NCBI GenBank assembly: GCA_903859705.1
Contig: CAIONQ010000077.1
Location: forward strand, 62,001-126,000
Source of the DNA: an uncultured Chthonomonas sp.
GTDB taxonomy: Bacteria; Armatimonadota; Chthonomonadetes; Chthonomonadales; Chthonomonadaceae
Direction of reading: 5' to 3'
DNA length: 64,000 bases
The notes beneath the pieces were generated by a model. That model worked only from the letters and a program-made list of their open reading frames with translations, was not told the DNA's origin and did no database searches. This document shows, piece by piece, positions 1-64,000 of this stretch; within the stretch, counting starts at the first letter, position 1; the number at the start of each line of letters is the position of its first letter. The position numbers and the translations under genes are program-made.

Positions 1-955
1 TGGCAAACAACACAATATTCGCGTGGCAAAGAATCTCTTCGCTACCAGCCAGCATCTTCGCCAGTGTTGCACCGGCTTCCTGCTCTTTCATGTCTCCCAC
101 AATAATGGCGCATCGTGCCCTTTGGGCACCTGTTAGTGCGTCAAGTGCATTTTGTATATTGGAATACGCGCTAACCTCATCGTCTAACATGGCATTGAAC
201 GCTTGTTGCCTACTTACAGCGTTACGGCTACCTATCAGCGCTAATAGGTGCCCTACCGGCACCTGTGTACAGTTCGGTACTAATTCAGATACATTTGCGA
301 TTGCCCGGGCCAAACCTCCAGAAGCAACAGGCAACACTCGGTGCATATTGTCGTCAACTGCAACGGCTATTTGCCTCAGATCTTCCGGTGTTTCTGTATC
401 GCAGATCACAATACGTGAGCCATCTGAGTGATAGCGAGCAATTGTTGCAGAAGCCGCACCAGAGCGAATTTGCTCTGAAGTCAGATACACCGCGGTTTCC
501 CCTAACCTTCCAAGGCGCTGGCCAACAGGCACATGTTCTGCATTTGGCAGGCGAGAGTTTATTAACTGTCCGTCTACAACGCATCGCCCCATCTCAGGAA
601 ATGCGGGGCACACTACTAGAAGGCGATCAGGATACAGGTGTCTTAACGTGGTAAGTTCGCACTCTATATGGCCACGGAGAGTGCTATCAATTTTCTTGTA
701 GACGGTATACGCAGGGCTAAGCACATTGTCGGCAGTTTCGATCAGCGCCTGAACAATATCTTCATACTCATAAACAGAAAGCGCGTCGGCATCCCGCGTT
801 TCGGTGCTTACAGCAAGAACATCAGGATTGCCCTTGTAATTACCAAGTGGGGCTATCGCGGGTATCACAAGATCGACACTGCTACCCATAACGGCAAAAG
901 GGGCCGCAGTATCTGCAGCCCCGGTTATGTCATCTGCAATGATAAGCATCTTCAT
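1..955 (-). CDS. Four-carbon acid sugar kinase family (DUF1537) protein, C-terminus cut by window edge
   Basis: Reading the complement from an ATG at 955 gives an open frame of about 318 codons that leaves the window at base 1. The N-terminus carries IADDITGAADTA, followed by KKIDSTLRGH near residue 90 and PAFPEMGR near residue 120. These are hallmarks of the OtnK/DtnK/LtnK family, which phosphorylates four-carbon sugar acids such as threonate or erythronate at the expense of ATP. What is visible is mainly the N-terminal substrate domain; the C-terminal nucleotide-binding part lies off the edge. The gene follows the ABC exporter ATPase on the same strand after 27 bp, so it may be co-transcribed, although no metabolic link to an exporter is obvious. 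The usual PdxA-like or aldolase partner genes would lie outside the window. Confidence 0.85.
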   Translation of the reverse strand, partial: MKMLIIADDITGAADTAAPFAVMGSSVDLVIPAIAPLGNYKGNPDVLAVSTETRDADALSVYEYEDIVQALIETADNVLSPAYTVYKKIDSTLRGHIECELTTLRHLYPDRLLVVCPAFPEMGRCVVDGQLINSRLPNAEHVPVGQRLGRLGETAVYLTSEQIRSGAASATIARYHSDGSRIVICDTETPEDLRQIAVAVDDNMHRVLPVASGGLARAIANVSELVPNCTQVPVGHLLALIGSRNAVSRQQAFNAMLDDEVSAYSNIQNALDALTGAQRARCAIIVGDMKEQEAGATLAKMLAGSEEILCHANIVLFA

Positions 956-982
956 GCAGCTTGCCTGTTTCCCTATTCCAGA

Positions 983-1783
983 TTACTCAGCTGGTACTTC
1001 AGATGCCTTTCGGTAGGCATCCATAACTTCATGCGTAGGGCCATCCATTTGGATCACACCTTTGTTAAGCCAGATTATTCTGCTGGCAACACGCTCGACA
1101 ACCGCCAGGTCGTGAGATACAAACAGAATGGTTTTGCCCTGTTTCTGCATCTCAGCAATAAGCCGGTAACACTTATTCTGAAACGACTCATCTCCCACGG
1201 CAAGCACTTCATCCACAAGCAGTATATCGGGCTCAGTGTGTACTGCGATGCTGAAACCAAGGCGGAGCTTCGCTCCGTCGTTCCAACCTCTCATCTGCGT
1301 ATCTATCTTCTCTTCCAGCTCTGCAAACTCGATGATCTCTTTCGCCCGCGACTTGATGTATGCAGAGCTCATACCTAGAACAGACCCATAAAACTCGATA
1401 TTTTCCAGGCCAGTAAGATCCGGGTGAAAGCCTGCATCGAGTGCGAGCAGTGGAGCAATCCGCGCGGGTTCATCTGTGCGCCCCTGCAATATCGCAACGC
1501 CGTGCGTAGGTCGGTAAACGCGAGCAATTATCCCGAGTAGGGTCGACTTACCGGAGCCATTGCGACCGATTACGGCAACAGTTTGCCCATGGGGAACTTC
1601 GAAAGATACATCGTTAAGAGCAGTGAACTCTTCTCTAGATGTTCCACCACGCATCTTCTTAACAGCACCAAGAAGTTCCCGTTTGAGGGAGCCTCCACGA
1701 TGCATCAGAATAAAGTGCTTTGTCAGATCCTGAACCGATATTGCGCTATTAGGCGGAACAACACGGTTAATATGTTTCTGCAT
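983..1783 (-). CDS. Polysaccharide-type ABC exporter, ATP-binding protein (Wzt/TagH family)
   Basis: A 266-residue ATPase. Walker A GRNGSGKST lies at about residues 73-81 and Walker B ILLVDE is followed by VLAVGD. The signature region is degenerate (NDGAKLRLGFS instead of LSGGQ) and an FVSHD H-loop follows. This degenerate signature with the VGD sequence is typical of ATPases that power export of O-antigen, teichoic acid or other lipid-linked glycans. I chose ATG 1783 over an upstream start at 1873 because GGAGAGG sits just before it and the start falls 1 bp after the stop of the permease gene. The protein lacks the long C-terminal carbohydrate-binding domain of substrate-selective Wzt proteins. 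It works with the permease encoded immediately upstream. Confidence 0.92.
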   Translation of the reverse strand: MQKHINRVVPPNSAISVQDLTKHFILMHRGGSLKRELLGAVKKMRGGTSREEFTALNDVSFEVPHGQTVAVIGRNGSGKSTLLGIIARVYRPTHGVAILQGRTDEPARIAPLLALDAGFHPDLTGLENIEFYGSVLGMSSAYIKSRAKEIIEFAELEEKIDTQMRGWNDGAKLRLGFSIAVHTEPDILLVDEVLAVGDESFQNKCYRLIAEMQKQGKTILFVSHDLAVVERVASRIIWLNKGVIQMDGPTHEVMDAYRKASEVPAE

Positions 1784-1784
1784 C

Positions 1785-2642
1785 TTATGGCCTCTCCACA
1801 AACTGCCACTTACGATAGTTGAAATACGTAAGGCCAGACCAGAAAATGAAGACGCAGATAAGGGAGGAGCCAATGAACGTTGGCCAGTTCATATACAAAG
1901 GCACCAGATGCGGATTGTTGTATGAGCCTCTTGGGATAGGTTGCAGAAGCGTTTTGCGGTATCCCTCCATAATTGCGGCTGGCGGGAGCAGCATATATAG
2001 CGTGAATACCCAGGTGTGGTGACTAACGAACGCTGTGTACCTGATAACATCAGCAGGAATGAATACTGGAAGCAACAGCAGCAGCAGATTAAATGAAGTT
2101 TGAATGATAAACTTCACGTCATCGTAGAATACATTGAGAGCGGCAGACCACAGGGAAACACCGGTTACGAAGAGTACCGCAACGAGCGTTATTACCGGGA
2201 ACCACAGCCATTGTATGGAAGCGTGAATGCCGCCCTTACCAATAAGGGGCATCACGATGAGGTACACTCCAAAAAACACTGTCCAGCCAAGTATGAAGTG
2301 AATCAGATTGCTGATAACAATCGCAAGCGGGATTATCTCCCTTGGGAGGTAAACCTTCTTGATGATTGGAAAGTTAATCAGTAATGACTGGCTGGCATCC
2401 AGCGTGGCCGTCGTCATAAAGGTCCACGGGATTACGCCGCAAAGCATATAAGCTCCGGCGCTCATCGTACCTGTACTTACAGAACGGATGAAAAAGGTAT
2501 AAACAAATACTTGGAGCAATGGCGGCACAATGGACCAGGCAAAACCGAGAACCGAGTTCTTGTATCGAACTTTTAGTTCACGGCGAATCAGTTGCCGCAG
2601 TAGATCACGAAACCTCCAGAGCTCCTTTAGGTTTTCAGCCAT
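1785..2642 (-). CDS. Polysaccharide-type ABC exporter, permease (Wzm/TagG family)
   Basis: An integral inner-membrane protein of about 285 residues in the ABC-2 family. The cytoplasmic amphipathic N-terminus (LWRFRDLLRQLIRRELKVRY) is followed by KNSVLGFAWS, a motif shared by Wzm and TagG permeases, then about six hydrophobic segments. It should form the channel for a lipid-linked glycan together with the ATPase 1 bp downstream. ATG 2642 is preferred because it overlaps the stop of the upstream HTH gene by 8 bp, suggesting translational coupling; GTG 2678 and ATG 2672 are in-frame alternatives. No glycosyltransferases are visible nearby, so the exported substrate is unknown. Confidence 0.88.
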   Translation of the reverse strand: MAENLKELWRFRDLLRQLIRRELKVRYKNSVLGFAWSIVPPLLQVFVYTFFIRSVSTGTMSAGAYMLCGVIPWTFMTTATLDASQSLLINFPIIKKVYLPREIIPLAIVISNLIHFILGWTVFFGVYLIVMPLIGKGGIHASIQWLWFPVITLVAVLFVTGVSLWSAALNVFYDDVKFIIQTSFNLLLLLLPVFIPADVIRYTAFVSHHTWVFTLYMLLPPAAIMEGYRKTLLQPIPRGSYNNPHLVPLYMNWPTFIGSSLICVFIFWSGLTYFNYRKWQFVERP

Positions 2643-2892
2643 GGATGCTGTCGGTCTCTGGATCAGAAACATGAGCACCAGTCACAACATCACTTTCGCT
2701 AACGTCTTCACGGCGGGCTGGCTCAAGCAGAGCAAGCAAAGCAGTTCGTGGGATCAGTACCTTCCGCTTACCGGCAATTCGAAAAGCCTGAAGACGGCCC
2801 TGCCGAATGTACGAGCGGATGGAAGACTGGCTGACCTGTAGATACTGAGCGGCCTGTTCAACAGTAAGCAGATCCCTGGAATCTAAATCCAT
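2635..2892 (-). CDS. Excisionase-family (MerR-like) helix-turn-helix DNA-binding protein
   Basis: An 85-residue protein. Residues 8-55 (LLTVEQAAQYLQVSQSSIRSYIRQGRL ... GKRKVLIPRTALLALL, split here by a gap) match the excisionase/MerR-type winged HTH (DUF-like helix_turn_helix_17 class). The tail is acidic and unstructured. The start ATG 2892 has GAGAGGA about 7 nt upstream. It is the first gene of the run leading into the ABC exporter and overlaps the permease start by 8 bp, so a regulatory role for that exporter is a reasonable inference. No integrase, attachment site or phage gene is nearby, so the excisionase label describes fold only. Confidence 0.8.
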   Translation of the reverse strand: MDLDSRDLLTVEQAAQYLQVSQSSIRSYIRQGRLQAFRIAGKRKVLIPRTALLALLEPARREDVSESDVVTGAHVSDPETDSIHG

Positions 2893-3016
2893 GTTTGGAT
2901 CCTCTCTTTATAACTTACAAGGTGTTCCGAATCATAGCGCGGCATAGTACTGGCAACGAAATACAACGCCAGAGCCAGTAAAATGTACCGAAATCCGCCA
3001 GCCGGACGGCGGTATG

Positions 3017-3046
3017 AGTATACAAAATACCGACAGAGATTGTCAA
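3017..3046 (-). promoter_or_regulatory. Sigma-70-type promoter for the HTH-exporter operon
   Basis: On the minus strand, TTGACA (3046-3041) is separated by 18 nt from TATACT (3022-3017). A transcript starting near 3009 would have a leader of about 117 nt before the HTH gene at 2892. Assigned by consensus match and position only. Confidence 0.65.
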
Positions 3047-3067
3047 TAGTTCTCAGGAGAGTAGAAT

Positions 3068-4537
3068 ATGCCGCCACAATTTGAGAAATGGCTTCGTAAC
3101 CCAATGCACAAGTTGAGATTGACAATAGCCATAGGTGCCACCATATGCCTGGCGGGTTCTACGAAGGGGCAGGATACAACGCAGGAACTGAAGCCTGTGC
3201 CGATACATAAGGCAGCATTGATCTTCCCAGATTTACAAAAGCCTGGTGATACTGCGGTGATCGAGTTGAGAGACCTGGGTGCAAGGCGTGCAGAAAGTAA
3301 ACGCAGAAAGCGGCTATTGCCTGGTACTGCTGGGCCTGCTGCAAAAGTTGCCTTTGTTCCGCCAGGCAAAAGAGCCCTTAAGCCAACCATAGATGACGTT
3401 AATCTATCTCCGGCGGCGCTAAATGACTATACTATTTTGTGCCTAAAGGATGCCCTTGTAGATCGCTTAAAATCGCGCTGCAGCGTTTCAGTAGTGCCAG
3501 ATGCACAACTGGCAGTAGCGATTAAAGAGTTAAGGCTGCACAAAGATACCATGAGTGCCGAAGATGCAGAGAAACTATGTACCAAGCTGGATTGCGATGC
3601 AGTGGTTGTCGCCGAGAGGCCAATAATTACTGTGCAGGATGGTGCGCTGCGTGAAATGAATATTCGCACCGAATTGAGGTTGGCAGCCCTGCGTACCGAT
3701 GCTGGACAATTTGTACCCACGGGTAAGAATAAGCCAAAACAGCAAAAAACCAAACCCCAGCGATTACATGGCCCGGGCTCATTTATGCTGAGCTCCGGTC
3801 AAACCGCTACTCGCGCATTTCTCAAGCCGGGTTACAGTACTGATCCTGCAGAATTGGCCCAACTTGCTGCAGGTGATCTTGCCGCTCAGGCTATCCATAC
3901 ATTGACCAGCGGAGACAGCTTCCCTCTCGGAACACCGGGTGTAAAGGTGGCTGTAGCCCCTGTGCCGGCCCCTGCAGATGCCGATATGTTTGTAGCCGAT
4001 GGTACACGTCGGTTTACCGAAACCCAGGCGATCCCGATGTTGAGTACGGCTGTTTCAGACTATTTTCGGCCAGATCTGCAGCCTCTTATGCATACCGATG
4101 TGGTGCCGCCTGCTGATGTGGAGGCAGTATTGAAGAAACATGGACTGAGTGTATTGACGCTGTGGAAAACTGCCCACGACCCGAATCCAGATACTGCGAG
4201 ACGAATCGGTAAGGAACTGAAGGTACAGTATCTCCTGGTTAGCCGCGTTACGGACATTCAGGCAACAGCCTATCCGCCGCGACCGGCGGTTGCGGGTAGG
4301 TTAGCAGATGAACCCTGTAGGGAAGCGCACTCTGAGGCAGTAGGTGCGCTAATTCGCGTTGAGGATGGCGCAATCCTCTGGAGTGGACGCGGTGAAGCGA
4401 TTGTAACGTCAAGGGAAGTTGTAAAGTCAGATGCAGTGGCAAAAGCGAACAGACAAACCTGCCAGATGGCAGAAAAGTTCGCTCTCATAGACTTAAAGCG
4501 CCGATTTTGGGAGTTTCGACAGCTGTACCTTCAGTAA
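3068..4537 (+). CDS. Exported protein of unknown function with two CsgG/TolB-N-like halves
   Basis: A 489-residue protein starting at ATG 3068 behind GGAGAG. Residues 14-35 form a signal peptide ending near TKGQ, so the protein is exported. After a basic linker, two segments resemble each other in plan. The first, at about 118-190, runs CLKDALVDRL to CDAVVVAERP. The second, at about 320-400, runs MLSTAVSDYF to VQYLLVSRVTD. Each has a helix, a short strand, a selection of alternating helices, and a hydrophobic strand ending in a polar turn. This is the layout of the CsgG/LpoB/TolB-N-like fold, but I see no diagnostic motif and do not assign a function. The next gene, recO, begins 31 bp downstream on the same strand; a functional link is unlikely. 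Confidence 0.8.
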   Translation: MPPQFEKWLRNPMHKLRLTIAIGATICLAGSTKGQDTTQELKPVPIHKAALIFPDLQKPGDTAVIELRDLGARRAESKRRKRLLPGTAGPAAKVAFVPPGKRALKPTIDDVNLSPAALNDYTILCLKDALVDRLKSRCSVSVVPDAQLAVAIKELRLHKDTMSAEDAEKLCTKLDCDAVVVAERPIITVQDGALREMNIRTELRLAALRTDAGQFVPTGKNKPKQQKTKPQRLHGPGSFMLSSGQTATRAFLKPGYSTDPAELAQLAAGDLAAQAIHTLTSGDSFPLGTPGVKVAVAPVPAPADADMFVADGTRRFTETQAIPMLSTAVSDYFRPDLQPLMHTDVVPPADVEAVLKKHGLSVLTLWKTAHDPNPDTARRIGKELKVQYLLVSRVTDIQATAYPPRPAVAGRLADEPCREAHSEAVGALIRVEDGAILWSGRGEAIVTSREVVKSDAVAKANRQTCQMAEKFALIDLKRRFWEFRQLYLQ

Positions 4538-4568
4538 CGGTACGGGTTTACGCAACAGGTTTCCAACC

Positions 4569-5333
4569 ATGTCTTCCTATTCAGCAACGGGGATTGTACT
4601 TAGCAGAACCCTGCTTGGCGACAATGACCGGATCATAACCGTCTACACCAAAGAGTACGGTAAGGTATCAGCAGTTGCAAAAGGGGCCCGTAAGGCTGGA
4701 AGCCGTCTTAGCGGAGCAACAGAGCTGTTTACCTCTGCTCGCCTGCTTATGGCAAAGGGCAGATCGCTTGATGTTGTGTCTCAGTGTGAAATAACAGAGT
4801 CTTTCCAGGTGTTGCGGCACGATCTGGAGCTAATGGCCAGAGCTACATATCTTTGCGAACTGCTGGATCACACAACCGTGGCGCATGACCATACTGCTTG
4901 CGACAGGCTGTATGATTTGTTAATGGGAGCGCTGTACTTACTGCAGCGGGCTAAATCATATCCCGATGGTGTGGTGCACGCCTTCGAGCTGCACCTGCTC
5001 GCTGAACTTGGTTATGCCCCTGTGCTTGAAGAGTGTATCAGGTGCGGCGAACGAATTGAGGAAGGCAGTGCTTCCATAAGTGTGCTTCAGGGTGGATTAT
5101 TGTGCCGTGAGCACCGCCATGTAGTTCGCGATGCCGAGTTATTAACCGGCGAGGCACTGCTGCTGCTACTGCAACTACGAGATCAAGAAGCGGATACCAT
5201 TCTGCATTTATCTCCAAACCCAAGGATAACGGCAGAGATAGCGCGAATGCTGCGGCGCTACATCAGCGTGCGGATAGATCGGCCCTTGAAGAGTATTGCA
5301 TTCTTAGATGAGATCCGGCATACGGGCGCCTAG
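4569..5333 (+). CDS. recO: DNA repair protein RecO
   Basis: A 254-residue protein, usual RecO length. The N-terminal OB-fold starts SYSATGIVLSRTLLGDNDRI and continues with the YGKVSAVAKGARK block. The C-terminal helical part carries a zinc-ribbon-like set, Cys156-x2-Cys159 and Cys179 with a nearby His. RecO works with RecF and RecR in loading RecA onto SSB-coated single-stranded DNA during gap repair. It lies 31 bp after the unknown exported protein. Its stop overlaps the stop of the convergent lptD-like gene by 4 bp, so no terminator is possible between them. Confidence 0.95.
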   Translation: MSSYSATGIVLSRTLLGDNDRIITVYTKEYGKVSAVAKGARKAGSRLSGATELFTSARLLMAKGRSLDVVSQCEITESFQVLRHDLELMARATYLCELLDHTTVAHDHTACDRLYDLLMGALYLLQRAKSYPDGVVHAFELHLLAELGYAPVLEECIRCGERIEEGSASISVLQGGLLCREHRHVVRDAELLTGEALLLLLQLRDQEADTILHLSPNPRITAEIARMLRRYISVRIDRPLKSIAFLDEIRHTGA

Positions 5334-7975
5334 AAGATGCCAGCCGTGCCGGCTGTCATTGCCTCCCCCGCCGGGCCTCGTGCAAAACTACGGAAAAATG
5401 GAAATGCCTTTATACGCAATGTCAAGAAGATCTGCCTGGTGCTGATATAGCTGCTGGGATTATCAGAGTAAGTTAGGCTGGCTTCCATGCAGTCCCACTC
5501 ATGCGTAATCTGGTAGTTAATGGTGGAAAACTGCCGCAATGCCCCATTGTATCTCAGCAGGCCAACGGCCTTCCATGTTCTTCCAATCGGTACATCAAAC
5601 TGCGTATTAACCTGCGACCAGCGCTTTATTGTTGGATCATATACGCCTGCCAGATCAACTGAATAATCTTTGTGTAGCCGATACCGAATGCTGTTAGTTA
5701 TGTTAAACCATTGGCTGGTGTTAATATCATAAGTTGCAATACTATCGAACCTAACTCTATCATTGGGTCGATACATCATGCGTGTAGATACAGACTGCCA
5801 TGGGGCTTGCCAGTAATCTTTCAGGAAATTGTATCCCGTTTGAAGTGTTAGCTGAAAGTGCTTATCATCAAGATAGCCAGCCTCTGCTGTTACGTTATGT
5901 ACCCTGTTAAAGAGGTCAAAATAGAACGGAGTTGCACCTTCTGGCTGTTGATAGTTGTAGGTAAGGTCAAAACCAGACCTACCTCCCAGGTGTTGACGAA
6001 GGCGTGTAGTGTTTGAGAGCAGGTATTGGGCTGCGGTATCGCTGTAAAATCGCTGCTCAAAACCGGTACCGGTAGTCATCTCGGTTCGCCCGCGCATCAC
6101 CGTAATATCTGGAACCTTGAAAGTAAAACTGAGTCGATCATTCTCAAGGCGTGTTTGATTTGTGTGCCCCGGTTCGCTGTACCTGCCTACCCCAATATCA
6201 AGTTCGGCAGGAAGTTTAGCGAAATAGCCGCCCTTGTAGTTAATGGTTTGTGTACTGAACTGAAGTTCTGGTAGTTTTTCGAGCGTTCCAAATGTACCCG
6301 AGCTGCCCGTTGATGCCAGTGAAAACGACTTGTTAGCAGAAAGGCCAAGCGTATAATCTCGTGAAATGTGCTGGAATTGAAATTGCGAATCAAGCGTTGC
6401 ACTGCTGTTAGAGTTAACGGTGGCTACTGTGCCAGTACCGGTGCCACCACTAGTATACGCACTATCTGAGCTCGCATAGTTCAGCGAGTAGCTAAGCGTA
6501 TTTCGGTTAGTGCCCTTACTGGCAAAGTCCCAGGCCTGCCTCAAGGAGGCTGTGATCTGATTGCTTGTTGCTAGCGTTGAGTCGTTCGAGTTTACACCTA
6601 ACGAAAGATCAACCGTGGAACCATGCGATGGATCGTTATGGCTGAAATTGAACTGTGTGTTCTGGCTGGTTTGGTTACCTGCTGTATAAAAACTATTTTT
6701 GGTAAGCTGCGTTGTTAGTGATATACGGTTGTTACTGCCAATACCCTGTTGGTGCCTGAAACTCGCAGTGAAGTCCTTATTGAACCCTTCGCGGAAATAG
6801 CCCTGAAAGGCGAGCAATCCGCCACTTTGCGGCCCGAGACCTGTACCCATGCGTGATAGGCCAGGAGCAACTGAGCCGTAGCCATAGGCATTGGTATAGG
6901 CGCCAGAAAGGCTACCAGTAAAGCCCTGTGGAGATGTAACACCGCGTGTATTAAACAAGCGCGGCTGCTTACCGGCAAGGTATTGCTGCTCTACCCGGTA
7001 TCCCAGCCCCTTCTTTGATGTAATATCGAGCCGTATAAACGTTGCCGCGAAATTCTTTTCGGCAAACTCGTATGGAAACCGAGCATAAAAGCCCTCTATG
7101 CTATTCTGTCCAAATTCCGGGAGATAGTCTGTTCTGGGTTTCCTAATCTGCCTATCGATTGGGATGACCATATAAGGCAGAGTGAGTACTTTCACACCGA
7201 ACAGATAGAAAGAAACCTTGTGGAGCACAATACGCTCATGAGGGTAAAGCTCCGCTTCAGCAGCTTTTAGCTCATAGTGCCGGTGGGGTTGCAGGCACGT
7301 AGTAGCAGAGATATTATCAGCATCAAGGTAACCAGATCTTTGCCCCAGAAGTTCGCCACCTTCCAGATATAGTCGGTCAGTAATACGGCCCTGCAAAACG
7401 GAAGGGTCGACAACTCCCCGTGCATTTATGAGTCGGAAGGCTCCGGTTCGGGGATTTGTGTGTATCGCATCTGCTGTGGCATCAAACTCGTGGGAATGTA
7501 GGTGGGCATGGCCCGATAATACAATCTCGCTATCCATGCTGCCTTGAGCACGGTCTGCTGTAAGATCTGCGCCCCGGTATGAGAGTTGAACGTCTTTAGC
7601 ATCAATTGATTGGTCTGCGCCGAGTTTCAGATCGCCAAAGCTGGAGGTTACTTGCTTACGGGCAGCACCGGTTTCCGGATTGGTTTCCTCTGATGCGGAA
7701 GGCAGATTACTTGCTGAGATGGGTCCCTGCCGTTTGCCATCAATTGCAAGCGGTTCCGGAGCACCAGGAGGCAAAGTAGTATGCTCGACATCCAGCGGAG
7801 TTACGGGTTTTGCCGGGGCGGAGGGCTGTTGTGCGGCAACAGAACCGGTTGGCGTAAAGAGCGAGGCAACTGAAATTGCGGCAGCCCCTGTGCCCGCAAT
7901 TGGCAGGCAAAGGTAGCGGCGCCTGGCGCTAGGCCGGCGATTCGAACGGTATCGAAACGGAATTCTGCTCGACAA
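5330..7975 (-). CDS. lptD: LptD/OstA-like outer-membrane barrel protein
   Basis: About 881 residues. A basic N-terminus and hydrophobic stretch form a signal sequence ending near VAAQQ. A periplasmic OstA-like domain follows at roughly 105-200 (LSYRGADLTADRAQG, LSGHAHLHSHEFDATAD). The LptD-type block starts around 225 (YLDADNISATTCLQPHRHY, LYGVKV-like LFGVKVLTLPYMVIP), and a long run of alternating beta strands ends in Phe. This fits the lipopolysaccharide-assembly or related LptD-like family and implies an outer membrane. The listed start is a TTG without a clear ribosome site, so the exact N-terminus is uncertain. It is convergent with recO, sharing 4 bp. Its strict equivalence to the essential LptD is inferred; LptD-like paralogues exist in some diderms. 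Confidence 0.82.
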   Translation of the reverse strand: MSSRIPFRYRSNRRPSARRRYLCLPIAGTGAAAISVASLFTPTGSVAAQQPSAPAKPVTPLDVEHTTLPPGAPEPLAIDGKRQGPISASNLPSASEETNPETGAARKQVTSSFGDLKLGADQSIDAKDVQLSYRGADLTADRAQGSMDSEIVLSGHAHLHSHEFDATADAIHTNPRTGAFRLINARGVVDPSVLQGRITDRLYLEGGELLGQRSGYLDADNISATTCLQPHRHYELKAAEAELYPHERIVLHKVSFYLFGVKVLTLPYMVIPIDRQIRKPRTDYLPEFGQNSIEGFYARFPYEFAEKNFAATFIRLDITSKKGLGYRVEQQYLAGKQPRLFNTRGVTSPQGFTGSLSGAYTNAYGYGSVAPGLSRMGTGLGPQSGGLLAFQGYFREGFNKDFTASFRHQQGIGSNNRISLTTQLTKNSFYTAGNQTSQNTQFNFSHNDPSHGSTVDLSLGVNSNDSTLATSNQITASLRQAWDFASKGTNRNTLSYSLNYASSDSAYTSGGTGTGTVATVNSNSSATLDSQFQFQHISRDYTLGLSANKSFSLASTGSSGTFGTLEKLPELQFSTQTINYKGGYFAKLPAELDIGVGRYSEPGHTNQTRLENDRLSFTFKVPDITVMRGRTEMTTGTGFEQRFYSDTAAQYLLSNTTRLRQHLGGRSGFDLTYNYQQPEGATPFYFDLFNRVHNVTAEAGYLDDKHFQLTLQTGYNFLKDYWQAPWQSVSTRMMYRPNDRVRFDSIATYDINTSQWFNITNSIRYRLHKDYSVDLAGVYDPTIKRWSQVNTQFDVPIGRTWKAVGLLRYNGALRQFSTINYQITHEWDCMEASLTYSDNPSSYISTRQIFLTLRIKAFPFFRSFARGPAGEAMTAGTAGIF

Positions 7976-8021
7976 CGTAACAGCACCCGATGTAGATTTA
8001 ATAAATGCACATATAAATGGA

Positions 8022-8048
8022 AGAAGCCGCCCAAATGGGGCGGCTCCT
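8022..8048 (-). terminator. Hairpin terminator after the sigma-factor gene
   Basis: AGCCGCCC (8025-8032) pairs with GGGCGGCT (8038-8045) around a 5-nt loop. On the minus strand a pyrimidine-rich TCTTCCATTT follows. It lies 30 nt past the stop at 8076, so it should end the rpoD transcript before the lptD-like gene. Confidence 0.7.
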
Positions 8049-8075
8049 TCTCAGCGTCGCCACGCTACTGGTGTA

Positions 8076-9173
8076 TTAGTGGCGGATCAGCTCACTGGGG
8101 CCAAGATGCCGCAGTTTCTTAAGAGCGCGAAGTTCAATCTGGCGAACTCGCTCACGGGTTACCTGCAAGCGGCAGCCAACCTCTTCAAGAGTACGAGCAT
8201 AGCCATCATCGAGGCCAAAACGCATCCTCAGAACATCCTTCTCACGCAATGTTAGTTTATCGAGTACCTCTTCGATCTGTTCGCGACGAATAAGGTTCAG
8301 GGTAGCTTCCGATGGCGAGACAGCACTGTGCGACTGAATAAAGTCTGCAAGCTGGCTGTTGTCCTTTTCACCCACTGGTGTTTCAAGGCTCAGAGGTTCA
8401 AGAGCGATGCGCATGATCTCGTTAACACGCTCAACCGGCACTTCCAGCTCACGCGCAATCTCCTCTACGGTTGGATCACGCAGCAACTGTTGGCGCAGGC
8501 GGCTACTGGCCTTAACGAGTTTATGGATAATTTCAGCCACATACACGGGAATTCGAATTGTGCGGCCCTGGTTAATAATGGCGCGTGCTATAGCACGGCG
8601 GATCCACCAGGTTGCGTAGGTGCTGAAACGATATCCCTTGCTAGGATCGAACTTCTCAACGGCGCGGATCAAACCAATGTTGCCTTCCTGAATGAGGTCA
8701 GGAAGCGGGATACCGCGAACGGAGTACTTCTTAGCAATGGATACCACCAGGCGAAGATTTGCTTCGGTAAGCTTATCTTTGGCTTGTTTATCCCCACGTT
8801 GAACGGCGCGTGCGAGGCGCACTTCCTCATCGGCAGTCAGGAGTTGAGCACCGCGAGCGCGGCTCATCCACACCTGAAGGCTCTCATCGTTACGAGGGCT
8901 CTCGTTTTCATCCGACATAGAGGATCGGCGGGTACGGCTGGGAAGAACACTGACATCGCCAAGAGCGGGCGCAGATGCCTCCTCCTCCTGGAAGGACTCA
9001 TCAGACGCAACGATGTCGCTGTCATAGAGGTTCAGAAGATCGTCAGCAGGCTCCGGATCGAACGTATCCTCTACCTCCTCTTCAGGAAGTTCGGGATCCT
9101 GTTCTTTCGGGGTTTTATCGGGCCGTGTGGTACGGGACTTCGACCTCTCAAGAACAGCGGTCTTGGTACTCAT
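8076..9173 (-). CDS. rpoD: RNA polymerase principal sigma factor (sigma-70 group 1/2)
   Basis: A 365-residue sigma factor. An acidic, low-complexity N-terminal region (about 1-100) precedes region 1.2, which has [20 protein letters not shown]. Region 2 carries [12 protein letters not shown], the [17 protein letters not shown] block and [15 protein letters not shown], the -10 reader. Region 3 follows, then region 4 with [20 protein letters not shown], the -35 reading HTH. Complete 1.2-4.2 architecture without region 1.1 fits the housekeeping sigma of a non-proteobacterium, or a close group 2 paralogue. ATG 9173 is chosen over 9200 because AGGAGAGGAG ends 8 nt before it. It is transcribed from the consensus promoter at 9575-9603 with an unusually long leader. 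Confidence 0.93.
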
Positions 9174-9574
9174 CAATGCCACTCCTCTCCTCTGACTCAA
9201 AGTCGTCTCGTCTTGTGGCGCAGTTATGTACAGGTGTGTGCAGCGAGTATTCCGCGAAAATATTCACGAAGTATGGTATCGCTGCATGCGAGACCGGTAC
9301 AGTGCGAACAAGGATAGGAGAAATCCACCGTGCTGCGCGCTAACCTGCGTCCCGCAAGAACCGAACGGAGCATCTGTTCAGCGGCCTATTGAGAACCACA
9401 CCAGAGCACACCTACGTGTACATAAGTCCACACAGCGTGCGCCAGCAAGTTATCGGCCGAGGAAACTGCGAATGTGGCTGCCTATGATTGCAAAGGACGC
9501 GATTCCGATACCGAAATCTGCGCATTGCGCACAAAACACACCGCAAATGTACGAGATAATTGCTATCCGCCTCA
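9174..9574 (-). promoter_or_regulatory. About 395-nt untranslated leader of rpoD, possible non-coding RNA
   Basis: Between the transcription start predicted near 9568 and the sigma-factor ATG there is no supported gene. On the minus strand the stretch contains small stems, such as GGAT-TTCTCCT-ATCC at 9311-9325. I could not match it to tmRNA, SRP RNA, RNase P RNA or a known riboswitch. It could be a regulatory 5' leader or hold a separate small RNA such as a 6S-like RNA. Confidence 0.4.
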
Positions 9575-9603
9575 ATTATAAGACAGGGGTTCTGCTTTGT
9601 CAA
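9575..9603 (-). promoter_or_regulatory. Perfect consensus sigma-70 promoter upstream of rpoD
   Basis: On the minus strand TTGACA (9603-9598), 17 nt spacer and TATAAT (9580-9575) match the consensus at all 12 positions. It lies in the gap after the cysteine desulfurase stop and points toward rpoD. Confidence 0.85.
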
Positions 9604-9706
9604 GCGGATTCTGTCTTACAGATTCAGATGGTTTTGCGTGCCAGAATATGCAATTTCATGCATACTCTGCAAGCGCAAGCGATTCTAATGTGCTTTTCGG
9701 AGTGAT

Positions 9707-10861
9707 TTAGCGGGTACTCAGGCTTCTGAGGCCGTTTACCGCCATTTCAAGCACATCTACAGTATGAGAAAGCATATCCCATGTAGTTGCTCTGCCAAGG
9801 GTGAAACGAATAGCCCCTTTGGCAAGCTCCTCTGGGAGCCCGATGGCGAGGAGTACACCCGACGCAAGGGTGGAACCGGTACTGCACGCGGAGCCAGCAG
9901 ATGCACAGATGCCTGCCATATCAAGTGAAAGCAGCAGAGGCTCTCCCTCCACCCCTTCCACACATATATGACAATTGTTTGGCATGCGGTATACGCGTGA
10001 CCCAGTAACATGAATGCCGGATATCCGCTTCATAAGAAGGGCCAAAAACCTGTCTCTAAGGTCAGATTGTCGTGCCGCTTCTGCCTCCATGCCCGCAATG
10101 GAAAGGCTGACTGCCTTACCCAAACCTACGATCCCTGGCACGTTCAAAGTTCCGCCACGGCGACCGCGCTCCTGTTCCCCACCCTCCTGGAAGCGCCTTA
10201 GCTGTATCCCTCTCCTTATATACAGAGCACCGGTGCCCTTGGGGCCATACAGCTTGTGAGCGCTCAGGCTCAACAAATCAATATTCATCGCCTTGACATC
10301 AATAGCAAGTTTTCCAAAAGATTGCACCGCATCTGTATGAAACAGAACACCGGCCTCGCGACAGATTGCCCCAATGGAGGAAATGGGCTGTATGCTACCT
10401 ATCTCATTATTTGCATGCATCACTGATACAAGGATGGTATCTGGGCGCAACATTCGCTTAACATCTGCGGGGTCTACGAGGCCATCAGTTCCAACAGGGA
10501 GGATTTCAATCTCAAAGCCGAGATCCGCCAACGAATGCATCGGTTCAAGCACTGCGTGATGCTCAATGGGAGTGGTAAGCAGATGCCCCTTGCCGTTTCT
10601 GCCCCAGGCCACCCCTTTAATTGCCGCGTTATCCGATTCTGTACCACCCGAAGTAAATATGATTTCATCAGCCGCAGCATTCATGGCAATTGCGATGGAC
10701 TTACGTGCCCCTTCCACGCCTGCTCGGGCTTCCATTCCAAGGCTATACAATGACGCCGGGTTACCGAACGAGTGCATGAAAAAAGGCGTCATCGCTTCCA
10801 GGACTTCTGGAAGCAAGGGTGTGGTGGCAGAATGGTCGAGGTAGATGGGTCTATCAGACAT
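9707..10861 (-). CDS. Cysteine desulfurase (NifS/IscS family)
   Basis: A 384-residue PLP enzyme that removes sulfur from L-cysteine as a persulfide for Fe-S clusters and thio-cofactors. The fold-type I hallmarks are in order: YLDHSATTPL near the N-terminus, SGGTESDNAAIKG near 70, IEHHAVLEP near 100 (PLP-stacking His), HTDAVQSFGK near 180, and SAHKLYGPKG near 205 with the PLP lysine. The active-site cysteine is in SAGSACSTGS near 330. The compact loop around this cysteine is of NifS/IscS type, not SufS. No IscU, MnmA or other sulfur-transfer gene is adjacent, so its partner is unknown. The start ATG 10861 has only a weak AGAG upstream. Confidence 0.93.
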   Translation of the reverse strand: MSDRPIYLDHSATTPLLPEVLEAMTPFFMHSFGNPASLYSLGMEARAGVEGARKSIAIAMNAAADEIIFTSGGTESDNAAIKGVAWGRNGKGHLLTTPIEHHAVLEPMHSLADLGFEIEILPVGTDGLVDPADVKRMLRPDTILVSVMHANNEIGSIQPISSIGAICREAGVLFHTDAVQSFGKLAIDVKAMNIDLLSLSAHKLYGPKGTGALYIRRGIQLRRFQEGGEQERGRRGGTLNVPGIVGLGKAVSLSIAGMEAEAARQSDLRDRFLALLMKRISGIHVTGSRVYRMPNNCHICVEGVEGEPLLLSLDMAGICASAGSACSTGSTLASGVLLAIGLPEELAKGAIRFTLGRATTWDMLSHTVDVLEMAVNGLRSLSTR

Positions 10862-11048
10862 GGTGCTCTTTCAGGGGAAATGCAGTGATCCTGGCACCGC
10901 ACAGCCGATTAAAACACTAGCAATCAACATCCAACCAGCTTAATGCGGCTGGATCTTTGCTACCGTTTAACAATGGGTATTCGCGAACGAGGAGAAAGCG
11001 AGGCTGGCCCGATAGATGTGCATAAAAGGCAGAGATTTGAGCATCTGT

Positions 11049-11372
11049 TCAAGACAGAAGATCTGCATTTTGCATAGTAGTGCCGGCCGCTTTCTCCATT
11101 GAAAGCGCCAGATCAAAATCCTTCTGGGTAATACCACCCATATCATGTGTACTGAGACGTACTTCCACGCGATTGTAAACGTTGCGCCAATCAGGATGGT
11201 GGTTCATGCGCTCTGCAGCCAGGGCAACGCGGGTCATAAAGGCCCAGGCTTCCTCAAAACTGTTATACACAAAGCTCTTGCGCAGCTCGCCAGATTCCAC
11301 AATCCAACCGGGAAGCTCCGAAGCGGCCTTAACTGCAGCATCTTCGCTGCTAAACAGAATTCGGTTGCTCAC
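11049..11372 (-). CDS. phhB: Pterin-4a-carbinolamine dehydratase
   Basis: A 107-residue protein, normal length for PCD/DCoH. The family motif is intact: ERMNHHPDW at about 57-65, with the second catalytic His in VRLSTHDMGG near 77. The enzyme dehydrates 4a-hydroxytetrahydrobiopterin-type carbinolamines after aromatic amino acid hydroxylation; in bacteria without a hydroxylase it may serve pterin or molybdopterin-related chemistry. No phenylalanine hydroxylase is in the window. The ATG overlaps the stop of the preceding J-like gene in an ATGA arrangement, so the two are translationally coupled. Confidence 0.92.
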   Translation of the reverse strand: MSNRILFSSEDAAVKAASELPGWIVESGELRKSFVYNSFEEAWAFMTRVALAAERMNHHPDWRNVYNRVEVRLSTHDMGGITQKDFDLALSMEKAAGTTMQNADLLS

Positions 11373-11932
11373 GAGTTTCCTGCTGGTTTCGGATCAAACT
11401 CCAACATGCCAAACCGGTGTGCGGTTGTGTCCAGGGCATCGCGCAGAGCGCGGTAAGACGCCTCAAGCCGAGCTCGGATCTCTTCCAGCTCTCTGGCTTC
11501 CGCAGTGCCAGATTCGAACCTTGAGGAGTTTGCGCGCTGAGATAGAGAGGTATACACTCGCTGAACTTCCTGAAAATCGGTTCCCGGTGCGAGCCCAAGC
11601 ATACGGTAATGATAATCCAGGGGATCACCTGGTGCCGATGCACTGGAATTTGTACGCGGAGGCATTGGTGCACCAGCAATCTGATCCGGCGTTCGGAGCT
11701 TCTGCTGGATTGGGGCACTCCTCACTGGCGCTGGCGAGATGCCTCCGGCTGGCATTGGATTCGCAAGTGCCTCATTCATCTCCTGGTTGGCAGCTAGCCG
11801 AGATTCCGCACGGCGAAGGCGCTCAATTTCTGCCGGATCCGCAAGTGCCTCTTCATCGAGCTGATCGAACTTGTCTTTCATCTCGTTCAGTTTATGGCGC
11901 ATTATGCGGCCCAATCGCTCAGGAATGCTCAT
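11369..11932 (-). CDS. Unknown protein with a C-terminal J-domain-like helical region
   Basis: A 187-residue soluble protein. Residues 1-55 are charged and helical (RLGRIMRHKLNEMKDKFDQL), likely a coiled coil; 58-105 are Pro/Ala-rich linker. Residues 105-172 (DPLDYHYRMLGLAPGTDFQEV ... to SYRALRDALD) follow the helix pattern of a DnaJ domain, including the YRMLGLAPG start and a final YRALRD. The essential HPD tripeptide of true Hsp70 co-chaperones is missing. It is therefore J-like at most and probably does not stimulate DnaK. GGAG lies 11 nt before ATG 11932. It overlaps phhB by 4 bp; the reason for the pairing is not evident. Confidence 0.72.
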   Translation of the reverse strand: MSIPERLGRIMRHKLNEMKDKFDQLDEEALADPAEIERLRRAESRLAANQEMNEALANPMPAGGISPAPVRSAPIQQKLRTPDQIAGAPMPPRTNSSASAPGDPLDYHYRMLGLAPGTDFQEVQRVYTSLSQRANSSRFESGTAEARELEEIRARLEASYRALRDALDTTAHRFGMLEFDPKPAGNS

Positions 11933-12008
11933 ACTGCACTACTCCACCCAATCTCAGAAGTTACGGGACGTACCCCGGATGCATCTCTATTGGCGGCCAT
12001 TGCCGTAC

Positions 12009-12845
12009 TTACTTCTTATTCAACCGCTCTTCCAACTCACGCAGTTGCCGATCCAGATCAGACTCCACAGGTGCGGTGGTTGGCGCACTGGATGCTACAC
12101 CGCCGCCACCGCCAACAGTTTGAACCTGCTGTACCTGGTTGGTATTGTAAGCATTGGCCGGGCTGCCTCCCATGGTTAGCTTTTGCTCGAGAACTTGCAA
12201 CTGCTGATCGGCTTCAACATCCATCTGGCTCATTTCAAGTTCGCGGAGTTTGGAATCCATACTATTGTTGCCAAGCTCTACACGTGCCTTAGCTTCAGAC
12301 TGGAGTGATTGGATCCGCTCCGTAGCAGCCGACCACTGGCCTTCACTATCGCTAAACTGCATGCCATCGAGCGCTTTGCTGATTGATATCTGGATTTGAG
12401 CAGATTTGAGATTCGTTTTCTGGACCATCGCTTCAGTGGTCTTCATCCGAATCTTCTCTTCTTCTTGTTTTATTGCCAGCTTAACTCGCTCTACCGTTTC
12501 GGTGGCAGCATCCAGGCTACCGCGCATGGTGCCGAGCATCTGATCGTGCATGGCTTTTTCACGCAGAAAACTTCGGGCAAGTTCTCTGTTGCCACCCTGT
12601 AGCGCCAGCGTAGCCTTGCGCTCAAACTCAGCAACCAGGCGGGTTTCTTTATCAACCTCTGCCTGAATATTGTTCTTTTGTGTGATAGCCTGTACGGCAA
12701 GTTCACGATTTCGCGCCTGGTTCTCTTTCATTTCACGAACTGCTTCGTTAATGATTACCTCAGGGTTTTCCCACTGATCCAAATTTCCATTGATCAGCGC
12801 TTTCAAATACCTGAAGAAGCGTGTGATCGGATTAGTCGATGCCAT
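12009..12845 (-). CDS. pspA: PspA/IM30 (Vipp1) family envelope-stress protein
   Basis: A 278-residue protein. ITRFFRYLKALINGNLDQWENPEVIINEAVREM at the start (helix 0/1, cut here as one stretch of key residues: F10, E22, P24, L-I-N-E-A) is the classic PspA N-terminus. It is followed by long heptad-rich helices to about residue 225. The C-terminal part is a Gln/Gly/Ser-rich linker, then a short helix LDRQLRELEERL at the very end, resembling the extra C-terminal helix of Vipp1. Such proteins polymerise on the inner face of the membrane and protect it under stress. It is preceded by AAGGAG 12 nt before ATG 12845. No pspF, pspB or pspC is nearby. Confidence 0.9.
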   Translation of the reverse strand: MASTNPITRFFRYLKALINGNLDQWENPEVIINEAVREMKENQARNRELAVQAITQKNNIQAEVDKETRLVAEFERKATLALQGGNRELARSFLREKAMHDQMLGTMRGSLDAATETVERVKLAIKQEEEKIRMKTTEAMVQKTNLKSAQIQISISKALDGMQFSDSEGQWSAATERIQSLQSEAKARVELGNNSMDSKLRELEMSQMDVEADQQLQVLEQKLTMGGSPANAYNTNQVQQVQTVGGGGGVASSAPTTAPVESDLDRQLRELEERLNKK

Positions 12846-12917
12846 TGGGTTCCAGTCTCCTTGTCCCTTCGGTTCCCCGGGATATCCTCCCCGGCCTGAG
12901 CGTGCGCAAACCGTCCA

Positions 12918-12953
12918 CCGAGTCTACCTACTGTTTTGTCCGTGCAGACTCGG
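12918..12953 (-). repeat. Inverted repeat in the predicted pspA leader
   Basis: CCGAGTCT (12918-12925) and AGACTCGG (12946-12953) are perfect 8-bp arms around 20 nt. It lies between a TATAAT (minus strand, 12975-12970, with a poor -35) and pspA, so it could be an operator or a leader hairpin. Confidence 0.45.
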
Positions 12954-12975
12954 CACATTACGAGTAAGTATTATA

Positions 12976-13422
12976 CTCTTAATCTTTCCGTGCTAAAACT
13001 GCACTGGTCTGGTGTGCAAACTCCCGGGTTCTCATAAGATCGTCAAGACCCCGGCGAAGGCCCCAACAACTTGCCGAAGTGGCGAATGTGTGGCTGCATA
13101 ACCAGTACACACAGAATACCGGACAGTTTATGGTTTGCGTTTCGGTGATTTCCATTTCATGCGTGTGCTTCTTTTCACACGCACTACAGTTAAGCAGCCA
13201 CAACACCACACTAAAGAATGCTCTAACTCATGCACTTCAGTAATGAATCACATACTGAAAATTCATTTGTGTAATGCTGTAGTGGGCGGTAGAATAGTGG
13301 TTGATGGAGAGAAAACAGAGCGTTTAACCTTCACGGAACACCAGGCATGCGTGCTTTGAAAGTACTAATGTAGCTGGCGCAATCCGGTAGGTTGATGCCC
13401 TATATATAAGGAGGGATGGCAC
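12976..13422. other. Gene-free stretch between pspA and acnA
   Basis: No supported gene or recognisable RNA. It contains the pspA upstream region, an 8-bp stem with 8-nt loop at 13160-13183 (TGCGTGTG / CACACGCA), and a weak plus-strand promoter candidate for acnA (TTGTGT 13267-13272, 17 nt, TAGAAT 13290-13295). Confidence 0.5.
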
Positions 13423-16113
13423 ATGGCCAATCATAATCTGTTTAATTCGCGAAAGAACTTTTCGTTTGAAGGCGGCACCGGTCACTACTACTCCCTGCCC
13501 CAGCTCGAGGCCGAGGGAGTTGGCCCGGTATCGAAACTACCGGTAAGCATTCGCATCGTGCTTGAATCTGTGCTACGAAACACGGACGGCAAGCGTGTCA
13601 ACGAAGCCGATGTACGCAGGCTGGCAAACTGGCAGGCTAAGGCAGACCGCACCGAAGAGATCCCATTCGTTGTTGCTCGCATTGTACTTCAGGACTTCAC
13701 GGGTGTGCCGCTACTGGTGGACCTGGCATCTATGCGCTCCACGGTATCCGGACTTGGCCGAGATCCTGGCTTGATTGAGCCGCTGGTGCCCGTTGATCTG
13801 GTTATTGATCACTCAGTACAAGTAGACTTTGCAGGCTCCTCTACCGCCTATGAGCAGAACATGGCGATTGAGTTTGAGCGCAATGCTGCGCGTTACCAGT
13901 TCTTGAAGTGGGGAACACAGGCATTCAATGGTTTTGGCGTTGTGCCTCCCGGCATTGGTATTGTGCACCAGGTTAACCTGGAGTACCTTGCTCGTGGCGT
14001 GCTGAGTAAAGATGGAGTTTATTACCCGGATACTCTGGTAGGCACAGACTCTCATACCACTATGATAAACGGTATCGGGATTGTTGGCTGGGGCGTTGGC
14101 GGCATTGAGGCAGAGGCCGGCATGCTTGGGCAGCCAGTGTACTTCCTTACTCCAGATGTTGTTGGCGTTCACCTACACGGTGCACTTAAGCCTGGCGTAA
14201 CTGCAACAGACCTGGTTCTGCACATCACAGAAATGCTTCGCAAAGCCAAGGTTGTTGGCAAATTTGTTGAATTCCATGGCGAAGGCGCCGCATCGCTTTC
14301 CTTAACCGACCGCGCTACGGTCGCCAACATGGCACCAGAATATGGCGCAACCATGGGCTTCTTTCCTGTGGACGAAGAATCTTGCAGATATCTTACTAAC
14401 ACGGGCCGAACAATCGCACAGGTAGATGCCTTCCGCCAGTACTTCAAAGCACAGGGCCTGTTCGGAATGCCGGCAGCCGGTGAAATTGAGTACAGCCAAT
14501 TGCTGGAATTGGATCTGAGTACGGTAGTTCCTGCCGTGGCCGGCCCGCGCCGTCCACAGGATCGGATTGAATTAACCAACCTTAAGCCCGCGTTTGATGG
14601 CCTACTTGGCAAGCCATTGACTGAAGGCGGATATGCAAAAACTGCCACTGTAGAATCTGCAGCCAAGTTTGATCATAGCGCTGGTGAAGGCAAGCTGCAC
14701 CATGGCGACGTAGTTATTGCAGCCATTACAAGTTGTACGAACACCAGCAACCCCAGCGTGATGCTGGCCGCCGGCCTGCTGGCAAAGAAGGCCGTGGAAA
14801 AGGGCCTGACTGTAGGGGATGCGGTTAAGACATCCCTGGCGCCGGGATCTCGCGTGGTAACCGAGTATCTGAACAAAACTGGGCTTCAGCCATACCTCGA
14901 TCAGCTTGGCTTCCAACTTGTTGGATACGGATGCACAACGTGTATCGGAAACTCTGGCCCTCTGGATCCTGCAATTGAAGACCAGATTGTTTCTGGTGAT
15001 CTCGTGGTTGCCAGCGTGCTCTCCGGCAACCGTAACTTTGAAGCACGTGTACATCAGAACGTTAAGGCGAACTTCCTGATGAGCCCACCGCTTGTAGTTG
15101 CCTTTGCACTTGCCGGGCGTGTTGACCTTGATATGGTTAACGAGCCGATCGGTACAGGCAGCGATGGTCAGCCTGTTTACCTTAAGGATATCTGGCCAAG
15201 CAACGAAGAGATTGCCTCACAACTGTATGCGGCCAACGATCCGGAAGTGTACCGAAGCCTGTATCGCGATTTTGCTGATCAGAACCCGCTCTGGCAAAAG
15301 GTTCCCGGAACCGTGGGCAAGGTATACGAGTGGGATACAGAATCCACTTACATTCAGGACCCGCCCTATTTCGAGAACTTTGGCATGGATGCTGGTGTAG
15401 CAGCGGATATTATTGGTGCAAGCCCTCTTGCGATATTCGGCGATAGCGTTACCACCGATCATATCTCCCCTGCAGGCGCCATCAAGCCTAGCTCACCGGC
15501 CGGCATCTACCTGCAGGGCCAGGGCGTGGATGTAAAGGACTTCAACAGTTACGGCAGCCGACGCGGTAACGATCGTGTAATGACCCGTGGCACGTTTGCC
15601 AACGTTCGCATCAAGAACCTGATGGTTCCCGGCGTTGAGGGCGGCGTAACGAAGTATCAGCCTACGGGCGAGCAGCTTAGCATTTACGATGCCAGCATGG
15701 CGTACCAGGCAGCGGGCACACCGCTGATTATACTTAGCGGCCAGGAGTATGGCACCGGGAGCAGCCGGGATTGGGCCGCCAAGGGCACCCGCCTGCTGGG
15801 TGTGAAAGCTGTTGTTGCTCAGAGCTTTGAGCGCATCCATCGCAGCAACCTGGTTGGCATGGGAGTTCTGCCCTGCCAGTTCAAAGAGGGCGTAAGCGCA
15901 CAGACACTTGGACTGGATGGCTCTGAAACATTCGATCTCACAGGCATCTCTGGTGGAATTAAGCCGCAGATGGAAGTGAACCTCGTTATCCACCGCGCAA
16001 GTGGCGAAACCCTGAATGTGCCAGTGACACTACGAATAGACACAGCAATCGAAGTTGACTACTACCTTAACGGAGGCATCTTGCCATTCGTTCTGAGGCA
16101 GTTGCTGGCGTAA
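13423..16113 (+). CDS. acnA: Aconitate hydratase (AcnA/IRP type)
   Basis: An 896-residue monomeric aconitase of the TCA and glyoxylate cycles, converting citrate to isocitrate through a [4Fe-4S] cluster. Cluster cysteines are visible as SCTNTSNPS near residue 437 and [12 protein letters not shown] near 503-506. Other family blocks are [36 protein letters not shown], and in the swivelling C-terminal domain [14 protein letters not shown] and [17 protein letters not shown]. Length and order are normal. The start is fixed by AAGGAGG 8 nt before ATG 13423. It is monocistronic, with a strong terminator downstream. Confidence 0.97.
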
Positions 16114-16134
16114 ATCCAGGGCTTTGAGTGTATG

Positions 16135-16174
16135 AAAAGCCGCCGGTTCGCGATTGCGAACTGGCGGCTTTTTG
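16135..16174 (+). terminator. Intrinsic terminator of acnA
   Basis: AAAAGCCGCC-GGTTCGC and GCGAACT-GGCGGCTTTTT form a long stem around GATT, followed by T5. It begins 22 nt after the acnA stop. Confidence 0.92.
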
Positions 16175-16390
16175 TATTTATAGTAAGTTGAAGCAGCCCG
16201 TGTCTGCTCGAAATTACAATTCGGCCTGATTTGATACGGATTTTGTAATGTTTGTTGACATAAGCTCTTTTGTAGTTTGCAGATTGACTGCAACCAGACG
16301 CCTGCAGCGCACTTTCAGGGCTATGTGACTTCAGTCATGTGGGAATTTCAACCCTCGGTATCACGCAGCAAGAGGCAGCAAGAGGATAAA

Positions 16391-16828
16391 ATGAAACAAC
16401 ATACGTATTACTCCACTTCAAACCGTGATCATACTGGGACAATGTATTCCCAGCATCATAGCGTGGCAGTATCGGTTGATGCAAGTTCTTTTCCGGATGC
16501 CCATCCTATAACGCTAAGTATAAGAGACCATTTTGATACTTACTTAAGGCATAGTTACGCATTTTCCCCGCATGTTGCTACGCTTAGCTTCAATACCAGT
16601 GTTATGGACCGAACGGTACCTTCAAGTCAGGTTCCATTCAAAATATCAATGCCACATCAAGGGGAATATGACACCAGGAATACGGTGATGGGTGTAGCAA
16701 ACACACAGGGCCAGGTTCTAGCAATCCCTTCTGCACAGATCTCGGATGGTATGCTGGCCGGCAGCTTAGATGTGAGAACAATCGATCGCCTTCCGCTCAC
16801 TTTGCGAACAGGGATCATTTCAGTTTAA
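16391..16828 (+). CDS. Unknown 145-residue protein
   Basis: A small protein that I do not recognise. ATG 16391 follows AGAGGAT. The sequence is polar, rich in Ser, Thr and His, with no signal peptide, membrane segment or cysteine. Its middle (about residues 25-95) alternates in a beta-like pattern, SVAVSVDASSFPDAHPI then ATLSFNTSVMDRTVP. A TTGACA at 16255-16260 lies upstream, but no good -10 follows it. It is convergent with the Cys-rich gene, overlapping it by 14 bp. It is an open frame with a plausible ribosome site after a terminator, so probably real, but the support is modest. Confidence 0.5.
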   Translation: MKQHTYYSTSNRDHTGTMYSQHHSVAVSVDASSFPDAHPITLSIRDHFDTYLRHSYAFSPHVATLSFNTSVMDRTVPSSQVPFKISMPHQGEYDTRNTVMGVANTQGQVLAIPSAQISDGMLAGSLDVRTIDRLPLTLRTGIISV

Positions 16829-17033
16829 TGAGCTTAATTGGCGAAGAGTTACTCGGCGTATCGTTTCTGAACGCACACTTCCCACAGCCAATTGCGCACC
16901 CAGAGGATTGCTTCTTACTCAATGCCGCCTTCAGGCTACACCAACCAGACCAAACTAAATACGCACCGCAGGAGAGTACAATAGCGACAGCCGAATAGGT
17001 TTGCCATATTGGCCCTGCCACATTACTATGCAT
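16815..17033 (-). CDS. FeoB-associated Cys-rich membrane protein (FeoC-like)
   Basis: A 72-residue protein. One transmembrane helix (about 8-32, TYSAVAIVLSCGAYLVWSGW) is followed by a basic patch and a cysteine motif GCAIGCGKCA near residues 45-54. This layout, a single membrane helix then CxxxCxxC, matches the small FeoB-associated Cys-rich proteins encoded after feoB in many bacteria, thought to help ferrous uptake. It starts 84 bp after the feoB stop on the same strand, with GGAGAG 8 nt before ATG 17033. The context supports the call more than the sequence alone. Confidence 0.72.
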   Translation of the reverse strand: MHSNVAGPIWQTYSAVAIVLSCGAYLVWSGWCSLKAALSKKQSSGCAIGCGKCAFRNDTPSNSSPIKLIKLK

Positions 17034-17117
17034 TTGTTAGGCTCTCCTTTCGGTATCTAATTGAAAGTACTTCAGTCAATATACGCAGACTTACACTACT
17101 TCGTTCGGCTGCGAGTT

Positions 17118-19277
17118 TCAGTTACCCCACCCCATGGCTACTCCAACGTGGTAGGCAACAAACGTGGCCAACCAGGCAAGTCCCGTCATATAACCAATCT
17201 GGAAAATGGGCCACTTCCATCCATTTGTTTCCCGCCGCACAACGGCCACGGTAGACATGCATTGCATAGCCAGTACGTAGTAAATCATGAGACAAACTGC
17301 AACAAGTGGCGAATAGACTTTTTTACCGGTAATTGGCGATACGTCGGACTTCATCTTTTCGCCAAGATCTACGCGGCCCTTGTCGTTGCCGTCCGCATCC
17401 TCAATGTTATACACGGTACCCATGCTCGAAACAAAGATCTCACGAGCAACAAATGAAGAGACAATTCCAATGCCCATCTTCCAATCAAAGCCAAGGGGCC
17501 TGATCGCTGGTTCGATGGCATGCCCTATATGCCCGACATAGGATTGTCCAATTGGGGTTCTCTCGTGGCCGTTTCGCGGGAATGTTGCCAGGCCCCACAA
17601 CACCATACTGGTTGTGAGGATAACCGTGCTTGCCCTTTTCACAAACAGTCCTGCTCGTTCCACCATTTGAATGCCGGCAGCCTTAAGGCCGGGCATTCTG
17701 TACGGCGGAAGTTCGAGCATGAATGTGGGTGATACTCCCTTTAGCAGCGTACGATGAAAGATACCTGCCATGCAAAAGGCCGCGATCATACCCAGAAAGT
17801 ACATAGAAACAAACGTGAGCCCGGGCAATGTAAGTACAGTTAGCCTGCCAATATGCAGCACAGGCCGGGCAGGCACAAACGCACTTGTCATAAGCAGGTA
17901 AACAGGGAGCCGAGCCGAGCAAGACATCAGGGGCGCAACAAGAATGGTAATCAGGCGAGCTTTGCGATCACCTATGGTTCTTGTGGCCATAATGCCGGGA
18001 ATAGCGCATGCAAAACTGGAAAGTAGCGGGATAAAGGATTTGCCATGTAGCCCTACTTTGCTCATAAGGCGGTCCATTAGGAACGCCGCACGCGCCATGT
18101 AACCTGTATCTTCTAATAGGCTTACAAAAAAGAAGAGCAGCAATATCTGTGGCAGAAATGAGAGCGTTGTTCCAACGCCACCAAGCACACCAGAGCGTAT
18201 TAGATCCTTAAGATCTCCATCGGCCATATGCCTGCCAAGGGCTTCACCAAGATCTTTGATCTTATCACGAATAAAATCAGCGGGTCCTTGCCCCAGCGTA
18301 AAAATAGTTTGAAACATTACCGCCATAAGGCCAAAAAATAGTATGTAGCCAAAGACGGGATGCATGACAACTCTATCAATTCGATCGTTAGCAGAAACCG
18401 GAGCTGCGTGCCGTTCAGAGTGTGGGCGCATTACGCCGTTACATACGTGGGCAATCCAATCGTAGCGCGCTGCAATTGCTGCTGCGGCAAAATCGATATC
18501 ATCCTGTGCCAGACGTTCCGCCGCGTCTTTAACTTGCTCCCTAACGCCGGACGACAAATGCTCCGTGGCATAAGCGGCTCGGTCGTCCTGCTGCATGAGC
18601 AGAGTGAGGGCCTCTACAAATGCAAAGCGCTGCTTAATGCCGTATTCGGCAACCAGTCTATTTGTGAGGGCATCTAAATCGGCCCGAATTTTCTCAGGAA
18701 CCAACCACGCTGGCTCAGGTGGCACAAGCACCTTGCTGCGCTCAAGCGCAGCCAACAGCTGCGGTATGCCAACCTTCTGCCCGGCAAGGACAACAATAAC
18801 AGGCACACCAATAGCTGTTTGAAGTGCTGTTGCGTCTACCTGAACTCCTGCCTGTGCGGCAGAGTCTGTCATTGTAAGCGCAATTACAGTTGGGATTCCA
18901 AGATCTAATAGTTGCCCGGTGAGGTAAAGATTGCGCTCCAGATTTGAGGCATCGACCACGTTCAGTACAACGTCTGGAACTTCGGTATCTGCGCGCAATC
19001 CCATCAGAACTTCACGCGCTATGGTTTCATCTGGAGAGTGTGGGGTGAGCGAATAAAGGCCAGGAAGATCTAGGAGGCGTGCAGTACCGCCATCTGGAAG
19101 GCGGCATCGCCCTTCCTTCTTTTCAACGGTTACACCGGGGTAGTTGCCAACCTTCTGCCTGAGGCCGGTTAGCGCATTGAAGAGGGTTGTTTTTCCAGAA
19201 TTTGGGTTGCCGACAATGGCAACGGCAACAAATGAGGAGGCACCGTTTGCGGCTGCATCCGAAGATGTTGAGGTCAT
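17118..19277 (-). CDS. feoB: Ferrous iron transport protein B
   Basis: A 719-residue inner-membrane Fe(II) transporter with a cytosolic G-domain. G1 is GNPNSGKTTLFNAL near residue 22, G2 GVTVEKKEG near 48 and G3 DLPGLYSL near 70. The G4 position reads TMTD instead of the usual NxxD. A helical GDI-like region follows, then about eight membrane segments with the two Gate motifs. Gate 1 is near ARAAFLMDRLMSKVGLHGKS, with CAIPGIMATR after it. Gate 2 is near SCSARLPVYLLM. The start overlaps feoA by 4 bp. It belongs to the dtxR-feoA-feoB-Cys-rich run and is expected to be iron-repressed. Confidence 0.95.
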   Translation of the reverse strand: MTSTSSDAAANGASSFVAVAIVGNPNSGKTTLFNALTGLRQKVGNYPGVTVEKKEGRCRLPDGGTARLLDLPGLYSLTPHSPDETIAREVLMGLRADTEVPDVVLNVVDASNLERNLYLTGQLLDLGIPTVIALTMTDSAAQAGVQVDATALQTAIGVPVIVVLAGQKVGIPQLLAALERSKVLVPPEPAWLVPEKIRADLDALTNRLVAEYGIKQRFAFVEALTLLMQQDDRAAYATEHLSSGVREQVKDAAERLAQDDIDFAAAAIAARYDWIAHVCNGVMRPHSERHAAPVSANDRIDRVVMHPVFGYILFFGLMAVMFQTIFTLGQGPADFIRDKIKDLGEALGRHMADGDLKDLIRSGVLGGVGTTLSFLPQILLLFFFVSLLEDTGYMARAAFLMDRLMSKVGLHGKSFIPLLSSFACAIPGIMATRTIGDRKARLITILVAPLMSCSARLPVYLLMTSAFVPARPVLHIGRLTVLTLPGLTFVSMYFLGMIAAFCMAGIFHRTLLKGVSPTFMLELPPYRMPGLKAAGIQMVERAGLFVKRASTVILTTSMVLWGLATFPRNGHERTPIGQSYVGHIGHAIEPAIRPLGFDWKMGIGIVSSFVAREIFVSSMGTVYNIEDADGNDKGRVDLGEKMKSDVSPITGKKVYSPLVAVCLMIYYVLAMQCMSTVAVVRRETNGWKWPIFQIGYMTGLAWLATFVAYHVGVAMGWGN

Positions 19278-19669
19278 TCCTGCTTATCCGGATCATCCAG
19301 CCACACAGCAGACGCCTCATCGCGACGTAAAGAAAGCTGGTAGCCGCGCACAAGAATATCCAGAGGGCCACCAAATGCAGCGGCACGAACCACTTTAACA
19401 TGTGTCCCGGGAGTGAGGCCCATTTCAAGTAAACGAAGACGGTCTCTCGAGCTTCCATTCAGATGGAAGATATAACCGCACTCACCTGGCTGTAAATCTG
19501 AAAGCGCGAGCCCAGATCTATACAATGAGCCATGATGGTGGTTAACGATACTGCCATCCGCAACCGCATCCAGGGCATTTTGCGCCGCCGCACCAAATTT
19601 GTGGCGACGCTTCGAAAACAAGCCTGGCTTGCAGGGTTCACTATCGCTCTGGTGTTTCTTATGTTGCAT
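19274..19669 (-). CDS. feoA: FeoA-domain protein
   Basis: About 131 residues from ATG 19669; a TTG at 19696 is an alternative, and neither has a strong ribosome site. The N-terminal 45 residues are basic and Cys-poor. Residues about 55-125 are a FeoA SH3-like domain: LALSDLQPGECGYIFHLNG, then RLRLLEMGLTPGTHVKVVR, AAFGGPLDILVRGYQLSLRRDEA. FeoA is a small cytosolic partner of FeoB. It overlaps feoB by 4 bp and lies about 70 bp after dtxR on the same strand, so it is probably read from the dtxR promoter. Confidence 0.9.
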   Translation of the reverse strand: MQHKKHQSDSEPCKPGLFSKRRHKFGAAAQNALDAVADGSIVNHHHGSLYRSGLALSDLQPGECGYIFHLNGSSRDRLRLLEMGLTPGTHVKVVRAAAFGGPLDILVRGYQLSLRRDEASAVWLDDPDKQE

Positions 19670-19737
19670 CGGTGTATATAACGCATCCAGCGGCAACTAC
19701 GTCCGCAATTGATGGGAGTTCTGACGGCTTTTCTGGC

Positions 19738-20496
19738 CTAAAGTTTCACAGCATCTGGGCCAGTGTAAACCCACACGCTGTTCGCAACATCTCTGCCGAT
19801 AGGAACCGCCTCGTTGAGGCTCTGAACAGAGAGTGTAAGAACGTCCCCAAAGGGTGTCCGGTTTTTCACACTAACCGAAGCCTCTGGTATCAGGCCAATT
19901 TCCAGTATATAGCTCAGAAACTCCGCACGTTCGTCAGTTATCCTCGCAACAACGCACTCATCTCCGGCCTGCAAGGCAGATAGGCGTACCGCATTGTCCA
20001 CTCTTGTGGCATCTACGGGGTTTCCATGTGGGCACGTTTTTGGATAGTGCATCGCCCGCGCAATTCTATCGGCTACATCCTCGCTGATGTAATGCTCCAG
20101 CTTGCAAGCAAGATCGTGCACATCATCCCATGGCAATTCAAGAAAATCAACTAGCAGCCGCTCCACAAGCCTGTGGCGCCGCAAGAGAGCTATTGAGATG
20201 CTAACACCACGATCAGTAAGTCGCACCCCCTGATAGGGCGTGTGTGTTACGAGATCCAACTCAGCAAGCCGTTTCAGCATGGTGGTTGCACTTGCTGGTG
20301 AAACGCCCATGTACTTGGCTACATCTCCCGAACTTACTGCTTCCAGCTCTTCTTGGAGCCGGTATATTCCCTCTGTATACTCTTCTATACTCTCGGTTAG
20401 CTCACCCGGGTCGCGATCCTTCGCCTGGCGCGGCCTGCACGGTGCCGGGCATCGAAGGTTTACCTCTTTTGTATCGCGCGCTTCTCGGATTGGCAT
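19738..20496 (-). CDS. DtxR/IdeR-family iron-dependent repressor with C-terminal FeoA-like domain
   Basis: A 252-residue regulator. The winged HTH covers about residues 33-95 (SGDVAKYMGVSPASATTMLKRL). The dimerisation and metal domain keeps DtxR-type ligands: RRHRLVERLL (His79/Glu83 equivalents), VHDLACKLEH (His98, Cys102, Glu105 and His106 equivalents), then CPHGNPV. A Cys at the DtxR-102 position, rather than the Glu of MntR, argues for Fe(II) sensing; the Met10 position is Glu here. Residues about 165-245 form an SH3/FeoA-like domain. ATG 20496 follows GGGGGA. A strong promoter and a palindrome lie just upstream. It likely represses its own feo operon when iron is plentiful. Confidence 0.9.
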   Translation of the reverse strand: MPIREARDTKEVNLRCPAPCRPRQAKDRDPGELTESIEEYTEGIYRLQEELEAVSSGDVAKYMGVSPASATTMLKRLAELDLVTHTPYQGVRLTDRGVSISIALLRRHRLVERLLVDFLELPWDDVHDLACKLEHYISEDVADRIARAMHYPKTCPHGNPVDATRVDNAVRLSALQAGDECVVARITDERAEFLSYILEIGLIPEASVSVKNRTPFGDVLTLSVQSLNEAVPIGRDVANSVWVYTGPDAVKL

Positions 20497-20525
20497 TGGT
20501 CCCCCAAAACTGGATAGCTATATCT

Positions 20526-20554
20526 ATTTTACCACCGTTCACCATCGGCGTCAA
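20526..20554 (-). promoter_or_regulatory. Sigma-70-type promoter of the dtxR-feo operon
   Basis: Minus strand: TTGACG (20554-20549), 17-nt spacer, TAAAAT (20531-20526). The dtxR start codon at 20496 is about 23 nt beyond the predicted transcription start. Confidence 0.75.
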
Positions 20555-20566
20555 TTGCCTGCACAT

Positions 20567-20590
20567 TATTTTTAGTGCAGACTAAAAATA
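20567..20590. promoter_or_regulatory. 24-bp palindrome, candidate metalloregulator operator
   Basis: TATTTTTAGT and ACTAAAAATA are perfect 10-bp arms around GCAG. The site lies in the divergent gap between the iron regulator and the ABC ATPase, 13 bp upstream of the dtxR -35 box. Symmetry, size and location fit an operator for a dimeric metalloregulator. Binding by the adjacent DtxR protein is inferred. Confidence 0.6.
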
Positions 20591-20682
20591 GAAGTACTCT
20601 CATTCAATATACGTAATCTGCCATAATTCATCAGCGCAACCACGCACCATTTTATTTGGTCCCGAAACGATGCTGTACATCT

Positions 20683-21369
20683 ATGACACTGGAAGCTGTA
20701 AATCTGTCTCTTGGATATGGCGATGGCGACTTAACTACTTTCGCAGTTCGTGAAGCAACGATGCGGATTGAGGGTCCAGGCTTCTTTGGCGTTATGGGGC
20801 CTTCTGGCTCCGGTAAAAGTTCACTTCTGTATATGTTATCCGGGCTCAAGAACCCAACGGCAGGATCTGTGCTTTTCAATGGCAAACATCTTGAAAATAT
20901 GGCAGATAAAGAGCGAGCCGCCCTTCGGCGGGAGCATTTCGGATTTGTATTTCAGCAGCCATTTTTACTAAGCTTTTTGACGGCACGGGAGAATATTGCC
21001 ATTGCAGCACGCCCGGGTGACAAGGCTGCCAACCGCAAAGCAGACGCTCTGTTAGAAGAATTGGGGCTAAGTCGCCTTGCCGATCGCACCCCTGTGCATC
21101 TCTCTGGCGGTGAACGCCAGCGCGTGGTTGTTGCGCGAGCTATGATTAATGAGCCATCCATTATCTTCGCAGATGAGCCCACTGCTGCTCTGGATCATCG
21201 CAACGGATTTGCTGTAATCGATCTGCTCAAGAGATATCGAGATCGTGGTACTGTGATTGTGGTTACACACGATCCGGCAATGATTGCTGGTGCCAACAAG
21301 ATATTTCATCTGGAAGATGGTGCAATTACCCATGTTGAAATTTCGGAAATTTCCGAGCCACCGGGTTAA
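20683..21369 (+). CDS. Orphan ABC transporter ATP-binding protein (LolD/MacB/FtsE class)
   Basis: About 228 residues from ATG 20683. Walker A GPSGSGKSS lies near residue 40, a Q-loop FVFQQPFLLS near 92, signature LSGGERQRVVVARAM near 137, Walker B IIFADEPTAALD and H-loop VVTHD. Overall it resembles LolD, MacB and FtsE-type ATPases, which serve FtsX-like permeases in lipoprotein release, efflux or cell-wall hydrolase control. No FtsX-like permease is adjacent; the next gene is a thiol peroxidase. There is no convincing ribosome site. The gene diverges from the iron regulator and shares its palindrome-containing upstream region, so iron-linked control is possible. Confidence 0.85.
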   Translation: MTLEAVNLSLGYGDGDLTTFAVREATMRIEGPGFFGVMGPSGSGKSSLLYMLSGLKNPTAGSVLFNGKHLENMADKERAALRREHFGFVFQQPFLLSFLTARENIAIAARPGDKAANRKADALLEELGLSRLADRTPVHLSGGERQRVVVARAMINEPSIIFADEPTAALDHRNGFAVIDLLKRYRDRGTVIVVTHDPAMIAGANKIFHLEDGAITHVEISEISEPPG

Positions 21370-21489
21370 CGTGCCATATGCAGAGGAAACACTATTAGGC
21401 GCTCATGCGTAGATAACACGGATTGGTCCAGATTTAGCATCCAGCCGTAACCCTGTACAATCGCATACAAAGTAGGAGACTTATACAGA

Positions 21490-22002
21490 ATGTCCAGAAC
21501 TGTTCTTTTCAAGGGCAACCCCGTGGCCGTAACTGGCCCAGAGCTTAAAGCGGGCGAAAAAGCACCAGATTTTAAGGTGCAGGCCAGCGGTGCTGCAGGC
21601 CTCGGCGATGTTACCCTCGCAGATTTTGTTGGCAAAACGGTAATCCTTTCCGTTGTTCCTTCCGTAGATACCGGTGTGTGCGCTCTGCAAACAAAGAAGT
21701 TCAATGAGCGAGCGGCGGCACTTCCAGAGAATGTGGTAGTGCTTACGGTTAGCACCGATCTGCCGTTTGCGCAGGGCCGTTTCTGCGGTGCTGAAGGCAT
21801 CGACAAACTTCGCACCGTTTCCGATCATCGCGACGCCAGCTTTGGTGCATCCTACGGTGTTCTGATTACAGAAGGTCCGCTCACCCGGTGCCTTGCACGC
21901 TCCACTTTTGTCATCGGCCCCGATGGTAATCTGAAGTATGTTGAGTACGTACCTGAAATCACAACCGAACCAGACTATGATGCCGTTCTGGCAGCTGTGT
22001 AA
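21490..22002 (+). CDS. tpx: Thiol peroxidase (atypical 2-Cys peroxiredoxin)
   Basis: A 170-residue peroxiredoxin that reduces peroxides with thioredoxin. The peroxidatic Cys64 sits in SVDTGVCALQT; the resolving Cys99 is in LPFAQGRFCGAEG, both in the positions that define the Tpx subfamily. The N-terminal KGNPVAVTGPELKAGEKAPDF is also typical, and length is normal. AGGAGA precedes ATG 21490. A weak promoter is possible (TTTAGC, 17 nt, TACAAT). The next gene starts inside its 3' end, so the protease may be co-translated. Confidence 0.96.
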   Translation: MSRTVLFKGNPVAVTGPELKAGEKAPDFKVQASGAAGLGDVTLADFVGKTVILSVVPSVDTGVCALQTKKFNERAAALPENVVVLTVSTDLPFAQGRFCGAEGIDKLRTVSDHRDASFGASYGVLITEGPLTRCLARSTFVIGPDGNLKYVEYVPEITTEPDYDAVLAAV

Positions 22003-23323
22003 ACATCGCTTCCCAGTAGTTGTGCTTATCACCTTTGCCCTGCTTCTGTTGCTGCCATGTTTTACGGCAGCACAGAAGCGGGGCAAGGTTACTTCACCGC
22101 TGCAAGTAACCGCCTCAACTTCACTTCCGCATACAACATCCGCCATTTCAGAGTTCATGCCACATGTATCAGCTAAGGCTATTGCGTACCAGCGCACTTC
22201 GCGTTGGCTTGCGATTACTGGCAAGATCTGGTACTTGTTAGGCTTGTGGCTATTCCTTGCTTCAGGTGTAGCCGCAAAGATGCAATCCAGCGTCCGATGG
22301 ACCCTGCATGGTAGGTCGGATCTGGTAGTTCGCTCGCTCCCCCCCTCACTATTTCAGATTGTTGCCTACATCACTGCTTTTGCGATAACTATGTGGATAT
22401 GGCAACTGCCGTTTGATCTCGGTTTCATCTGGTTAGAAAAGCACTACGGATTTGGGACACAGAGCATATTGGGTTATGTATGGGATAGCGTTCGGGGCAT
22501 AATTTTTCAGGCACCCGCAGCCCTGCTATACAGAGCAGGTTACGAAATGCTCTACCGCAACCCTTTACGGTGGTGGATGCCAACGTGGGGATTAGGCTCT
22601 GCTGGCCTCCTGTTCCTATTCGTAATTCAGCCTATGTGGCTGGCTCCTATGTTTAACCACTATTCCTCGCTGCCTGCATCCCCAATAAGGCAGGCTATTA
22701 GCGAGCTGGCGAGAAATGCAGGAATTGCTCACGCAGAAATTCTGGTAGAGAACACCAGCATACGAAGCAAGCACGTAAATGCGTATGTAACTGGCATTGG
22801 CCCCTCCGCGCGCATAGTTATCAACGATACCACGCTCGCCGCATTGCCACAAGATCAAATCCTCGCTATGGTTGGGCACGAAATTGGGCATTACAAAGGG
22901 CGGCACCCGATGTTACTGTTGGGAAGTTCCATTGTTGGCCTTGGAATGTTTCTGTGGTGCCTGGCGCTAGTAATTGATTCTGATTGGTTCAATTATAAAT
23001 GGGGTATTCACTCAAATTATGATCTTATCATGCTCCCCGCAATCAGCCTTGCCGCGGCTATATTTTTGTTCGTGCAGGCTCCTATCGAAAGCGGTATCTC
23101 TAGAAACTTAGAACGCCGCGCGGATGATTATGGATTGCACCTTGTAAATGAGCCAGAAGCAACCGCAAGGCTTATGGCAGGTTTCGCAGAGCGAGACCTG
23201 GCCGACCCAGATCCACCGATGATCTTACAATTCTGGTATGGTTCCCATCCTACGCTGCACGAACGAATTACCACTGCGCTGGAGTACCGCGATAGACATA
23301 TTAACGCAGGGCAATCTCGTTGA
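21977..23323 (+). CDS. M48 family membrane metallopeptidase (Ste24/CAAX-protease-like)
   Basis: About 448 residues. The N-terminus has a hydrophobic segment ending at CFTAAQ, probably a signal or anchor, and several further membrane helices follow, as in Ste24-type M48 enzymes. The zinc motif is HEIGHYKGRH near residue 295, and the third ligand is in the downstream NLERRADDYG block. The catalytic architecture is complete, so it is predicted to be an active zinc protease, perhaps acting on membrane or envelope proteins. The start is ambiguous: ATG 21977 overlaps tpx by 26 bp, and no good ribosome site is visible. Confidence 0.88.
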   Translation: MMPFWQLCKHRFPVVVLITFALLLLLPCFTAAQKRGKVTSPLQVTASTSLPHTTSAISEFMPHVSAKAIAYQRTSRWLAITGKIWYLLGLWLFLASGVAAKMQSSVRWTLHGRSDLVVRSLPPSLFQIVAYITAFAITMWIWQLPFDLGFIWLEKHYGFGTQSILGYVWDSVRGIIFQAPAALLYRAGYEMLYRNPLRWWMPTWGLGSAGLLFLFVIQPMWLAPMFNHYSSLPASPIRQAISELARNAGIAHAEILVENTSIRSKHVNAYVTGIGPSARIVINDTTLAALPQDQILAMVGHEIGHYKGRHPMLLLGSSIVGLGMFLWCLALVIDSDWFNYKWGIHSNYDLIMLPAISLAAAIFLFVQAPIESGISRNLERRADDYGLHLVNEPEATARLMAGFAERDLADPDPPMILQFWYGSHPTLHERITTALEYRDRHINAGQSR

Positions 23324-23396
23324 CAACGACATCGCGAATACCGGATAATATCGCAGGCATCAAATCCCCTTTTACTGCGCGAAACGGTCAACAAGC

Positions 23397-24557
23397 ATGA
23401 GTTTAAGAGCGGCATCTCGGGTTTTAAAGGACCGCAGAACAAAAAACCTGACGCGGCGATTAAAACCTGGCGATATCGCTTTGATTCATCATGCCGATTT
23501 GGATACTACCGCTGCCAGAGCCCTGATCGAAAGTAATATTTCCGCCGTTGTAAATGCTTCTCGAAGTATCTCTGGCCGATATCCCAATCGTGGCCCACTA
23601 CTCCTGCTGGAAGCGGGCATCGTTCAGATAGATGATCTGGGTGAGGATGCTTTTGAATCCATTCCTGACGGGGCACTGGTTGCGCTCGATCCCGCGCGAG
23701 GCACTATCACGCTGCCAGATGGCGCGGTAATTCAGGGGTCAACGCTTTCATCAGAACTTATTCAACAACAGATGAAGGATGCGCATGCCAACCTTAGTAC
23801 GGAGCTGGATCATTTTGCGCGGAATACTCTGGAATATCTGGACAATGAAAAAGGACTGCTATTCGACCCGGTAGAAGTGCCAGGCCTAAGAACAAAATTT
23901 GCTGGAAGACACGTTATGATAGTGGTGAGGGGAGAAGGTTACAAAGATGACCTGGCCCTCTTGCACGACTATCTGCGCGATACCCGCCCTATCCTACTGG
24001 CGGTAGATGGTGGCGCAGACGCGCTTATAGAAGCCAGGCTAACGCCAGATGTGATCCTCGGTGATATGGATAGTGTTTCGGACGATGCCTTGCGCTGTGG
24101 TGCCGAGCTGATTGTGCATGGTTATCATGGATCCAAGGCAAGTGGTGGTAAGAGTGGCGCTCCTGGCATGGAGCGTATCAAAGAGCTGGGATTGGAAGCG
24201 CAGGTTCTTTACTCGCCGGGAACGAGCGAAGACGTGGCGATGCTCCTGGCCGATGAATTAGAAGCCACCCTCATTGTTGCCGTAGGTACTCACTTTTCAT
24301 TAGAAGAGTTTCTGGACAAAGGGCGTAAAGGAATGGCAAGTACATTTCTAACGCGGCTACGTATAGGATCTAAGCTGGTGGATGCAAAAGGGATAGCTCG
24401 GCTCTCACGTGGGCAACGTCCACGCTTGCGTGAGCTTGCACTTATCGTGTTTGCAGCCTCTACTCCCATCATCGCTGTAACGGTGCTTTCGCCCGTTGGG
24501 CAGAACCTTCTTGAGATTATCCGCGTCTGGATGCATGTGCATCTTCATATCGGCTAA
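23397..24557 (+). CDS. SteA-like protein with thiamine-pyrophosphokinase-like fold
   Basis: A 386-residue protein. Residues about 20-160 are a beta-rich domain beginning LTRRLKPGDIALIHHADLD. Residues about 180-330 resemble the TPK catalytic fold, with VDGGADALIEARLTPDVILGDMDS split as VDGGAD, TPDVILGD and MDSVSDD. The C-terminus is a membrane helix near 355-375 followed by a short tail. This is the SteA arrangement; in Corynebacterineae SteA is a septal protein acting with SteB in cell separation. The pairing with a SteB/MctB-like gene directly downstream strengthens the call. A true pyrophosphokinase activity is unlikely. It heads a five-gene plus-strand cluster. Confidence 0.82.
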   Translation: MSLRAASRVLKDRRTKNLTRRLKPGDIALIHHADLDTTAARALIESNISAVVNASRSISGRYPNRGPLLLLEAGIVQIDDLGEDAFESIPDGALVALDPARGTITLPDGAVIQGSTLSSELIQQQMKDAHANLSTELDHFARNTLEYLDNEKGLLFDPVEVPGLRTKFAGRHVMIVVRGEGYKDDLALLHDYLRDTRPILLAVDGGADALIEARLTPDVILGDMDSVSDDALRCGAELIVHGYHGSKASGGKSGAPGMERIKELGLEAQVLYSPGTSEDVAMLLADELEATLIVAVGTHFSLEEFLDKGRKGMASTFLTRLRIGSKLVDAKGIARLSRGQRPRLRELALIVFAASTPIIAVTVLSPVGQNLLEIIRVWMHVHLHIG

Positions 24558-24640
24558 TTGGGGCGGCACCCGCACGCCTGAGGGTATACTTGGCAGGTAT
24601 AGAATGCAGCGGCGCACGTGCCAATGCAGGGGTAAACCAC

Positions 24641-25519
24641 GTGGGGTATGGGTTTAAATATCACGTAGCCACTATCGCGGCTATATTTTTTGCTCTCACC
24701 GTTGGCCTTGTAGTTGGCAGCCTTTTTGTTTCGCCACGAATCACAGTTCAGCAAACACGCCAGATTGAACGACTGCGCAACGATGTTAATCGCGATATTG
24801 TGATAACACGTACAGAGAAAGATCGCGACGAAAAGGCCCTTTCAGCGTTTGTACCAGCAGCCCTTCACGGCAAACTTGCTGGTGTATCGGCGGCAATAGT
24901 ACAAACGGGAGATTATCCTGAAGCGGCTGCAAGCATTCGAGAAGCGCTTACACAGGGCGATGCTCATGTGCTTTCTACTACGGCAACGCTCCATTTTATA
25001 GATCGTCCAGATGGGTTGTTGCTACCTGATCTTCAGTCCAGATCTCAAGTGCAGGCCGGTTTTCCCGCCACCAGGGAAGAGCTTGCAGACCGTATCGCCA
25101 GACTGATCGTGCGCGGTGATAATCCGGCCGATAGTGGCATTGCTCAACTTGAGCGAGAGGGTATATTGCGATCTGAACAAGGTAGCGATTACAACAGTGG
25201 GGCTAGGCTTGTAGTGATTGCTGCTGGAAGTCGATCAGAGGCAAACGAGAGAGTTTCGCGCGTTGATGCACTGCTGATAAAAGCCCTGCAAAAATACGGT
25301 GCCACCGTGATGATGGCCGAAGCTACCGATGCTCACTCTTCTGACGTAGATGCATACAAACGCCTCGCAATTTCTGTTTCTACAATCGATGATATCGATA
25401 CCGATATTGGCCGGGGCTCGCTGGTGTTTGCCTATGGCAGCGACCCGGGCAGCTATGGTATAAAACCCACCGCCGCCGACCTATTTCCCCCGGAGCTCAG
25501 CCGCATCGGAGCCCACTAA
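24641..25519 (+). CDS. SteB/MctB-like membrane-anchored envelope protein (copper transporter family)
   Basis: About 293 residues. One N-terminal membrane helix (FKYHVATIAAIFFALTVGLVVGSLF) is followed by a coiled coil (QTRQIERLRNDVNRDI) and an extracytoplasmic alpha/beta domain. The YHVxxxxAxFxALxxGxxxG start is a signature of the MctB/SteB family, annotated as copper transporter because of Mycobacterium MctB. GTG 24641 is preferred: AGGGG lies 8 nt upstream and the helix then begins at once, as in relatives; a TTG at 24590 is an alternative. In Corynebacterineae SteB partners SteA, which is encoded just upstream here. A septal or envelope role is therefore more likely than copper export. Confidence 0.8.
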   Translation: MGYGFKYHVATIAAIFFALTVGLVVGSLFVSPRITVQQTRQIERLRNDVNRDIVITRTEKDRDEKALSAFVPAALHGKLAGVSAAIVQTGDYPEAAASIREALTQGDAHVLSTTATLHFIDRPDGLLLPDLQSRSQVQAGFPATREELADRIARLIVRGDNPADSGIAQLEREGILRSEQGSDYNSGARLVVIAAGSRSEANERVSRVDALLIKALQKYGATVMMAEATDAHSSDVDAYKRLAISVSTIDDIDTDIGRGSLVFAYGSDPGSYGIKPTAADLFPPELSRIGAH

Positions 25520-25541
25520 ACACAGATCAAAGCTTGTTCCT

Positions 25542-26252
25542 ATGACAACAGTATCGGTATTGATCCCAGCATTTAATGAAAAAGAGCGGATTGCTGTGAC
25601 CATCGCAGCCATTCGCAAAATTCCACACATCGCTGAAATTATAGTCATCGATGATGGCTCTTCAGACGGCACTGCGGCAGCCGCGGAAGCCGCAGGTGCC
25701 GACGTTGCACTGATCATTCCACATGGCGGCAAAGGCGCAGCGCTAAACGCTGGCCTTAATGTAGCCAGAGGCGACGTGTTGTTGCTGCTGGATGCAGATC
25801 TGGGTGATACCGCAACCCAGGCGTCCAAGTTGCTGGAGCCTGTGCGAACCGGAGTTGCTCATATGACCATAGCAACCTTTCCGGTAATACCGGGAAAGGG
25901 CGGTGGTATTGGCCTTGCAGTAAGAACAGCCAGGAAGGGTATTGAAAACCTTACCGGCCGAACAATGCATGCTCCCCTTTCGGGCCAGCGTGCAGTAACA
26001 CGCACAGTTCTGGATGAAGTTGGTGGTTTTTCTGAAGGATGGGGAGTTGAGATTGGCCTAACAGTAAAGGCCCTGTGGCTCGATTTTACAGTTATGGAGG
26101 TTCCGACCACCATGACTCACAGAGTAACCGGGCGGAGCTTTGCAGCAATTCGGCACCGACTTTCACAGTATGTTGCTGCCCAACGATTGCTGTCTCATCT
26201 TCGATCTATCCGTGAAGAGTTCATTGCTAACCACGGCCAGAAGACTGCGTAA
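25542..26252 (+). CDS. Family 2 glycosyltransferase
   Basis: A 236-residue GT-A-fold enzyme. The nucleotide-sugar site is seen as VSVLIPAFNEKERI and IIVIDDGSSDGT, the DxD-type metal site as LLDADLGD near residue 85, and an acidic acceptor region EGWGVEIGLTVKA near 175 corresponds to the ED motif. There is no membrane segment. The closest general type is GT2 enzymes making dolichyl/polyprenyl-phosphate sugars or glucosyl-3-phosphoglycerate; the donor cannot be read from sequence. It follows the SteB-like gene by 22 bp and precedes a MraY-like transferase, so a role in a cell-surface glycan on a polyprenyl carrier is likely. Confidence 0.9.
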   Translation: MTTVSVLIPAFNEKERIAVTIAAIRKIPHIAEIIVIDDGSSDGTAAAAEAAGADVALIIPHGGKGAALNAGLNVARGDVLLLLDADLGDTATQASKLLEPVRTGVAHMTIATFPVIPGKGGGIGLAVRTARKGIENLTGRTMHAPLSGQRAVTRTVLDEVGGFSEGWGVEIGLTVKALWLDFTVMEVPTTMTHRVTGRSFAAIRHRLSQYVAAQRLLSHLRSIREEFIANHGQKTA

Positions 26253-26283
26253 CTGAAGGCAAACCTGTTTCTCGAGAGCTTTA

Positions 26284-27153
26284 ATGTCTGATATCCGTTA
26301 CATCGCTAGCGTCACATTCTTTTCAGTTGTGGCTGTACCTGCAGCAACATTAGCGGTATTGCGTTTGTGCCACTGCACAGAAAAGAACTTCCGGGGTGAA
26401 ACCATACCCGTTAGCTTCGGTATATCGCTCCTCATCTCAACTGAGTTACTGTTATCGGTTGTCATTCGTAACACACCAGTATCCACCAAAATGTTGTTAC
26501 TCTTTGTGAGTACTGCCGCTGTGTTCGGCCTGTTGGGATTGCTGGATGATAGGTTAGGCGATAAGGCAATTAAAGGACTAAAGGGGCACTTTGCTGCCGC
26601 CTTGCGGGGCAAGATAACTACCGGGTTTTTGAAGGCCATAGGGGGTCTCGCCTGGTCTGTTTACTGTGCCTGGCGGGTTTCGCCACATCTGATCGGAGTG
26701 GTTATACTCAATGGGCTGCTAATTGCGCTTTGTGCCAATCTGTTCAATTTACTGGATTTACGTCCTGGGCGTTCTTCTGCGGTATTCCTGCTATCTGCAG
26801 GCATGTTGCTCGGCATTGCAGGCAACTCGTTATCCATACTGCCAGCAACTGCTGGACTGGCAACTGTAGTGGTTTCTGCCATACCGTGCTGGCTACTGGA
26901 TTCCAGAGCTAAGGTTATGCTGGGCGACACGGGCAGCAATCTGCTTGGCGGATCTCTGGGCTTAGCAATAGCCATGCTGCATAATACAGCGCTATCCGTT
27001 GGAGTACTGGCAATTCTCATTTTCGTTCATGTAATTGCAGAACGCAAATCACTAACAGCAGTAATCGCAGCAAGCCCAATTCTGTGTGCGATGGACAAGC
27101 TTACCGGTATACGTGGTGACGTGCAATCATCCATGCCTAAAAAACAACAGTGA
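26284..27153 (+). CDS. MraY/WecA-like polyprenyl-phosphate phosphoglycosyltransferase homologue
   Basis: A 289-residue polytopic membrane protein. The three motifs of the family are recognisable: GLLDDRLGD near residue 86 (the paired Asp), NLFNLLDLRPG near 156 (the N-x2-N-x2-D-x3-G loop), and VMLGDTGSN near 212. The HHHFE block of MraY is absent; HVIAERKS occupies that place. MraY/WecA enzymes transfer a sugar-1-phosphate from a nucleotide sugar to polyprenyl phosphate. This is therefore a divergent member and not the peptidoglycan MraY itself. It lies 31 bp after the GT2 gene and within the SteA/SteB cluster. Confidence 0.83.
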   Translation: MSDIRYIASVTFFSVVAVPAATLAVLRLCHCTEKNFRGETIPVSFGISLLISTELLLSVVIRNTPVSTKMLLLFVSTAAVFGLLGLLDDRLGDKAIKGLKGHFAAALRGKITTGFLKAIGGLAWSVYCAWRVSPHLIGVVILNGLLIALCANLFNLLDLRPGRSSAVFLLSAGMLLGIAGNSLSILPATAGLATVVVSAIPCWLLDSRAKVMLGDTGSNLLGGSLGLAIAMLHNTALSVGVLAILIFVHVIAERKSLTAVIAASPILCAMDKLTGIRGDVQSSMPKKQQ

Positions 27154-27163
27154 GGAGAATCAA

Positions 27164-27622
27164 TTGATACGTCTGGCTACACAAAGTGACGCAGAAACAC
27201 TTTTGGGACTTATTGATGCGCTGGCAGATTATGAGCAGTTAGATAGGCCCACTGCAGATGCCAAAGAGCGGTTAACACTGCATGGGTGGCCCACAAACGG
27301 CTCTGCGCCACTTTACACTGCCTGGTTATCGATAGACACAGAGAGCGGTGCTGCAGTTGGGTACGCCATTACCTTCCTCACCTATTCCACATTTCTTGCA
27401 AAACCAACTATGTATCTGGAAGACCTGTTTGTGCTGCCAGCTTTTAGGAGGTCGGGCCATGGCAAGGAACTAATTAAAAAAGTAGTCGACTGCGCACATG
27501 AAACCGGTTGTGGCCGTGTTGAATGGGTAGTACTCGATTGGAACACCTCTGCACAGGAGTTCTATAAGGGAATGGGAGCAAATCACCTTACAGAGTGGCT
27601 CCACTATCGGCTCACAATATAA
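27164..27622 (+). CDS. GNAT family N-acetyltransferase
   Basis: About 152 residues. Acetyl-CoA binding is indicated by LEDLFVLPAFRRSGHGKELIKKV split as LEDLFV, RRSGHGKEL, with the R-x2-G-x-G/A loop near residue 95, and the C-terminal VLDWNTSAQEFYKGMGA motif. The overall plan is that of diamine (spermidine/spermine-type) acetyltransferases. I take TTG 27164 as start because GAGGAG ends 6 nt before it; the ATG at 27086 would overlap the previous gene by 68 bp. It is the last gene of the plus-strand cluster, converging on ppk2. The substrate is unknown. Confidence 0.9.
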   Translation: MIRLATQSDAETLLGLIDALADYEQLDRPTADAKERLTLHGWPTNGSAPLYTAWLSIDTESGAAVGYAITFLTYSTFLAKPTMYLEDLFVLPAFRRSGHGKELIKKVVDCAHETGCGRVEWVVLDWNTSAQEFYKGMGANHLTEWLHYRLTI

Positions 27623-27625
27623 GTG

Positions 27626-28459
27626 TCAGGTGGAAGTTTCGCCCCGCATTGCACGAAGTTGCTTTTTCTGAGCTTCTCCAAGAGAGGTAAGGCGTTGCAT
27701 CCATTCCTGCTTATGCGGCCGCAACGCCTCCACTACCGCTTCAGCAAGCACCAGATTGCGGAACCATTTGTGATTCGCTGGCACAATGGTCCACGGTGCT
27801 ACAGCCGTGCCACAATGGTTGATTGCATCCTCATAAGCCAGCTGATAATCCGCCCACAACTCCCTCTCTTTCCAATCTGCGGGGCTTAATTTCCACGCCT
27901 TCGTAGGATCTTTCTCGCGCTCAAGAAGCCGGCGCTCCTGCTCATCTTTTGATATGTGCAGGAAGAACTTCAGTATGAGCGTGTTATTTTGGGCCAGCAT
28001 TTTTTCAAAGTCATTTATACTGTCAAAACGACTTTTCCAAGTTGATTCTTCAATGAGTTTGTGTACTCTGACCACAAGTACATCCTCATAATGGCTACGA
28101 TTGAATATTGTAATTTCACCTCTAGCAGGTGACTCAGCATGAACACGCCAGAGAAAGTCGTGAGCGGCCTCACGTGGTGTCGGCACTTTAAACGAAGCGA
28201 CTCTGCAGTTTTGGGCGTTTAGAACCCCCATAACATGCTGAATAGAGCCATCTTTACCAGAGGTATCCATCCCTTGCAGAACTATAAGCACAGCGGTTTG
28301 TTGAGCAGCATACAAGAGCTCTTGAAGTTCGGCAAGTTCTGTTAATAGTTCCGCTGTGCGAGCAGCAGCAGCTTTCGGCGTTAACTCACTCACACTTCCC
28401 GGTTCAATATCACTAAGCCGTATGTGATGCGTGCCATCCACCTTAACAATGTGCTTCAC
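27626..28459 (-). CDS. ppk2: Polyphosphate kinase 2 family phosphotransferase
   Basis: A 277-residue single-domain PPK2. Walker A is LQGMDTSGKDG near residue 63, and the lid/Walker B region is FNRSHYEDVLVVRVH near 120. The DPTKAWKLSPADW and PWTIVPANHKWFRN blocks are typical. It transfers phosphate between polyphosphate and nucleotides. The sequence around the lid and the length resemble class III (AMP/ADP-using) members, but class cannot be fixed by eye. It ends 3 bp from the GNAT gene (convergent) and lies 18 bp after a HAD phosphatase gene on the same strand. Confidence 0.94.
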   Translation of the reverse strand: MKHIVKVDGTHHIRLSDIEPGSVSELTPKAAAARTAELLTELAELQELLYAAQQTAVLIVLQGMDTSGKDGSIQHVMGVLNAQNCRVASFKVPTPREAAHDFLWRVHAESPARGEITIFNRSHYEDVLVVRVHKLIEESTWKSRFDSINDFEKMLAQNNTLILKFFLHISKDEQERRLLEREKDPTKAWKLSPADWKERELWADYQLAYEDAINHCGTAVAPWTIVPANHKWFRNLVLAEAVVEALRPHKQEWMQRLTSLGEAQKKQLRAMRGETST

Positions 28460-28477
28460 AGCATTTCTCCCAGGAGC

Positions 28478-29302
28478 CTACAGGCTCAGCCCACATACTT
28501 CTACCAGCAGCCTGCCTACTCCATCGTCAGTATTTGACCATATTACTCTGTCTGCCGCTTTTTTGAGGTCTTCCCGTGCATTTGCGACTGCAAGTCCGAG
28601 CCCCGCCCACTCCACCATGGGAATATCATTATAACTGTCTCCAATTGCAATGCACTCTGCCTGCTCAATTCCAAAATGCTCAGCAACAAGACTAAGTGCG
28701 CTGCCCTTATTGGCTGCAAGTGGCATAAACTCAAGGTACTCAGCTGTGGTCTTCGTTACGTAGAGCGTGTTGGCAAATTTTGGCTTGAACTCCGCCACAA
28801 GTCTATTTGTGTACTCTTCGGTGTTTACAATCAGCAACTTGGTAGGCTCAATTCCCTGCATTGCAGTTAAAAGGTTTGGGCAAATAGTATATGGTGAGCC
28901 GGTTCGGTGGGTGTAGAGCTGAAGCCAATCTGTATCGTGCTCTGAATATATCAGGCCGTTATGGTAGAAATTCAACTGTAGGTCATTGTTCTGGCAGAAC
29001 TGCATAACAACCTGTGCAGCATCGGCAGGAACCCTGTGGTGTAACCATTCATCGCCAGTGGCAGGATCTTTAACGAGGGCGCCGTTGTACGATACAATTG
29101 GGCCTGTTAGCCCGAGTTGCAGCGCATACTTCAATGTTGACTCGTGCATCCTTCCGGATGCAATTACAACCTGCATACCTGCCGCAGATGCAGCCTTGAT
29201 GGCCCGAATATTAAACTCTGAAATTATGTGCTCTGGACCAAGTAGGGTTTCATCCAGGTCGATGGCGCACAGGCGGTAAGCAAGGTTCGTAGAGAGTGAC
29301 AT
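28478..29302 (-). CDS. HAD-superfamily (Cof-type) hydrolase
   Basis: A 274-residue phosphatase. Motif I is LCAIDLDETLL with the nucleophile Asp near residue 13; the later motifs are VIASGR near 46 (II), a Lys in PLAANKGSAL near 205 (III), and IGDSYNDIPM near 228 (IV). The C2-type cap between motifs II and III places it in the Cof/YkrA subfamily, which usually hydrolyses sugar phosphates or flavin-related substrates. ATG 29302 has AGGA upstream. It is preceded by the HEAT protein gene by 23 bp and followed by ppk2, so these three form an operon. Confidence 0.92.
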   Translation of the reverse strand: MSLSTNLAYRLCAIDLDETLLGPEHIISEFNIRAIKAASAAGMQVVIASGRMHESTLKYALQLGLTGPIVSYNGALVKDPATGDEWLHHRVPADAAQVVMQFCQNNDLQLNFYHNGLIYSEHDTDWLQLYTHRTGSPYTICPNLLTAMQGIEPTKLLIVNTEEYTNRLVAEFKPKFANTLYVTKTTAEYLEFMPLAANKGSALSLVAEHFGIEQAECIAIGDSYNDIPMVEWAGLGLAVANAREDLKKAADRVIWSNTDDGVGRLLVEVCGLSL

Positions 29303-29325
29303 ATCATGTTCCTGATATCGGCAAA

Positions 29326-31326
29326 TCAAGTCGCCGTTTCTTGATCCGGGCCCGGTGGCAGTTGAACCGGCCGGAGTAAAATATCTGTGGGTTGGCATCC
29401 TACATCGGATGCTGGGCGCAGCAGAGAGTCGTGCTGGCCATTTGGCGAAGAACCTCTCAGCAGGGTCATCGTATCTGGATTAGCCTTCTTAATCCGCGAA
29501 ATAGCGTCCACAGCAGCAGCAGCCACTGCTGCACTCTTTTTATCTGCGGCCTGTTGTAGCACAGGTATCGCCCGGGTTTCCCCAAGCTTGCCCAGGGATA
29601 TTGCCGTGGTGATTAGTACGCCATCAGCCAGACTATCCATACCACCAATTAGAAACTCAAACGTGCCCGGCGCACGCAAATCTACGAGTGTTTGCCCTGC
29701 CGAAACCCGAACAATTTGTAGCAGTTCATCACTGGAACTAACTGAAACGCGGGCTAACCTGCCTGTTGAAGCAGCGCGATAAGTTAAGAATGCTGCCGTG
29801 TGGATCTGATCCATTGCACATGTGGCACGTTCTGCATCAAGCCTGCCAAGCGCTTTTAATGCGGCGGCGGCGGATGCAGCTATGTCTCTGGTTGAGACGG
29901 CCGTTTGCGGGCTGGTAAGCAATTCCAGGCAGTTCTGCAATAGGCGCGCCAGCAGCATTGGAACGCGCTCATCCTCCAGAATCCAATCCTCCGCTCTTCG
30001 TGCAGAATCTGTTGGAACGTACTTTTCGGCCGTTTCCCGTGAGAAGCGTGTAATCCAGTTGGTTACATGCTGTACCGCATCATTGACGGCGGCTCCCATA
30101 TCCTGAGCATTAGCAAAGGTTTGTTGCAAGTTTTTGAACAGGCTCTCGCTCGGGCGCCCAGCTTCAAGAACCATGCAGAATGCAGCACCATAGGGTTCTC
30201 CCCAGGCACGCAATGCCACGCTGGCGGCCGAACGTGGGGCTGTTTCCGCACACGATAATAGTCCATCGAGAGTGCTAACAACACGCGTCCTCATTTCGCC
30301 AGAAGGAGCGTCCGGTGTGTCTGTATCTTCAGAGTCTGTAAGTGGTGCGGCACTCGCCAGTAGATCTGCAGCAGCAGATAGCACAACGGACGAAGGTTTC
30401 CGATCCACGAGAGCGCACATGGTCTCAACTACCAAAAAATTTGGATGCCCAATCGATCGTGTTGCTGAGATCGCTTCACACACGGTTGCATCGGTACTGC
30501 CATCCGGCTGATATGCATCAATGACACTTACAAGCAGTTGCGGCAGATCTGGCGGGCGGAGCAGCGTTAAAGCTCGAATAGCCCCCCTGGACAAGTAACC
30601 TGCTTTATACGCTGCAGAGATGCGGTTTAAGGCTACAACTGGCCCCGCAAGGGTCATTACAGCATCTGCGGCTCTATCTCGAACATCGTAATCGTTGTCT
30701 CGTAATAGTCCAGCAATCGTATCAAGCGCTTTTTCGCCGCCAAGCCTTTCAAGAGCACTAATGGCAGTTATGCGAATATCAGGCAATTGGTTATTAGATA
30801 TCTGAACCAGCCCGGGAACGGCAGACGGCCCCAACCCCTCACACAATCTGCAGAAAAGATTGGGTGCCTTATCGGCACCATCTGCCATTACCGGAATGAC
30901 GTTGGCATCTCGCAACTCAATCAGCGTTGCCACTGTATGGCTCGCAGGGATACTGTTATCCGATAAACCGGGTATTCTACGCCACGCGTCTGCTAGAGCC
31001 ATGGAGGCATCAGGCACTCCAATTTGCACAAATGCAAAATTGAGTTCAGTATGAAGGTTCTTTTCAGGCGCCCTATACTGCAATGTATCAATCAGAAACG
31101 GTAAAGCTTCCTTCTGTTTAAGCCAGTGAAGAACCACTGCGCTGCGTATCTGAGCCTCAGGCTTATCCTTTTCTGCCATATAACGGCGCAGATGGGGAAT
31201 GCTCACTTCACCAAGATCGCGCAGGGCATACATAGGCGCAAGCGGGTTGGCTTTAGCGTCCGCAAGGCGAGACGCATTCCAGAGCGCCTTAAAGTGGCGA
31301 GCAAGTTTTTCCTGGTAAAAGGCCAT
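29326..31326 (-). CDS. HEAT-repeat protein
   Basis: About 666 residues of repeated helix pairs with no catalytic motif. Typical units include VPGLVQISNNQLPDIRITAI and the adjoining LERLGGEKALDTIAGLL, DNDYDVRDRAADAVMTL near residue 230, and, at the end, AIPVLQQAADKKSAAVAAAA. Such alpha-solenoids serve as protein-binding scaffolds; similar PBS-lyase-type HEAT proteins are common in Armatimonadota and Planctomycetota. There is no signal peptide. I take ATG 31326, where family-like sequence begins; GTG 31380 is an alternative. An extended -10 promoter lies upstream. It is first in the HEAT-HAD-ppk2 operon. Confidence 0.85.
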   Translation of the reverse strand: MAFYQEKLARHFKALWNASRLADAKANPLAPMYALRDLGEVSIPHLRRYMAEKDKPEAQIRSAVVLHWLKQKEALPFLIDTLQYRAPEKNLHTELNFAFVQIGVPDASMALADAWRRIPGLSDNSIPASHTVATLIELRDANVIPVMADGADKAPNLFCRLCEGLGPSAVPGLVQISNNQLPDIRITAISALERLGGEKALDTIAGLLRDNDYDVRDRAADAVMTLAGPVVALNRISAAYKAGYLSRGAIRALTLLRPPDLPQLLVSVIDAYQPDGSTDATVCEAISATRSIGHPNFLVVETMCALVDRKPSSVVLSAAADLLASAAPLTDSEDTDTPDAPSGEMRTRVVSTLDGLLSCAETAPRSAASVALRAWGEPYGAAFCMVLEAGRPSESLFKNLQQTFANAQDMGAAVNDAVQHVTNWITRFSRETAEKYVPTDSARRAEDWILEDERVPMLLARLLQNCLELLTSPQTAVSTRDIAASAAAALKALGRLDAERATCAMDQIHTAAFLTYRAASTGRLARVSVSSSDELLQIVRVSAGQTLVDLRAPGTFEFLIGGMDSLADGVLITTAISLGKLGETRAIPVLQQAADKKSAAVAAAAVDAISRIKKANPDTMTLLRGSSPNGQHDSLLRPASDVGCQPTDILLRPVQLPPGPDQETAT

Positions 31327-31404
31327 GGATAAGATCAGTTTTAATGGCGGGTACGCCGCATAAAACAGTGAAGAAGGCACGTAAAAGCCAATGCCATCGG
31401 TTAG

Positions 31405-31413
31405 ATTATAGCA
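31405..31413 (-). promoter_or_regulatory. Extended -10 promoter element for the HEAT-protein operon
   Basis: Minus strand TGCTATAAT (31413-31405) is a perfect TGnTATAAT element. No good -35 box is visible. The predicted start is near 31398, about 72 nt before ATG 31326. Confidence 0.55.
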
Positions 31414-31523
31414 TGCGGCAGGACTCCCTGTTTGGCCCGCCGAAATGAAGATGAGATCTAAGTGATCGTAGAATTCGGGCGAGAACCCAGGTGGTATCTA
31501 CGCCTTGTCGGAGAAACAAGATT

Positions 31524-32546
31524 ATGACCAGTAATGGAAAAATAGGCGTTGCCCTGCTATCGTTTGCACATGTACATGCGCGCGGATACGCCGACAGTGT
31601 GGTGGCACATCCGGATTGTAAAGCGGTGGTTATCTGGGATGAAGATCCTTACAGAGGACAGTTAGAGGCAGATAAGCGCAATCTCCCATATAACGAACAT
31701 CTGGACCAGGTTCTGGCGCACCCCGAAGTGGATGCCGTGGTTGTTAATGCCCCTACCGCCATGCATGCCAATCTGCTTATTCAATGTGCAAAGGCTGGAA
31801 AGCACATCTTCACCGAGAAATCGCTCACCATCAATGCCTCTGAAGCAATTGAGGTAATACGGGCAGTTGAAGATGCTGGCATTAAGTTTATGATCTCCCT
31901 GCCCTCTCGAACTCGTCCCGAAATCCTGTTTGCAAAGAAGGTTATTGATGAAGGCCTGCTTGGCGATATCACGCTGATGCGTGCGCGCATAGCCCATATG
32001 GCAGCACTGGATCGCTGGTTCTCGGGTGGATCTAACTGGTTTGGAGATGAAGAGCAGGCTGGCGGCGGTGCCTTCTTTGACCTTGGCTGCCATAGAGTAG
32101 ATGTAATGCGGTGGTTCCTGGGTGAACCGCAGTCTGTTGTTAGCCAGATGGTGAATTTCAGCGGAAATTATAACATCGACGATAGTATGGTATCTGTAGT
32201 GACATTCCGCAGCAAGGCAATCGGTATACTGGATGTATCGTGGGTGCATCGTGCCGGGCCCAATCCCCTTGAGATCTATGGAACCGAGGGATATCTTGGT
32301 ATAGATACATCGGCTGGCGGGCCTAAAATTCAGTTGATCAGCAATAAGTTGAGCACTGGCGATATTGAAGGCGTGATCTGCCCCACCAACCTTCCCAAAG
32401 CCCTACCTTCTCCAATGAACCAGTGGATTGCGGCAATCAAGGATGGAACATCGCAAACGATATCCATCTACGATGGTTATAACCTTGTGCAGCTGTTGGA
32501 AGGCTGCTATACAGCTGGGCGCAATGGCCATGAGGTAACGTTTTAA
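31524..32546 (+). CDS. Gfo/Idh/MocA family NAD(P)-dependent oxidoreductase
   Basis: A 340-residue enzyme. The N-terminal Rossmann fold starts GVALLSFAHVHARGYADS; HPEVDAVVVNAPTAMHANL and the EKSLTINASEA block near residue 95 correspond to the EKP region, with Ser in place of Pro. The C-terminal domain contains GGGAFFDLGCHRVDVMRWFLG, split as GGGAFFD and GCHRVDVMRWF, whose Asp and His are the catalytic pair. These enzymes oxidise or reduce sugars and inositols. GGAG precedes ATG 31524. The next gene starts 3 bp downstream but encodes an unrelated DNA-repair type protein. Confidence 0.93.
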   Translation: MTSNGKIGVALLSFAHVHARGYADSVVAHPDCKAVVIWDEDPYRGQLEADKRNLPYNEHLDQVLAHPEVDAVVVNAPTAMHANLLIQCAKAGKHIFTEKSLTINASEAIEVIRAVEDAGIKFMISLPSRTRPEILFAKKVIDEGLLGDITLMRARIAHMAALDRWFSGGSNWFGDEEQAGGGAFFDLGCHRVDVMRWFLGEPQSVVSQMVNFSGNYNIDDSMVSVVTFRSKAIGILDVSWVHRAGPNPLEIYGTEGYLGIDTSAGGPKIQLISNKLSTGDIEGVICPTNLPKALPSPMNQWIAAIKDGTSQTISIYDGYNLVQLLEGCYTAGRNGHEVTF

Positions 32547-32549
32547 GTA

Positions 32550-32918
32550 ATGGAAGGTGAGGATCTCTATGCGCCGCTGTATGAGTTTGTGAGATCCATT
32601 CCACAGGGCAAAGTGGTGACCTATGGTCAGGCCGCAGATGCAGTGGAAACAGTTCGGCTTACTGCCCGCATGGCTGGCGCAGCCATGCGGGTTGCTCCCG
32701 AAGGCGTTCCCTGGCACCGTGTAGTTGGTGCAGGGGGCAGATTAAGAACAGCCAACCGAAGTATTGAGTTAATGCTATGCCAGCGCGAGTTGCTTGCTGA
32801 TGAAGGGGTACACTTTAAGCCTAAAGGCGGCAACACCATTGACATGAAACACTCGCAATGGCTTCCTAAACTGTGGAGCAGGCTGTATGAAGAAGCGGCA
32901 AGTGAAGAAACAGGATAA
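32550..32918 (+). CDS. Alkyltransferase-like protein (ATL) of the MGMT family
   Basis: A 122-residue protein equal to the DNA-binding domain of O6-methylguanine methyltransferase. The HTH is VVTYGQAADAVETVRLTARMAG, given here as VVTYGQAA and TARMAGAAMR. The active-site PCHR is replaced by PWHRVVGAGG near residue 53. Trp for Cys defines ATL proteins, which bind O6-alkylguanine without removing it and hand the lesion to nucleotide excision repair. Beyond residue 100 there is a tail not needed by the fold. ATG 32550 begins 3 bp after the preceding stop. The gene overlaps the next by 32 bp. Confidence 0.92.
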   Translation: MEGEDLYAPLYEFVRSIPQGKVVTYGQAADAVETVRLTARMAGAAMRVAPEGVPWHRVVGAGGRLRTANRSIELMLCQRELLADEGVHFKPKGGNTIDMKHSQWLPKLWSRLYEEAASEETG

Positions 32919-33522
32919 AGGCCCCGCACGTCCAGGCCCAAGCGCTAGCCATAACTGGAGACTGTACCAGTTGGATTATCAGCGCTTCATTACTATAGAA
33001 GATGTACTGGCTACACAACCTGCGGTTGACCAATTGCGTGCGCTCGCAAATACCCCACTTCTGGATAAACATGTAACGCGAGTCTTGAAAAAAAAGCTCA
33101 GCTACAGTACCCTCTGCCACGAAATCCTTATTGCTCACTGTGGGTGCACAGATCCAATAGATATCGAAGCCAGACTTGTGTACCATGCCTGCAGAATGAA
33201 ACACAAGCAGAAGGTCGAAACATTCAGAGCCCTGTTGCATGGCCTTAGTTATGATTCTCGTAACATGCCAGACTGGCTCATTTGCCATGCACCAATTAGG
33301 GGTATCTTGTCTCCTGAGGAAACGCGTGAGCTCTATTCAGCGCTCATTGCAGATCCGCCGCGCATGCGTCCGCGCGGAACCGATTTCATGTCATTTATTA
33401 TGGATGCTGCACGCGTTGCTCTGAATGCCAGTTATGACTTCAACGATACCATGACGGTACTTCTCTCGTTCCTTCGTGCCGCATCGGAACGTGGGATGGG
33501 CTTGATGTTAACCGATGCGTGA
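32887..33522 (+). CDS. Unknown 211-residue protein
   Basis: I do not recognise this protein. It is soluble and starts with a basic stretch ([12 protein letters not shown]). The main part, about residues 30-205, is helical and rich in Leu, His and Cys, with [14 protein letters not shown] near 78-90 and [10 protein letters not shown] near 98-106. The Cys and His cluster could bind a metal but has no known spacing. The gene starts within the 3' end of the ATL gene and overlaps the upstream region of the prepilin gene. The overlap with ATL suggests co-expression. Confidence 0.72.
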
Positions 33523-33553
33523 TATTCCATCCACAAGAATTACAGGAGCCACC

Positions 33554-34360
33554 ATGCGAACATCCTCCCGTGTTCGAAATGCCTTTACGCTGATCGAACT
33601 GTTAGTTGTTATAGCAATAATAGCAATACTTGCGGCCATACTGTTCCCGGTGTTTTCTCAGGCTCGGGAGTCTGCCCGACAAACGATGTGCGCCTCTAAC
33701 ATGCGGCAAATTGGGCTTGCCATGAGGATGTACGTCATCGATTATGATGACGTGTGGTTCCCGGCGTTTTGCAACAACCCAATTGGCCCCGGCTTTAGCC
33801 ACATTCAACCCTGGATTGGTTACGACAACAGCAATGTTGCGCCTGCTGGTGATATCATGCAGCCGGCAACGCACCCCATTCGGCAAGGCGCGATTGATAG
33901 CTATATCAAGAACGATGCTGTTAAGCGCTGCCCCAGCATGCCATCCGGTTGGCAGATGGCTCTGGCACTAAATGCATTTAGCACAATAAACGGATCTCAG
34001 TATTACACCACTAATCCGGCCGCGGCTGGTTCTGAGTTTGGCCCAAGCTTTGCTACAGAATTGGCAGACCCAGAAACTGGCCAGCATGTAGAGACGGGTG
34101 CATCAGATTCGGCCATTGATCAGCCATCAGAAACGCTCGTAATGTGGGAGCATGCGGCCTATGCCCCAATTTGTAACTTCCTTCAACCACCAGACTGGTT
34201 TACAAGTCCGCCAGATGGCGGCTACAAAGACCACTTCCACCTATTGCATCGAGAAGGATCTACTACACTCTGGGTAGATGGCCACGTTAAGCACACCCTT
34301 TATGGCCGCCTGCGTAGGTCCTGGTTCTCATGCCGAAAAGACATGTACCCACAGAGCTGA
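33554..34360 (+). CDS. Type II secretion/type IV pilus-like prepilin (DUF1559-type pseudopilin)
   Basis: About 268 residues. The N-terminal prepilin signal reads [20 protein letters not shown], with cleavage expected before Phe after a short basic leader, and Glu+5 is present. A 20-residue hydrophobic helix is followed by [20 protein letters not shown] and [11 protein letters not shown], sequences widespread in Armatimonadota and Planctomycetota pseudopilins. Near the C-terminus [14 protein letters not shown] gives the H-x9-DG motif. AGGAG lies 5 nt before ATG 33554. No secretion machinery gene is adjacent, so this is a stand-alone pseudopilin. It is followed by a strong terminator. Confidence 0.94.
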
Positions 34361-34373
34361 AGCATAAACAAAT

Positions 34374-34420
34374 AATGGCCGGGGATTGCCAAAAGGTGGC
34401 AGCCCCGGCCATTTTGTTTT
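34374..34420. terminator. Bidirectional hairpin terminator
   Basis: AATGGCCGGGG (34374-34384) pairs with CCCCGGCCATT (34403-34413) around a loop that itself can pair (TGCC/GGCA). TTTTGTTTTG follows on the plus strand. It separates the prepilin gene from the convergent NatB-like gene. Confidence 0.92.
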
Positions 34421-34431
34421 GTTTTCCGATA

Positions 34432-35667
34432 TCAGGCCTTGATCAAAACGCTTTCTTTCTCAAACAGGCTGGTGGCGAGCACAACAGCAGCCAGGCCATA
34501 TAGAATTGAACTGCCGAACGCAAGGGATATGAATACAGGATCATATATCCCACTGAATGCCTGCTTGATGATTATTGAAGTGCCCAAGATTGGCACAAGA
34601 GCCATGGTTCTCGGAATATCCGAGTGAACAAAGATGGATATCATCACGGGAACCATCACTAGCAATAGGATTGGAGTGATATAGGTTTGAGCCTCTTTCT
34701 GGTTGCGGGCGAAAGTGGAAACAGCAAGTAGCAAGCCAGCGAACAACACTGCAAGTGGCAGCATCATCAGCATTGAGACTACTATTGCGGATGCACTCAG
34801 GTGCAGCCCCCCACTGGTACTGAGGGCTGTAAACATGGAGCCAGGCAGCGAGAAGGACACTATAACGCCGGTAACAGAAAGAATACTGCTGATTACACAC
34901 ACGGCAGCAACTGCAGCAAACTTACCAAGCACTATTTCTCGGCGTGTTGCAGGCGAAACCAGCAGCGTTTCAAGGGTTCCCCGCTCCTTTTCACCAGCCA
35001 CCTGATCAAACGAGGCATAGATGGCACCACCAAAGCTGGATACAACCAGCAGGTATGGAAGCATTGTCGCAAGCAAGAGTGAAGTCATAGATCCGCCAGC
35101 CTTGATAGGTGTTTGTCGGATCGAAAACGGGCTGGCGAACTGGGCGGGCAATCCCCTGTCACTCAGGCGCGTTGCAACCACATGCTCGCCAATTTTCGCT
35201 AACCCGGAAGAAAGCCGTGAAGCTGCGGCCTGAGAACTCTCATCGCCGGCATCCAACAGCAACTCTACTGGTACTGGCTTAAATTGCTTTGCAAGCAAAT
35301 CTGTTTCAGGCGTCAGCACAACTGCTGCTGTCATTTTGCGCTGAGCAATCGCTGTTTCGGCCTCCTGGCGCGAAACATACCGCACGGAAACTTGTGGCAG
35401 CTCACTAATTGCTTTTGTGAGGCCCGGTGATGCACTTGATTCTATTACACCAATGTCGTAAACCCGGGTGCCTTCCTTCTTACTCTCGTTGTGGATTATC
35501 GCACCGAGGAAGAAAAACATGGCAGGCGTAATTAACAAAGGGCTTACCACTACGGATATTACCGTGCGCCTATCTCTAAATATTTCCCGAAACTCTTTAA
35601 TAAATACTGCAAGCATGCGGGAGCTTGCGGGATGCGCTGCATCTGAGGTGCGTTTGTTCCCTGTCAT
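34432..35667 (-). CDS. ABC-2 type exporter permease (NatB-like)
   Basis: A 411-residue membrane protein with six predicted segments in the ABC-2/NatB layout. The first segment is near residues 35-57, after KEFREIFRDRRTV. A large extracytoplasmic domain follows (about 58-195). The other segments cluster at 215-405, after VAGEKERGTLETLLVSPATRREI, the conserved cytoplasmic loop. NatAB exports sodium in Bacillus; the substrate here is unknown. The start overlaps the ATPase gene by 4 bp. It is the last gene of the seven-gene run starting with the carboxypeptidase. Confidence 0.9.
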   Translation of the reverse strand: MTGNKRTSDAAHPASSRMLAVFIKEFREIFRDRRTVISVVVSPLLITPAMFFFLGAIIHNESKKEGTRVYDIGVIESSASPGLTKAISELPQVSVRYVSRQEAETAIAQRKMTAAVVLTPETDLLAKQFKPVPVELLLDAGDESSQAAASRLSSGLAKIGEHVVATRLSDRGLPAQFASPFSIRQTPIKAGGSMTSLLLATMLPYLLVVSSFGGAIYASFDQVAGEKERGTLETLLVSPATRREIVLGKFAAVAAVCVISSILSVTGVIVSFSLPGSMFTALSTSGGLHLSASAIVVSMLMMLPLAVLFAGLLLAVSTFARNQKEAQTYITPILLLVMVPVMISIFVHSDIPRTMALVPILGTSIIIKQAFSGIYDPVFISLAFGSSILYGLAAVVLATSLFEKESVLIKA

Positions 35668-36410
35668 AGCTCCTCATCCTCCTCGCCAATCAACTTTAGA
35701 AATACATCCTCAAATGCCTGTTTGCCAGTTTGCTCCCGCAATTCAGCAAGGGTTCCCACAACAATCAGGCGGCCCTGGTACACAATAGCAATACGCTCGC
35801 ACAGTGCCTCTACTTCGCTCATGATATGGGTACTGAAAACCACGGTTCGTCCCTGATTACGGCACCGCCTTATAAATCTGGTGATCGTGCGTGCAGTAAC
35901 TATATCCAGGCCATTTGTAGGTTCGTCAAAGAACAAAACCGGAGGCTCATGTATGATAGAGCGCGCAATGGAGACGCGCTGCTTTTGCCCTGTAGAAAGC
36001 TTATCACAACGCCCGTCTGCAAAGCTATGCATATCCAGTTCTGTAAATATCTCCTCAATTCGCCGTGCAGTTTCAGCAGCGCTTAGTCCATACAGTGTGC
36101 CAAAGTAAGTAACCATTTCGCGGGCTGTAAGGCGCTCGTACAGGGCTGTTGATCCCGAAAGGTAACCGATGTTCTGGCGAACCAGTTGTGGCTCCTTCAA
36201 AATGTCATACCCTGCCACCGAAGCCGTGCCGGAAGTAGGCTGCAAAATGGTGGCAAGCATTCGGAGAAGGGTAGTTTTGCCAGCACCATTTGGCCCAAGA
36301 ACTCCGAATATCTCCCCGGGGTGGCATTCAAAACTGATCCCATTTACAGCTTGAATACGCCCACGTTTTTTGTCGAAGAACTCCTTATGGAGCTCATTTA
36401 CAGAAATCAT
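35664..36410 (-). CDS. ABC exporter ATP-binding protein (NatA-like)
   Basis: A 248-residue ATPase. Walker A is GPNGAGKTT near residue 41, the signature LSTGQKQRVSIARSI near 138 (Thr replacing Ser-Gly), Walker B VLFFDEPTNGLD near 160 and H-loop FSTHIMSE. The STGQ signature and C-terminal VGTLAELREQTG region are typical of ABC-2 exporters such as NatA. It overlaps NatB by 4 bp and the preceding unknown membrane protein by 4 bp. Confidence 0.94.
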   Translation of the reverse strand: MISVNELHKEFFDKKRGRIQAVNGISFECHPGEIFGVLGPNGAGKTTLLRMLATILQPTSGTASVAGYDILKEPQLVRQNIGYLSGSTALYERLTAREMVTYFGTLYGLSAAETARRIEEIFTELDMHSFADGRCDKLSTGQKQRVSIARSIIHEPPVLFFDEPTNGLDIVTARTITRFIRRCRNQGRTVVFSTHIMSEVEALCERIAIVYQGRLIVVGTLAELREQTGKQAFEDVFLKLIGEEDEEL

Positions 36411-37018
36411 ATATCTCCTGCAGCCTCCGTGCTGGCCGCTGAATTGCTCTCAGATGCGGCTCGGTTACGATCCGCATCTTGAACCGCTACAGCAGATTTT
36501 GCTGCCCACTCAAACTTACTACGGTGTTTTTGCAGCCATAGATCCATTTTTACTGCCGTATCGATTTCGCCTAAACCAATTAACGTCCGGATCAGGTAGT
36601 AGTGTGCTTCCCCATCCCGGTCAAAGCTCATCTGCCCAAAGCGGTGAAAGTACTCCAGGGCAAACTTAGCATCGGCCAGCTTACGGAGCTGAAATCGCTT
36701 TATACCCAACTGCTTGATTTCGCGAAATGTGTGAGAGGCTGCACGCACATACGGAAATGCCACGGCAAACGCAGAAACCAGGGCGTATGGCAGCAGTACT
36801 TCTCGGGGTCGACTGGAATGTTGCAGAGCGTACTCACACATTGCCAGTATGATGGCAGAGGAGAGCAAACTCCGTACAGTAAATCGTTTTATGAGAGATA
36901 TAATCTGCTTTTCAAATACAGGATCAAGGGTAGTGTTCGCAGCCCGCGAAGTAGGGCCTGCGTGCTTGCCAGATTTGTGAGCGGTTTTGCGGACTTTTGA
37001 TCGTTGAGAATTCGACAA
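36407..37018 (-). CDS. Unknown membrane protein with TPR-like cytosolic tail
   Basis: About 203 residues with two predicted membrane segments (SLLSSAIILAMCEYAL and LLPYALVSAFAVAFPYV), each preceded by basic residues. The C-terminal region (about 120-180) has helix pairs such as LADAKFALEYFHRFGQM and YYLIRTLIGLGEIDTAVKM reminiscent of TPR units. I cannot name a family. TTG 37018 is chosen because AGGGAG sits 7 nt upstream and it lies 46 bp after the BtuC-like stop; an ATG at 37120 would overlap that gene. The position inside the operon, overlapping NatA by 4 bp, suggests a link to the exporter. Confidence 0.75.
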   Translation of the reverse strand: MSNSQRSKVRKTAHKSGKHAGPTSRAANTTLDPVFEKQIISLIKRFTVRSLLSSAIILAMCEYALQHSSRPREVLLPYALVSAFAVAFPYVRAASHTFREIKQLGIKRFQLRKLADAKFALEYFHRFGQMSFDRDGEAHYYLIRTLIGLGEIDTAVKMDLWLQKHRSKFEWAAKSAVAVQDADRNRAASESNSAASTEAAGDI

Positions 37019-37064
37019 TACAGTGCTCCCTAACAGATACCAGAAACCAACGCTTCTGTTCGCC

Positions 37065-38126
37065 TTACCAGGCGGATACCAGTTTCCTGCGTAGGAGGTA
37101 ACAAAATGCCGGCGCGCCAAGCATCGCGGTAATAACGCCTACTTCAAGCCCATTGAACCATACCCTGCCAATTAGATCTGAAGCACTAAGGACAATGCCC
37201 CCGAGCAGCATACTGCAGGGCAGCAAACGTGTATGATCCGGGCCAACCAGTCGCCTCGCGATGTGCGGAACCACCATGCCCACAAATCCGATGATGCCTG
37301 CCACCGCAACTGTAGCTGCTGTAGCGAGTGAGCCCGCCAGAATAATGCGGTTCTTAAATCTTTCCGTGTCAACTCCTAGATGCGCAGCACTCTCCTCGCC
37401 CAGGGCCATCAGGTTCAACTCTTTGCGTGCCATAAACAACATCCAGGCCGCAGCAATTCCCATGGGCATCAGTAACCACAGGCTCTGCCAGCTAACACCT
37501 TGCAGGCTACCAAGCAATTGCGACAAGATTTGCCCGGTTTTACTCGTATCGGATTGGCGATTTGCGATTGAGATGGCCAGGCGTGTTACCGAGTACACGA
37601 AGGTGCCAAATACAAACCCTGCAAGCAGAAATGTTTGAGCCGAGAGCCTGCCATTTATACGCGCCAGGGCAGTAACCAGGGCCATCGAGCCCATGCCTGC
37701 CGCAAATGCCGCAAGCGGCTGCGCCATGCCAGCAAGCCAGGCAGATCCGCCTGCCAGAATAACGGCTGCAGAGCCAAGTGCACTGCCTGCCGAAACCCCC
37801 ACCATGTACGGATCAGCCATAGGATTCATCAAAAAACTCTGAAAAGCAACACCAGCCATTGCCAGTAGCATGCCAACAGCCGCCCCTGTTATCGCTCGAG
37901 GCATGCGGATACCCCACACAATGGCATCCTGGGTTGCAGTGACTGTGGTTGAGTGGCTGGAAATTACAGGTAGGTGTGAGGTTATACAGTGAAGTACAGT
38001 GGATGGTGTAATGGATGTATCGAGCCCTGCTGGGCTGGCAGATACCGAAATCAGCAGAATTATAACCAGCGAAGCAAGCAGAATCGCCTCTGCAGCAGGC
38101 AACGCAGCCCGCGCATTATACTTCAT
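37065..38126 (-). CDS. FecCD/BtuC family ABC importer permease
   Basis: A 353-residue polytopic protein of the iron-siderophore/vitamin B12 permease family. The characteristic blocks WGIRMPRAITGAAVGMLLAMAGVAFQ, shown here as RMPRAI and GAAVGMLLAMAG, MADPYMVGVSAGSALGS, and IIGFVGMVVPHIARRLVG are present. Ten membrane segments are expected. It overlaps the binding-protein gene by 4 bp. No BtuD/FecE-type ATPase gene is nearby; the NatA gene downstream is of exporter type. The substrate (cobalamin, heme or siderophore) cannot be decided from sequence. Confidence 0.93.
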   Translation of the reverse strand: MKYNARAALPAAEAILLASLVIILLISVSASPAGLDTSITPSTVLHCITSHLPVISSHSTTVTATQDAIVWGIRMPRAITGAAVGMLLAMAGVAFQSFLMNPMADPYMVGVSAGSALGSAAVILAGGSAWLAGMAQPLAAFAAGMGSMALVTALARINGRLSAQTFLLAGFVFGTFVYSVTRLAISIANRQSDTSKTGQILSQLLGSLQGVSWQSLWLLMPMGIAAAWMLFMARKELNLMALGEESAAHLGVDTERFKNRIILAGSLATAATVAVAGIIGFVGMVVPHIARRLVGPDHTRLLPCSMLLGGIVLSASDLIGRVWFNGLEVGVITAMLGAPAFCYLLRRKLVSAW

Positions 38127-39142
38127 TTGCCCGGTTTGCCTTCTGTAGATCCAGTTTTAACAAACGGTGCAGGCCTGCCATCCGATGTGTAAACATCTGG
38201 ATGCAGATACTTTGCAAGCTCATTTGCCCCGGTAATCATGCGCCGACAGGGCCGAATGAGCGTTGCATTAGCAGAGGTATGGAAGTATGCAGTGTTGGTA
38301 ACGGCCGGCACCGTACCCTTCCATCCAGGCATTTTCGCTACATTTGCCTCAAGGTTGCTGCTGCAGATTATCACTTCCGGTGCCTGTTCAACCACATTTT
38401 CCGAATTCAATGGGTCGTTTGAAGGAGCGATGTTCTTTCCACCACACACTTTGATAAGCTCACCAATTAACGTGTTGGGGCCAGATGTGTAAAGCGTTGC
38501 TGTATCGTACAACACCATAACCTTAACCGTGGAGGGAGACTGACGCACCACCCGGGAGATATTTTCAAGATGGTCTCGAATATCGTTGATTAACCCAGCA
38601 GCCTCTACTGTACAACCAGTAGCTCTTCCCAGGCGTCTCACCGATTCCCAGCAGTGCTCCAGAGTGTCCGGCATCATCACAAATACTTTAAGCCCGGCGG
38701 CCTGCATGCGGAGTATTATCTGCTTGTTTACCGTGCCATCCGCCACAACAAGATCTGGCTGCAAGGATACAATCTTTTCGAGATCCATATCAAAAGCGCC
38801 ACCGATATGTGGGAGCTGAGTAGCTTTCTGCGGGAAGTCACACGCGTTAGTATCGGCTACAACATGATCACCAAGGCCAAGATCAAAAAGCACCTCGGTA
38901 ACGCTTGGTGCAACCGATACAATCTTCTTTGGGGCAACCTGAAACAACATTGTCTGGCCCGTTGCATCGGCTACTTCTACTGGGAAAACAGGCGGAACCG
39001 GAACTTCGCGCACACGCGCAATTACCGGTTCAGGCTTGTTAAGCTTCGGAGGGTGAAGGTTCTTCAATGCCCCAAAGCGTGCATAGCCAACCGTAACAAT
39101 CACCACAATCAATGCGAACACAGCAAATCCGCTGTATTTCAT
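38123..39142 (-). CDS. BtuF-like substrate-binding protein (helical backbone metal receptor)
   Basis: A 339-residue protein anchored by an N-terminal membrane helix (FAVFALIVVIVTVGYA) and otherwise extracytoplasmic. It has the class III (BtuF/FhuD/TroA-like) fold: KIVSVAPSVTEVLFDLGLGD near residue 72, DLEKIVSLQPDLVVADGTV near 120, YTSGPNTLIGELIKVCGG near 220. APSVTEVLFDLG and the following DTNACDFP resemble BtuF, so cobalamin is a good guess. It starts by 4-bp overlap with the pseudouridine synthase gene and ends by 4-bp overlap with its permease. Confidence 0.92.
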   Translation of the reverse strand: MKYSGFAVFALIVVIVTVGYARFGALKNLHPPKLNKPEPVIARVREVPVPPVFPVEVADATGQTMLFQVAPKKIVSVAPSVTEVLFDLGLGDHVVADTNACDFPQKATQLPHIGGAFDMDLEKIVSLQPDLVVADGTVNKQIILRMQAAGLKVFVMMPDTLEHCWESVRRLGRATGCTVEAAGLINDIRDHLENISRVVRQSPSTVKVMVLYDTATLYTSGPNTLIGELIKVCGGKNIAPSNDPLNSENVVEQAPEVIICSSNLEANVAKMPGWKGTVPAVTNTAYFHTSANATLIRPCRRMITGANELAKYLHPDVYTSDGRPAPFVKTGSTEGKPGK

Positions 39143-39999
39143 CGATTCTCTGTGCCTCCTCCGCCAGAGTTGGGCCTGGGGGGCGTTGGTTCGTGGTACT
39201 TGCGAGGAGTTCTTCGATCTTCACGTGCCGGGGTTGGAGTTGGTTTCGCAAGTGCCAGGAGCCCAGTAACCTCTTCAGGCTTGAGCTTGCGCCAGGTACC
39301 TACGTTTAGCCCCTTCAATTGGAGATTTCCGAACGAGATGCGTGTTAGCTCTCTCACAGGGTTCCCCACCGCTTCCATCATGCGGCGAACCTGCCTGTTA
39401 CGGCCCTCATACAGAGTAATGTCCACAATTGTGCATTGCGTTGCAGCATCATATTCCACGAATCGCATATCAGCAGGTGCCGTCTTACCGTCTGGCAGGT
39501 CTATCCCTTCGGTAAGCTTGATGGCTGAAACTCTATCGAGAAAACCGCGAACCCGAACACGGTAAGTTTTTGGGACATGGTAGCGCGGATGCGTTAACCT
39601 ATTTGCAAAATCACCATCGTTGGTGAGCAATAACAGGCCAGAGCTATCTGCATCAAGCCTACCAACGGGATAAACGCGCTGTTCAACCTGCTCAAGTAAA
39701 TCGAGTACCGTTTTGGTTGCATGAGGATCGCTTACCGTGCACACATAACCAATCGGCTTGTTAAGCATGATATAAACCGGCTTTTGCTCGGCTTCCGAAG
39801 CAATAATCTCACCATCAACGCGGATATCATCAGTATCCGGATCAACGCGCGTTCCCAGTTCGGTAACGACTTTGCCGTTAACTGTAACCCTGCCAGACGA
39901 TATTATCGTTTCGCATGTTCTACGAGAAGCGAGGCCGGCTGCGGCGAGTACCTTTTGAAGGCGAGGTAAACATGTATCTTTTCTTTTTTCTTGTGCCAT
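39139..39999 (-). CDS. rluB: RluB/RsuA-type 23S rRNA pseudouridine synthase
   Basis: A 286-residue enzyme. An S4 RNA-binding domain at 13-60 (PRLQKVLAAAGLASRRTCE) is followed by the RsuA/RluB catalytic domain with the motif YPVGRLDADSSGLLLLTNDG near residue 115, containing the catalytic Asp, and EGRNRQVRRMMEAVG near 190. It isomerises a uridine in ribosomal RNA. The C-terminal 45 residues are Pro/Arg/Gly-rich and disordered. ATG 39999 overlaps the carboxypeptidase 3' end by 80 bp; no strong ribosome site is seen, so coupling is likely. Confidence 0.93.
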   Translation of the reverse strand: MAQEKRKDTCLPRLQKVLAAAGLASRRTCETIISSGRVTVNGKVVTELGTRVDPDTDDIRVDGEIIASEAEQKPVYIMLNKPIGYVCTVSDPHATKTVLDLLEQVEQRVYPVGRLDADSSGLLLLTNDGDFANRLTHPRYHVPKTYRVRVRGFLDRVSAIKLTEGIDLPDGKTAPADMRFVEYDAATQCTIVDITLYEGRNRQVRRMMEAVGNPVRELTRISFGNLQLKGLNVGTWRKLKPEEVTGLLALAKPTPTPAREDRRTPRKYHEPTPPRPNSGGGGTENR

Positions 40000-41299
40000 A
40001 TCGTAAGGATACCAGACCAACGGCAAAAACGCACAGAACGTAGAATCCTCCCCTGGCAATCCTGTGCCCAACACCAGGTGGCGGAGGCAGTGCAATTACT
40101 CCGCGTTCTGCAATTACGGGCACACCAATTACAGGGGCTCCGCCCACCCAGGCTTCCATAGTACCAACGGAGGAACCCTGTGCGATAGGGGCACGTGAAG
40201 CTGAGAATCGCACTCGCTTTTCGATGGCTTCTGCGTCACCTTTAGGTACAACAACGCGAAGTGTTTCCGAGACATGTGTTGGCACTGACTTAGCAATGCC
40301 GAGTTGAACCGGTGCTTCACCCGCAGATGCACCAGCATCCAGAAGTTTCACCCGTTCATATTCATCAAACCCAAATTCCATCAGTCGATTGGTATCAGAA
40401 CCATATTCGGGCGTGTTTAGAACAACCGTAATCAGGCGCCAGCCATGGCGGGATGCTACGCCAACGTAGCAATGCCCCGATGGAGTGGTCCAGCCAGATT
40501 TCAATCCTTCCGCACCATCATATCTGCCCACAAAGTGTGAGAAGTTATGGAGATTAACATCGTTCTTTCTGATGGATCTATTGATGGTGCAATCAAGCAG
40601 TTTCACCACATCCATGATGCGTTTCTGCTTCACCACTTCCCGGGCGATGTTAGCCAGATCTCGCGCAGTGGTGTAGTGGTCTGGAGCAGTGAGCCCGTGT
40701 GGGTTTGCAAAATGTGTGCGCAGAGCGCCAAGTTCGCGAGCCTTTGCATTCATCCGTAGCACAAAGGCTTCCTGCGTACCCGCTGTGGCCTCTGCCGCAG
40801 CCACACAGGCATCATTCGCAGATCGAAGCAAAATGGCTCGTAGAAGGTCGTGTGCTGTGAGTTCTTCACCAGGCTTTAGGTGCAGCGAACAGTTGTGAAT
40901 TTTACAAGCATTCTTACTGGCAACAACCTTAGCCTTGTCCGGGATTGCTTCTGAAAACAGAAGTGCCGTCATAATCTTGGTGGTGCTTGCCATAGGCCGC
41001 TGGGCATCCGCGTCCTTCTCATATATCACTTGCCCGGTTTCGGCATCCATCAGTACAGCACTAAGAGCCTTGATTTTTGGAAGGGCCATCGGCTCATCTG
41101 AGGTGAGTGCTCGCGCCGGAATTCGCGGTCCTGGCGGTGGTGGAGGAGCAAGCGCATTGGGGTCTTCGATTTCACCCTGCGAAGACTCCTCAGTGCCGCG
41201 CCCAGCTATAGGCACGGGCGGCAATAGCTTCTTGTTGCTGCGTTGCGCAAACGCAGGCAACACAAAAAGCGCCGTAACAACAGCACCGGTTGCAAGCAC
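39920..41299 (-). CDS. Serine-type D-Ala-D-Ala carboxypeptidase (S11, DacF-like)
   Basis: A 459-residue penicillin-binding protein that trims peptidoglycan pentapeptides. The signal sequence ends near PAFAQ. The three active-site motifs are STTK (in MASTTKIMTALL), SAN (in LLRSANDAC) and KSG (in LKSGWTTPSG). A C-terminal domain and an anchor helix (FYVLCVFAVGLVSLRYG) with basic tail follow. The start is a GTG at 41299 without a clear ribosome site; no in-frame ATG exists upstream. It heads the operon down to NatB, with a promoter at 41437-41466. Confidence 0.92.
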   Translation of the reverse strand: MLATGAVVTALFVLPAFAQRSNKKLLPPVPIAGRGTEESSQGEIEDPNALAPPPPPGPRIPARALTSDEPMALPKIKALSAVLMDAETGQVIYEKDADAQRPMASTTKIMTALLFSEAIPDKAKVVASKNACKIHNCSLHLKPGEELTAHDLLRAILLRSANDACVAAAEATAGTQEAFVLRMNAKARELGALRTHFANPHGLTAPDHYTTARDLANIAREVVKQKRIMDVVKLLDCTINRSIRKNDVNLHNFSHFVGRYDGAEGLKSGWTTPSGHCYVGVASRHGWRLITVVLNTPEYGSDTNRLMEFGFDEYERVKLLDAGASAGEAPVQLGIAKSVPTHVSETLRVVVPKGDAEAIEKRVRFSASRAPIAQGSSVGTMEAWVGGAPVIGVPVIAERGVIALPPPPGVGHRIARGGFYVLCVFAVGLVSLRYGTRKKKRYMFTSPSKGTRRSRPRFS

Positions 41300-41436
41300 A
41301 TTCAGCGCTTTGCGGCTGCGTTTAGGAAGTGAGAACCTGGATTGAACTGCGTGGCGGGGGATGATGGCGCTGTCCTCTCGATATTCTGAGCCCCGCTATT
41401 TCGAGCCAGGTCGGCATTTGCAGATGGCGGTTTAAT

Positions 41437-41466
41437 ATTCTATCAAATTGCAGAGCAAATTGGCAA
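41437..41466 (-). promoter_or_regulatory. Promoter of the carboxypeptidase-to-NatB operon
   Basis: Minus strand TTGCCA (41466-41461), 18-nt spacer, TAGAAT (41442-41437). The leader to GTG 41299 would be about 130 nt. Confidence 0.6.
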
Positions 41467-41606
41467 CATCCTGAGAGAATTAATCGAACATTGAGTTCAA
41501 ATTAGTTGTTTCAAGCATTTGGCCACTTATGGTAATACTGGCTCTATTCCTTGAGCGTTCGCAAAGCTTTAACATGTGCAATCATGTTAACGTGCATGTA
41601 TTTACA

Positions 41607-41635
41607 TTCTCAACTCCCAGAATCTGAGGTATAAT
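41607..41635 (+). promoter_or_regulatory. Promoter of rpsU
   Basis: TTCTCA (41607-41612), 17-nt spacer, perfect TATAAT (41630-41635). The predicted start is near 41642, about 107 nt before the TTG start of rpsU. Confidence 0.65.
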
Positions 41636-41709
41636 GCATCGGCAATTATCCTGTTTTGAGCCGGGCGTTATTGCGCCTGCACATTCCTACCGCAGTGATT
41701 GACGTGGAC

Positions 41710-41725
41710 TGCCGCCATGGCGGCA
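41710..41725 (+). promoter_or_regulatory. Perfect palindrome in the rpsU leader, next to the ribosome site
   Basis: TGCCGCCATGGCGGCA is a 16-bp perfect palindrome. In RNA it can fold as a 6-bp stem with a CATG loop, a few nucleotides before GAGGAAAGGA. It could limit access of ribosomes to rpsU or be a protein-binding site; both are inferences. Confidence 0.5.
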
Positions 41726-41748
41726 TGTGAGGAAAGGACCCGAATTCT

Positions 41749-41958
41749 TTGGCACAGATTATTGTTAAGCCCGGCGAGAGCATCGAAGCTGCCCTTCGCA
41801 AGTTCAAGAAGATGACGATGGAAAGCGGAATTCTGAAGGAAGCCAGGGCACACGAGCATTACGAGAAGCCGAGCGACAAGCGACGCCGTGAGGCCGCTGC
41901 CCGACTTCGCAAAATCGCCAAGGCAAAGCGCCAGGCTGAAGGCCGCGAAGGAAGATAA
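41749..41958 (+). CDS. rpsU: 30S ribosomal protein S21
   Basis: A 69-residue basic protein with the S21 core IIVKPGESIEAALRKFKKM and HEHYEKPSDKRRREAAARL, split here at the natural break around residue 30. S21 sits near the anti-Shine-Dalgarno end of 16S rRNA and supports initiation. The start is TTG 41749: an in-frame stop (TGA at 41728) lies just upstream, no ATG is available until residue 22, and a purine-rich GAGGAAAGGA lies about 12 nt before it. A rare start codon and a leader hairpin suggest translational control. Confidence 0.95.
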   Translation: MAQIIVKPGESIEAALRKFKKMTMESGILKEARAHEHYEKPSDKRRREAAARLRKIAKAKRQAEGREGR

Positions 41959-41996
41959 ATTTTGGTGCCTTTTTGCAGGCACTACATCACATTGAA

Positions 41997-42040
41997 AAAG
42001 GGCGCGCTGTCTATGCAGACAGCGCGCCCTTTGTTGTTTT
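41997..42040. terminator. Bidirectional hairpin terminator after rpsU
   Basis: AAAGGGCGCGCTGTC (41997-42011) and GACAGCGCGCCCTTT (42018-42032) form a perfect 15-bp stem with a 6-nt loop, flanked by A- and T-rich tracts. It separates rpsU from the convergent LCP gene. Confidence 0.95.
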
Positions 42041-42060
42041 CAAACGTTAGTGCATTCCAC

Positions 42061-43485
42061 TTAGTTGCCAGCAGGTTGCTTCTGGTCGCCCTTCTTGTTG
42101 TCGGTGCCCGTTGCCGGGTCAATACCATCACCGGTTTTCTTTTGCGGTTCAGGCGTTTTTGTACCAGCATCCGGCGGAGTAGTGGCTCCCCCATCTGGCT
42201 TTCCAGCTGGCGGAGCACTGATTTCCCCTGGGGATACGGTTGGATCATCCATTATGGGCTCCAGAGGGTCGTCTGAGCCGTTATCTGCTGTCTTTTGAAC
42301 CTTATTGGCACCGGTAGCATCTTTGCCCTTGCGGCGCCTTCCGCGTCCACCCAAATTGTCCACAACGCTGGCACCGGGTGCATTAATCGTTACTGGCACA
42401 CGGTTATCGAAGAACATCCGGCTGATCAACTCTTCAGCTTTGGGTACATTGACGGTGACATAACTGTGCCCTTCAAAGGAGGGCATCGTGTCCATGATCG
42501 TATTCTCTTTTGGCACCGATTTCACCCACAAAGCCAGCGATATTAGCTGACTGGGCGTAAGATTCGTGGTCACCTGGCCAAACACCGTGTTGATCAGGTC
42601 TGGCACCTTACCAAGAATAGTCGGGCTCTTTACCTGCTGGCGAATAGCCTCCATGAAGGCGTGTTGCCGCGCAGCCCGATGCAGATCGTCATCGGAATGT
42701 CGCATACGAACAAAACCCATGGCCTGGTAACCATTCATATGCTGAAAGCCCTTTTTTAGATGAATGTGCAGATTGCCCCAGTCATCATCATAATCCAGGT
42801 CTTTCTCAACGGTTACATCCACCCCACCAACTTTATCAACAATATCCTTGAATGTATCGAAGTTGATGGCAACATAAAAATCGGTATCGATACCGAATGT
42901 TTCCTTGATGGTTTCTGCAAGCAGCTCTGGCCCTGCGTAGGCGTTGGCAGCATTGATCTTTGTTATGCCATGCCCGGGAATATGAACGGCCGTATCTCGC
43001 GGAATACTAAGAACACGCACTGTTTTATTTACGATATCCATGCGCGCAATCATGATCGAATCACTGCGTCCACGCGAGCGCTTTAGCTCAACGGGCCGGC
43101 CAGGTTCGTAATCAACATCGCAGCCAAGCAACAGAATATTCACTACGCCAAGCTTCTCTTGCGGCAGTTGCTTGTCGATATCGTACTCAGATAGTGGGCG
43201 CAGGGGATTGTGCATAATCCCTATTGCTAACTTGCCGAGCATATCTTTGCCATCTTTGCTGTTGTGATAAATATTGCCCACAAAAGTGCCCGCGATGGCA
43301 GAAAGTACGCACAAACCGGCCGCAATAGACAGCCGCACGTTCCTCCACGATCGTGCACGTGCAGCCGCACGTCGCTCGCTCGCAGCGCTGCGTCGGCGAA
43401 CAGACTCGGCATTGGCTGCCGCGCTCGCGCTCTCAAGCGCTACTATTTCATCTTCCGAGTTGGTCGGATGCCCCGACATGTTCAT
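42061..43485 (-). CDS. LytR-CpsA-Psr (LCP) family glycopolymer ligase
   Basis: A 474-residue membrane-anchored protein. The cytoplasmic N-terminus is Ala/Arg-rich; the membrane helix lies at about 50-72 (LSIAAGLCVLSAIAGTFVG). The LCP domain covers about 110-340, with the family blocks RGRSDSIMIARMDIVNK, SIPRDTAVHIPGHGITKIN and GFVRMRHSDDDLHRAARQ, including the conserved Arg and Asp residues that bind pyrophosphate-lipid. The tail is Gly/Asp/Pro/Lys-rich. LCP enzymes attach polyprenyl-linked glycans to peptidoglycan or other acceptors. The promoter is at 43565-43594. Confidence 0.93.
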   Translation of the reverse strand: MNMSGHPTNSEDEIVALESASAAANAESVRRRSAASERRAAARARSWRNVRLSIAAGLCVLSAIAGTFVGNIYHNSKDGKDMLGKLAIGIMHNPLRPLSEYDIDKQLPQEKLGVVNILLLGCDVDYEPGRPVELKRSRGRSDSIMIARMDIVNKTVRVLSIPRDTAVHIPGHGITKINAANAYAGPELLAETIKETFGIDTDFYVAINFDTFKDIVDKVGGVDVTVEKDLDYDDDWGNLHIHLKKGFQHMNGYQAMGFVRMRHSDDDLHRAARQHAFMEAIRQQVKSPTILGKVPDLINTVFGQVTTNLTPSQLISLALWVKSVPKENTIMDTMPSFEGHSYVTVNVPKAEELISRMFFDNRVPVTINAPGASVVDNLGGRGRRRKGKDATGANKVQKTADNGSDDPLEPIMDDPTVSPGEISAPPAGKPDGGATTPPDAGTKTPEPQKKTGDGIDPATGTDNKKGDQKQPAGN

Positions 43486-43564
43486 TAAATCAAAATCTCC
43501 AGGTTAGAGAACAGTTGCTCTCCGCAGGCGAAATTTCCGGCCGGGTTTACAACTCTCCTATCGT

Positions 43565-43594
43565 ACTATAGCACTATGCTTTCTGGAGTGTCAA
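43565..43594 (-). promoter_or_regulatory. Promoter of the LCP gene
   Basis: Minus strand TTGACA (43594-43589), 18-nt spacer, TATAGT (43570-43565). The leader to the LCP start at 43485 would be about 70 nt. Confidence 0.75.
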
Positions 43595-43655
43595 GAAATC
43601 CGATTCAGCTAACGTACGCAACCCAATTTGCACACTTTTGCTTTATAGTTTTGCA

Positions 43656-43684
43656 TTGACTTGGTGTTGCTCCAACCTTATAAT
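43656..43684 (+). promoter_or_regulatory. Consensus promoter giving a leaderless sulfatase-like mRNA
   Basis: TTGACT (43656-43661), 17-nt spacer, TATAAT (43679-43684). Only six bases separate the -10 box from ATG 43691, so transcription should start at or next to the A of the start codon. No ribosome-binding site can exist in such a message. Confidence 0.75.
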
Positions 43685-43690
43685 GTCGAT

Positions 43691-45022
43691 ATGAAACGTT
43701 CTCAAACCGACTCTAAGCCCAACGTAGTGTTTATTGTTATAGATACTCTGCGTGCAACACGCCTTGGATGCTACGGATACCCACTTTCAACAAGCCCTGC
43801 AATCGATCAACTTGCTTCAGAAGGGGTACTCTTCGAAAGGTGTTTTGCACCGGGTATACCTACTACGCCAGCGCATACTACAATGTTTACCGGACTACAC
43901 CCCATAACACACAATATTGTGTGCCACGGTGGGCTGGCTGACCTGAGTCGCAGAATTCCCGTGCTTCCTGAGCGCATGCAGCAGATGAATTACACTACGG
44001 CTGCTGTGGACAATCTCTACGATATCAAACCGTGGCTTGCTCGAGGTTACGAGTTCTATATCAACCCATCTTTCAAACATAAGATGAGGCTATTGGTATC
44101 ATGCGAAGAGATAAATGCCCGCGCAGTGCCGTGGTTGCAACAGCACAAGGACGAACCGTTTTTTCTTTTTCTTCATTACTGGGAGCCACACACTCCTTAT
44201 TTGCCACCAGATAGGTACCGCAAGTTTTACCCGGGCGATAGGAACCCGTTTTCATCTGAACATACGTCCTTTGAACCAATTAAGAAGCAACCCTTCTGGG
44301 AGATGTTCAAAGATCTCTGGTTTAACAAACTTGGGCCTGTTACAGATGCCGACTATATAGCCTCTTTGTATGATGCTGAGATCCGGCATGTAGACGATGG
44401 TATTGCTGAAATCATGGATACGCTGGAACAGCTTGGTCTTTCGGAGAATACTCTGGTGATCCTTACTGGAGATCATGGCGAAAGCATGTACCAGCATGAT
44501 ATCTACTTTGATCATCACGGGTTGTATGATGACGTTATCCACGTCCCACTGATAATGCGTTATCCAGATAAGTTTGCTCCCGGCAAACGGATTGGCAACA
44601 TGGTGCAGCACCTGGATATTGCCCCAACAGTAGTTAATGCTGCCGGGCGTAATGTGCCTTGCACCGATATGGAGGGGCAAAGTTTAATCCCCCTGGCAAG
44701 TGGTAGCGTAAAAGATGGCGGATACTCGCGAGTAATTAGCTGCGAAAATACCTGGCAAAAAAAATGGGCCATAAGAACAGATACCGAGAAACTAATAATT
44801 AGCCGTGAACCAGACCACCATGGTATGCCCCGGCGCGAGTATTACAAGCTCGATTCGGACCCCGAGGAAGCTGTGAACTGTACTGAAACGCTCAGCGCAG
44901 ATGCAGACATACTGGAAGCAGCCCTGGAAAACTGGATATCCGATACCCTTGAGAGAAACGGTAAACAGCAAGACCCACTATTGGAGCAGCCCATAACACT
45001 TGGGAACAGGTGGAGCAAGTAA
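43691..45022 (+). CDS. Sulfatase-superfamily hydrolase with non-canonical nucleophile motif
   Basis: A 443-residue cytosolic member of the alkaline phosphatase/sulfatase superfamily. Metal-binding blocks are intact: NVVFIVIDTLRATRLGCYGYP near residue 12 (Asp; given as IDTLRAT), LTGDHGESMYQHD near 265 (Asp-His). The usual C/S-x-P-x-R formylglycine motif is IPTTPAHTTMFTG near residue 60, with Thr as the nucleophile position and His for Arg. It therefore cannot carry formylglycine and is more likely a phosphodiesterase, phosphatase or transferase than a sulfatase. No signal peptide is present. It is expressed from a leaderless promoter. Confidence 0.88.
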   Translation: MKRSQTDSKPNVVFIVIDTLRATRLGCYGYPLSTSPAIDQLASEGVLFERCFAPGIPTTPAHTTMFTGLHPITHNIVCHGGLADLSRRIPVLPERMQQMNYTTAAVDNLYDIKPWLARGYEFYINPSFKHKMRLLVSCEEINARAVPWLQQHKDEPFFLFLHYWEPHTPYLPPDRYRKFYPGDRNPFSSEHTSFEPIKKQPFWEMFKDLWFNKLGPVTDADYIASLYDAEIRHVDDGIAEIMDTLEQLGLSENTLVILTGDHGESMYQHDIYFDHHGLYDDVIHVPLIMRYPDKFAPGKRIGNMVQHLDIAPTVVNAAGRNVPCTDMEGQSLIPLASGSVKDGGYSRVISCENTWQKKWAIRTDTEKLIISREPDHHGMPRREYYKLDSDPEEAVNCTETLSADADILEAALENWISDTLERNGKQQDPLLEQPITLGNRWSK

Positions 45023-45053
45023 TTCGGCGCGCTCAGTTAAACTTCTAAACCAG

Positions 45054-45092
45054 AGGGCCGGTTGCATCATATGCAACCGGCCCTTTATAGTT
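45054..45092. terminator. Bidirectional hairpin terminator
   Basis: AGGGCCGGTTGCAT (45054-45067) and ATGCAACCGGCCCT (45071-45084) form a perfect 14-bp stem around CAT, with TTATAGTTT after it. It separates two convergent genes. Confidence 0.95.
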
Positions 45093-45114
45093 TACCTTGC
45101 CGTGTTCTCTAGAA

Positions 45115-48100
45115 TCAGAAGCGGGCGCGATAATCCAGGTTAACCTGCATTTGTTGCTGCAATCCCTGGAGATCATGATCCCTGAACTCAGTGGAGAGAG
45201 TAATAAAGTGATCCGCGCTCAGCGTCTGTTCAAAGCCAAGGTGCAGGTGATCTGAATGGTCATACTTGCCAACAGTGGCGTTTGCATCTTTGCTCAGGGC
45301 GATGTTCATGTGGCTGTTAGCGCTCACTTTCCTATCGTATCCCAAACCAATTGAGCGCGCAAGCACGTGGGTCATGCGGTTGTCATCCAACCGGTAGAAC
45401 CCTTCTAACGTGCCATTCTTCTTCAATTGCCTCTTGAGGCTGATATTAGAAGTGTTGATATCTCGAATATTGCCAGCCGGATCTTCCGGGCTTGTTCCAA
45501 AGGCATAAACGAAGTTAGTATCCTTGGATAACTTCCAGTCCGCCGTAAAGTTGCGAACCAGTGCTTCATTGCCAGTGATAAGCGTTTTATCTTTATAGAA
45601 GAATGACGCATGGAAGGTACGTTTTACATCTGGATCTGTCTTGAACGAGTAGGTTCGATTAATGGTGGTCGTCCCATTCGGCAATGTAATGCCAGCGTAA
45701 TCGAACAAGAATTCGTTCTTGATCATCTTAAATGTAAGATGCCCTGTCATCGTTTCGTTTTGTAACCTTCGTTGGTCGTTCAGTGCCGAGTACTTTGCAG
45801 TAACAATCAGCTCTGAAATCGGCCCGAACTTAATCGGCTTAGCATTGCTTAACGAAAAGTCCGCTGTATCCTTGGTATTCGTTGTGTTATGGATCTCATC
45901 GAACTTTGCACCGATAGTAAGGTTTTTACACGGGTCGCCTTTGAGGCCAATCGAAACCGTATCTGCATTGGTATTGTTATTTGTTAATGTTTGCGATCCA
46001 CCCGCAACTACGGCGAGTTGCTTGGTTGCCTGCCATGAAACGTCCACAGCATCCATGGCTGAAGAACCTGCCGCCCGGTTATCTCCCCTATCAATATCCA
46101 ACCGTTGGAAATTGACGAGTAAAGTTTTCTCCGGTTTCAAGTGGAGGTTCAGGTTAGAGGTGTCTTCGTAACTCCCACCAAGAAGCGAGATGCGCCTATT
46201 TTCAAAGCTCATCTGCCCGAACTTCATTTGCGGTGTATCAAACTTTAGATCCTGTACGATGGTGTCGGCTGTTTTCGCCCCGCCTGAGTAGCTTGCCAGT
46301 GCATCCCGATTCAGATTTAGCATGAACCCTTTGCCAAGGTTCTGGCTAAACACTGAGTTAGAGTGCTCAGTTCCATTCAGCAGGCCGCCACTTCGCACTA
46401 CATCTGCATCATCCAGTAAATTGAACTTGGTGTACTTACCGTAGTTGTAGAGTGCCGACACCCTGTGACTGTCATGGTTGATGTGATCGATAGCATTAGT
46501 CGCATCGCTTACTGTCGAGTCCAGAGTAAGGCCCTTGATCGATGTCAAATGGGCAGTAAGGTCCATGTGCTTGAAGCCACGATCGGTTTCAATTGCCTTC
46601 TTATCCGGTGCAGCCAGGGCAAGGTCAGCGGATCTGCCAAAGTTCTGATCGACATCCGACTCATGGGCTACCAGGCTCAGCCCCTTGGTATCCAGAGTAA
46701 TCGCGCGGCGTACTAACCCAACATTTGCAGCACGGCGTGCAGCGTTTGCATCCTGGCTATTTGCAAGTGCGGTGCTGTACACGTTCGCAAGGGCGTCCGT
46801 TGAAGTACCATACTCCAGGTCAGAAAACGAGACTTTGGTTAGCTTGCTGAGCTGCCATGCCATGTTGGTGGACTTCTTAGTAAGCCCATATTCATTGCCG
46901 AACTGCGCCTTCTCAACATCCATCAGAGAAGGAAGCAGATTAAAGCTATTTGCGATCGTTTGATCAACAACTGACATCTGGAAGAACTTGGTGGAGTATG
47001 CAAGCGAGGTGCGCTCGACTCCGCCATGCGGACTTTCAGCCATGGCTGTTGGACGCAGCGACATCTGACTGAAGTTCAGAGCATTCGTCTTGGTAAGGGA
47101 TACTGCCCCATGTATACCAGACCGGCTGAGGCCGGCATCTTTTATTACCTGCGTCTTATCAACGGCAGTAACCTGAGCAGCGGTGGCAGTGGGATCAAAC
47201 TGGCGGCGAACATCAAGCGCCATCGCAGTTTTGTCGTCGTCAGAAAGGTCAATCAGGCGGCCAAAGCTTCTATCAACCCGTCGGTTAACAATCTCGAGAC
47301 CAAGCTTACCTGTATCGTACAGCAATGATTGCCGAGAGAAGGAACCTTTTCCATCTTGTACGTCTGTAGACTGTAACGCGAGACCCAGCGCGGTTTTAGG
47401 CGCACCCTTTGGTGCCGCAAACCCGAAAGCGAAACCGGACCTTTGCAGGCCCTTCTGTTTCTCAAGCACAGCAAGTTGCGCCAATGCAGATTTATCCGCA
47501 GCATTGGCATCCTTGAGCGACTGAAATGCGCCGAAATCTTTTGCAATATTCTGGAAGTCAGCACTAAAATGCGCTGAGCCTGATTGCATCGAAACTTGCT
47601 GAGTTATAAACTGCTTAAGGCCAGAAAGTGGATTAACATTGGCGGCAACCGGCGTTTTACCAGGCGTATTTAGAGCCAGGCCATTACCAAAGTAAAGCAT
47701 GCCACCGAAATGGTCCAGCTTACCCTTCCCGAAATCGCTCTTAAGATTAAGGCCGTACAGCGAGCTCTTGTTGGTGCCAAATCCAAGATCGAACGACAAC
47801 CCAAGTTTTGTGGCTGAGCCGGCTAAACTGAGCTCTAGGCCAGAAAACATTGAGGATTGTTTGGCTGCAACCGGACCATCTATGTACCGATAGTAGACAC
47901 TGAAAGAGGTGGATGCACTTATCGGGTTCTGAAAATAAAGCGAACCAGTATCCGAGTCGATCCAGAAATCAACACCCTGCCGCATTATCCCAACACCAAG
48001 GTGCACAGAAAGCGTATCTGTTAAGACATTGGGGTGAGCAAGCTTGTAACCTAAGCGCCCGCCATTACCACGTAGAACTTCAGTAGCTGGCTTGCCAGGA

Positions 48101-48363
48101 TCTGTTGTGGTTACGTGCGACGATGTTCCGGCCGTAAGCACACTGGCAGCCGTAGCGCCTGACACCTGTGGCGACGTAGGAGATGCGATAGAGAACGGTT
48201 GGATGGTTTGTGCGTAAAGTGGCACTCCAGAGAACAGCGGGATCATTACAATACCGGTTCTCAGAGCGTTGCTGGCAAAGCGACGACGAGATAACCGTCT
48301 TGCCATGCCTGTTGGGCGCGAGCCCATATTATTCTGTTTTTGTCTTACTCTTCGTTCGGTCAT
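45115..48363 (-). CDS. Giant putative outer-membrane beta-barrel protein
   Basis: A 1082-residue exported protein that I cannot assign to a named family. A basic N-terminus (ARRLSRRRFASNALRTG) and hydrophobic core ending GVPLYAQ form the signal peptide. Near residues 100-160 is a strand-turn-strand unit, GVDFWIDSDTGSLYFQNP and then SFSVYYRYID, seen as a repeat in many large surface proteins. The rest, to the end, is polar beta sequence with many strand-loop-strand patterns (for example LSLAGSATKLGLSFDLGFG). The C-terminal residue is Phe, within LDYRARF, a barrel-assembly signal. It lies 57 bp after the anti-sigma-like gene on the same strand. Confidence 0.82.
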   Translation of the reverse strand: MTERRVRQKQNNMGSRPTGMARRLSRRRFASNALRTGIVMIPLFSGVPLYAQTIQPFSIASPTSPQVSGATAASVLTAGTSSHVTTTDPGKPATEVLRGNGGRLGYKLAHPNVLTDTLSVHLGVGIMRQGVDFWIDSDTGSLYFQNPISASTSFSVYYRYIDGPVAAKQSSMFSGLELSLAGSATKLGLSFDLGFGTNKSSLYGLNLKSDFGKGKLDHFGGMLYFGNGLALNTPGKTPVAANVNPLSGLKQFITQQVSMQSGSAHFSADFQNIAKDFGAFQSLKDANAADKSALAQLAVLEKQKGLQRSGFAFGFAAPKGAPKTALGLALQSTDVQDGKGSFSRQSLLYDTGKLGLEIVNRRVDRSFGRLIDLSDDDKTAMALDVRRQFDPTATAAQVTAVDKTQVIKDAGLSRSGIHGAVSLTKTNALNFSQMSLRPTAMAESPHGGVERTSLAYSTKFFQMSVVDQTIANSFNLLPSLMDVEKAQFGNEYGLTKKSTNMAWQLSKLTKVSFSDLEYGTSTDALANVYSTALANSQDANAARRAANVGLVRRAITLDTKGLSLVAHESDVDQNFGRSADLALAAPDKKAIETDRGFKHMDLTAHLTSIKGLTLDSTVSDATNAIDHINHDSHRVSALYNYGKYTKFNLLDDADVVRSGGLLNGTEHSNSVFSQNLGKGFMLNLNRDALASYSGGAKTADTIVQDLKFDTPQMKFGQMSFENRRISLLGGSYEDTSNLNLHLKPEKTLLVNFQRLDIDRGDNRAAGSSAMDAVDVSWQATKQLAVVAGGSQTLTNNNTNADTVSIGLKGDPCKNLTIGAKFDEIHNTTNTKDTADFSLSNAKPIKFGPISELIVTAKYSALNDQRRLQNETMTGHLTFKMIKNEFLFDYAGITLPNGTTTINRTYSFKTDPDVKRTFHASFFYKDKTLITGNEALVRNFTADWKLSKDTNFVYAFGTSPEDPAGNIRDINTSNISLKRQLKKNGTLEGFYRLDDNRMTHVLARSIGLGYDRKVSANSHMNIALSKDANATVGKYDHSDHLHLGFEQTLSADHFITLSTEFRDHDLQGLQQQMQVNLDYRARF

Positions 48364-48420
48364 TGCAAAAACTCACTGCAGCGCCAACGGATTGCTGCCA
48401 GTGGCCATTTGCAGCTTTGA

Positions 48421-49770
48421 TCAGAAGCTGCCGCGCAACAGGAAAACACTCGCCTCTTTGCGCTCAAGATTGCGAAGTGATAATTTATCATACCCTGAAT
48501 TCAGGGCTGCATGATTACGCGCCATGTCTGCACGCGTTAATACCTGGTTTGCATCTGGCGGCAGAGCCGTTAAATGCGCAACGATGGTATGTGTTTGGGA
48601 CAGTGGATGCACCCTGGCAGTTTCGTTTGCCGGGGTACCGCCTGCTGTTAAGGAACCAGGATTGTTTGCGGCCACCGGGCGAAGTGTATCCGTATCTCCC
48701 GAAGGCGCGTTGTTGTCTCCCTGGTCTGCCAGCCCGCCTTGCGCAGAAGCCAGTATCACTGGAGGCCGTTGGTTCTGACGATCCATACCAGGGGCAAAGG
48801 TTACCGCTGGCACCGCATCGTTAGCTTCAGGCTGATTGGCATCAACAACACTACCGGCACCTGCATCCTTTGTAAGCAAACCAGTAGAAATGCCTGTGCT
48901 TTGAAATTTACTTCTCTCTGTGCCGCGCACAGCAGTACCTACAAATCGACGTGTGCTACCAGGGTTAGCACTGCGCAATGCTACAGCGAGAGCAAGTCTC
49001 GACGAGTTAACCGAAAGTGCCTTATTTGCTGGGGGCGCGTTACGAATGCCATGCCCGGTTTCAAGCGCTAAAGTATCCGGCGCTCCAAGCAGCAGTGCAG
49101 GCGGCGCTTCAATCCGCGCAATCTTTGGTTCGCCCAAATTGGAAGAAACGGTATGAACCGACGTTTCTGTAGCCCTGAGTGCTACGAACCCGAACAATGC
49201 CGCCGCTGCTGCCCCCGCTGTGAACGTTCGGGCAAATGCAGCATATTCGCCCAGCTTGCGCAAGCTAAAGCTGCCAGCTTCCTTGCGATGCAGCGCAGTA
49301 GTAATCGAAGCTGCCAGGTGAGCGGGTGCATCTGGAACGGACATCGACCTGAGAGCCATGCCTGCAGCCTGGATCATATGTAGCTCATCGCGCCAGGAAT
49401 TGTCAGCATCCAGTTTGGATTCTACAAGTAACCGTTCATGCGGGGCTGCTTCACCATCTGCATACCTGCTGAGCAATTCCCATCGATCGTCGATGTTAAC
49501 CTCTTCAGATGCAGCATACTCCCGCAATTTAGATTGAATACTTTGTGTAAGGAACGGAGGCTCTGCTGGCTGTTGCTCAGTCATCATTGTGGCAACAGAT
49601 CCAACGCAACGAATCATGGTCAGGTGGTCCTGAAGACCCGGGTTGTGCGCCAGCAAGGCTTCAAACTCCAGCCGCTGTTCTTCGGTCGCCTCGTTATCGG
49701 CAACCAGGCTCACAAGCAGCCAGGCCTCATCGGTATCAATATTAATCTTTTTTGTATAACCGGTGGGCAT
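48421..49770 (-). CDS. Anti-sigma-factor-like membrane protein with duplicated N-terminal domain
   Basis: A 449-residue protein. Two copies of the same helical unit lie at about 22-63 and 100-141: VADNEATEEQRLEFEALL with HLTMIRCVG, and YADGEAAPHERLLVESKL with ELHMIQAAG. The form resembles the zinc-finger-type anti-sigma domain but lacks its Cys and His. One membrane helix (FTAGAAAAALFGFVAL) follows near 190, then a long low-complexity extracytoplasmic region. ATG 49770 is fixed by AAGGAGG 5 nt upstream; the frame opens 7 codons earlier. No ECF sigma gene is in the window, so its partner is unknown. The barrel protein gene follows. Confidence 0.75.
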   Translation of the reverse strand: MPTGYTKKINIDTDEAWLLVSLVADNEATEEQRLEFEALLAHNPGLQDHLTMIRCVGSVATMMTEQQPAEPPFLTQSIQSKLREYAASEEVNIDDRWELLSRYADGEAAPHERLLVESKLDADNSWRDELHMIQAAGMALRSMSVPDAPAHLAASITTALHRKEAGSFSLRKLGEYAAFARTFTAGAAAAALFGFVALRATETSVHTVSSNLGEPKIARIEAPPALLLGAPDTLALETGHGIRNAPPANKALSVNSSRLALAVALRSANPGSTRRFVGTAVRGTERSKFQSTGISTGLLTKDAGAGSVVDANQPEANDAVPAVTFAPGMDRQNQRPPVILASAQGGLADQGDNNAPSGDTDTLRPVAANNPGSLTAGGTPANETARVHPLSQTHTIVAHLTALPPDANQVLTRADMARNHAALNSGYDKLSLRNLERKEASVFLLRGSF

Positions 49771-50036
49771 TAAACCCTCCTTAACGCCCATGAGCCAACA
49801 CGCATCTTTCTAGAATGTTGGCACGTTTATGTCATTTATTACGACACGTCGATCCGAAATCGGTTACATATTTTCGTGGATGCACCCAGTATCTGAGCGT
49901 AATAATTGCATATCTAACATATCCATACTGGTTTATAGCCGGTAAATGGCAGGTAAACGGAATATATGAGCCGAAACAGTCTCCATTACAGGCTGCCACA
50001 TGCTAAACGGCCCGGCAGCTGATTAAGGAGTTTTAC
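49771..50036. other. Divergent intergenic region with an inverted repeat
   Basis: No gene supported. GCCAACA (49794-49800) and TGTTGGC (49816-49822) are perfect 7-bp arms 24 bp before the anti-sigma-like start. A 63-codon frame here lacks a ribosome site and is not believed. Confidence 0.5.
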
Positions 50037-50468
50037 ATGCTTAAATCTACGCTTATCCACCCGGATATATTGCATGCCATTGGCGCAGCAGGGCACGGTT
50101 CACAGGTCCTCATAGCAGATGGCAACTATCCATGCTCCACCACTGCCGGCCCTAATGCAGAGTTGGTATACCTTAACCTCTGCCCAGGCACGGTGACCGT
50201 TACGGAAGTAATCAGGTCCATTGTATCTGCAACACCCATTGAGGCGGCAATCGTGATGCAAACAGCAGATGGATCCGAGCCACCAGTGTTTAGTGAATTC
50301 CGGTCTCTTTTGCCGGATGGCGTCGATATCGAACCACTTGAACGTTTCTCATTCTATGATGCGGCTGGCTCGCCCAATGTTTGCCTGGTAATTGCAACAG
50401 GCGAACAGAGAATTTACGCAAATATATTGCTGACCATCGGAGTTGTACCGCCGCCAGCCGCTGGATAA
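50037..50468 (+). CDS. RbsD/FucU family sugar mutarotase
   Basis: A 143-residue protein. The catalytic His is in IGAAGHGSQVLIADGNYP near residue 20 and the C-terminal QRIYANILLTIGV contains the conserved Tyr-x-Asn. These place it in the D-ribose pyranase/L-fucose mutarotase family, which interconverts anomers of free sugars so that kinases or isomerases can use them. The sequence pattern of the active-site loop resembles FucU more than RbsD. AAGGAG lies 8 nt before ATG 50037. No sugar transporter or kinase is adjacent, so the sugar is not known. Confidence 0.92.
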   Translation: MLKSTLIHPDILHAIGAAGHGSQVLIADGNYPCSTTAGPNAELVYLNLCPGTVTVTEVIRSIVSATPIEAAIVMQTADGSEPPVFSEFRSLLPDGVDIEPLERFSFYDAAGSPNVCLVIATGEQRIYANILLTIGVVPPPAAG

Positions 50469-50672
50469 CACACCACAGAATCCTTAAACCGTTACAAAAC
50501 CTGATAAGCAATCTGTGCGTATTACGCATAACAGGGCACAGTTTTACTTGTCAAGTTAAGGCTGGCACGGAATGGGCCGCTTCAGGCTACCTGGCGGCCC
50601 CGATCATCAAGGGTATTTACTCGATTCAGATGCCTGCATAGTGCTTGCATGTGAATGGGGAGGAATAAAAGA

Positions 50673-50960
50673 ATGGGAATACTACTCGGCTTGCTCTATT
50701 TCCTGGGACCGGGCGTTGTTGGAGCAGGCATGCTCACATACTCCGGCAGGTGCCGTGGTAAAAACGGCAAGGCTGTTTTTCGCCTTGGCGGTTGGGGGCT
50801 GTTGCTAACTTATCTACGATTCTTGCCTATCTTTTTGCTTGGTCCGTTAAACTGGCTGCTTATGCTAACGCCTTCGGCAATCTGCTTTGTGCTGGCATTC
50901 AACGCACTTGTTAAGGAGATGCGAGCACAAAAGAACGGCGAATTTACCGAAGCCGCATAA
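50673..50960 (+). CDS. Small membrane protein of unknown function
   Basis: A 95-residue protein with three predicted membrane segments (GILLGLLYFLGPGVVGAG; LLLTYLRFLPIFLLGP; LNWLLMLTPSAICFVLAF) joined by short basic loops, ending in a charged tail. ATG 50673 is supported by GGGGAGG 9 nt upstream; the ATG at 50655 lies inside that ribosome site. No family is recognised. It stands alone between the mutarotase and the phosphohexomutase on the same strand. Confidence 0.7.
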   Translation: MGILLGLLYFLGPGVVGAGMLTYSGRCRGKNGKAVFRLGGWGLLLTYLRFLPIFLLGPLNWLLMLTPSAICFVLAFNALVKEMRAQKNGEFTEAA

Positions 50961-51065
50961 GCTGTACTGTTTTGCAGAGACGTTTTGGCAGGATTTTCGG
51001 GAGTTAAGATCGAACGGAGTGACGCTGTTTCGAGTTTCTGCGTGCATTTATAGGAGCGTCATGTA

Positions 51066-52463
51066 ATGGTAGATCCCCGCGTATTCCGAACCTACGATAT
51101 CCGTGCGCTGGTCCCAGATCTTGTAGATGAGTCCAGCATTTACTTCGGTAAGGTCGGCACGCCGGAGTGTTTTCAAGCGTCGTTGCTTCCAGATGGAGTT
51201 GAAGAGATAGGCCGCGGACTGGCCCATTTCTTTGAAGACGATACGATTGTCATTGGATACGATGCCCGCATCTCCAGCCCTTCCTGGGCTGATGCCCTTG
51301 CTGCGGGAATTACGTCCCAGGGTAAAAGCGTGATCAACCTGGGACTTGCCTCTACAGACATCATATACTATGCCTCGGGAAGTATGAACTTGCCTGCTGT
51401 AGAGATCACGGCATCACATTGCACCAAGGAGCTCAACGGTATGAAAATCGTTGGGCCAGGTGCACGGGTGGTTGGCAAGGGATCAGGGATGGATAAGCTC
51501 TCGGATCTGGTAACAGCTGGTGGCTTCACCAATGCTGATTCGCAAGGCAGCATCACCCGGCTCGATATCCTGCCACGGTACATTGATCACGTGATGCAGT
51601 TCGTTCAGGCTGAAGATATTCGGCCGTTCAGAATAGTGGCTGATGCCGGCAATGGTGTGGGTGGCGTCGTTGCACACGAGCTGTTTAAGAGAATGCCACA
51701 GCTTGAAGTTGAAGAGCTTTATTTCGAGCCAGATGGCCGCTTCCCTAACCATGAGGCCAACCCATTTGAACGTGAAAACATTGAACTGCTAATAGAGCGC
51801 GTTCGAGACACGGGAGCCGATTTTGGAGTTGCCTGGGATGGTGACGCGGACAGAGTGTTTTTTGTAGATGAAACCGGCGAGCCGGTTTCTGGCGACTTCA
51901 TTACAACCCTGGTAGCCCGCCACTTCCTGCAGATTGCACCAGGCTCAGCAATTGTTTACGATCTGCGCGCCTCACGAGCCGTTGCCGATTGGGTATCTAA
52001 GCTTGGCGGCACACCGGTTGCAGAGCGGGTAGGTCACTCCTATATCAAGCAAACAATGCGTCGCGAAAATGCAGTTTTTGGCGGAGAAGTATCTGGCCAT
52101 TACTACTTCCGTGACCATTTCTATGCTGATAACGGGTTCATTCCCCTACTCTCCATATTGCAGATGCTCTCAAGCCAGGGAATTGCGCTTAGTGCGCTCG
52201 TTGCAAGCCTTGGTAAGTACTATGTTTCTGGGGAAATCAACTCTACCGTAGCAAGTACAGATGCAGTAATTGCGCGAATTCTGGAAACATACTCAGATGC
52301 CGAAATTGATACTCGCGACGGAATATCGGTAGAGTACGCAGACTGGCACTTTAATGTACGGCCCTCGGCAAACGATCCGCTGGTACGCCTCAATTTGGAG
52401 GCACCTTCTCAGTCTGAGATGGAACGTAGGCGCGATGAGGTTCTAGCTATTATTCGCGCATAA
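51066..52463 (+). CDS. manB: Phosphomannomutase/phosphoglucomutase
   Basis: A 465-residue alpha-D-phosphohexomutase. The four active-site loops are all visible: TASHCTKELNGMK near residue 118 (catalytic phosphoserine), DGDADRVFFVD near 258 (Mg2+ ligands), GGTPVAERVGHSY near 315, and GEVSGHYYFRD near 340. A Cys after TASH (usually Asn) and an inserted residue in the first loop are mild departures. It interconverts mannose-6-P or glucose-6-P with the 1-phosphate for nucleotide-sugar synthesis, feeding glycan assembly. TAGGAG lies 9 nt before ATG 51066. Confidence 0.95.
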   Translation: MVDPRVFRTYDIRALVPDLVDESSIYFGKVGTPECFQASLLPDGVEEIGRGLAHFFEDDTIVIGYDARISSPSWADALAAGITSQGKSVINLGLASTDIIYYASGSMNLPAVEITASHCTKELNGMKIVGPGARVVGKGSGMDKLSDLVTAGGFTNADSQGSITRLDILPRYIDHVMQFVQAEDIRPFRIVADAGNGVGGVVAHELFKRMPQLEVEELYFEPDGRFPNHEANPFERENIELLIERVRDTGADFGVAWDGDADRVFFVDETGEPVSGDFITTLVARHFLQIAPGSAIVYDLRASRAVADWVSKLGGTPVAERVGHSYIKQTMRRENAVFGGEVSGHYYFRDHFYADNGFIPLLSILQMLSSQGIALSALVASLGKYYVSGEINSTVASTDAVIARILETYSDAEIDTRDGISVEYADWHFNVRPSANDPLVRLNLEAPSQSEMERRRDEVLAIIRA

Positions 52464-52519
52464 GACAACACGAGTTGAGACGCTACAGATGTGTAGCACC
52501 CGGTTATCACACAAATAAT

Positions 52520-52562
52520 GAGGCCGGTAATCTGCATATTTGCAGATTACCGGCCTCTTCTA
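52520..52562. terminator. Bidirectional hairpin terminator
   Basis: GAGGCCGGTAATCTGCA (52520-52536) and its exact complement (52541-52557) form a 17-bp stem around TATT. T-rich sequence follows. It separates the phosphohexomutase from the convergent Spy-like gene. Confidence 0.95.
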
Positions 52563-52579
52563 ATTCATGATCCTGTGGA

Positions 52580-53365
52580 TCAGAATGCTGGGCCGTTGCC
52601 GCCACCGCCTGGTGCGCCCTGTCGTCGGCCGCCGCCACCGCCTGGTCCGCCAAAGCCACGTCCCTGCGGATGATCTGCCTTGTACTTATCCAGGGTAGAC
52701 TTCTGGGCCGGCGTCAGTACTGCTGCAGCCTTGTCGCCGTTGGCCTTCATCAGTTCCTGAATCGCCTGGAAGCCACCACCACCGCCGCCGCCATTGCCGC
52801 CGGCTGCGCGCAGTTTCTGCATCTCATCCTGTAACTGCTTCTGAGCTACATCTGCAATAGCTGCGATCTTAGTCTTCTGATCCGCTGTAAGCTTCAGGTC
52901 TGGCAGTACTTCAAGCGGAATACCTACTGTGCGGTAAGCGCTTACGCTCTTAAGGAATGCTACCGATGCCTTGAGCTGATCGGGAGTAAGAACGCCTTCG
53001 ATCGACTTGTTGGTCTCTTCGTTGAGTGCCTGGAACTTCTGCATCATTTCCTGGCGATCTACCTGAGCGCCGGGAGCCGGGCGAAGTGCCTGCATATCCT
53101 TGCGGGACTGATCCTGAATGGCCTGGATCTTTGCCTTCTGAACGGCGCTGAGCTTCAGGCCATCAGCAAGTACAGCCGCAGGTACTGCACTGAGGGTAGC
53201 CGGGCCACCGAAACCGCGACCACCACCCTGACGCCCCTGGCGGCCACCGCCACCACCGCCCGGTGCTGCGCCGGGTGCCTGCTGAGCAAATGAGCTGAGG
53301 CCCATGGTGAGCGCTGCAACTGCCGCGATTGCGACGATGCTAGCTTTCTTCATTTTGATCGACAT
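52580..53365 (-). CDS. Spy/CpxP-like periplasmic protein, glycine-rich
   Basis: A 261-residue exported protein with signal peptide ending SSFAQQ. After a Gly/Arg-rich low-complexity stretch, two LTxxQ-type repeat units occur: LKLSAVQKAKIQAIQDQ with LTPDQLKASV, and LKLTADQKTKIAAIADV with LTPAQKSTL. Helices with LTxxQ motifs are the mark of Spy/CpxP chaperones, which respond to envelope stress and bind misfolded proteins. The C-terminus again is Gly-rich (GGPGGGGGRR). ATG 53365 with AGGAG upstream is chosen; the extra codons upstream are not conserved in style. Hairpins lie in its leader. Confidence 0.82.
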   Translation of the reverse strand: MSIKMKKASIVAIAAVAALTMGLSSFAQQAPGAAPGGGGGGRQGRQGGGRGFGGPATLSAVPAAVLADGLKLSAVQKAKIQAIQDQSRKDMQALRPAPGAQVDRQEMMQKFQALNEETNKSIEGVLTPDQLKASVAFLKSVSAYRTVGIPLEVLPDLKLTADQKTKIAAIADVAQKQLQDEMQKLRAAGGNGGGGGGGFQAIQELMKANGDKAAAVLTPAQKSTLDKYKADHPQGRGFGGPGGGGGRRQGAPGGGGNGPAF

Positions 53366-53405
53366 TGTTTCTCTCCTGTGTGACAGACACTTAAGATGCC
53401 CACAC

Positions 53406-53466
53406 CTGCAATCCAATTTGGATTGCAGCACAGAGCGGGCTATACGGGCATAAAATTAAGCCCGCT
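53406..53466 (-). repeat. Two inverted repeats in the leader of the Spy-like gene
   Basis: CTGCAATCCA/TGGATTGCAG (53406-53428, 3-nt loop) and AGCGGGC/GCCCGCT (53434-53440 with 53460-53466). Neither is followed by a T-run on either strand, so leader structure or operator is more likely than terminator. Confidence 0.55.
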
Positions 53467-53545
53467 GCGAGCATTACAGTATCAGAATACCGGACGACTA
53501 TGAACCAAAAATGAAAACACACAAACCAAAATTCCGTTTGTATAT

Positions 53546-53800
53546 TTAGTCGTCAGAAGATGCGCCGCCATCCACAACATTTCCGCTGTGGGTTGCCTGC
53601 CACCATCTCACTAAGTAAGCACCTACACCGGCGGCTATAACTACGCCAATAATGGAGAACAGCTTACGTTGGGCTGCCAGCGCTGGCTCCGATAAAGCAA
53701 GCTCGTCTTTTTCATCAGCAAATGCTGCCAATGGCAGCGCCATTACAGCCAGTGACGCAGCTGCGCAAACACAGCGGGATCTCAATTTTATTGCGAGCAT
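53546..53800 (-). CDS. Small exported membrane protein, unknown
   Basis: An 84-residue protein with a signal peptide (about 1-28, cleavage after AAFA), a short extracytoplasmic segment, one membrane helix near 48-66 (LFSIIGVVIAAGVGAYLV) and a short acidic tail. No family is recognised; the layout is a small type I membrane protein. It lies between the MgtE-N/CBS gene and the Spy-like gene on the same strand. Confidence 0.65.
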   Translation of the reverse strand: MLAIKLRSRCVCAAASLAVMALPLAAFADEKDELALSEPALAAQRKLFSIIGVVIAAGVGAYLVRWWQATHSGNVVDGGASSDD

Positions 53801-53888
53801 AAGTGGCGAAAACCTCCGAAATAGAATTGTGGATAGTAAGCTCTGACGGAAAATTGCTACCGCGCAGGAGAGGAAGAGGGACTAATCG

Positions 53889-55202
53889 TCAAACGTCGTC
53901 CAGGCTTACGATGGCTGGAACCGGCAGTTTTCGTCGGCGCTCCGGTGGCAGCAGGCGTTCCAGCGTGTCATCAACGGTAATGATGCCCACAAGCCTTTCG
54001 TCTGCACTCACCACGGGTACCGCCAACAAGTTATAGCGGCGGAGTATCTGCGCCACCTGGTTTGCATGATCATCCACATACACATGAATGACGTTTCGAA
54101 CCATGATATCGGATACCATGGTACCTGGTGGTGAAATCACCAGATCCCGTAGGCTTAGTACACCTACAAGCCGTTCTTCCACATCTACGACATACACGTA
54201 GTAAATTGTTTCCGCTTTCGGAGCAAGATTACGCAGGCGATTGATCGTGCGATCACAATCCATGTCTGCGGATATCGATACGAGTTCGGTAGTCATCAAA
54301 CCGCCTGCCGTGTCGTGATCGTACGCAAGCAGCTCCTTAACATCTTCTGCATCTTCTGGATCCATCTGCTCTAACAGGGCATCAGACATTGCATCCGGCA
54401 ATGCTTCAAGCATGTCTGCAGCTTCATCTGGCTCCATTTCATCCAGAATATCTGCCTGCTTTTCCTGATCCAGGTGCCTTAGAATAGCAATCTGCGTTTC
54501 GGTTTCCGCCTCAGCAATAACGTCGGCGGCACTCTCCATGTCCAGGTTTTCAATAACCTCGGCGCCTTCCTGCGGACTCAGCTGCTCGACGATGTCTGCA
54601 ATATCAGCAGGGTGTAGGCGCGCAAGCTTATCATGCGTTACTTTCAACCGCACCGTTGGCGCCGCGGTACCGGGGTCAAGTGTTTGCACATCGTCCCACG
54701 CAATTAGGTTTGAACGCAGAGGGCGATGTATAAGTTTTGCGGCAGCTTCTATGGGCCGGCTTATACTGCCGAACCGCCGCAGCAGCGCTCGGAGGCTGGC
54801 ATCAACGCCTACCACACAATAACTGCCGCCTGTTTCGGCAAGGCGCACATCGTTAACACGCACCACTCGCCGATCCTGCACATCAACAATTTGCCTGTCC
54901 AATACATCCCGGCTTAACCGCACATCCCCATCACCTGGATGATAAGCTGTTATCTCTGAGAGAGGCATTTTGAGCACAATATCGCCAAGAATATCTCCGC
55001 TCCCATTAGGGCCTTCCCTATCGGTTTCAAACAGGAGATCTCCAAACGGTATAAACAACTCCGCTGCACCAGCACGCACCACAAATGCCCGCACGCTTGG
55101 AAGGCGACCGCCAAAAGATGCTATAGCATCAGTTACTTTTCCCAGCACCTTTCCATCGGTGCTGCAGAGGCGTTTATCAAGAATTTGAGTAAGGTACTTC
55201 AC
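53889..55202 (-). CDS. PRC-barrel, MgtE-N and CBS-domain protein without a transport domain
   Basis: A 437-residue cytosolic protein. Residues about 1-140 contain two PRC-barrel-like units; about 185-285 is the MgtE N-terminal helical domain (HPADIADIVEQLSPQEGAEVIENL; here given as HPADIADI and EMEPDEAADML); about 300-420 is a pair of CBS domains (SDIMVRN and VVSADERLVGIITVDD). The channel domain of the magnesium transporter MgtE is absent. Such soluble MgtE-N/CBS proteins occur in many phyla and are thought to regulate ion transport. The start is GTG 55202, placed 6 nt after a -10 box, so the message should be leaderless. Confidence 0.92.
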   Translation of the reverse strand: MKYLTQILDKRLCSTDGKVLGKVTDAIASFGGRLPSVRAFVVRAGAAELFIPFGDLLFETDREGPNGSGDILGDIVLKMPLSEITAYHPGDGDVRLSRDVLDRQIVDVQDRRVVRVNDVRLAETGGSYCVVGVDASLRALLRRFGSISRPIEAAAKLIHRPLRSNLIAWDDVQTLDPGTAAPTVRLKVTHDKLARLHPADIADIVEQLSPQEGAEVIENLDMESAADVIAEAETETQIAILRHLDQEKQADILDEMEPDEAADMLEALPDAMSDALLEQMDPEDAEDVKELLAYDHDTAGGLMTTELVSISADMDCDRTINRLRNLAPKAETIYYVYVVDVEERLVGVLSLRDLVISPPGTMVSDIMVRNVIHVYVDDHANQVAQILRRYNLLAVPVVSADERLVGIITVDDTLERLLPPERRRKLPVPAIVSLDDV

Positions 55203-55208
55203 GGCCCT

Positions 55209-55237
55209 ATTATACCGAGCGTCTCATCCACCGTCAA
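55209..55237 (-). promoter_or_regulatory. Consensus promoter giving a leaderless mRNA for the MgtE-N/CBS gene
   Basis: Minus strand TTGACG (55237-55232), 17-nt spacer, perfect TATAAT (55214-55209), six bases, then GTG at 55202. The geometry equals that of the promoter at 43656-43684. Confidence 0.75.
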
Positions 55238-55251
55238 ACTAACCCAATTAT

Positions 55252-55285
55252 AAAAAAATATGCCGGGCGCATGGCGCCCGGCGTA
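55252..55285 (-). terminator. Intrinsic terminator after the acyl-CoA ligase gene
   Basis: Minus strand ACGCCGGGCGC-CAT-GCGCCCGGCAT stem, then ATTTTTTTATAATT. It lies about 150 nt past the ligase stop at 55436 and just upstream of the promoter of the next gene. Confidence 0.88.
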
Positions 55286-55435
55286 TTCAGAAGCGTTCGG
55301 TGTAAACCGGCACATCTGTAACAGAAAGAAGGGTGATCGTCGCTCGGAGAGTGAGCTACAAGAGTATTGTATAGCAGGGTGTTTAAGGCACCTTTAAGGT
55401 GCGATTAAACGCCCATTAATTATTTCTATTAGGGC

Positions 55436-57004
55436 TTATGCGCCGAGCTCCATCTCGAGCTCCTTCTTAAGAAGGCGCTTTACAACCTTGCCTGTTCCGC
55501 CGCGCGGCAAAGTTTCTCGGAACAGCACCTTTTTCGGCACCTTATAATTTGCGAGACGCTCGCGACAAAATGCCATCACAGCACGCTCGGTAACTGATGT
55601 GCCGGGCTTTAGTACAACCACTGCCGCTACCTCTTCGCCCCGCAGCGCATCTGGCAGGCCAATAACAGCGGCATCGGCAACTGCAGGATGCGTAAATAGC
55701 ACCTCTTCAATTTCCCTTGGGTATACATTGAGCCCAGCAGTTATGATCATGTCTTTCTTGCGGTCAACAATAAACACGTAGCCGTCGGCATCTATCTTGC
55801 CAAGGTCCCCCGTGTGGTACCACCCAGAAGTCATTACTTCCAAGGTTGCTTCTGGCTGATTGAGGTAACCCAGCATTATGTTGTCGCCGCGAACTACTAT
55901 CTCGCCGATCTCATCCGTACCCAGTTCGATATCATTGTCATCAAATATCTTGATTTCGCAACCGGGAAGTGGCAGGCCAACGCTTCCGGGCTTTCGCACT
56001 CCCGTAAGTGGATTGATGGATGTTGCCGGGCTGCACTCGGTTGGGCCATCGCCTTCCAGAATAGGTACGCCAAACCGTGCTTCCACTGCTGCAAGGGTTG
56101 TTACTGGTAACGGCGCCCCACCAGATATCGTCATTCGTAGTGCAGATAGATCGTGCGTGCGTTCTGGCGTGTGCTGCAGCAAACCATGGTACATAGCGGG
56201 CACACCGGCAAATATGGTTACACCATATTTCTCAAGAATGTCCAAAATTCTGCCTGGCACAAAGTTTTCTACCAGCACGGAAGTGCATCCCACCATCAGT
56301 GGTATGTTAAGACATACAGTGCCACTGAAGGAGTGGAATAGCGGAAGAACCGTTATGAATACATCCTTCTTAACGATATCCAGGGCCTGGCGCGCCTGAG
56401 ATACATTGGAATACAGGTTCTTGTGCGAGAGCATCGCCCCCTTGGGGTGGCCAGTAGTTCCTGATGTGTAGATAATGATGGCGCAGCGCTCATCATCCGA
56501 TGGCCCAGTTTCAATAATCTCCGGAGTGCAGGCAAGCGCAGCCGCCCCCTTGACAACGAATTCATTGAAGGTCAGAAAGCCTTCTATCGTGTCTGCATTT
56601 GGGCAATCTTCCCGCTCGCCAACAACAACTATGTTCTTGATTGAAGCTACGGTATCCCTTGCAGTAACAACACCAGCAAGTAGCTGTGGGATGGTTATTA
56701 CAAGCTCGATTGAGGCATCATTCCAGATGTAGCTTAATTCGGCCGGTTTCAGTAGCGGGTTGGCAGGCACAGCCACAATGTCTACCAGTGTCGCACCATA
56801 ATAGCCCAGCACAAACGGTGGGCAGTTTGGCAACAACAGCGCAATTCTACCGCCAGGCTGTATTCCAAGAGTGCGTAGGGCAGCTGCAGTTCGCTGGATG
56901 CTTACCGCAAGTTCCCCGTAACTGAAAATCTGATCCCTGAACACAAGCGCTGTGCTCGCAGGCTGCTCTTGAGCCGTAGAAAGTACAATCTCACCCAGTC
57001 GCAT
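55436..57004 (-). CDS. fadD: Long-chain fatty acid-CoA ligase (acyl-activating enzyme)
   Basis: A 522-residue ANL-superfamily enzyme that adenylates a fatty acid and forms its CoA ester. ATP-binding P-loop IIIYTSGTTGHPKGAM lies near residue 178, the A5 motif and GDGPTECSPATS near 320, the GWYHTGDLGKID/DRKKDMI hinge around 405-425, and the catalytic Lys is in RGGTGKVVKRLL near the C-terminus. The substrate is not fixed by sequence but the whole pattern is of medium/long-chain acyl-CoA ligases. ATG 57004 has AGGAGG 7 nt upstream. A hexamer repeat lies in its upstream region. Confidence 0.92.
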   Translation of the reverse strand: MRLGEIVLSTAQEQPASTALVFRDQIFSYGELAVSIQRTAAALRTLGIQPGGRIALLLPNCPPFVLGYYGATLVDIVAVPANPLLKPAELSYIWNDASIELVITIPQLLAGVVTARDTVASIKNIVVVGEREDCPNADTIEGFLTFNEFVVKGAAALACTPEIIETGPSDDERCAIIIYTSGTTGHPKGAMLSHKNLYSNVSQARQALDIVKKDVFITVLPLFHSFSGTVCLNIPLMVGCTSVLVENFVPGRILDILEKYGVTIFAGVPAMYHGLLQHTPERTHDLSALRMTISGGAPLPVTTLAAVEARFGVPILEGDGPTECSPATSINPLTGVRKPGSVGLPLPGCEIKIFDDNDIELGTDEIGEIVVRGDNIMLGYLNQPEATLEVMTSGWYHTGDLGKIDADGYVFIVDRKKDMIITAGLNVYPREIEEVLFTHPAVADAAVIGLPDALRGEEVAAVVVLKPGTSVTERAVMAFCRERLANYKVPKKVLFRETLPRGGTGKVVKRLLKKELEMELGA

Positions 57005-57049
57005 CAAGCATCCTCCTGAACCAATTCATTCTGTGCCCCACTGCAACAT

Positions 57050-57079
57050 CATTGTCATTGTCATTGTCATTGTCATTGA
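57050..57079. repeat. Tandem hexamer repeat (CATTGT)n
   Basis: Four perfect CATTGT units and one CATTGA in 30 bp, between the stop of the cyclase gene and the acyl-CoA ligase start. Copy number changes would alter the distance between any promoter and the ligase gene. Confidence 0.9.
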
Positions 57080-57099
57080 TCAGCGGGGTAAATGTGCAT

Positions 57100-58896
57100 T
57101 TATGCAGATTGCATTGCGATATCAATAGCATCTGCCACGGTTTTCTGCGATGTTGCCTGCGAATCTTCCACACCGCTTGGCAGCGCTCCGTTGCGGGCGG
57201 GCGGCGCATTTCGACGGTAGAGCTGCGCTGCTGCTGCCAGCATGGCACTGGCACTCTGATGATCGCCATGGCGGGCGCGCAGTGCGGCCAGCTGGCGCAG
57301 AGAATCGGCCATTGCCACTTCATCGCCGCCTTCAAGCGCGGCGCGCAGAGATTCTCGGCTTAGGGCAGCGGCTTGCTCTTCGTTTTGCCTATCAGCAGCC
57401 ACATTGGCGATGCCCTGTATCAATCGTGAAAGGTTAGCTGAAGGCGGGCGTGAAACAGGTTCAGAAACCGTCACCTTTACCTTCTGTGCATTTAACCTCA
57501 TCACTTCTTTGAGCTTTTCAACGCCCGGGCCTGCAGCAGAGTTGAGCACAGGCATCAAGCGCTTTTCTAATTCATCCAGCACGTGTGCTGGAGATAGCCG
57601 ATCCATTAACGAAGCCGCCTTCTCAATGCTATCCGGCACGCCTTCCAGCCACGCTACCAGCTTTGCGGCAGCGGCAGTTTCTACCGGGCTCATTTTGAAA
57701 TCGGGGTTTGCCTCGGCTGCCCTATCCATAAAGAGGCGGCCGGCCTCGGTATCTATACGCTCTGTATCGGCCTGTATCGCTTCGTCTGGCCTCAAATCAA
57801 GTCCGTCGGTGCCATCTGCAGGGATCTGTGCCTTCAGGCCAGTTAGCTGCAAGGTATCAGCACCTTCAAACTGTAGAGAATCCCGAGCAGTTGCGAGGCA
57901 ACGCAGTCCATCGCTGCCAGAAAGTAACTCACGTAATAGCCTGGAAGCGTGTGGAAGGTTGTTTGCATCATCCAGTATCAACAAACAGCGTCGCCCTGCA
58001 AGCCAATCTCGCACCTGATCTACGGGGCTTGAATCTGGCGTCAAGGGTATCCGAATGGCATTAGCAATTGCCTCGGCTGCGGATTGCAGATCCCCTGCCC
58101 TATCCATTTTCACATACCATACTCCATCAGGAAACCAATCTGCATGCGCTGCAGCTGCTTGAAGCGAAAGGCGCGTTTTACCTATGCCAGATGGGCCTGT
58201 AACTGTGAGCAATGGCTTATTGCCCTGAGCCAGGTAGGCAGCAATATGCTCAATCTCCTCAGCGCGGCCAACAAAGCTTGTACTCTGTACTGGTAGGTTA
58301 TTTGGCTGCGGCTCCAGGCTGCGAAGCGGAGGAAATGATCTTGCATCGTACTCGGTGTGTCGCGCTTCGAACATACGTTGCGCAGGGCCCATATCTTTTA
58401 AACGATGCTCACCAAGATCATCAAGATGCACTTTTGCATCCAGTAACCCCTGGGTTTTTGTGGCGGTATCATCGGAAACGAGGATCTGCCCGCCGTGTGC
58501 CGCTTTACAGATATTTGCCGCACGGTTTACAACGGGGCCAAAATAATCAGCACCATGAATTATGGGTTCACCGGTGTGCATACCCATGCGTACGCGGATT
58601 GGGCCGATCTCGGCTGGCCATGGATATTTACTGAGCGCTGCCTGAGCAAATAATGCACAGTGCACAGCCGCGGCGGGATCCTTGAAGGCAACCATGAACG
58701 CGTCGCCTTCCGTCTTAACTTCATATCCCCCGAATCGAGCAAATGCATCGCGCAACACTGCATCGTGCGCCTGCCATATGGGGATGAACCCATCTCCATG
58801 CTCTTCCCAGAGGCGAGACGATCCCACGACATCGGTGAACAAAAGAGTCAGCTCACCCGTTGGAAGGTCCTTCACCATTGTTCGTTCTGTGCTCAC
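57100..58896 (-). CDS. Class III adenylate/guanylate cyclase fused to an NB-ARC/AAA-type ATPase
   Basis: A 598-residue protein. Residues about 12-185 form a class III nucleotidyl cyclase: LLFTDVVGSSRLWEEH (first metal Asp), EVKTEGDAFMVAF (substrate Lys and second Asp) and FGPVVNRAANICKAAHGGQ (transition-state Asn and Arg). The catalytic set looks complete, so it should make cyclic nucleotide. From about 210 an ATPase module with VTGPSGIGKTRLSLQAA (Walker A) and CLLILDDANN (Walker B) follows, then helical repeats. This cyclase-NTPase plan is common in multi-domain regulators. It is the last gene before the hexamer repeat and overlaps nth by 44 bp from its listed start (26 bp from the ATG at 58878). 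Confidence 0.9.
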   Translation of the reverse strand: MSTERTMVKDLPTGELTLLFTDVVGSSRLWEEHGDGFIPIWQAHDAVLRDAFARFGGYEVKTEGDAFMVAFKDPAAAVHCALFAQAALSKYPWPAEIGPIRVRMGMHTGEPIIHGADYFGPVVNRAANICKAAHGGQILVSDDTATKTQGLLDAKVHLDDLGEHRLKDMGPAQRMFEARHTEYDARSFPPLRSLEPQPNNLPVQSTSFVGRAEEIEHIAAYLAQGNKPLLTVTGPSGIGKTRLSLQAAAAHADWFPDGVWYVKMDRAGDLQSAAEAIANAIRIPLTPDSSPVDQVRDWLAGRRCLLILDDANNLPHASRLLRELLSGSDGLRCLATARDSLQFEGADTLQLTGLKAQIPADGTDGLDLRPDEAIQADTERIDTEAGRLFMDRAAEANPDFKMSPVETAAAAKLVAWLEGVPDSIEKAASLMDRLSPAHVLDELEKRLMPVLNSAAGPGVEKLKEVMRLNAQKVKVTVSEPVSRPPSANLSRLIQGIANVAADRQNEEQAAALSRESLRAALEGGDEVAMADSLRQLAALRARHGDHQSASAMLAAAAQLYRRNAPPARNGALPSGVEDSQATSQKTVADAIDIAMQSA

Positions 58897-59581
58897 TTGC
58901 GTACCATCCGCATAGCTCCGAAACCAGACACTCTTTGCATTTCGGGCCTATTGCCCGGCAAACCTGCCTGCCGTGTGTTATTACGGCAACATGGTACCGG
59001 TAAGTTAATTCAGGAGGAACCAGTGCCTGAAGCGCATCATGCGCTTTGGCTTCACCTATCTTCTTCTGTATCAGTCCCAGGCGCCAGGAAACGCGAAAGA
59101 TGTGGGTATCCACAGGCATTACGTTTCGGCCCATAGCGAAGCATAGCACGATGGCAGCGGTTTTTGGCCCAACGCCCGGAAGTGCCATGAGATAGGCCCT
59201 GGCTTCTGCATCTGTCATAGCGTACAGTGCATTTAACGAGTATTCCCCGTGTTCTGCCTTCAGCCTGCGGAGTACGGCCTGAATGCGTGGTGCCTTCATG
59301 TTGGAAAGGCCGCCTCGCCAGATTACTTTTGCCAGATTCTCGGGCGTATCCTGCACCACAAGCTCCCACTCTGCGTAGGCAGCTTTGAGATCACGAAAAG
59401 CTCTCCCGGAGTTGATGTCTGAAGTATGTTGAGAAAGTATACATGCCACAAGCTCATCTACAGGATCGGTGCCCGGTTTCCACTGAGCTACTCCGTATCT
59501 GTTTTCTAAACGAGCCACAATCGCAGTGATTGTCTCAGCAGCCATTACGAGTGGTGGCTGCTCCTGGTTTTTCTCAACCAT
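58853..59581 (-). CDS. nth: Endonuclease III (DNA glycosylase/AP lyase)
   Basis: A 242-residue base-excision repair enzyme for oxidised pyrimidines. The helix-hairpin-helix is LPGVGPKTAAIVL near residue 130 with the catalytic Lys; the catalytic Asp is in MPVDTHIFRVSWRLGL. Four cysteines, Cys-x6-Cys-x2-Cys-x5-Cys (CRAIGPKCKECLVSELC), hold the [4Fe-4S] cluster. The N-terminus is longer than usual; the frame is open to 59689, but ATG 59581 gives a family-like size, and no ribosome site settles it. It precedes the cyclase gene and overlaps it. Confidence 0.93.
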   Translation of the reverse strand: MVEKNQEQPPLVMAAETITAIVARLENRYGVAQWKPGTDPVDELVACILSQHTSDINSGRAFRDLKAAYAEWELVVQDTPENLAKVIWRGGLSNMKAPRIQAVLRRLKAEHGEYSLNALYAMTDAEARAYLMALPGVGPKTAAIVLCFAMGRNVMPVDTHIFRVSWRLGLIQKKIGEAKAHDALQALVPPELTYRYHVAVITHGRQVCRAIGPKCKECLVSELCGWYASEHRTNNGEGPSNG

Positions 59582-59650
59582 TATTGCCAAGTGGCGTATT
59601 CCGCAACAATCATATTGCCGAGATCTGGCAGATTGCGCATCGGTCATGAT

Positions 59651-59691
59651 AAATGTGGCAGTGATTCCAGATAGAAACCACTGCCACATTT
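59651..59691 (-). terminator. Inverted repeat downstream of secA, probable terminator
   Basis: AAATGTGGCAGTG (59651-59663) and CACTGCCACATTT (59679-59691) are perfect 13-bp arms around 15 nt. It lies 47 nt past the secA stop. No long T-run follows, so termination is likely but not certain. Confidence 0.65.
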
Positions 59692-59737
59692 AAGGATAAG
59701 TACTGAACGCGAAACTGAGTATGCAAGAAGCGCTGGC

Positions 59738-61078
59738 TTACTTACCGTGGCACTTTTTGTACTTTTGCCCGCTTCCACACCAACAGAGATCATTTCTGCC
59801 GCCCTTCCAGTTAGGCGGAGCCCCATCTCGGCTACCCGGCGTCTCTTCTCCACCAATGTTGGTGGTTATATTGCGGGGCGCACCTTCTGGCGCAGATGCA
59901 GAGTACTTCGGTAGGTTTTCAGGCAACGGTATTGCGCGCGCAACATTCGGAGCAGGAATAACTGGTTGTGGCTCTGGCTGCTCTACCACAAACTGCAGGC
60001 GCAGCACATTGCGTACAATTTCATCCTGAATGGATTGCTGCATGCGCTCAAACTCGTCGAATGCTTCCTTCTGATAAATCAGCAGAGGGTCCTTCTGCTC
60101 CAGACCACGCCAGCCGATACCTTCGCGCAGATGGTCCATATTCGCCAGATGCTCCATCCATTTGGAGTTTACCGCGCGCAGAGCCATCCAGCGCTCCAGC
60201 TCACGCATTGTGCCTTCGCCCTGCATGCTGTCTACTTCTTGTTCTTTAGAAGCATGCACGCTCAGAACATGGTTGGTGAGCATAGACTTAAGATCTGCGC
60301 GAGACTTGCCAGCGAGATCATCTACCGAAAGAATAGGATCCAGACTGAAATAGCTATCGAGATCGGCAAATAGCTCTTCTAGTCGGTAATCCGCTGGTGC
60401 CGCATCTGCGGGAGCAAACGTGTCTACCGCGGAGTTTATGTTCACTTCAATGTAATGCTTGATGGTGGCACTAAGATCAACGCCCTCAAGAATTCGCCTG
60501 CGCTCCTTGTAAATGAGCTCACGCTGGCGGTTCATAACATCGTCGTAGTTAAGTACATTTTTGCGCGATTCAAAGTAGAACTCTTCCACCTTTCGTTGCG
60601 CACGCTGGATCATTGGGGAAAGGATTTTGCTATCCATTCCAATATGATCTTCCCATGTTTTCAGGAACGGATGGTTAGCCCTATCGCCAAAAAGTCGCCA
60701 GAGTTCGTCCTCAAGGCTTACCATAAAGCGAGATTCACCAGGGTCACCCTGGCGGCCAGCGCGGCCGCGTAGCTGATTATCAATTCGGCGGCTTTCATGG
60801 CGCTCTGTACCAAGGATAAATAGCCCGCCAAGCTGGCGTACTTCCTCGGCAGCTGCCTTATGCTCAACATCGGTTAGCGCGCCAGTGGTTACTGCATCCA
60901 GTACCCGCGGCTTACCATAGCGCATATAACTCTGTTCAAGCTCTGCCTGCTCGCCATCTTCTCCAACTTCAATTGCTTTTTCAGCAGCTGCAAGAGATTT
61001 AAGGCTGCCATCTACAGGAGGAAGCTCCTGGTTGATGTGTTTGCCTCCCAGAAGAATATCAACACCACGGCCAGCCAT
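59738..61078 (-). CDS. secA: Protein translocase ATPase SecA, C-terminal part after a frameshift
   Basis: This frame holds the C-terminal part of SecA. It reads back without a stop to the shift point near 61177 ([14 protein letters not shown], then [19 protein letters not shown]), although the first ATG is at 61078. Contents are the end of NBD2, the helical wing and scaffold domain, and at the very end the SEC-C zinc motif CWCGSGQKYKKCHG, used for SecB or ribosome contact. On its own it lacks the ATPase core and could not be functional. With one base restored, it joins the upstream frame into a 1113-residue SecA. Confidence 0.9.
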   Translation of the reverse strand: MAGRGVDILLGGKHINQELPPVDGSLKSLAAAEKAIEVGEDGEQAELEQSYMRYGKPRVLDAVTTGALTDVEHKAAAEEVRQLGGLFILGTERHESRRIDNQLRGRAGRQGDPGESRFMVSLEDELWRLFGDRANHPFLKTWEDHIGMDSKILSPMIQRAQRKVEEFYFESRKNVLNYDDVMNRQRELIYKERRRILEGVDLSATIKHYIEVNINSAVDTFAPADAAPADYRLEELFADLDSYFSLDPILSVDDLAGKSRADLKSMLTNHVLSVHASKEQEVDSMQGEGTMRELERWMALRAVNSKWMEHLANMDHLREGIGWRGLEQKDPLLIYQKEAFDEFERMQQSIQDEIVRNVLRLQFVVEQPEPQPVIPAPNVARAIPLPENLPKYSASAPEGAPRNITTNIGGEETPGSRDGAPPNWKGGRNDLCWCGSGQKYKKCHGK

Positions 61079-61092
61079 GTTGGTTGCAATGG

Positions 61093-63078
61093 TTACTGCT
61101 CCCTTACGCCCAGCTTCGGCAATGATAATTGCTTCCTTTTCATGGAACTTCGCATTAAGAATGCGGTGCTCAATTCCAGGGTAAGCGCTTCTTCAAGCCT
61201 CTCGTAATCTTTTTCGGCAATCTCAAAGATCCGAGCGATCTCATTCATGTTGGAGGGAGTTAGCGGATCTGAGTCGATCTCCAACTCTTTCAGCACGGGT
61301 TTAATGCGCGAGAGCGAAAGGGCCGGACGCATTACGCGGTTGCCCTTTTCGTCGGTGCTGACGGTAGGCTCCATCCGCTCATTCAAAATTGAGGTCAGAT
61401 CCCGACGTCGATTGGCATCAATCGACTTACTGGTCTCCATCTTGTTGCGTGCTACTTCAATCAAGCAGAGTGCACTGAGGCTCTGCGGAGCAACACGTGA
61501 GCTAACCCGTTCACTCATTTCAATAGAACGTGTACCTACTAGCACTGGCTGCTGTTTGCAGTATATGCGCAGGATTTCTGCTGCAATACCACGCAGTTTG
61601 TGTTCAACGGATTTAAACACCAGGTCTGGATGATCAAGGCGCTTAATATCACGATTTGTGGGAACGGTTACTACATCAAGAGCATAGATCTTGCGGAACT
61701 CATCTTCTTCCGTTTTTGCTGTTCCGGTCATACCACCGAGCTTGGAGTACAGGCGGAAATAGTTCTGGAACGTAATGGTGGCGAGTGTCTGGCTCTCGTT
61801 CTTAACGTCTACATGCTCTTTGGCTTCAATGGCTTGATGTAGTCCATCGGAATAGCGACGACCGAACATAAGGCGTCCCGTATTTTCATCTACAATGATG
61901 ATTTCGGGGCCTTCGTCGTCATTCGGATCCACATCTTTGACTACATAGTCAATATCTTTGCGGAATACGCCATGGGCTTTCATTGCTGCAGACAGAAAGT
62001 GCATTATCTCCTGATTATCGGAAATATTATCGATATTCAGGGCTTTCTCTACAAATGCAACTCCAGAATCCGTAATGGTTGCCGTTTTTGCCTTTTCGTC
62101 CACTACATAGTGAATGTTAGGGTTGAGCTTATCGGCATCCGGGTTGTCTTTGTCTTTTTTAGGATCGTCGATTCCAGGTTTCATTCTGGCCACAACAGCA
62201 TCCACAACTGCGTAGTTTTCCGTAGATTGCTCAACCATACCGGAGATAATGAGCGGCGTACGCGCTTCATCAATGAGGATGGAGTCTACTTCATCAACAA
62301 TAGCGAAGTGGAGTTCTGGTTGAACCAACTCACTCTTGGAAAACGCCATGTTATCGTACAGGTAATCAAAGCCGTACTCATTGTTGGTACCGTATGTGAT
62401 ATCTGTTGCGTATGCTTCTGCGCGCGTTACCCGGCGAGCGTACTGGAACCTCTCATCTTCGTCCTCATATTCAGGATCGTAAATGTAGGAACCGCGCTCA
62501 GAACCAGTTTCTGGTGATTGGCCCTGGATGATGCCAACACTCATGCCAAGCATGTGGTATATGGGGCCGTTCCAAACAGCATCTCGCTTTGATAGATAAT
62601 CGTTGGCGGTTACCAGATGTGCACCTTTGCCCAGCAGGGCATTCAGGTACATAGGGCAGGTAGCAACGAGGGTTTTACCTTCACCAGTGCGCATCTCTGC
62701 GATCCGGCCATCGTGCAATACCATTCCACCAACCATTTGCACCTGATAGTGGCGCAAACCAATGGTTCGCTTAGAGGCTTCCCTAACCAGCGCGAAAGCC
62801 TCTTCAAGAGCACTATCCAGAATGGGAGTGTAAATCTTACGATCTTCTTCACGCGCTTTGGGATCTGTTAAAGAATCCCAGTCGATGCCGGCGGCTTCGC
62901 GCTTTGCCTTGTACTCCGCCTGCACGCGTGTTCGAAGTTTATCTGATCGCTCTCGAAGCTCGTCATCACTCAGCTTTGAAAGTTCTGGTTCAAGAGCATC
63001 AATCTTCTTCGCAACCGCCATATACTTCGCTATATCGCGAGCATTGCTGTCAAACCAGTTCTTTAAAAAACCGACCAT
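61093..63078 (-). CDS. secA: Protein translocase ATPase SecA, N-terminal part before a frameshift
   Basis: SecA drives Sec-dependent protein export across the inner membrane. ATG 63078 opens a normal N-terminus, then Walker [12 protein letters not shown] near residue 103, [18 protein letters not shown] near 205 (DEAD box), the preprotein cross-linking domain, and NBD2 starting [15 protein letters not shown] near 520. About 100 residues between VSSR and [10 protein letters not shown] are an insertion not found in Escherichia coli or Bacillus SecA. The last 26 codons before TAA are out of frame, because a base is missing at the GG of CTGGAATTG (61176-61177). The true protein continues in the next frame. 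Confidence 0.92.
61174..61180 (-). other. Frameshift site in secA
   Basis: Frame 0 reads CTT ACC CTG GAA TTG; the SecA frame resumes as GGA ATT GAG CAC CGC. Adding one base (such as a third G: CTG GGA ATT) gives an uninterrupted SecA. The combined span of 3341 bases is one short of a multiple of three. No slippery heptamer or strong downstream structure is evident. Confidence 0.85.
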
Positions 63079-63260
63079 ATTCGTTGAGTACCCTCGAAAA
63101 GTTGAAAGACAGTAACAGAATAGTATACACCATCCTCCATTACGCGTGGAGGCGTAGCAGGGGTTTCAGCCACCAAATCCGAATGCTCGAAAGCGGTATA
63201 ATCATTCTCAGCGTAGAATATTGCGCTCAGAATTCCCAGTGACCTACCGAAAGTTAGCCT

Positions 63261-63782
63261 ATGCGCCCCATACATATATATACAGGCATTATCGCCTTCG
63301 CGGCAGCAACCACAGGTAACGCTTGCGCTTTTTCTCAGCAAAAGGCCGATCCTCGTGTTCAAACTATGGCTGCCATTACGGGTGCATATCACAAAATGGA
63401 TGCCGCTGTTGCCGCACACAGTACCGAAAAGCTGCTGGCAGCTAACACTCAAAGTTATGTGATTGTGGATGCACGCGGGAAGGTTCTTTTTAAGGGCGGA
63501 GCGAAGATGACCGCGCAATGGAATAAAACACTGACGGCCGCTGCGCATGTAAAGCAATCTACGAGTTTACAAAAACTCAGCCTCTTACCCACCGGAGCCG
63601 TGGCAACAGTGCTGCAACGGTTACAGCTTAGCGCTTTCGATCCAGATATTAACAACTGGAAAACATGGGTTATTGACTGGAAGATGGAAGATTCATGGTC
63701 AAAGGTTGGCGGCTCGTGGAGACGAACGCGTACAATCATGCTTGCACAAACAAGCAAGAAACGTCCTGGTCCTATTGAGTAG
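63261..63782 (+). CDS. Small exported protein, NTF2/SnoaL-like
   Basis: A 173-residue protein with an N-terminal signal segment (IYTGIIAFAAATTGNACAFS). The mature part (about 30-160) has helix-sheet order like NTF2/DUF4440 proteins: MAAITGAYHKMDAAVAAHSTEKLLAANTQSY (given here as ITGAYHKMDAAV and LLAANTQSYVIVD), WNKTLTAAAHVKQST and a final WSKVGGSWRRTRT strand. The lipobox is not classical. No catalytic residues can be assigned. It diverges from secA. The 217 bases after it to the window end hold nothing recognisable. Confidence 0.68.
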   Translation: MRPIHIYTGIIAFAAATTGNACAFSQQKADPRVQTMAAITGAYHKMDAAVAAHSTEKLLAANTQSYVIVDARGKVLFKGGAKMTAQWNKTLTAAAHVKQSTSLQKLSLLPTGAVATVLQRLQLSAFDPDINNWKTWVIDWKMEDSWSKVGGSWRRTRTIMLAQTSKKRPGPIE

Positions 63783-64000
63783 GTACCAATAAACAGTTAG
63801 AAGTTTTCAGTAAACCGAGTTGGCTTTCCTCACCTATCTGTCAGCCGTTCCTTCTGTCTTCTCAGTGTCAACCTACCTCGATCCCCTGCTTAATCTCTGC
63901 CCTGGTCAAGCATTCTGTGCTTTTACTTTAATTCGTTACCGCAGCTATGCGAATACAAGTGTTCAAATCGCTTTAAACCAAATTCACTCTCCACGTATGA

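Follow-up and report, generated by a model that had tools for sequence, protein, structure and literature searches.

A SteA-SteB locus with a divergent phosphoglycosyltransferase in an uncultured Chthonomonas: a candidate module coupling a lipid-linked glycan step to cell separation

The locus

The window analyzed here, a 64,000-nucleotide stretch of a Chthonomonas genome (Armatimonadota), carries four tandem open reading frames on the + strand. These encode a SteA homologue (23397..24557, 386 aa), a SteB/MctB homologue (24590..25519, about 309 aa), a soluble GT-A glycosyltransferase of the GT2 type (25542..26252, 236 aa), and a Ste-linked polytopic phosphoglycosyltransferase of the PNPT fold (PGT; 26284..27153, 289 aa), with intergenic gaps of 32, 22, and 31 bases, respectively. 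A GNAT acetyltransferase frame follows on the same strand (27086..27622; PF00583, E 1.3e-16); its mechanically assigned GTG start at 27086 falls inside the 3' end of the PGT gene, and its true start is therefore probably later. The arrangement of five frames on one strand with small gaps, described in an earlier note on this DNA, is thus borne out, with gaps of 22–32 bases across the SteA-SteB-GT2-PGT run.

The same note counted the GNAT enzyme as part of the cluster, and this does not hold. In our locus survey a GNAT gene follows the PGT only in the window and in three loci from its own family (L033, L036, L038), and we reject it as a lineage-specific neighbor that is not conserved. An M48 protease gene was likewise rejected as a module member: apart from the window, just one locus, from a same-genus relative (L032), has it directly upstream of SteA. 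At one further locus (L052), M48 pieces are seen 2–3 kb downstream.

SteA and SteB

In profile searches, SteA matches NF040608 with 445 bits over residues 8–381 (equivalog cut-off 150) and the C-terminal membrane domain PF12555 (SteA-like_C) with 28.9 bits (cut-off 26.4), and it aligns with M. tuberculosis SteA (9hmy) at E 4e-66. The topology is that of a cytoplasmic fold of the thiamine pyrophosphokinase (TPK) type followed by a C-terminal membrane segment, the SteA-like_C domain. A motif survey finds VDGGAD (203–208), GDMDS (222–226), and GTSED (275–279) all intact, and judged by these motifs the protein looks to have an intact pyrophosphokinase-like site, resembling the active site of an enzyme. 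The same holds, with few exceptions, across the sequences surveyed, of which 56 come from Armatimonadota, 25 from Clostridia, and 72 from Actinobacteria.

One of the two findings that the earlier note named as speaking against its reading was that SteA might be a genuine thiamine pyrophosphokinase. Against TIGR01378, SteA scores 38.7–39.5 bits, under the cut-off of 76.4, the match spans only model positions 7–57 of 206, and no C-terminal thiamine-binding domain appears among its Pfam matches. Because a separate, full-length TPK is encoded elsewhere in the same genome (111.2 bits against the same cut-off), we reject SteA as the cell's thiamine pyrophosphokinase.

SteB shows a full-length match to PF11382 (E 3.8e-38, profile positions 4–306 of 306) and was also aligned; its family membership rests on that profile, and a single-sequence search of the PDB returned no real match. 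An N-terminal hydrophobic segment precedes an extracytoplasmic core. The listed start codon is TTG, although translation may begin a few codons further downstream.

The two glycan enzymes

The third gene product matches PF00535 (E 2e-23) and, by phmmer search of the PDB, GpgS (E 6e-13). Its AF2 model (pLDDT 94.2) superimposes with Z 24.7 on 3ckj and 21.5 on DPMS 5mlz, such that in predicted structure it is closest to GpgS/MpgS and next to dolichyl-phosphate mannose synthase. The earlier description of a soluble GT2 enzyme stands insofar as this is a soluble GT-A protein of PF00535, with the correction that its nearest structure is glucosyl-3-phosphoglycerate synthase. Although the fold matches, the score against the GpgS equivalog NF010496 is 83.9 bits, well under the cut-off of 262.

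The PGT falls within the polytopic PNPT family (PF00953, 31.5 bits, cut-off 27), and its AF2 model (pLDDT 93.5) is clearly of the MraY/DPAGT1 fold, with Z 23.4 to DPAGT1 and 22.6 to MraY, as compared to 6.1 for the next unrelated fold. Its motifs are D88-D89, N155-x2-D158-LRPGR, M212-x-G214-D215-x-G-x-N219, and E253-x2-S256. An alignment of 29 sequences from three phyla shows no variation at N155, D158, D206, G214-D215, and E253 and very little at D88/D89; the predicted catalytic DD, N..D, and Mg-site residues of the PNPT family are thus kept. On the other hand, the histidine loop of MraY (HHHFE) or WecA (HIHH) is absent from the alignment, in agreement with the earlier note, and a conserved E-x2-S near the end of the PGT stands in its place. 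With 16.2 bits against the MraY model TIGR00445 (cut-off 192) and no HHHFE loop, the protein does not classify as MraY, nor does it reach the cut-off of any NCBIfam equivalog. A profile built for the subfamily gives canonical members of the MraY/WecA/TagO/DPAGT1 type less than 50 bits and near-complete members of the PGT subfamily more than 126.

Conservation across three phyla

The order SteA-SteB-GT2-PGT is found in Armatimonadota and Clostridia. Actinobacteria show SteA-SteB-PGT, in loci from which the GT partner is absent and which often include a MurJ-like protein (201.1 and 171.6 bits against TIGR01695, below the canonical MurJ equivalog cut-off of 235.55). In some members of all three phyla, the block sits behind nadK/recN. 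Recurrent neighbors were scored with targeted profiles, clustering of all open reading frames being swamped by antisense frames in these high-GC genomes. Because it is conserved across three phyla, the gene order lies far beyond chance.

Co-occurrence follows the same pattern. Among Armatimonadota genomes, 46 carry both SteA and PGT, two and two carry SteA or PGT only, and 11 carry neither (Fisher p 1.3e-8, uncorrected for relatedness); the two genes are not within 6 kb of each other in 14/46. The two genomes with an intact SteA motif in which no PGT was found (G004, G058) possibly reflect assembly gaps. Within one genus, SteA and PGT lie on different contigs in one genome (G056) and both are missing from another (G043). 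In Bacillota_A, 54 genomes have both genes, none has SteA or PGT only, and 26 have neither, and in 54/54 SteA and PGT share a contig, no more than about 3.5 kb apart. The corresponding counts for Actinomycetota are 38 with both, 3 and 0 with SteA or PGT only, and 38 with neither.

The cluster is therefore conserved well beyond this genome, which answers the other objection named in the earlier note, and the locus is apparently an ancient module passed on by vertical inheritance. Of the earlier proposal that SteA/SteB are tied to a polyprenyl-linked glycan step, the physical link survives, carried by synteny and co-occurrence, while the part involving GNAT falls away. Two further elements of that proposal do not survive the survey. 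A diderm host as the special feature is not supported, as the module is equally strong in the largely monoderm Clostridia and Actinobacteria, and neither is SteAB as chiefly a system of Corynebacterineae, as 106/159 Bacillota_A genomes carry SteA above cut-off.

Decay of the SteA site

One actinobacterial clade, M. tuberculosis and the genera Mycobacterium and Corynebacterium included, has lost the PGT; none of its sampled members yielded a Ste-linked PGT. Here the SteA site has decayed. The earlier note mentions neither the conservation of this site, nor its decay, nor the essential C. difficile cluster discussed below. The serine of GDxDS is kept in 13/13 sampled PGT-bearing genomes and in 0/30 sampled PGT-less ones, and K16, S226, H241, Y243, and K308 are near 100% outside the clade and 0–23% inside it; R178 and the Asp/Ser of GDxDS belong to the decaying set as well. 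By comparison, 28 other near-invariant SteA columns stay at 90% or higher in the same clade. Loss of the PGT in Actinobacteria was probably one event, and is at most two on the tree, so the correlation between SteA and PGT does not amount to many independent tests; an independent-pair test of PGT loss against site decay was not significant, there being too few independent losses. Much else in the envelope has also changed in the PGT-less clade.

Interpretation

We give about even odds to the following reading: the module is ancestral, SteA acts in it as an enzyme, and SteA and the PGT both contribute to a single polyprenyl-linked glycan step to which cell separation is coupled. The module would comprise the SteA-SteB transmembrane complex governing daughter-cell separation and a specialized polyprenyl-phosphate sugar-1-phosphate transferase, to which the version in Bacillota and Armatimonadota would add a GpgS-like glycosyltransferase. 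Most likely, the PGT would use a nucleotide sugar as donor and transfer its sugar-1-phosphate to undecaprenyl phosphate, and the glycosyltransferase would add or supply a further sugar. SteA, membrane-anchored and with an intact Mg-nucleotide site, would perform or gate a nucleotide-dependent step in this pathway, and SteB would transmit the state of the glycan step across the membrane to wall cleavage, such that separation proceeds only when that step has been served. In the PGT-less actinobacterial clade, the SteA active site would have been lost and the protein would persist as a non-catalytic scaffold or regulator. Our own basis for this scheme is homology, synteny, co-occurrence, fold, and selective site decay; the septal role of SteAB in Corynebacteriales and the essentiality and chaining in C. 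difficile come from published work. We infer the substrate, catalysis by SteA, and the direction of coupling. Weighing against the scheme are the probably single loss of the PGT in Actinobacteria, the other envelope changes in the PGT-less clade, the two Armatimonadota genomes with SteA and no PGT found, and the missing GT partner at actinobacterial loci.

The closest competitor, which we consider rather unlikely, takes SteA to be a nucleotide sensor and not an enzyme: it would read UDP/GDP or a nucleotide sugar, whose level reflects PGT/GT flux, and pass the signal via SteB to a hydrolase in the periplasm, holding separation back until glycan is supplied. CgSteA, from the decayed branch, is stabilized by GDP/UDP, from which it follows that nucleotide binding may not need the motif, and its authors propose sensing of wall status. 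The transmembrane-coupled SteAB complex established in M. tuberculosis and the co-inheritance of SteA with a PGT that uses nucleotide sugars also fit a sensor. However, the set of residues that decays typifies a catalytic center more than a binding site, and mycobacterial SteA still functions in separation without it.

That the Ste and glycan genes are mere historical neighbors in a housekeeping locus (nadK-recN-steA-steB...-pyrG), with no joint function, strikes us as improbable. The block does adjoin unrelated conserved genes, and synteny by itself can persist by chance within phyla, but this account is largely contradicted by co-occurrence that persists in Armatimonadota where the genes lie apart, by the joint absences in all three phyla, by the SteA site decay that parallels PGT loss, and by the single phenotype seen upon targeting genes of a C. 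difficile cluster. That cluster, CDR20291_1053-1057, is essential, and its knockdown yields chaining and short, swollen, phase-bright cells, a phenotype shared by all targeted genes and like that of PS-II wall-polymer genes (PMC12548448). These phenotypes could be polar, and similar ones are seen with other genes for the wall and for elongation; matched by gene order and size, the cluster is probably orthologous to the window genes. Slightly more improbable still is a PGT that is a pseudoenzyme, acting as a scaffold for SteAB instead of as a transferase. The missing histidine loop and the scores under every equivalog cut-off would suit it, yet the residues that are invariant or nearly so in the PGT are ones that one would expect to disappear from a pseudoenzyme, and the fold matches active enzymes.

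Returning to the enzymatic reading, we hold, at somewhat less than even odds, that SteA in most carriers may be enzymatically active and represent a new kind of enzyme (TPK-fold, membrane-anchored, nucleotide-dependent), which with a new PGT subfamily would make an unrecognized lipid-linked glycan needed for separation. The SteA of Mycobacterium and Corynebacterium, the basis of the published work that we located, would then be a pseudoenzyme left by pathway loss. In tuberculosis research SteAB is under current study as a drug target, with published accounts disagreeing on what SteA does and whether it is enzymatically active (PMC12977500, PMC12338722, PMC9897464). Read in this way, the conflict would be explained, as the crystallized proteins come from the only clade in which the site has decayed and the PGT is missing. 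The comparison singles out PGT-bearing organisms for finding SteA activity, gives the essential C. difficile cluster a testable hypothesis, and extends SteAB well past the published "largely restricted to Actinobacteria." In our literature search, no paper connected SteA in such a sense with either a glycosyltransferase or MurJ.

Comparison with known systems

The SteAB pairs of Corynebacterium and Mycobacterium (Cg1603-Cg1604; Rv1697-Rv1698, also TapA-MctB) have homologous SteA and SteB, adjacent genes, and the same topology. They differ from the window in that no Ste-linked PGT turned up among sampled members of their clade and in a decayed SteA site, which reads GDPDQ/GSATD in M. tuberculosis and GNPTG in C. 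glutamicum. SteA shares the VDGGAD and GDxDS nucleotide/Mg motifs with thiamine pyrophosphokinase and the MptE-like 6-hydroxymethylpterin diphosphokinase, but departs from TPK in domain content, in profile score, and in coexisting with a separate TPK. The GT2-type enzyme shares the GT-A fold of GpgS (GT81) and dolichyl-phosphate mannose synthase while remaining far under the GpgS equivalog cut-off. The PGT resembles MraY, WecA, TagO, and DPAGT1 in fold (Z 19–23), in its DD and N..D motifs, and in the MxGDxGxN loop, and is set apart by ~15% identity, the signature NLxDLRPGRA, and the want of a His loop. Finally, CDR20291_1053-1057, annotated as a pyrophosphokinase, an exported protein, a GT2, a GT, and DUF3866, agrees in gene order and annotation, and closely in protein size, with L094/L106, the clostridial loci matching the window genes, with DUF3866 as an addition missing from the window cluster.

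Gene content and order

All five genes singled out in the earlier note are real, each with a good family match. The module proper comprises SteA (23397-24557), SteB (24590-25519), a soluble GT2-type glycosyltransferase (25542-26252) and a MraY/WecA-type phosphoglycosyltransferase (PGT; 26284-27153), all on the forward strand with intergenic gaps of 22–32 bases. The source genome is a 6.24 Mb draft (window = G000:C77:62001-126000), and the nearest named relatives by SteA comparison are Armatimonadota, e.g. Chthonomonas and Capsulimonas MAGs. The note's central proposal, that a polyprenyl-linked glycan step is coupled to the division-site proteins SteA and SteB, finds support in the evidence below; the chemistry and glycan involved, and which way the coupling runs, are inferred. 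Its “diderm” element has been dropped, as has the GNAT gene 3' of the PGT, which the window has in common with just a few others of its own family (L033, L036, L038).

Just upstream, on the opposite strand, lies an apparent iron-uptake block (17118-20496) of tandem genes predicted to encode a FeoB-like GTPase transporter, a FeoA-like protein and a DtxR/MntR-type regulator. Ahead of SteA (20656-23323, forward strand) are genes for an ABC-transporter ATPase, a thiol-peroxidase-like redoxin and an M48 protease with a CAAX-protease N-terminal domain, this last also just upstream of SteA in the same-genus relative L032. Genes for a PPK2 polyphosphate kinase and a HAD hydrolase (27626-29398, reverse strand) are convergent with the module.

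Profiles built up from the window's own proteins served to survey homologous loci in other genomes (L-numbers). Most Armatimonadota loci show the order SteA-SteB-GT2-PGT, as do Clostridia (L094, L101, L106, L120; L059 has a SteA-GT2-PGT block that lacks SteB), whereas actinobacterial loci mostly read SteA-SteB-PGT. In each of the three phyla there are members in which the block comes immediately after recN (Armatimonadota L049, L104; Peptostreptococcus L106; Actinobacteria L058, L105, L126); many of these also have nadK close upstream and, in Clostridia and Actinobacteria, tlyA as well. Two genes separate recN from SteA in L120 and L101: one is spoIVB (Pfam, L120), and the other is probably spo0A, judging by position and a published remark on Clostridia. 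Clostridial loci add DUF3866, encoded 3' of the PGT (L094:11516-12646), like CDR20291_1057 of C. difficile. Actinobacterial loci add a MurJ-family protein beside SteB/PGT that scores below the MurJ equivalog cut-off (L105:10827-12569; L182:6694-9231), possibly a dedicated flippase for the PGT product, and sometimes GT4 and TerC. L182 reads SteA-SteB-MurJ-X-PGT-pyrG-NUDIX, where X, an 829-codon ORF (3462-5948) overlapping the start of the PGT match, has no Pfam or NCBIfam match. In M. tuberculosis, pyrG stands directly after steB, as expected if the genes in between had been lost.

The two transferases

An AlphaFold2 model of the PGT built with 29 homologues (pLDDT 93.5) most resembles DPAGT1 (Z 23.4) and MraY (Z 22.6), the next fold falling to Z 6.1. 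Over three phyla D88/D89 are nearly invariant, and N155, D158, G214-D215 and E253 invariant; E-x2-S stands where MraY/WecA have the His loop, and the genome holds two further PF00953 members with canonical scores. Taken together, the predicted fold and these sequence features make it most likely that the PGT is catalytically active and represents a distinct transferase subfamily. The GT model (pLDDT 94.2) finds its best matches among GpgS-type structures (Z 24.7, 31% identity), followed by dolichyl-phosphate mannose synthase (Z 21.5) and ArnC (Z 20.3), and its score lies far under the GpgS equivalog cut-off. This GT did not turn up in any of the actinobacterial loci examined.

Co-occurrence and decay of SteA

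The PGT subfamily is clearly apart from canonical MraY/WecA (near-complete copies at least 126 bits versus <50). Counted as both/SteA only/PGT only/neither, genomes number 46/2/2/11 in Armatimonadota, 54/0/0/26 in Bacillota_A and 38/3/0/38 in Actinomycetota. Two of the four Armatimonadota exceptions (G058, G010) are incomplete genomes; in another, G028, the contig ends 172 bases from the start of SteB, and this truncation probably explains the missing SteA. In 14 Armatimonadota genomes SteA and PGT co-occur although they do not lie within 6 kb of each other, which argues against mere linkage.

The motifs VDGGAD, GD[MFL]DS and [GA]TSED are nearly invariant in the SteA sequences surveyed (56 Armatimonadota, 25 clostridial, 72 actinobacterial). 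They are broken in all three actinobacterial genomes with SteA and no PGT. Within the order of these three (n=80), SteA occurs in 78 genomes and PGT in 34. Among sequences read, GDMDS is present in 13/13 PGT-bearing genomes, whereas its serine is kept in 0/30 PGT-less ones, 25 of which have also lost an acidic motif residue, by many different changes. In 152 SteA from outside the clade, most of them checked for PGT presence, 74 columns are at least 97% conserved; 28 of these are still at least 90% conserved inside, whereas K16, S226, H241, Y243 and K308 are down to 0–23%. With the motif columns left out of the tree, one or two PGT losses suffice, so that the decay is broad within the clade yet reflects few events. 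Judged by its sequence, then, SteA looks like an enzyme wherever the partner PGT has been kept, and like a decayed enzyme after PGT loss; this distinction is the new element here.

Relation to known systems

The window SteA strongly matches that of M. tuberculosis, but the M. tuberculosis and C. glutamicum proteins align without the TPK-like motifs that the window protein has. In an earlier study the Cg1603 ATP site was judged “very different” from that of TPK; whether the mycobacterial protein has enzymatic activity is left open in a preprint. In M. tuberculosis the SteAB transmembrane complex regulates RipA; its authors considered the system largely restricted to Actinobacteria, noting some Clostridia, where it lies next to spo0A. 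C. difficile CDR20291_1053-1057 matches the module in order, annotation and sizes. These genes are essential, and CRISPRi yields chaining, short, swollen, phase-bright cells (PMC12548448); because CRISPRi can be polar, the phenotype speaks for the operon rather than for each gene, and its features overlap those listed for PS-II wall polymer genes (PMC12548448).
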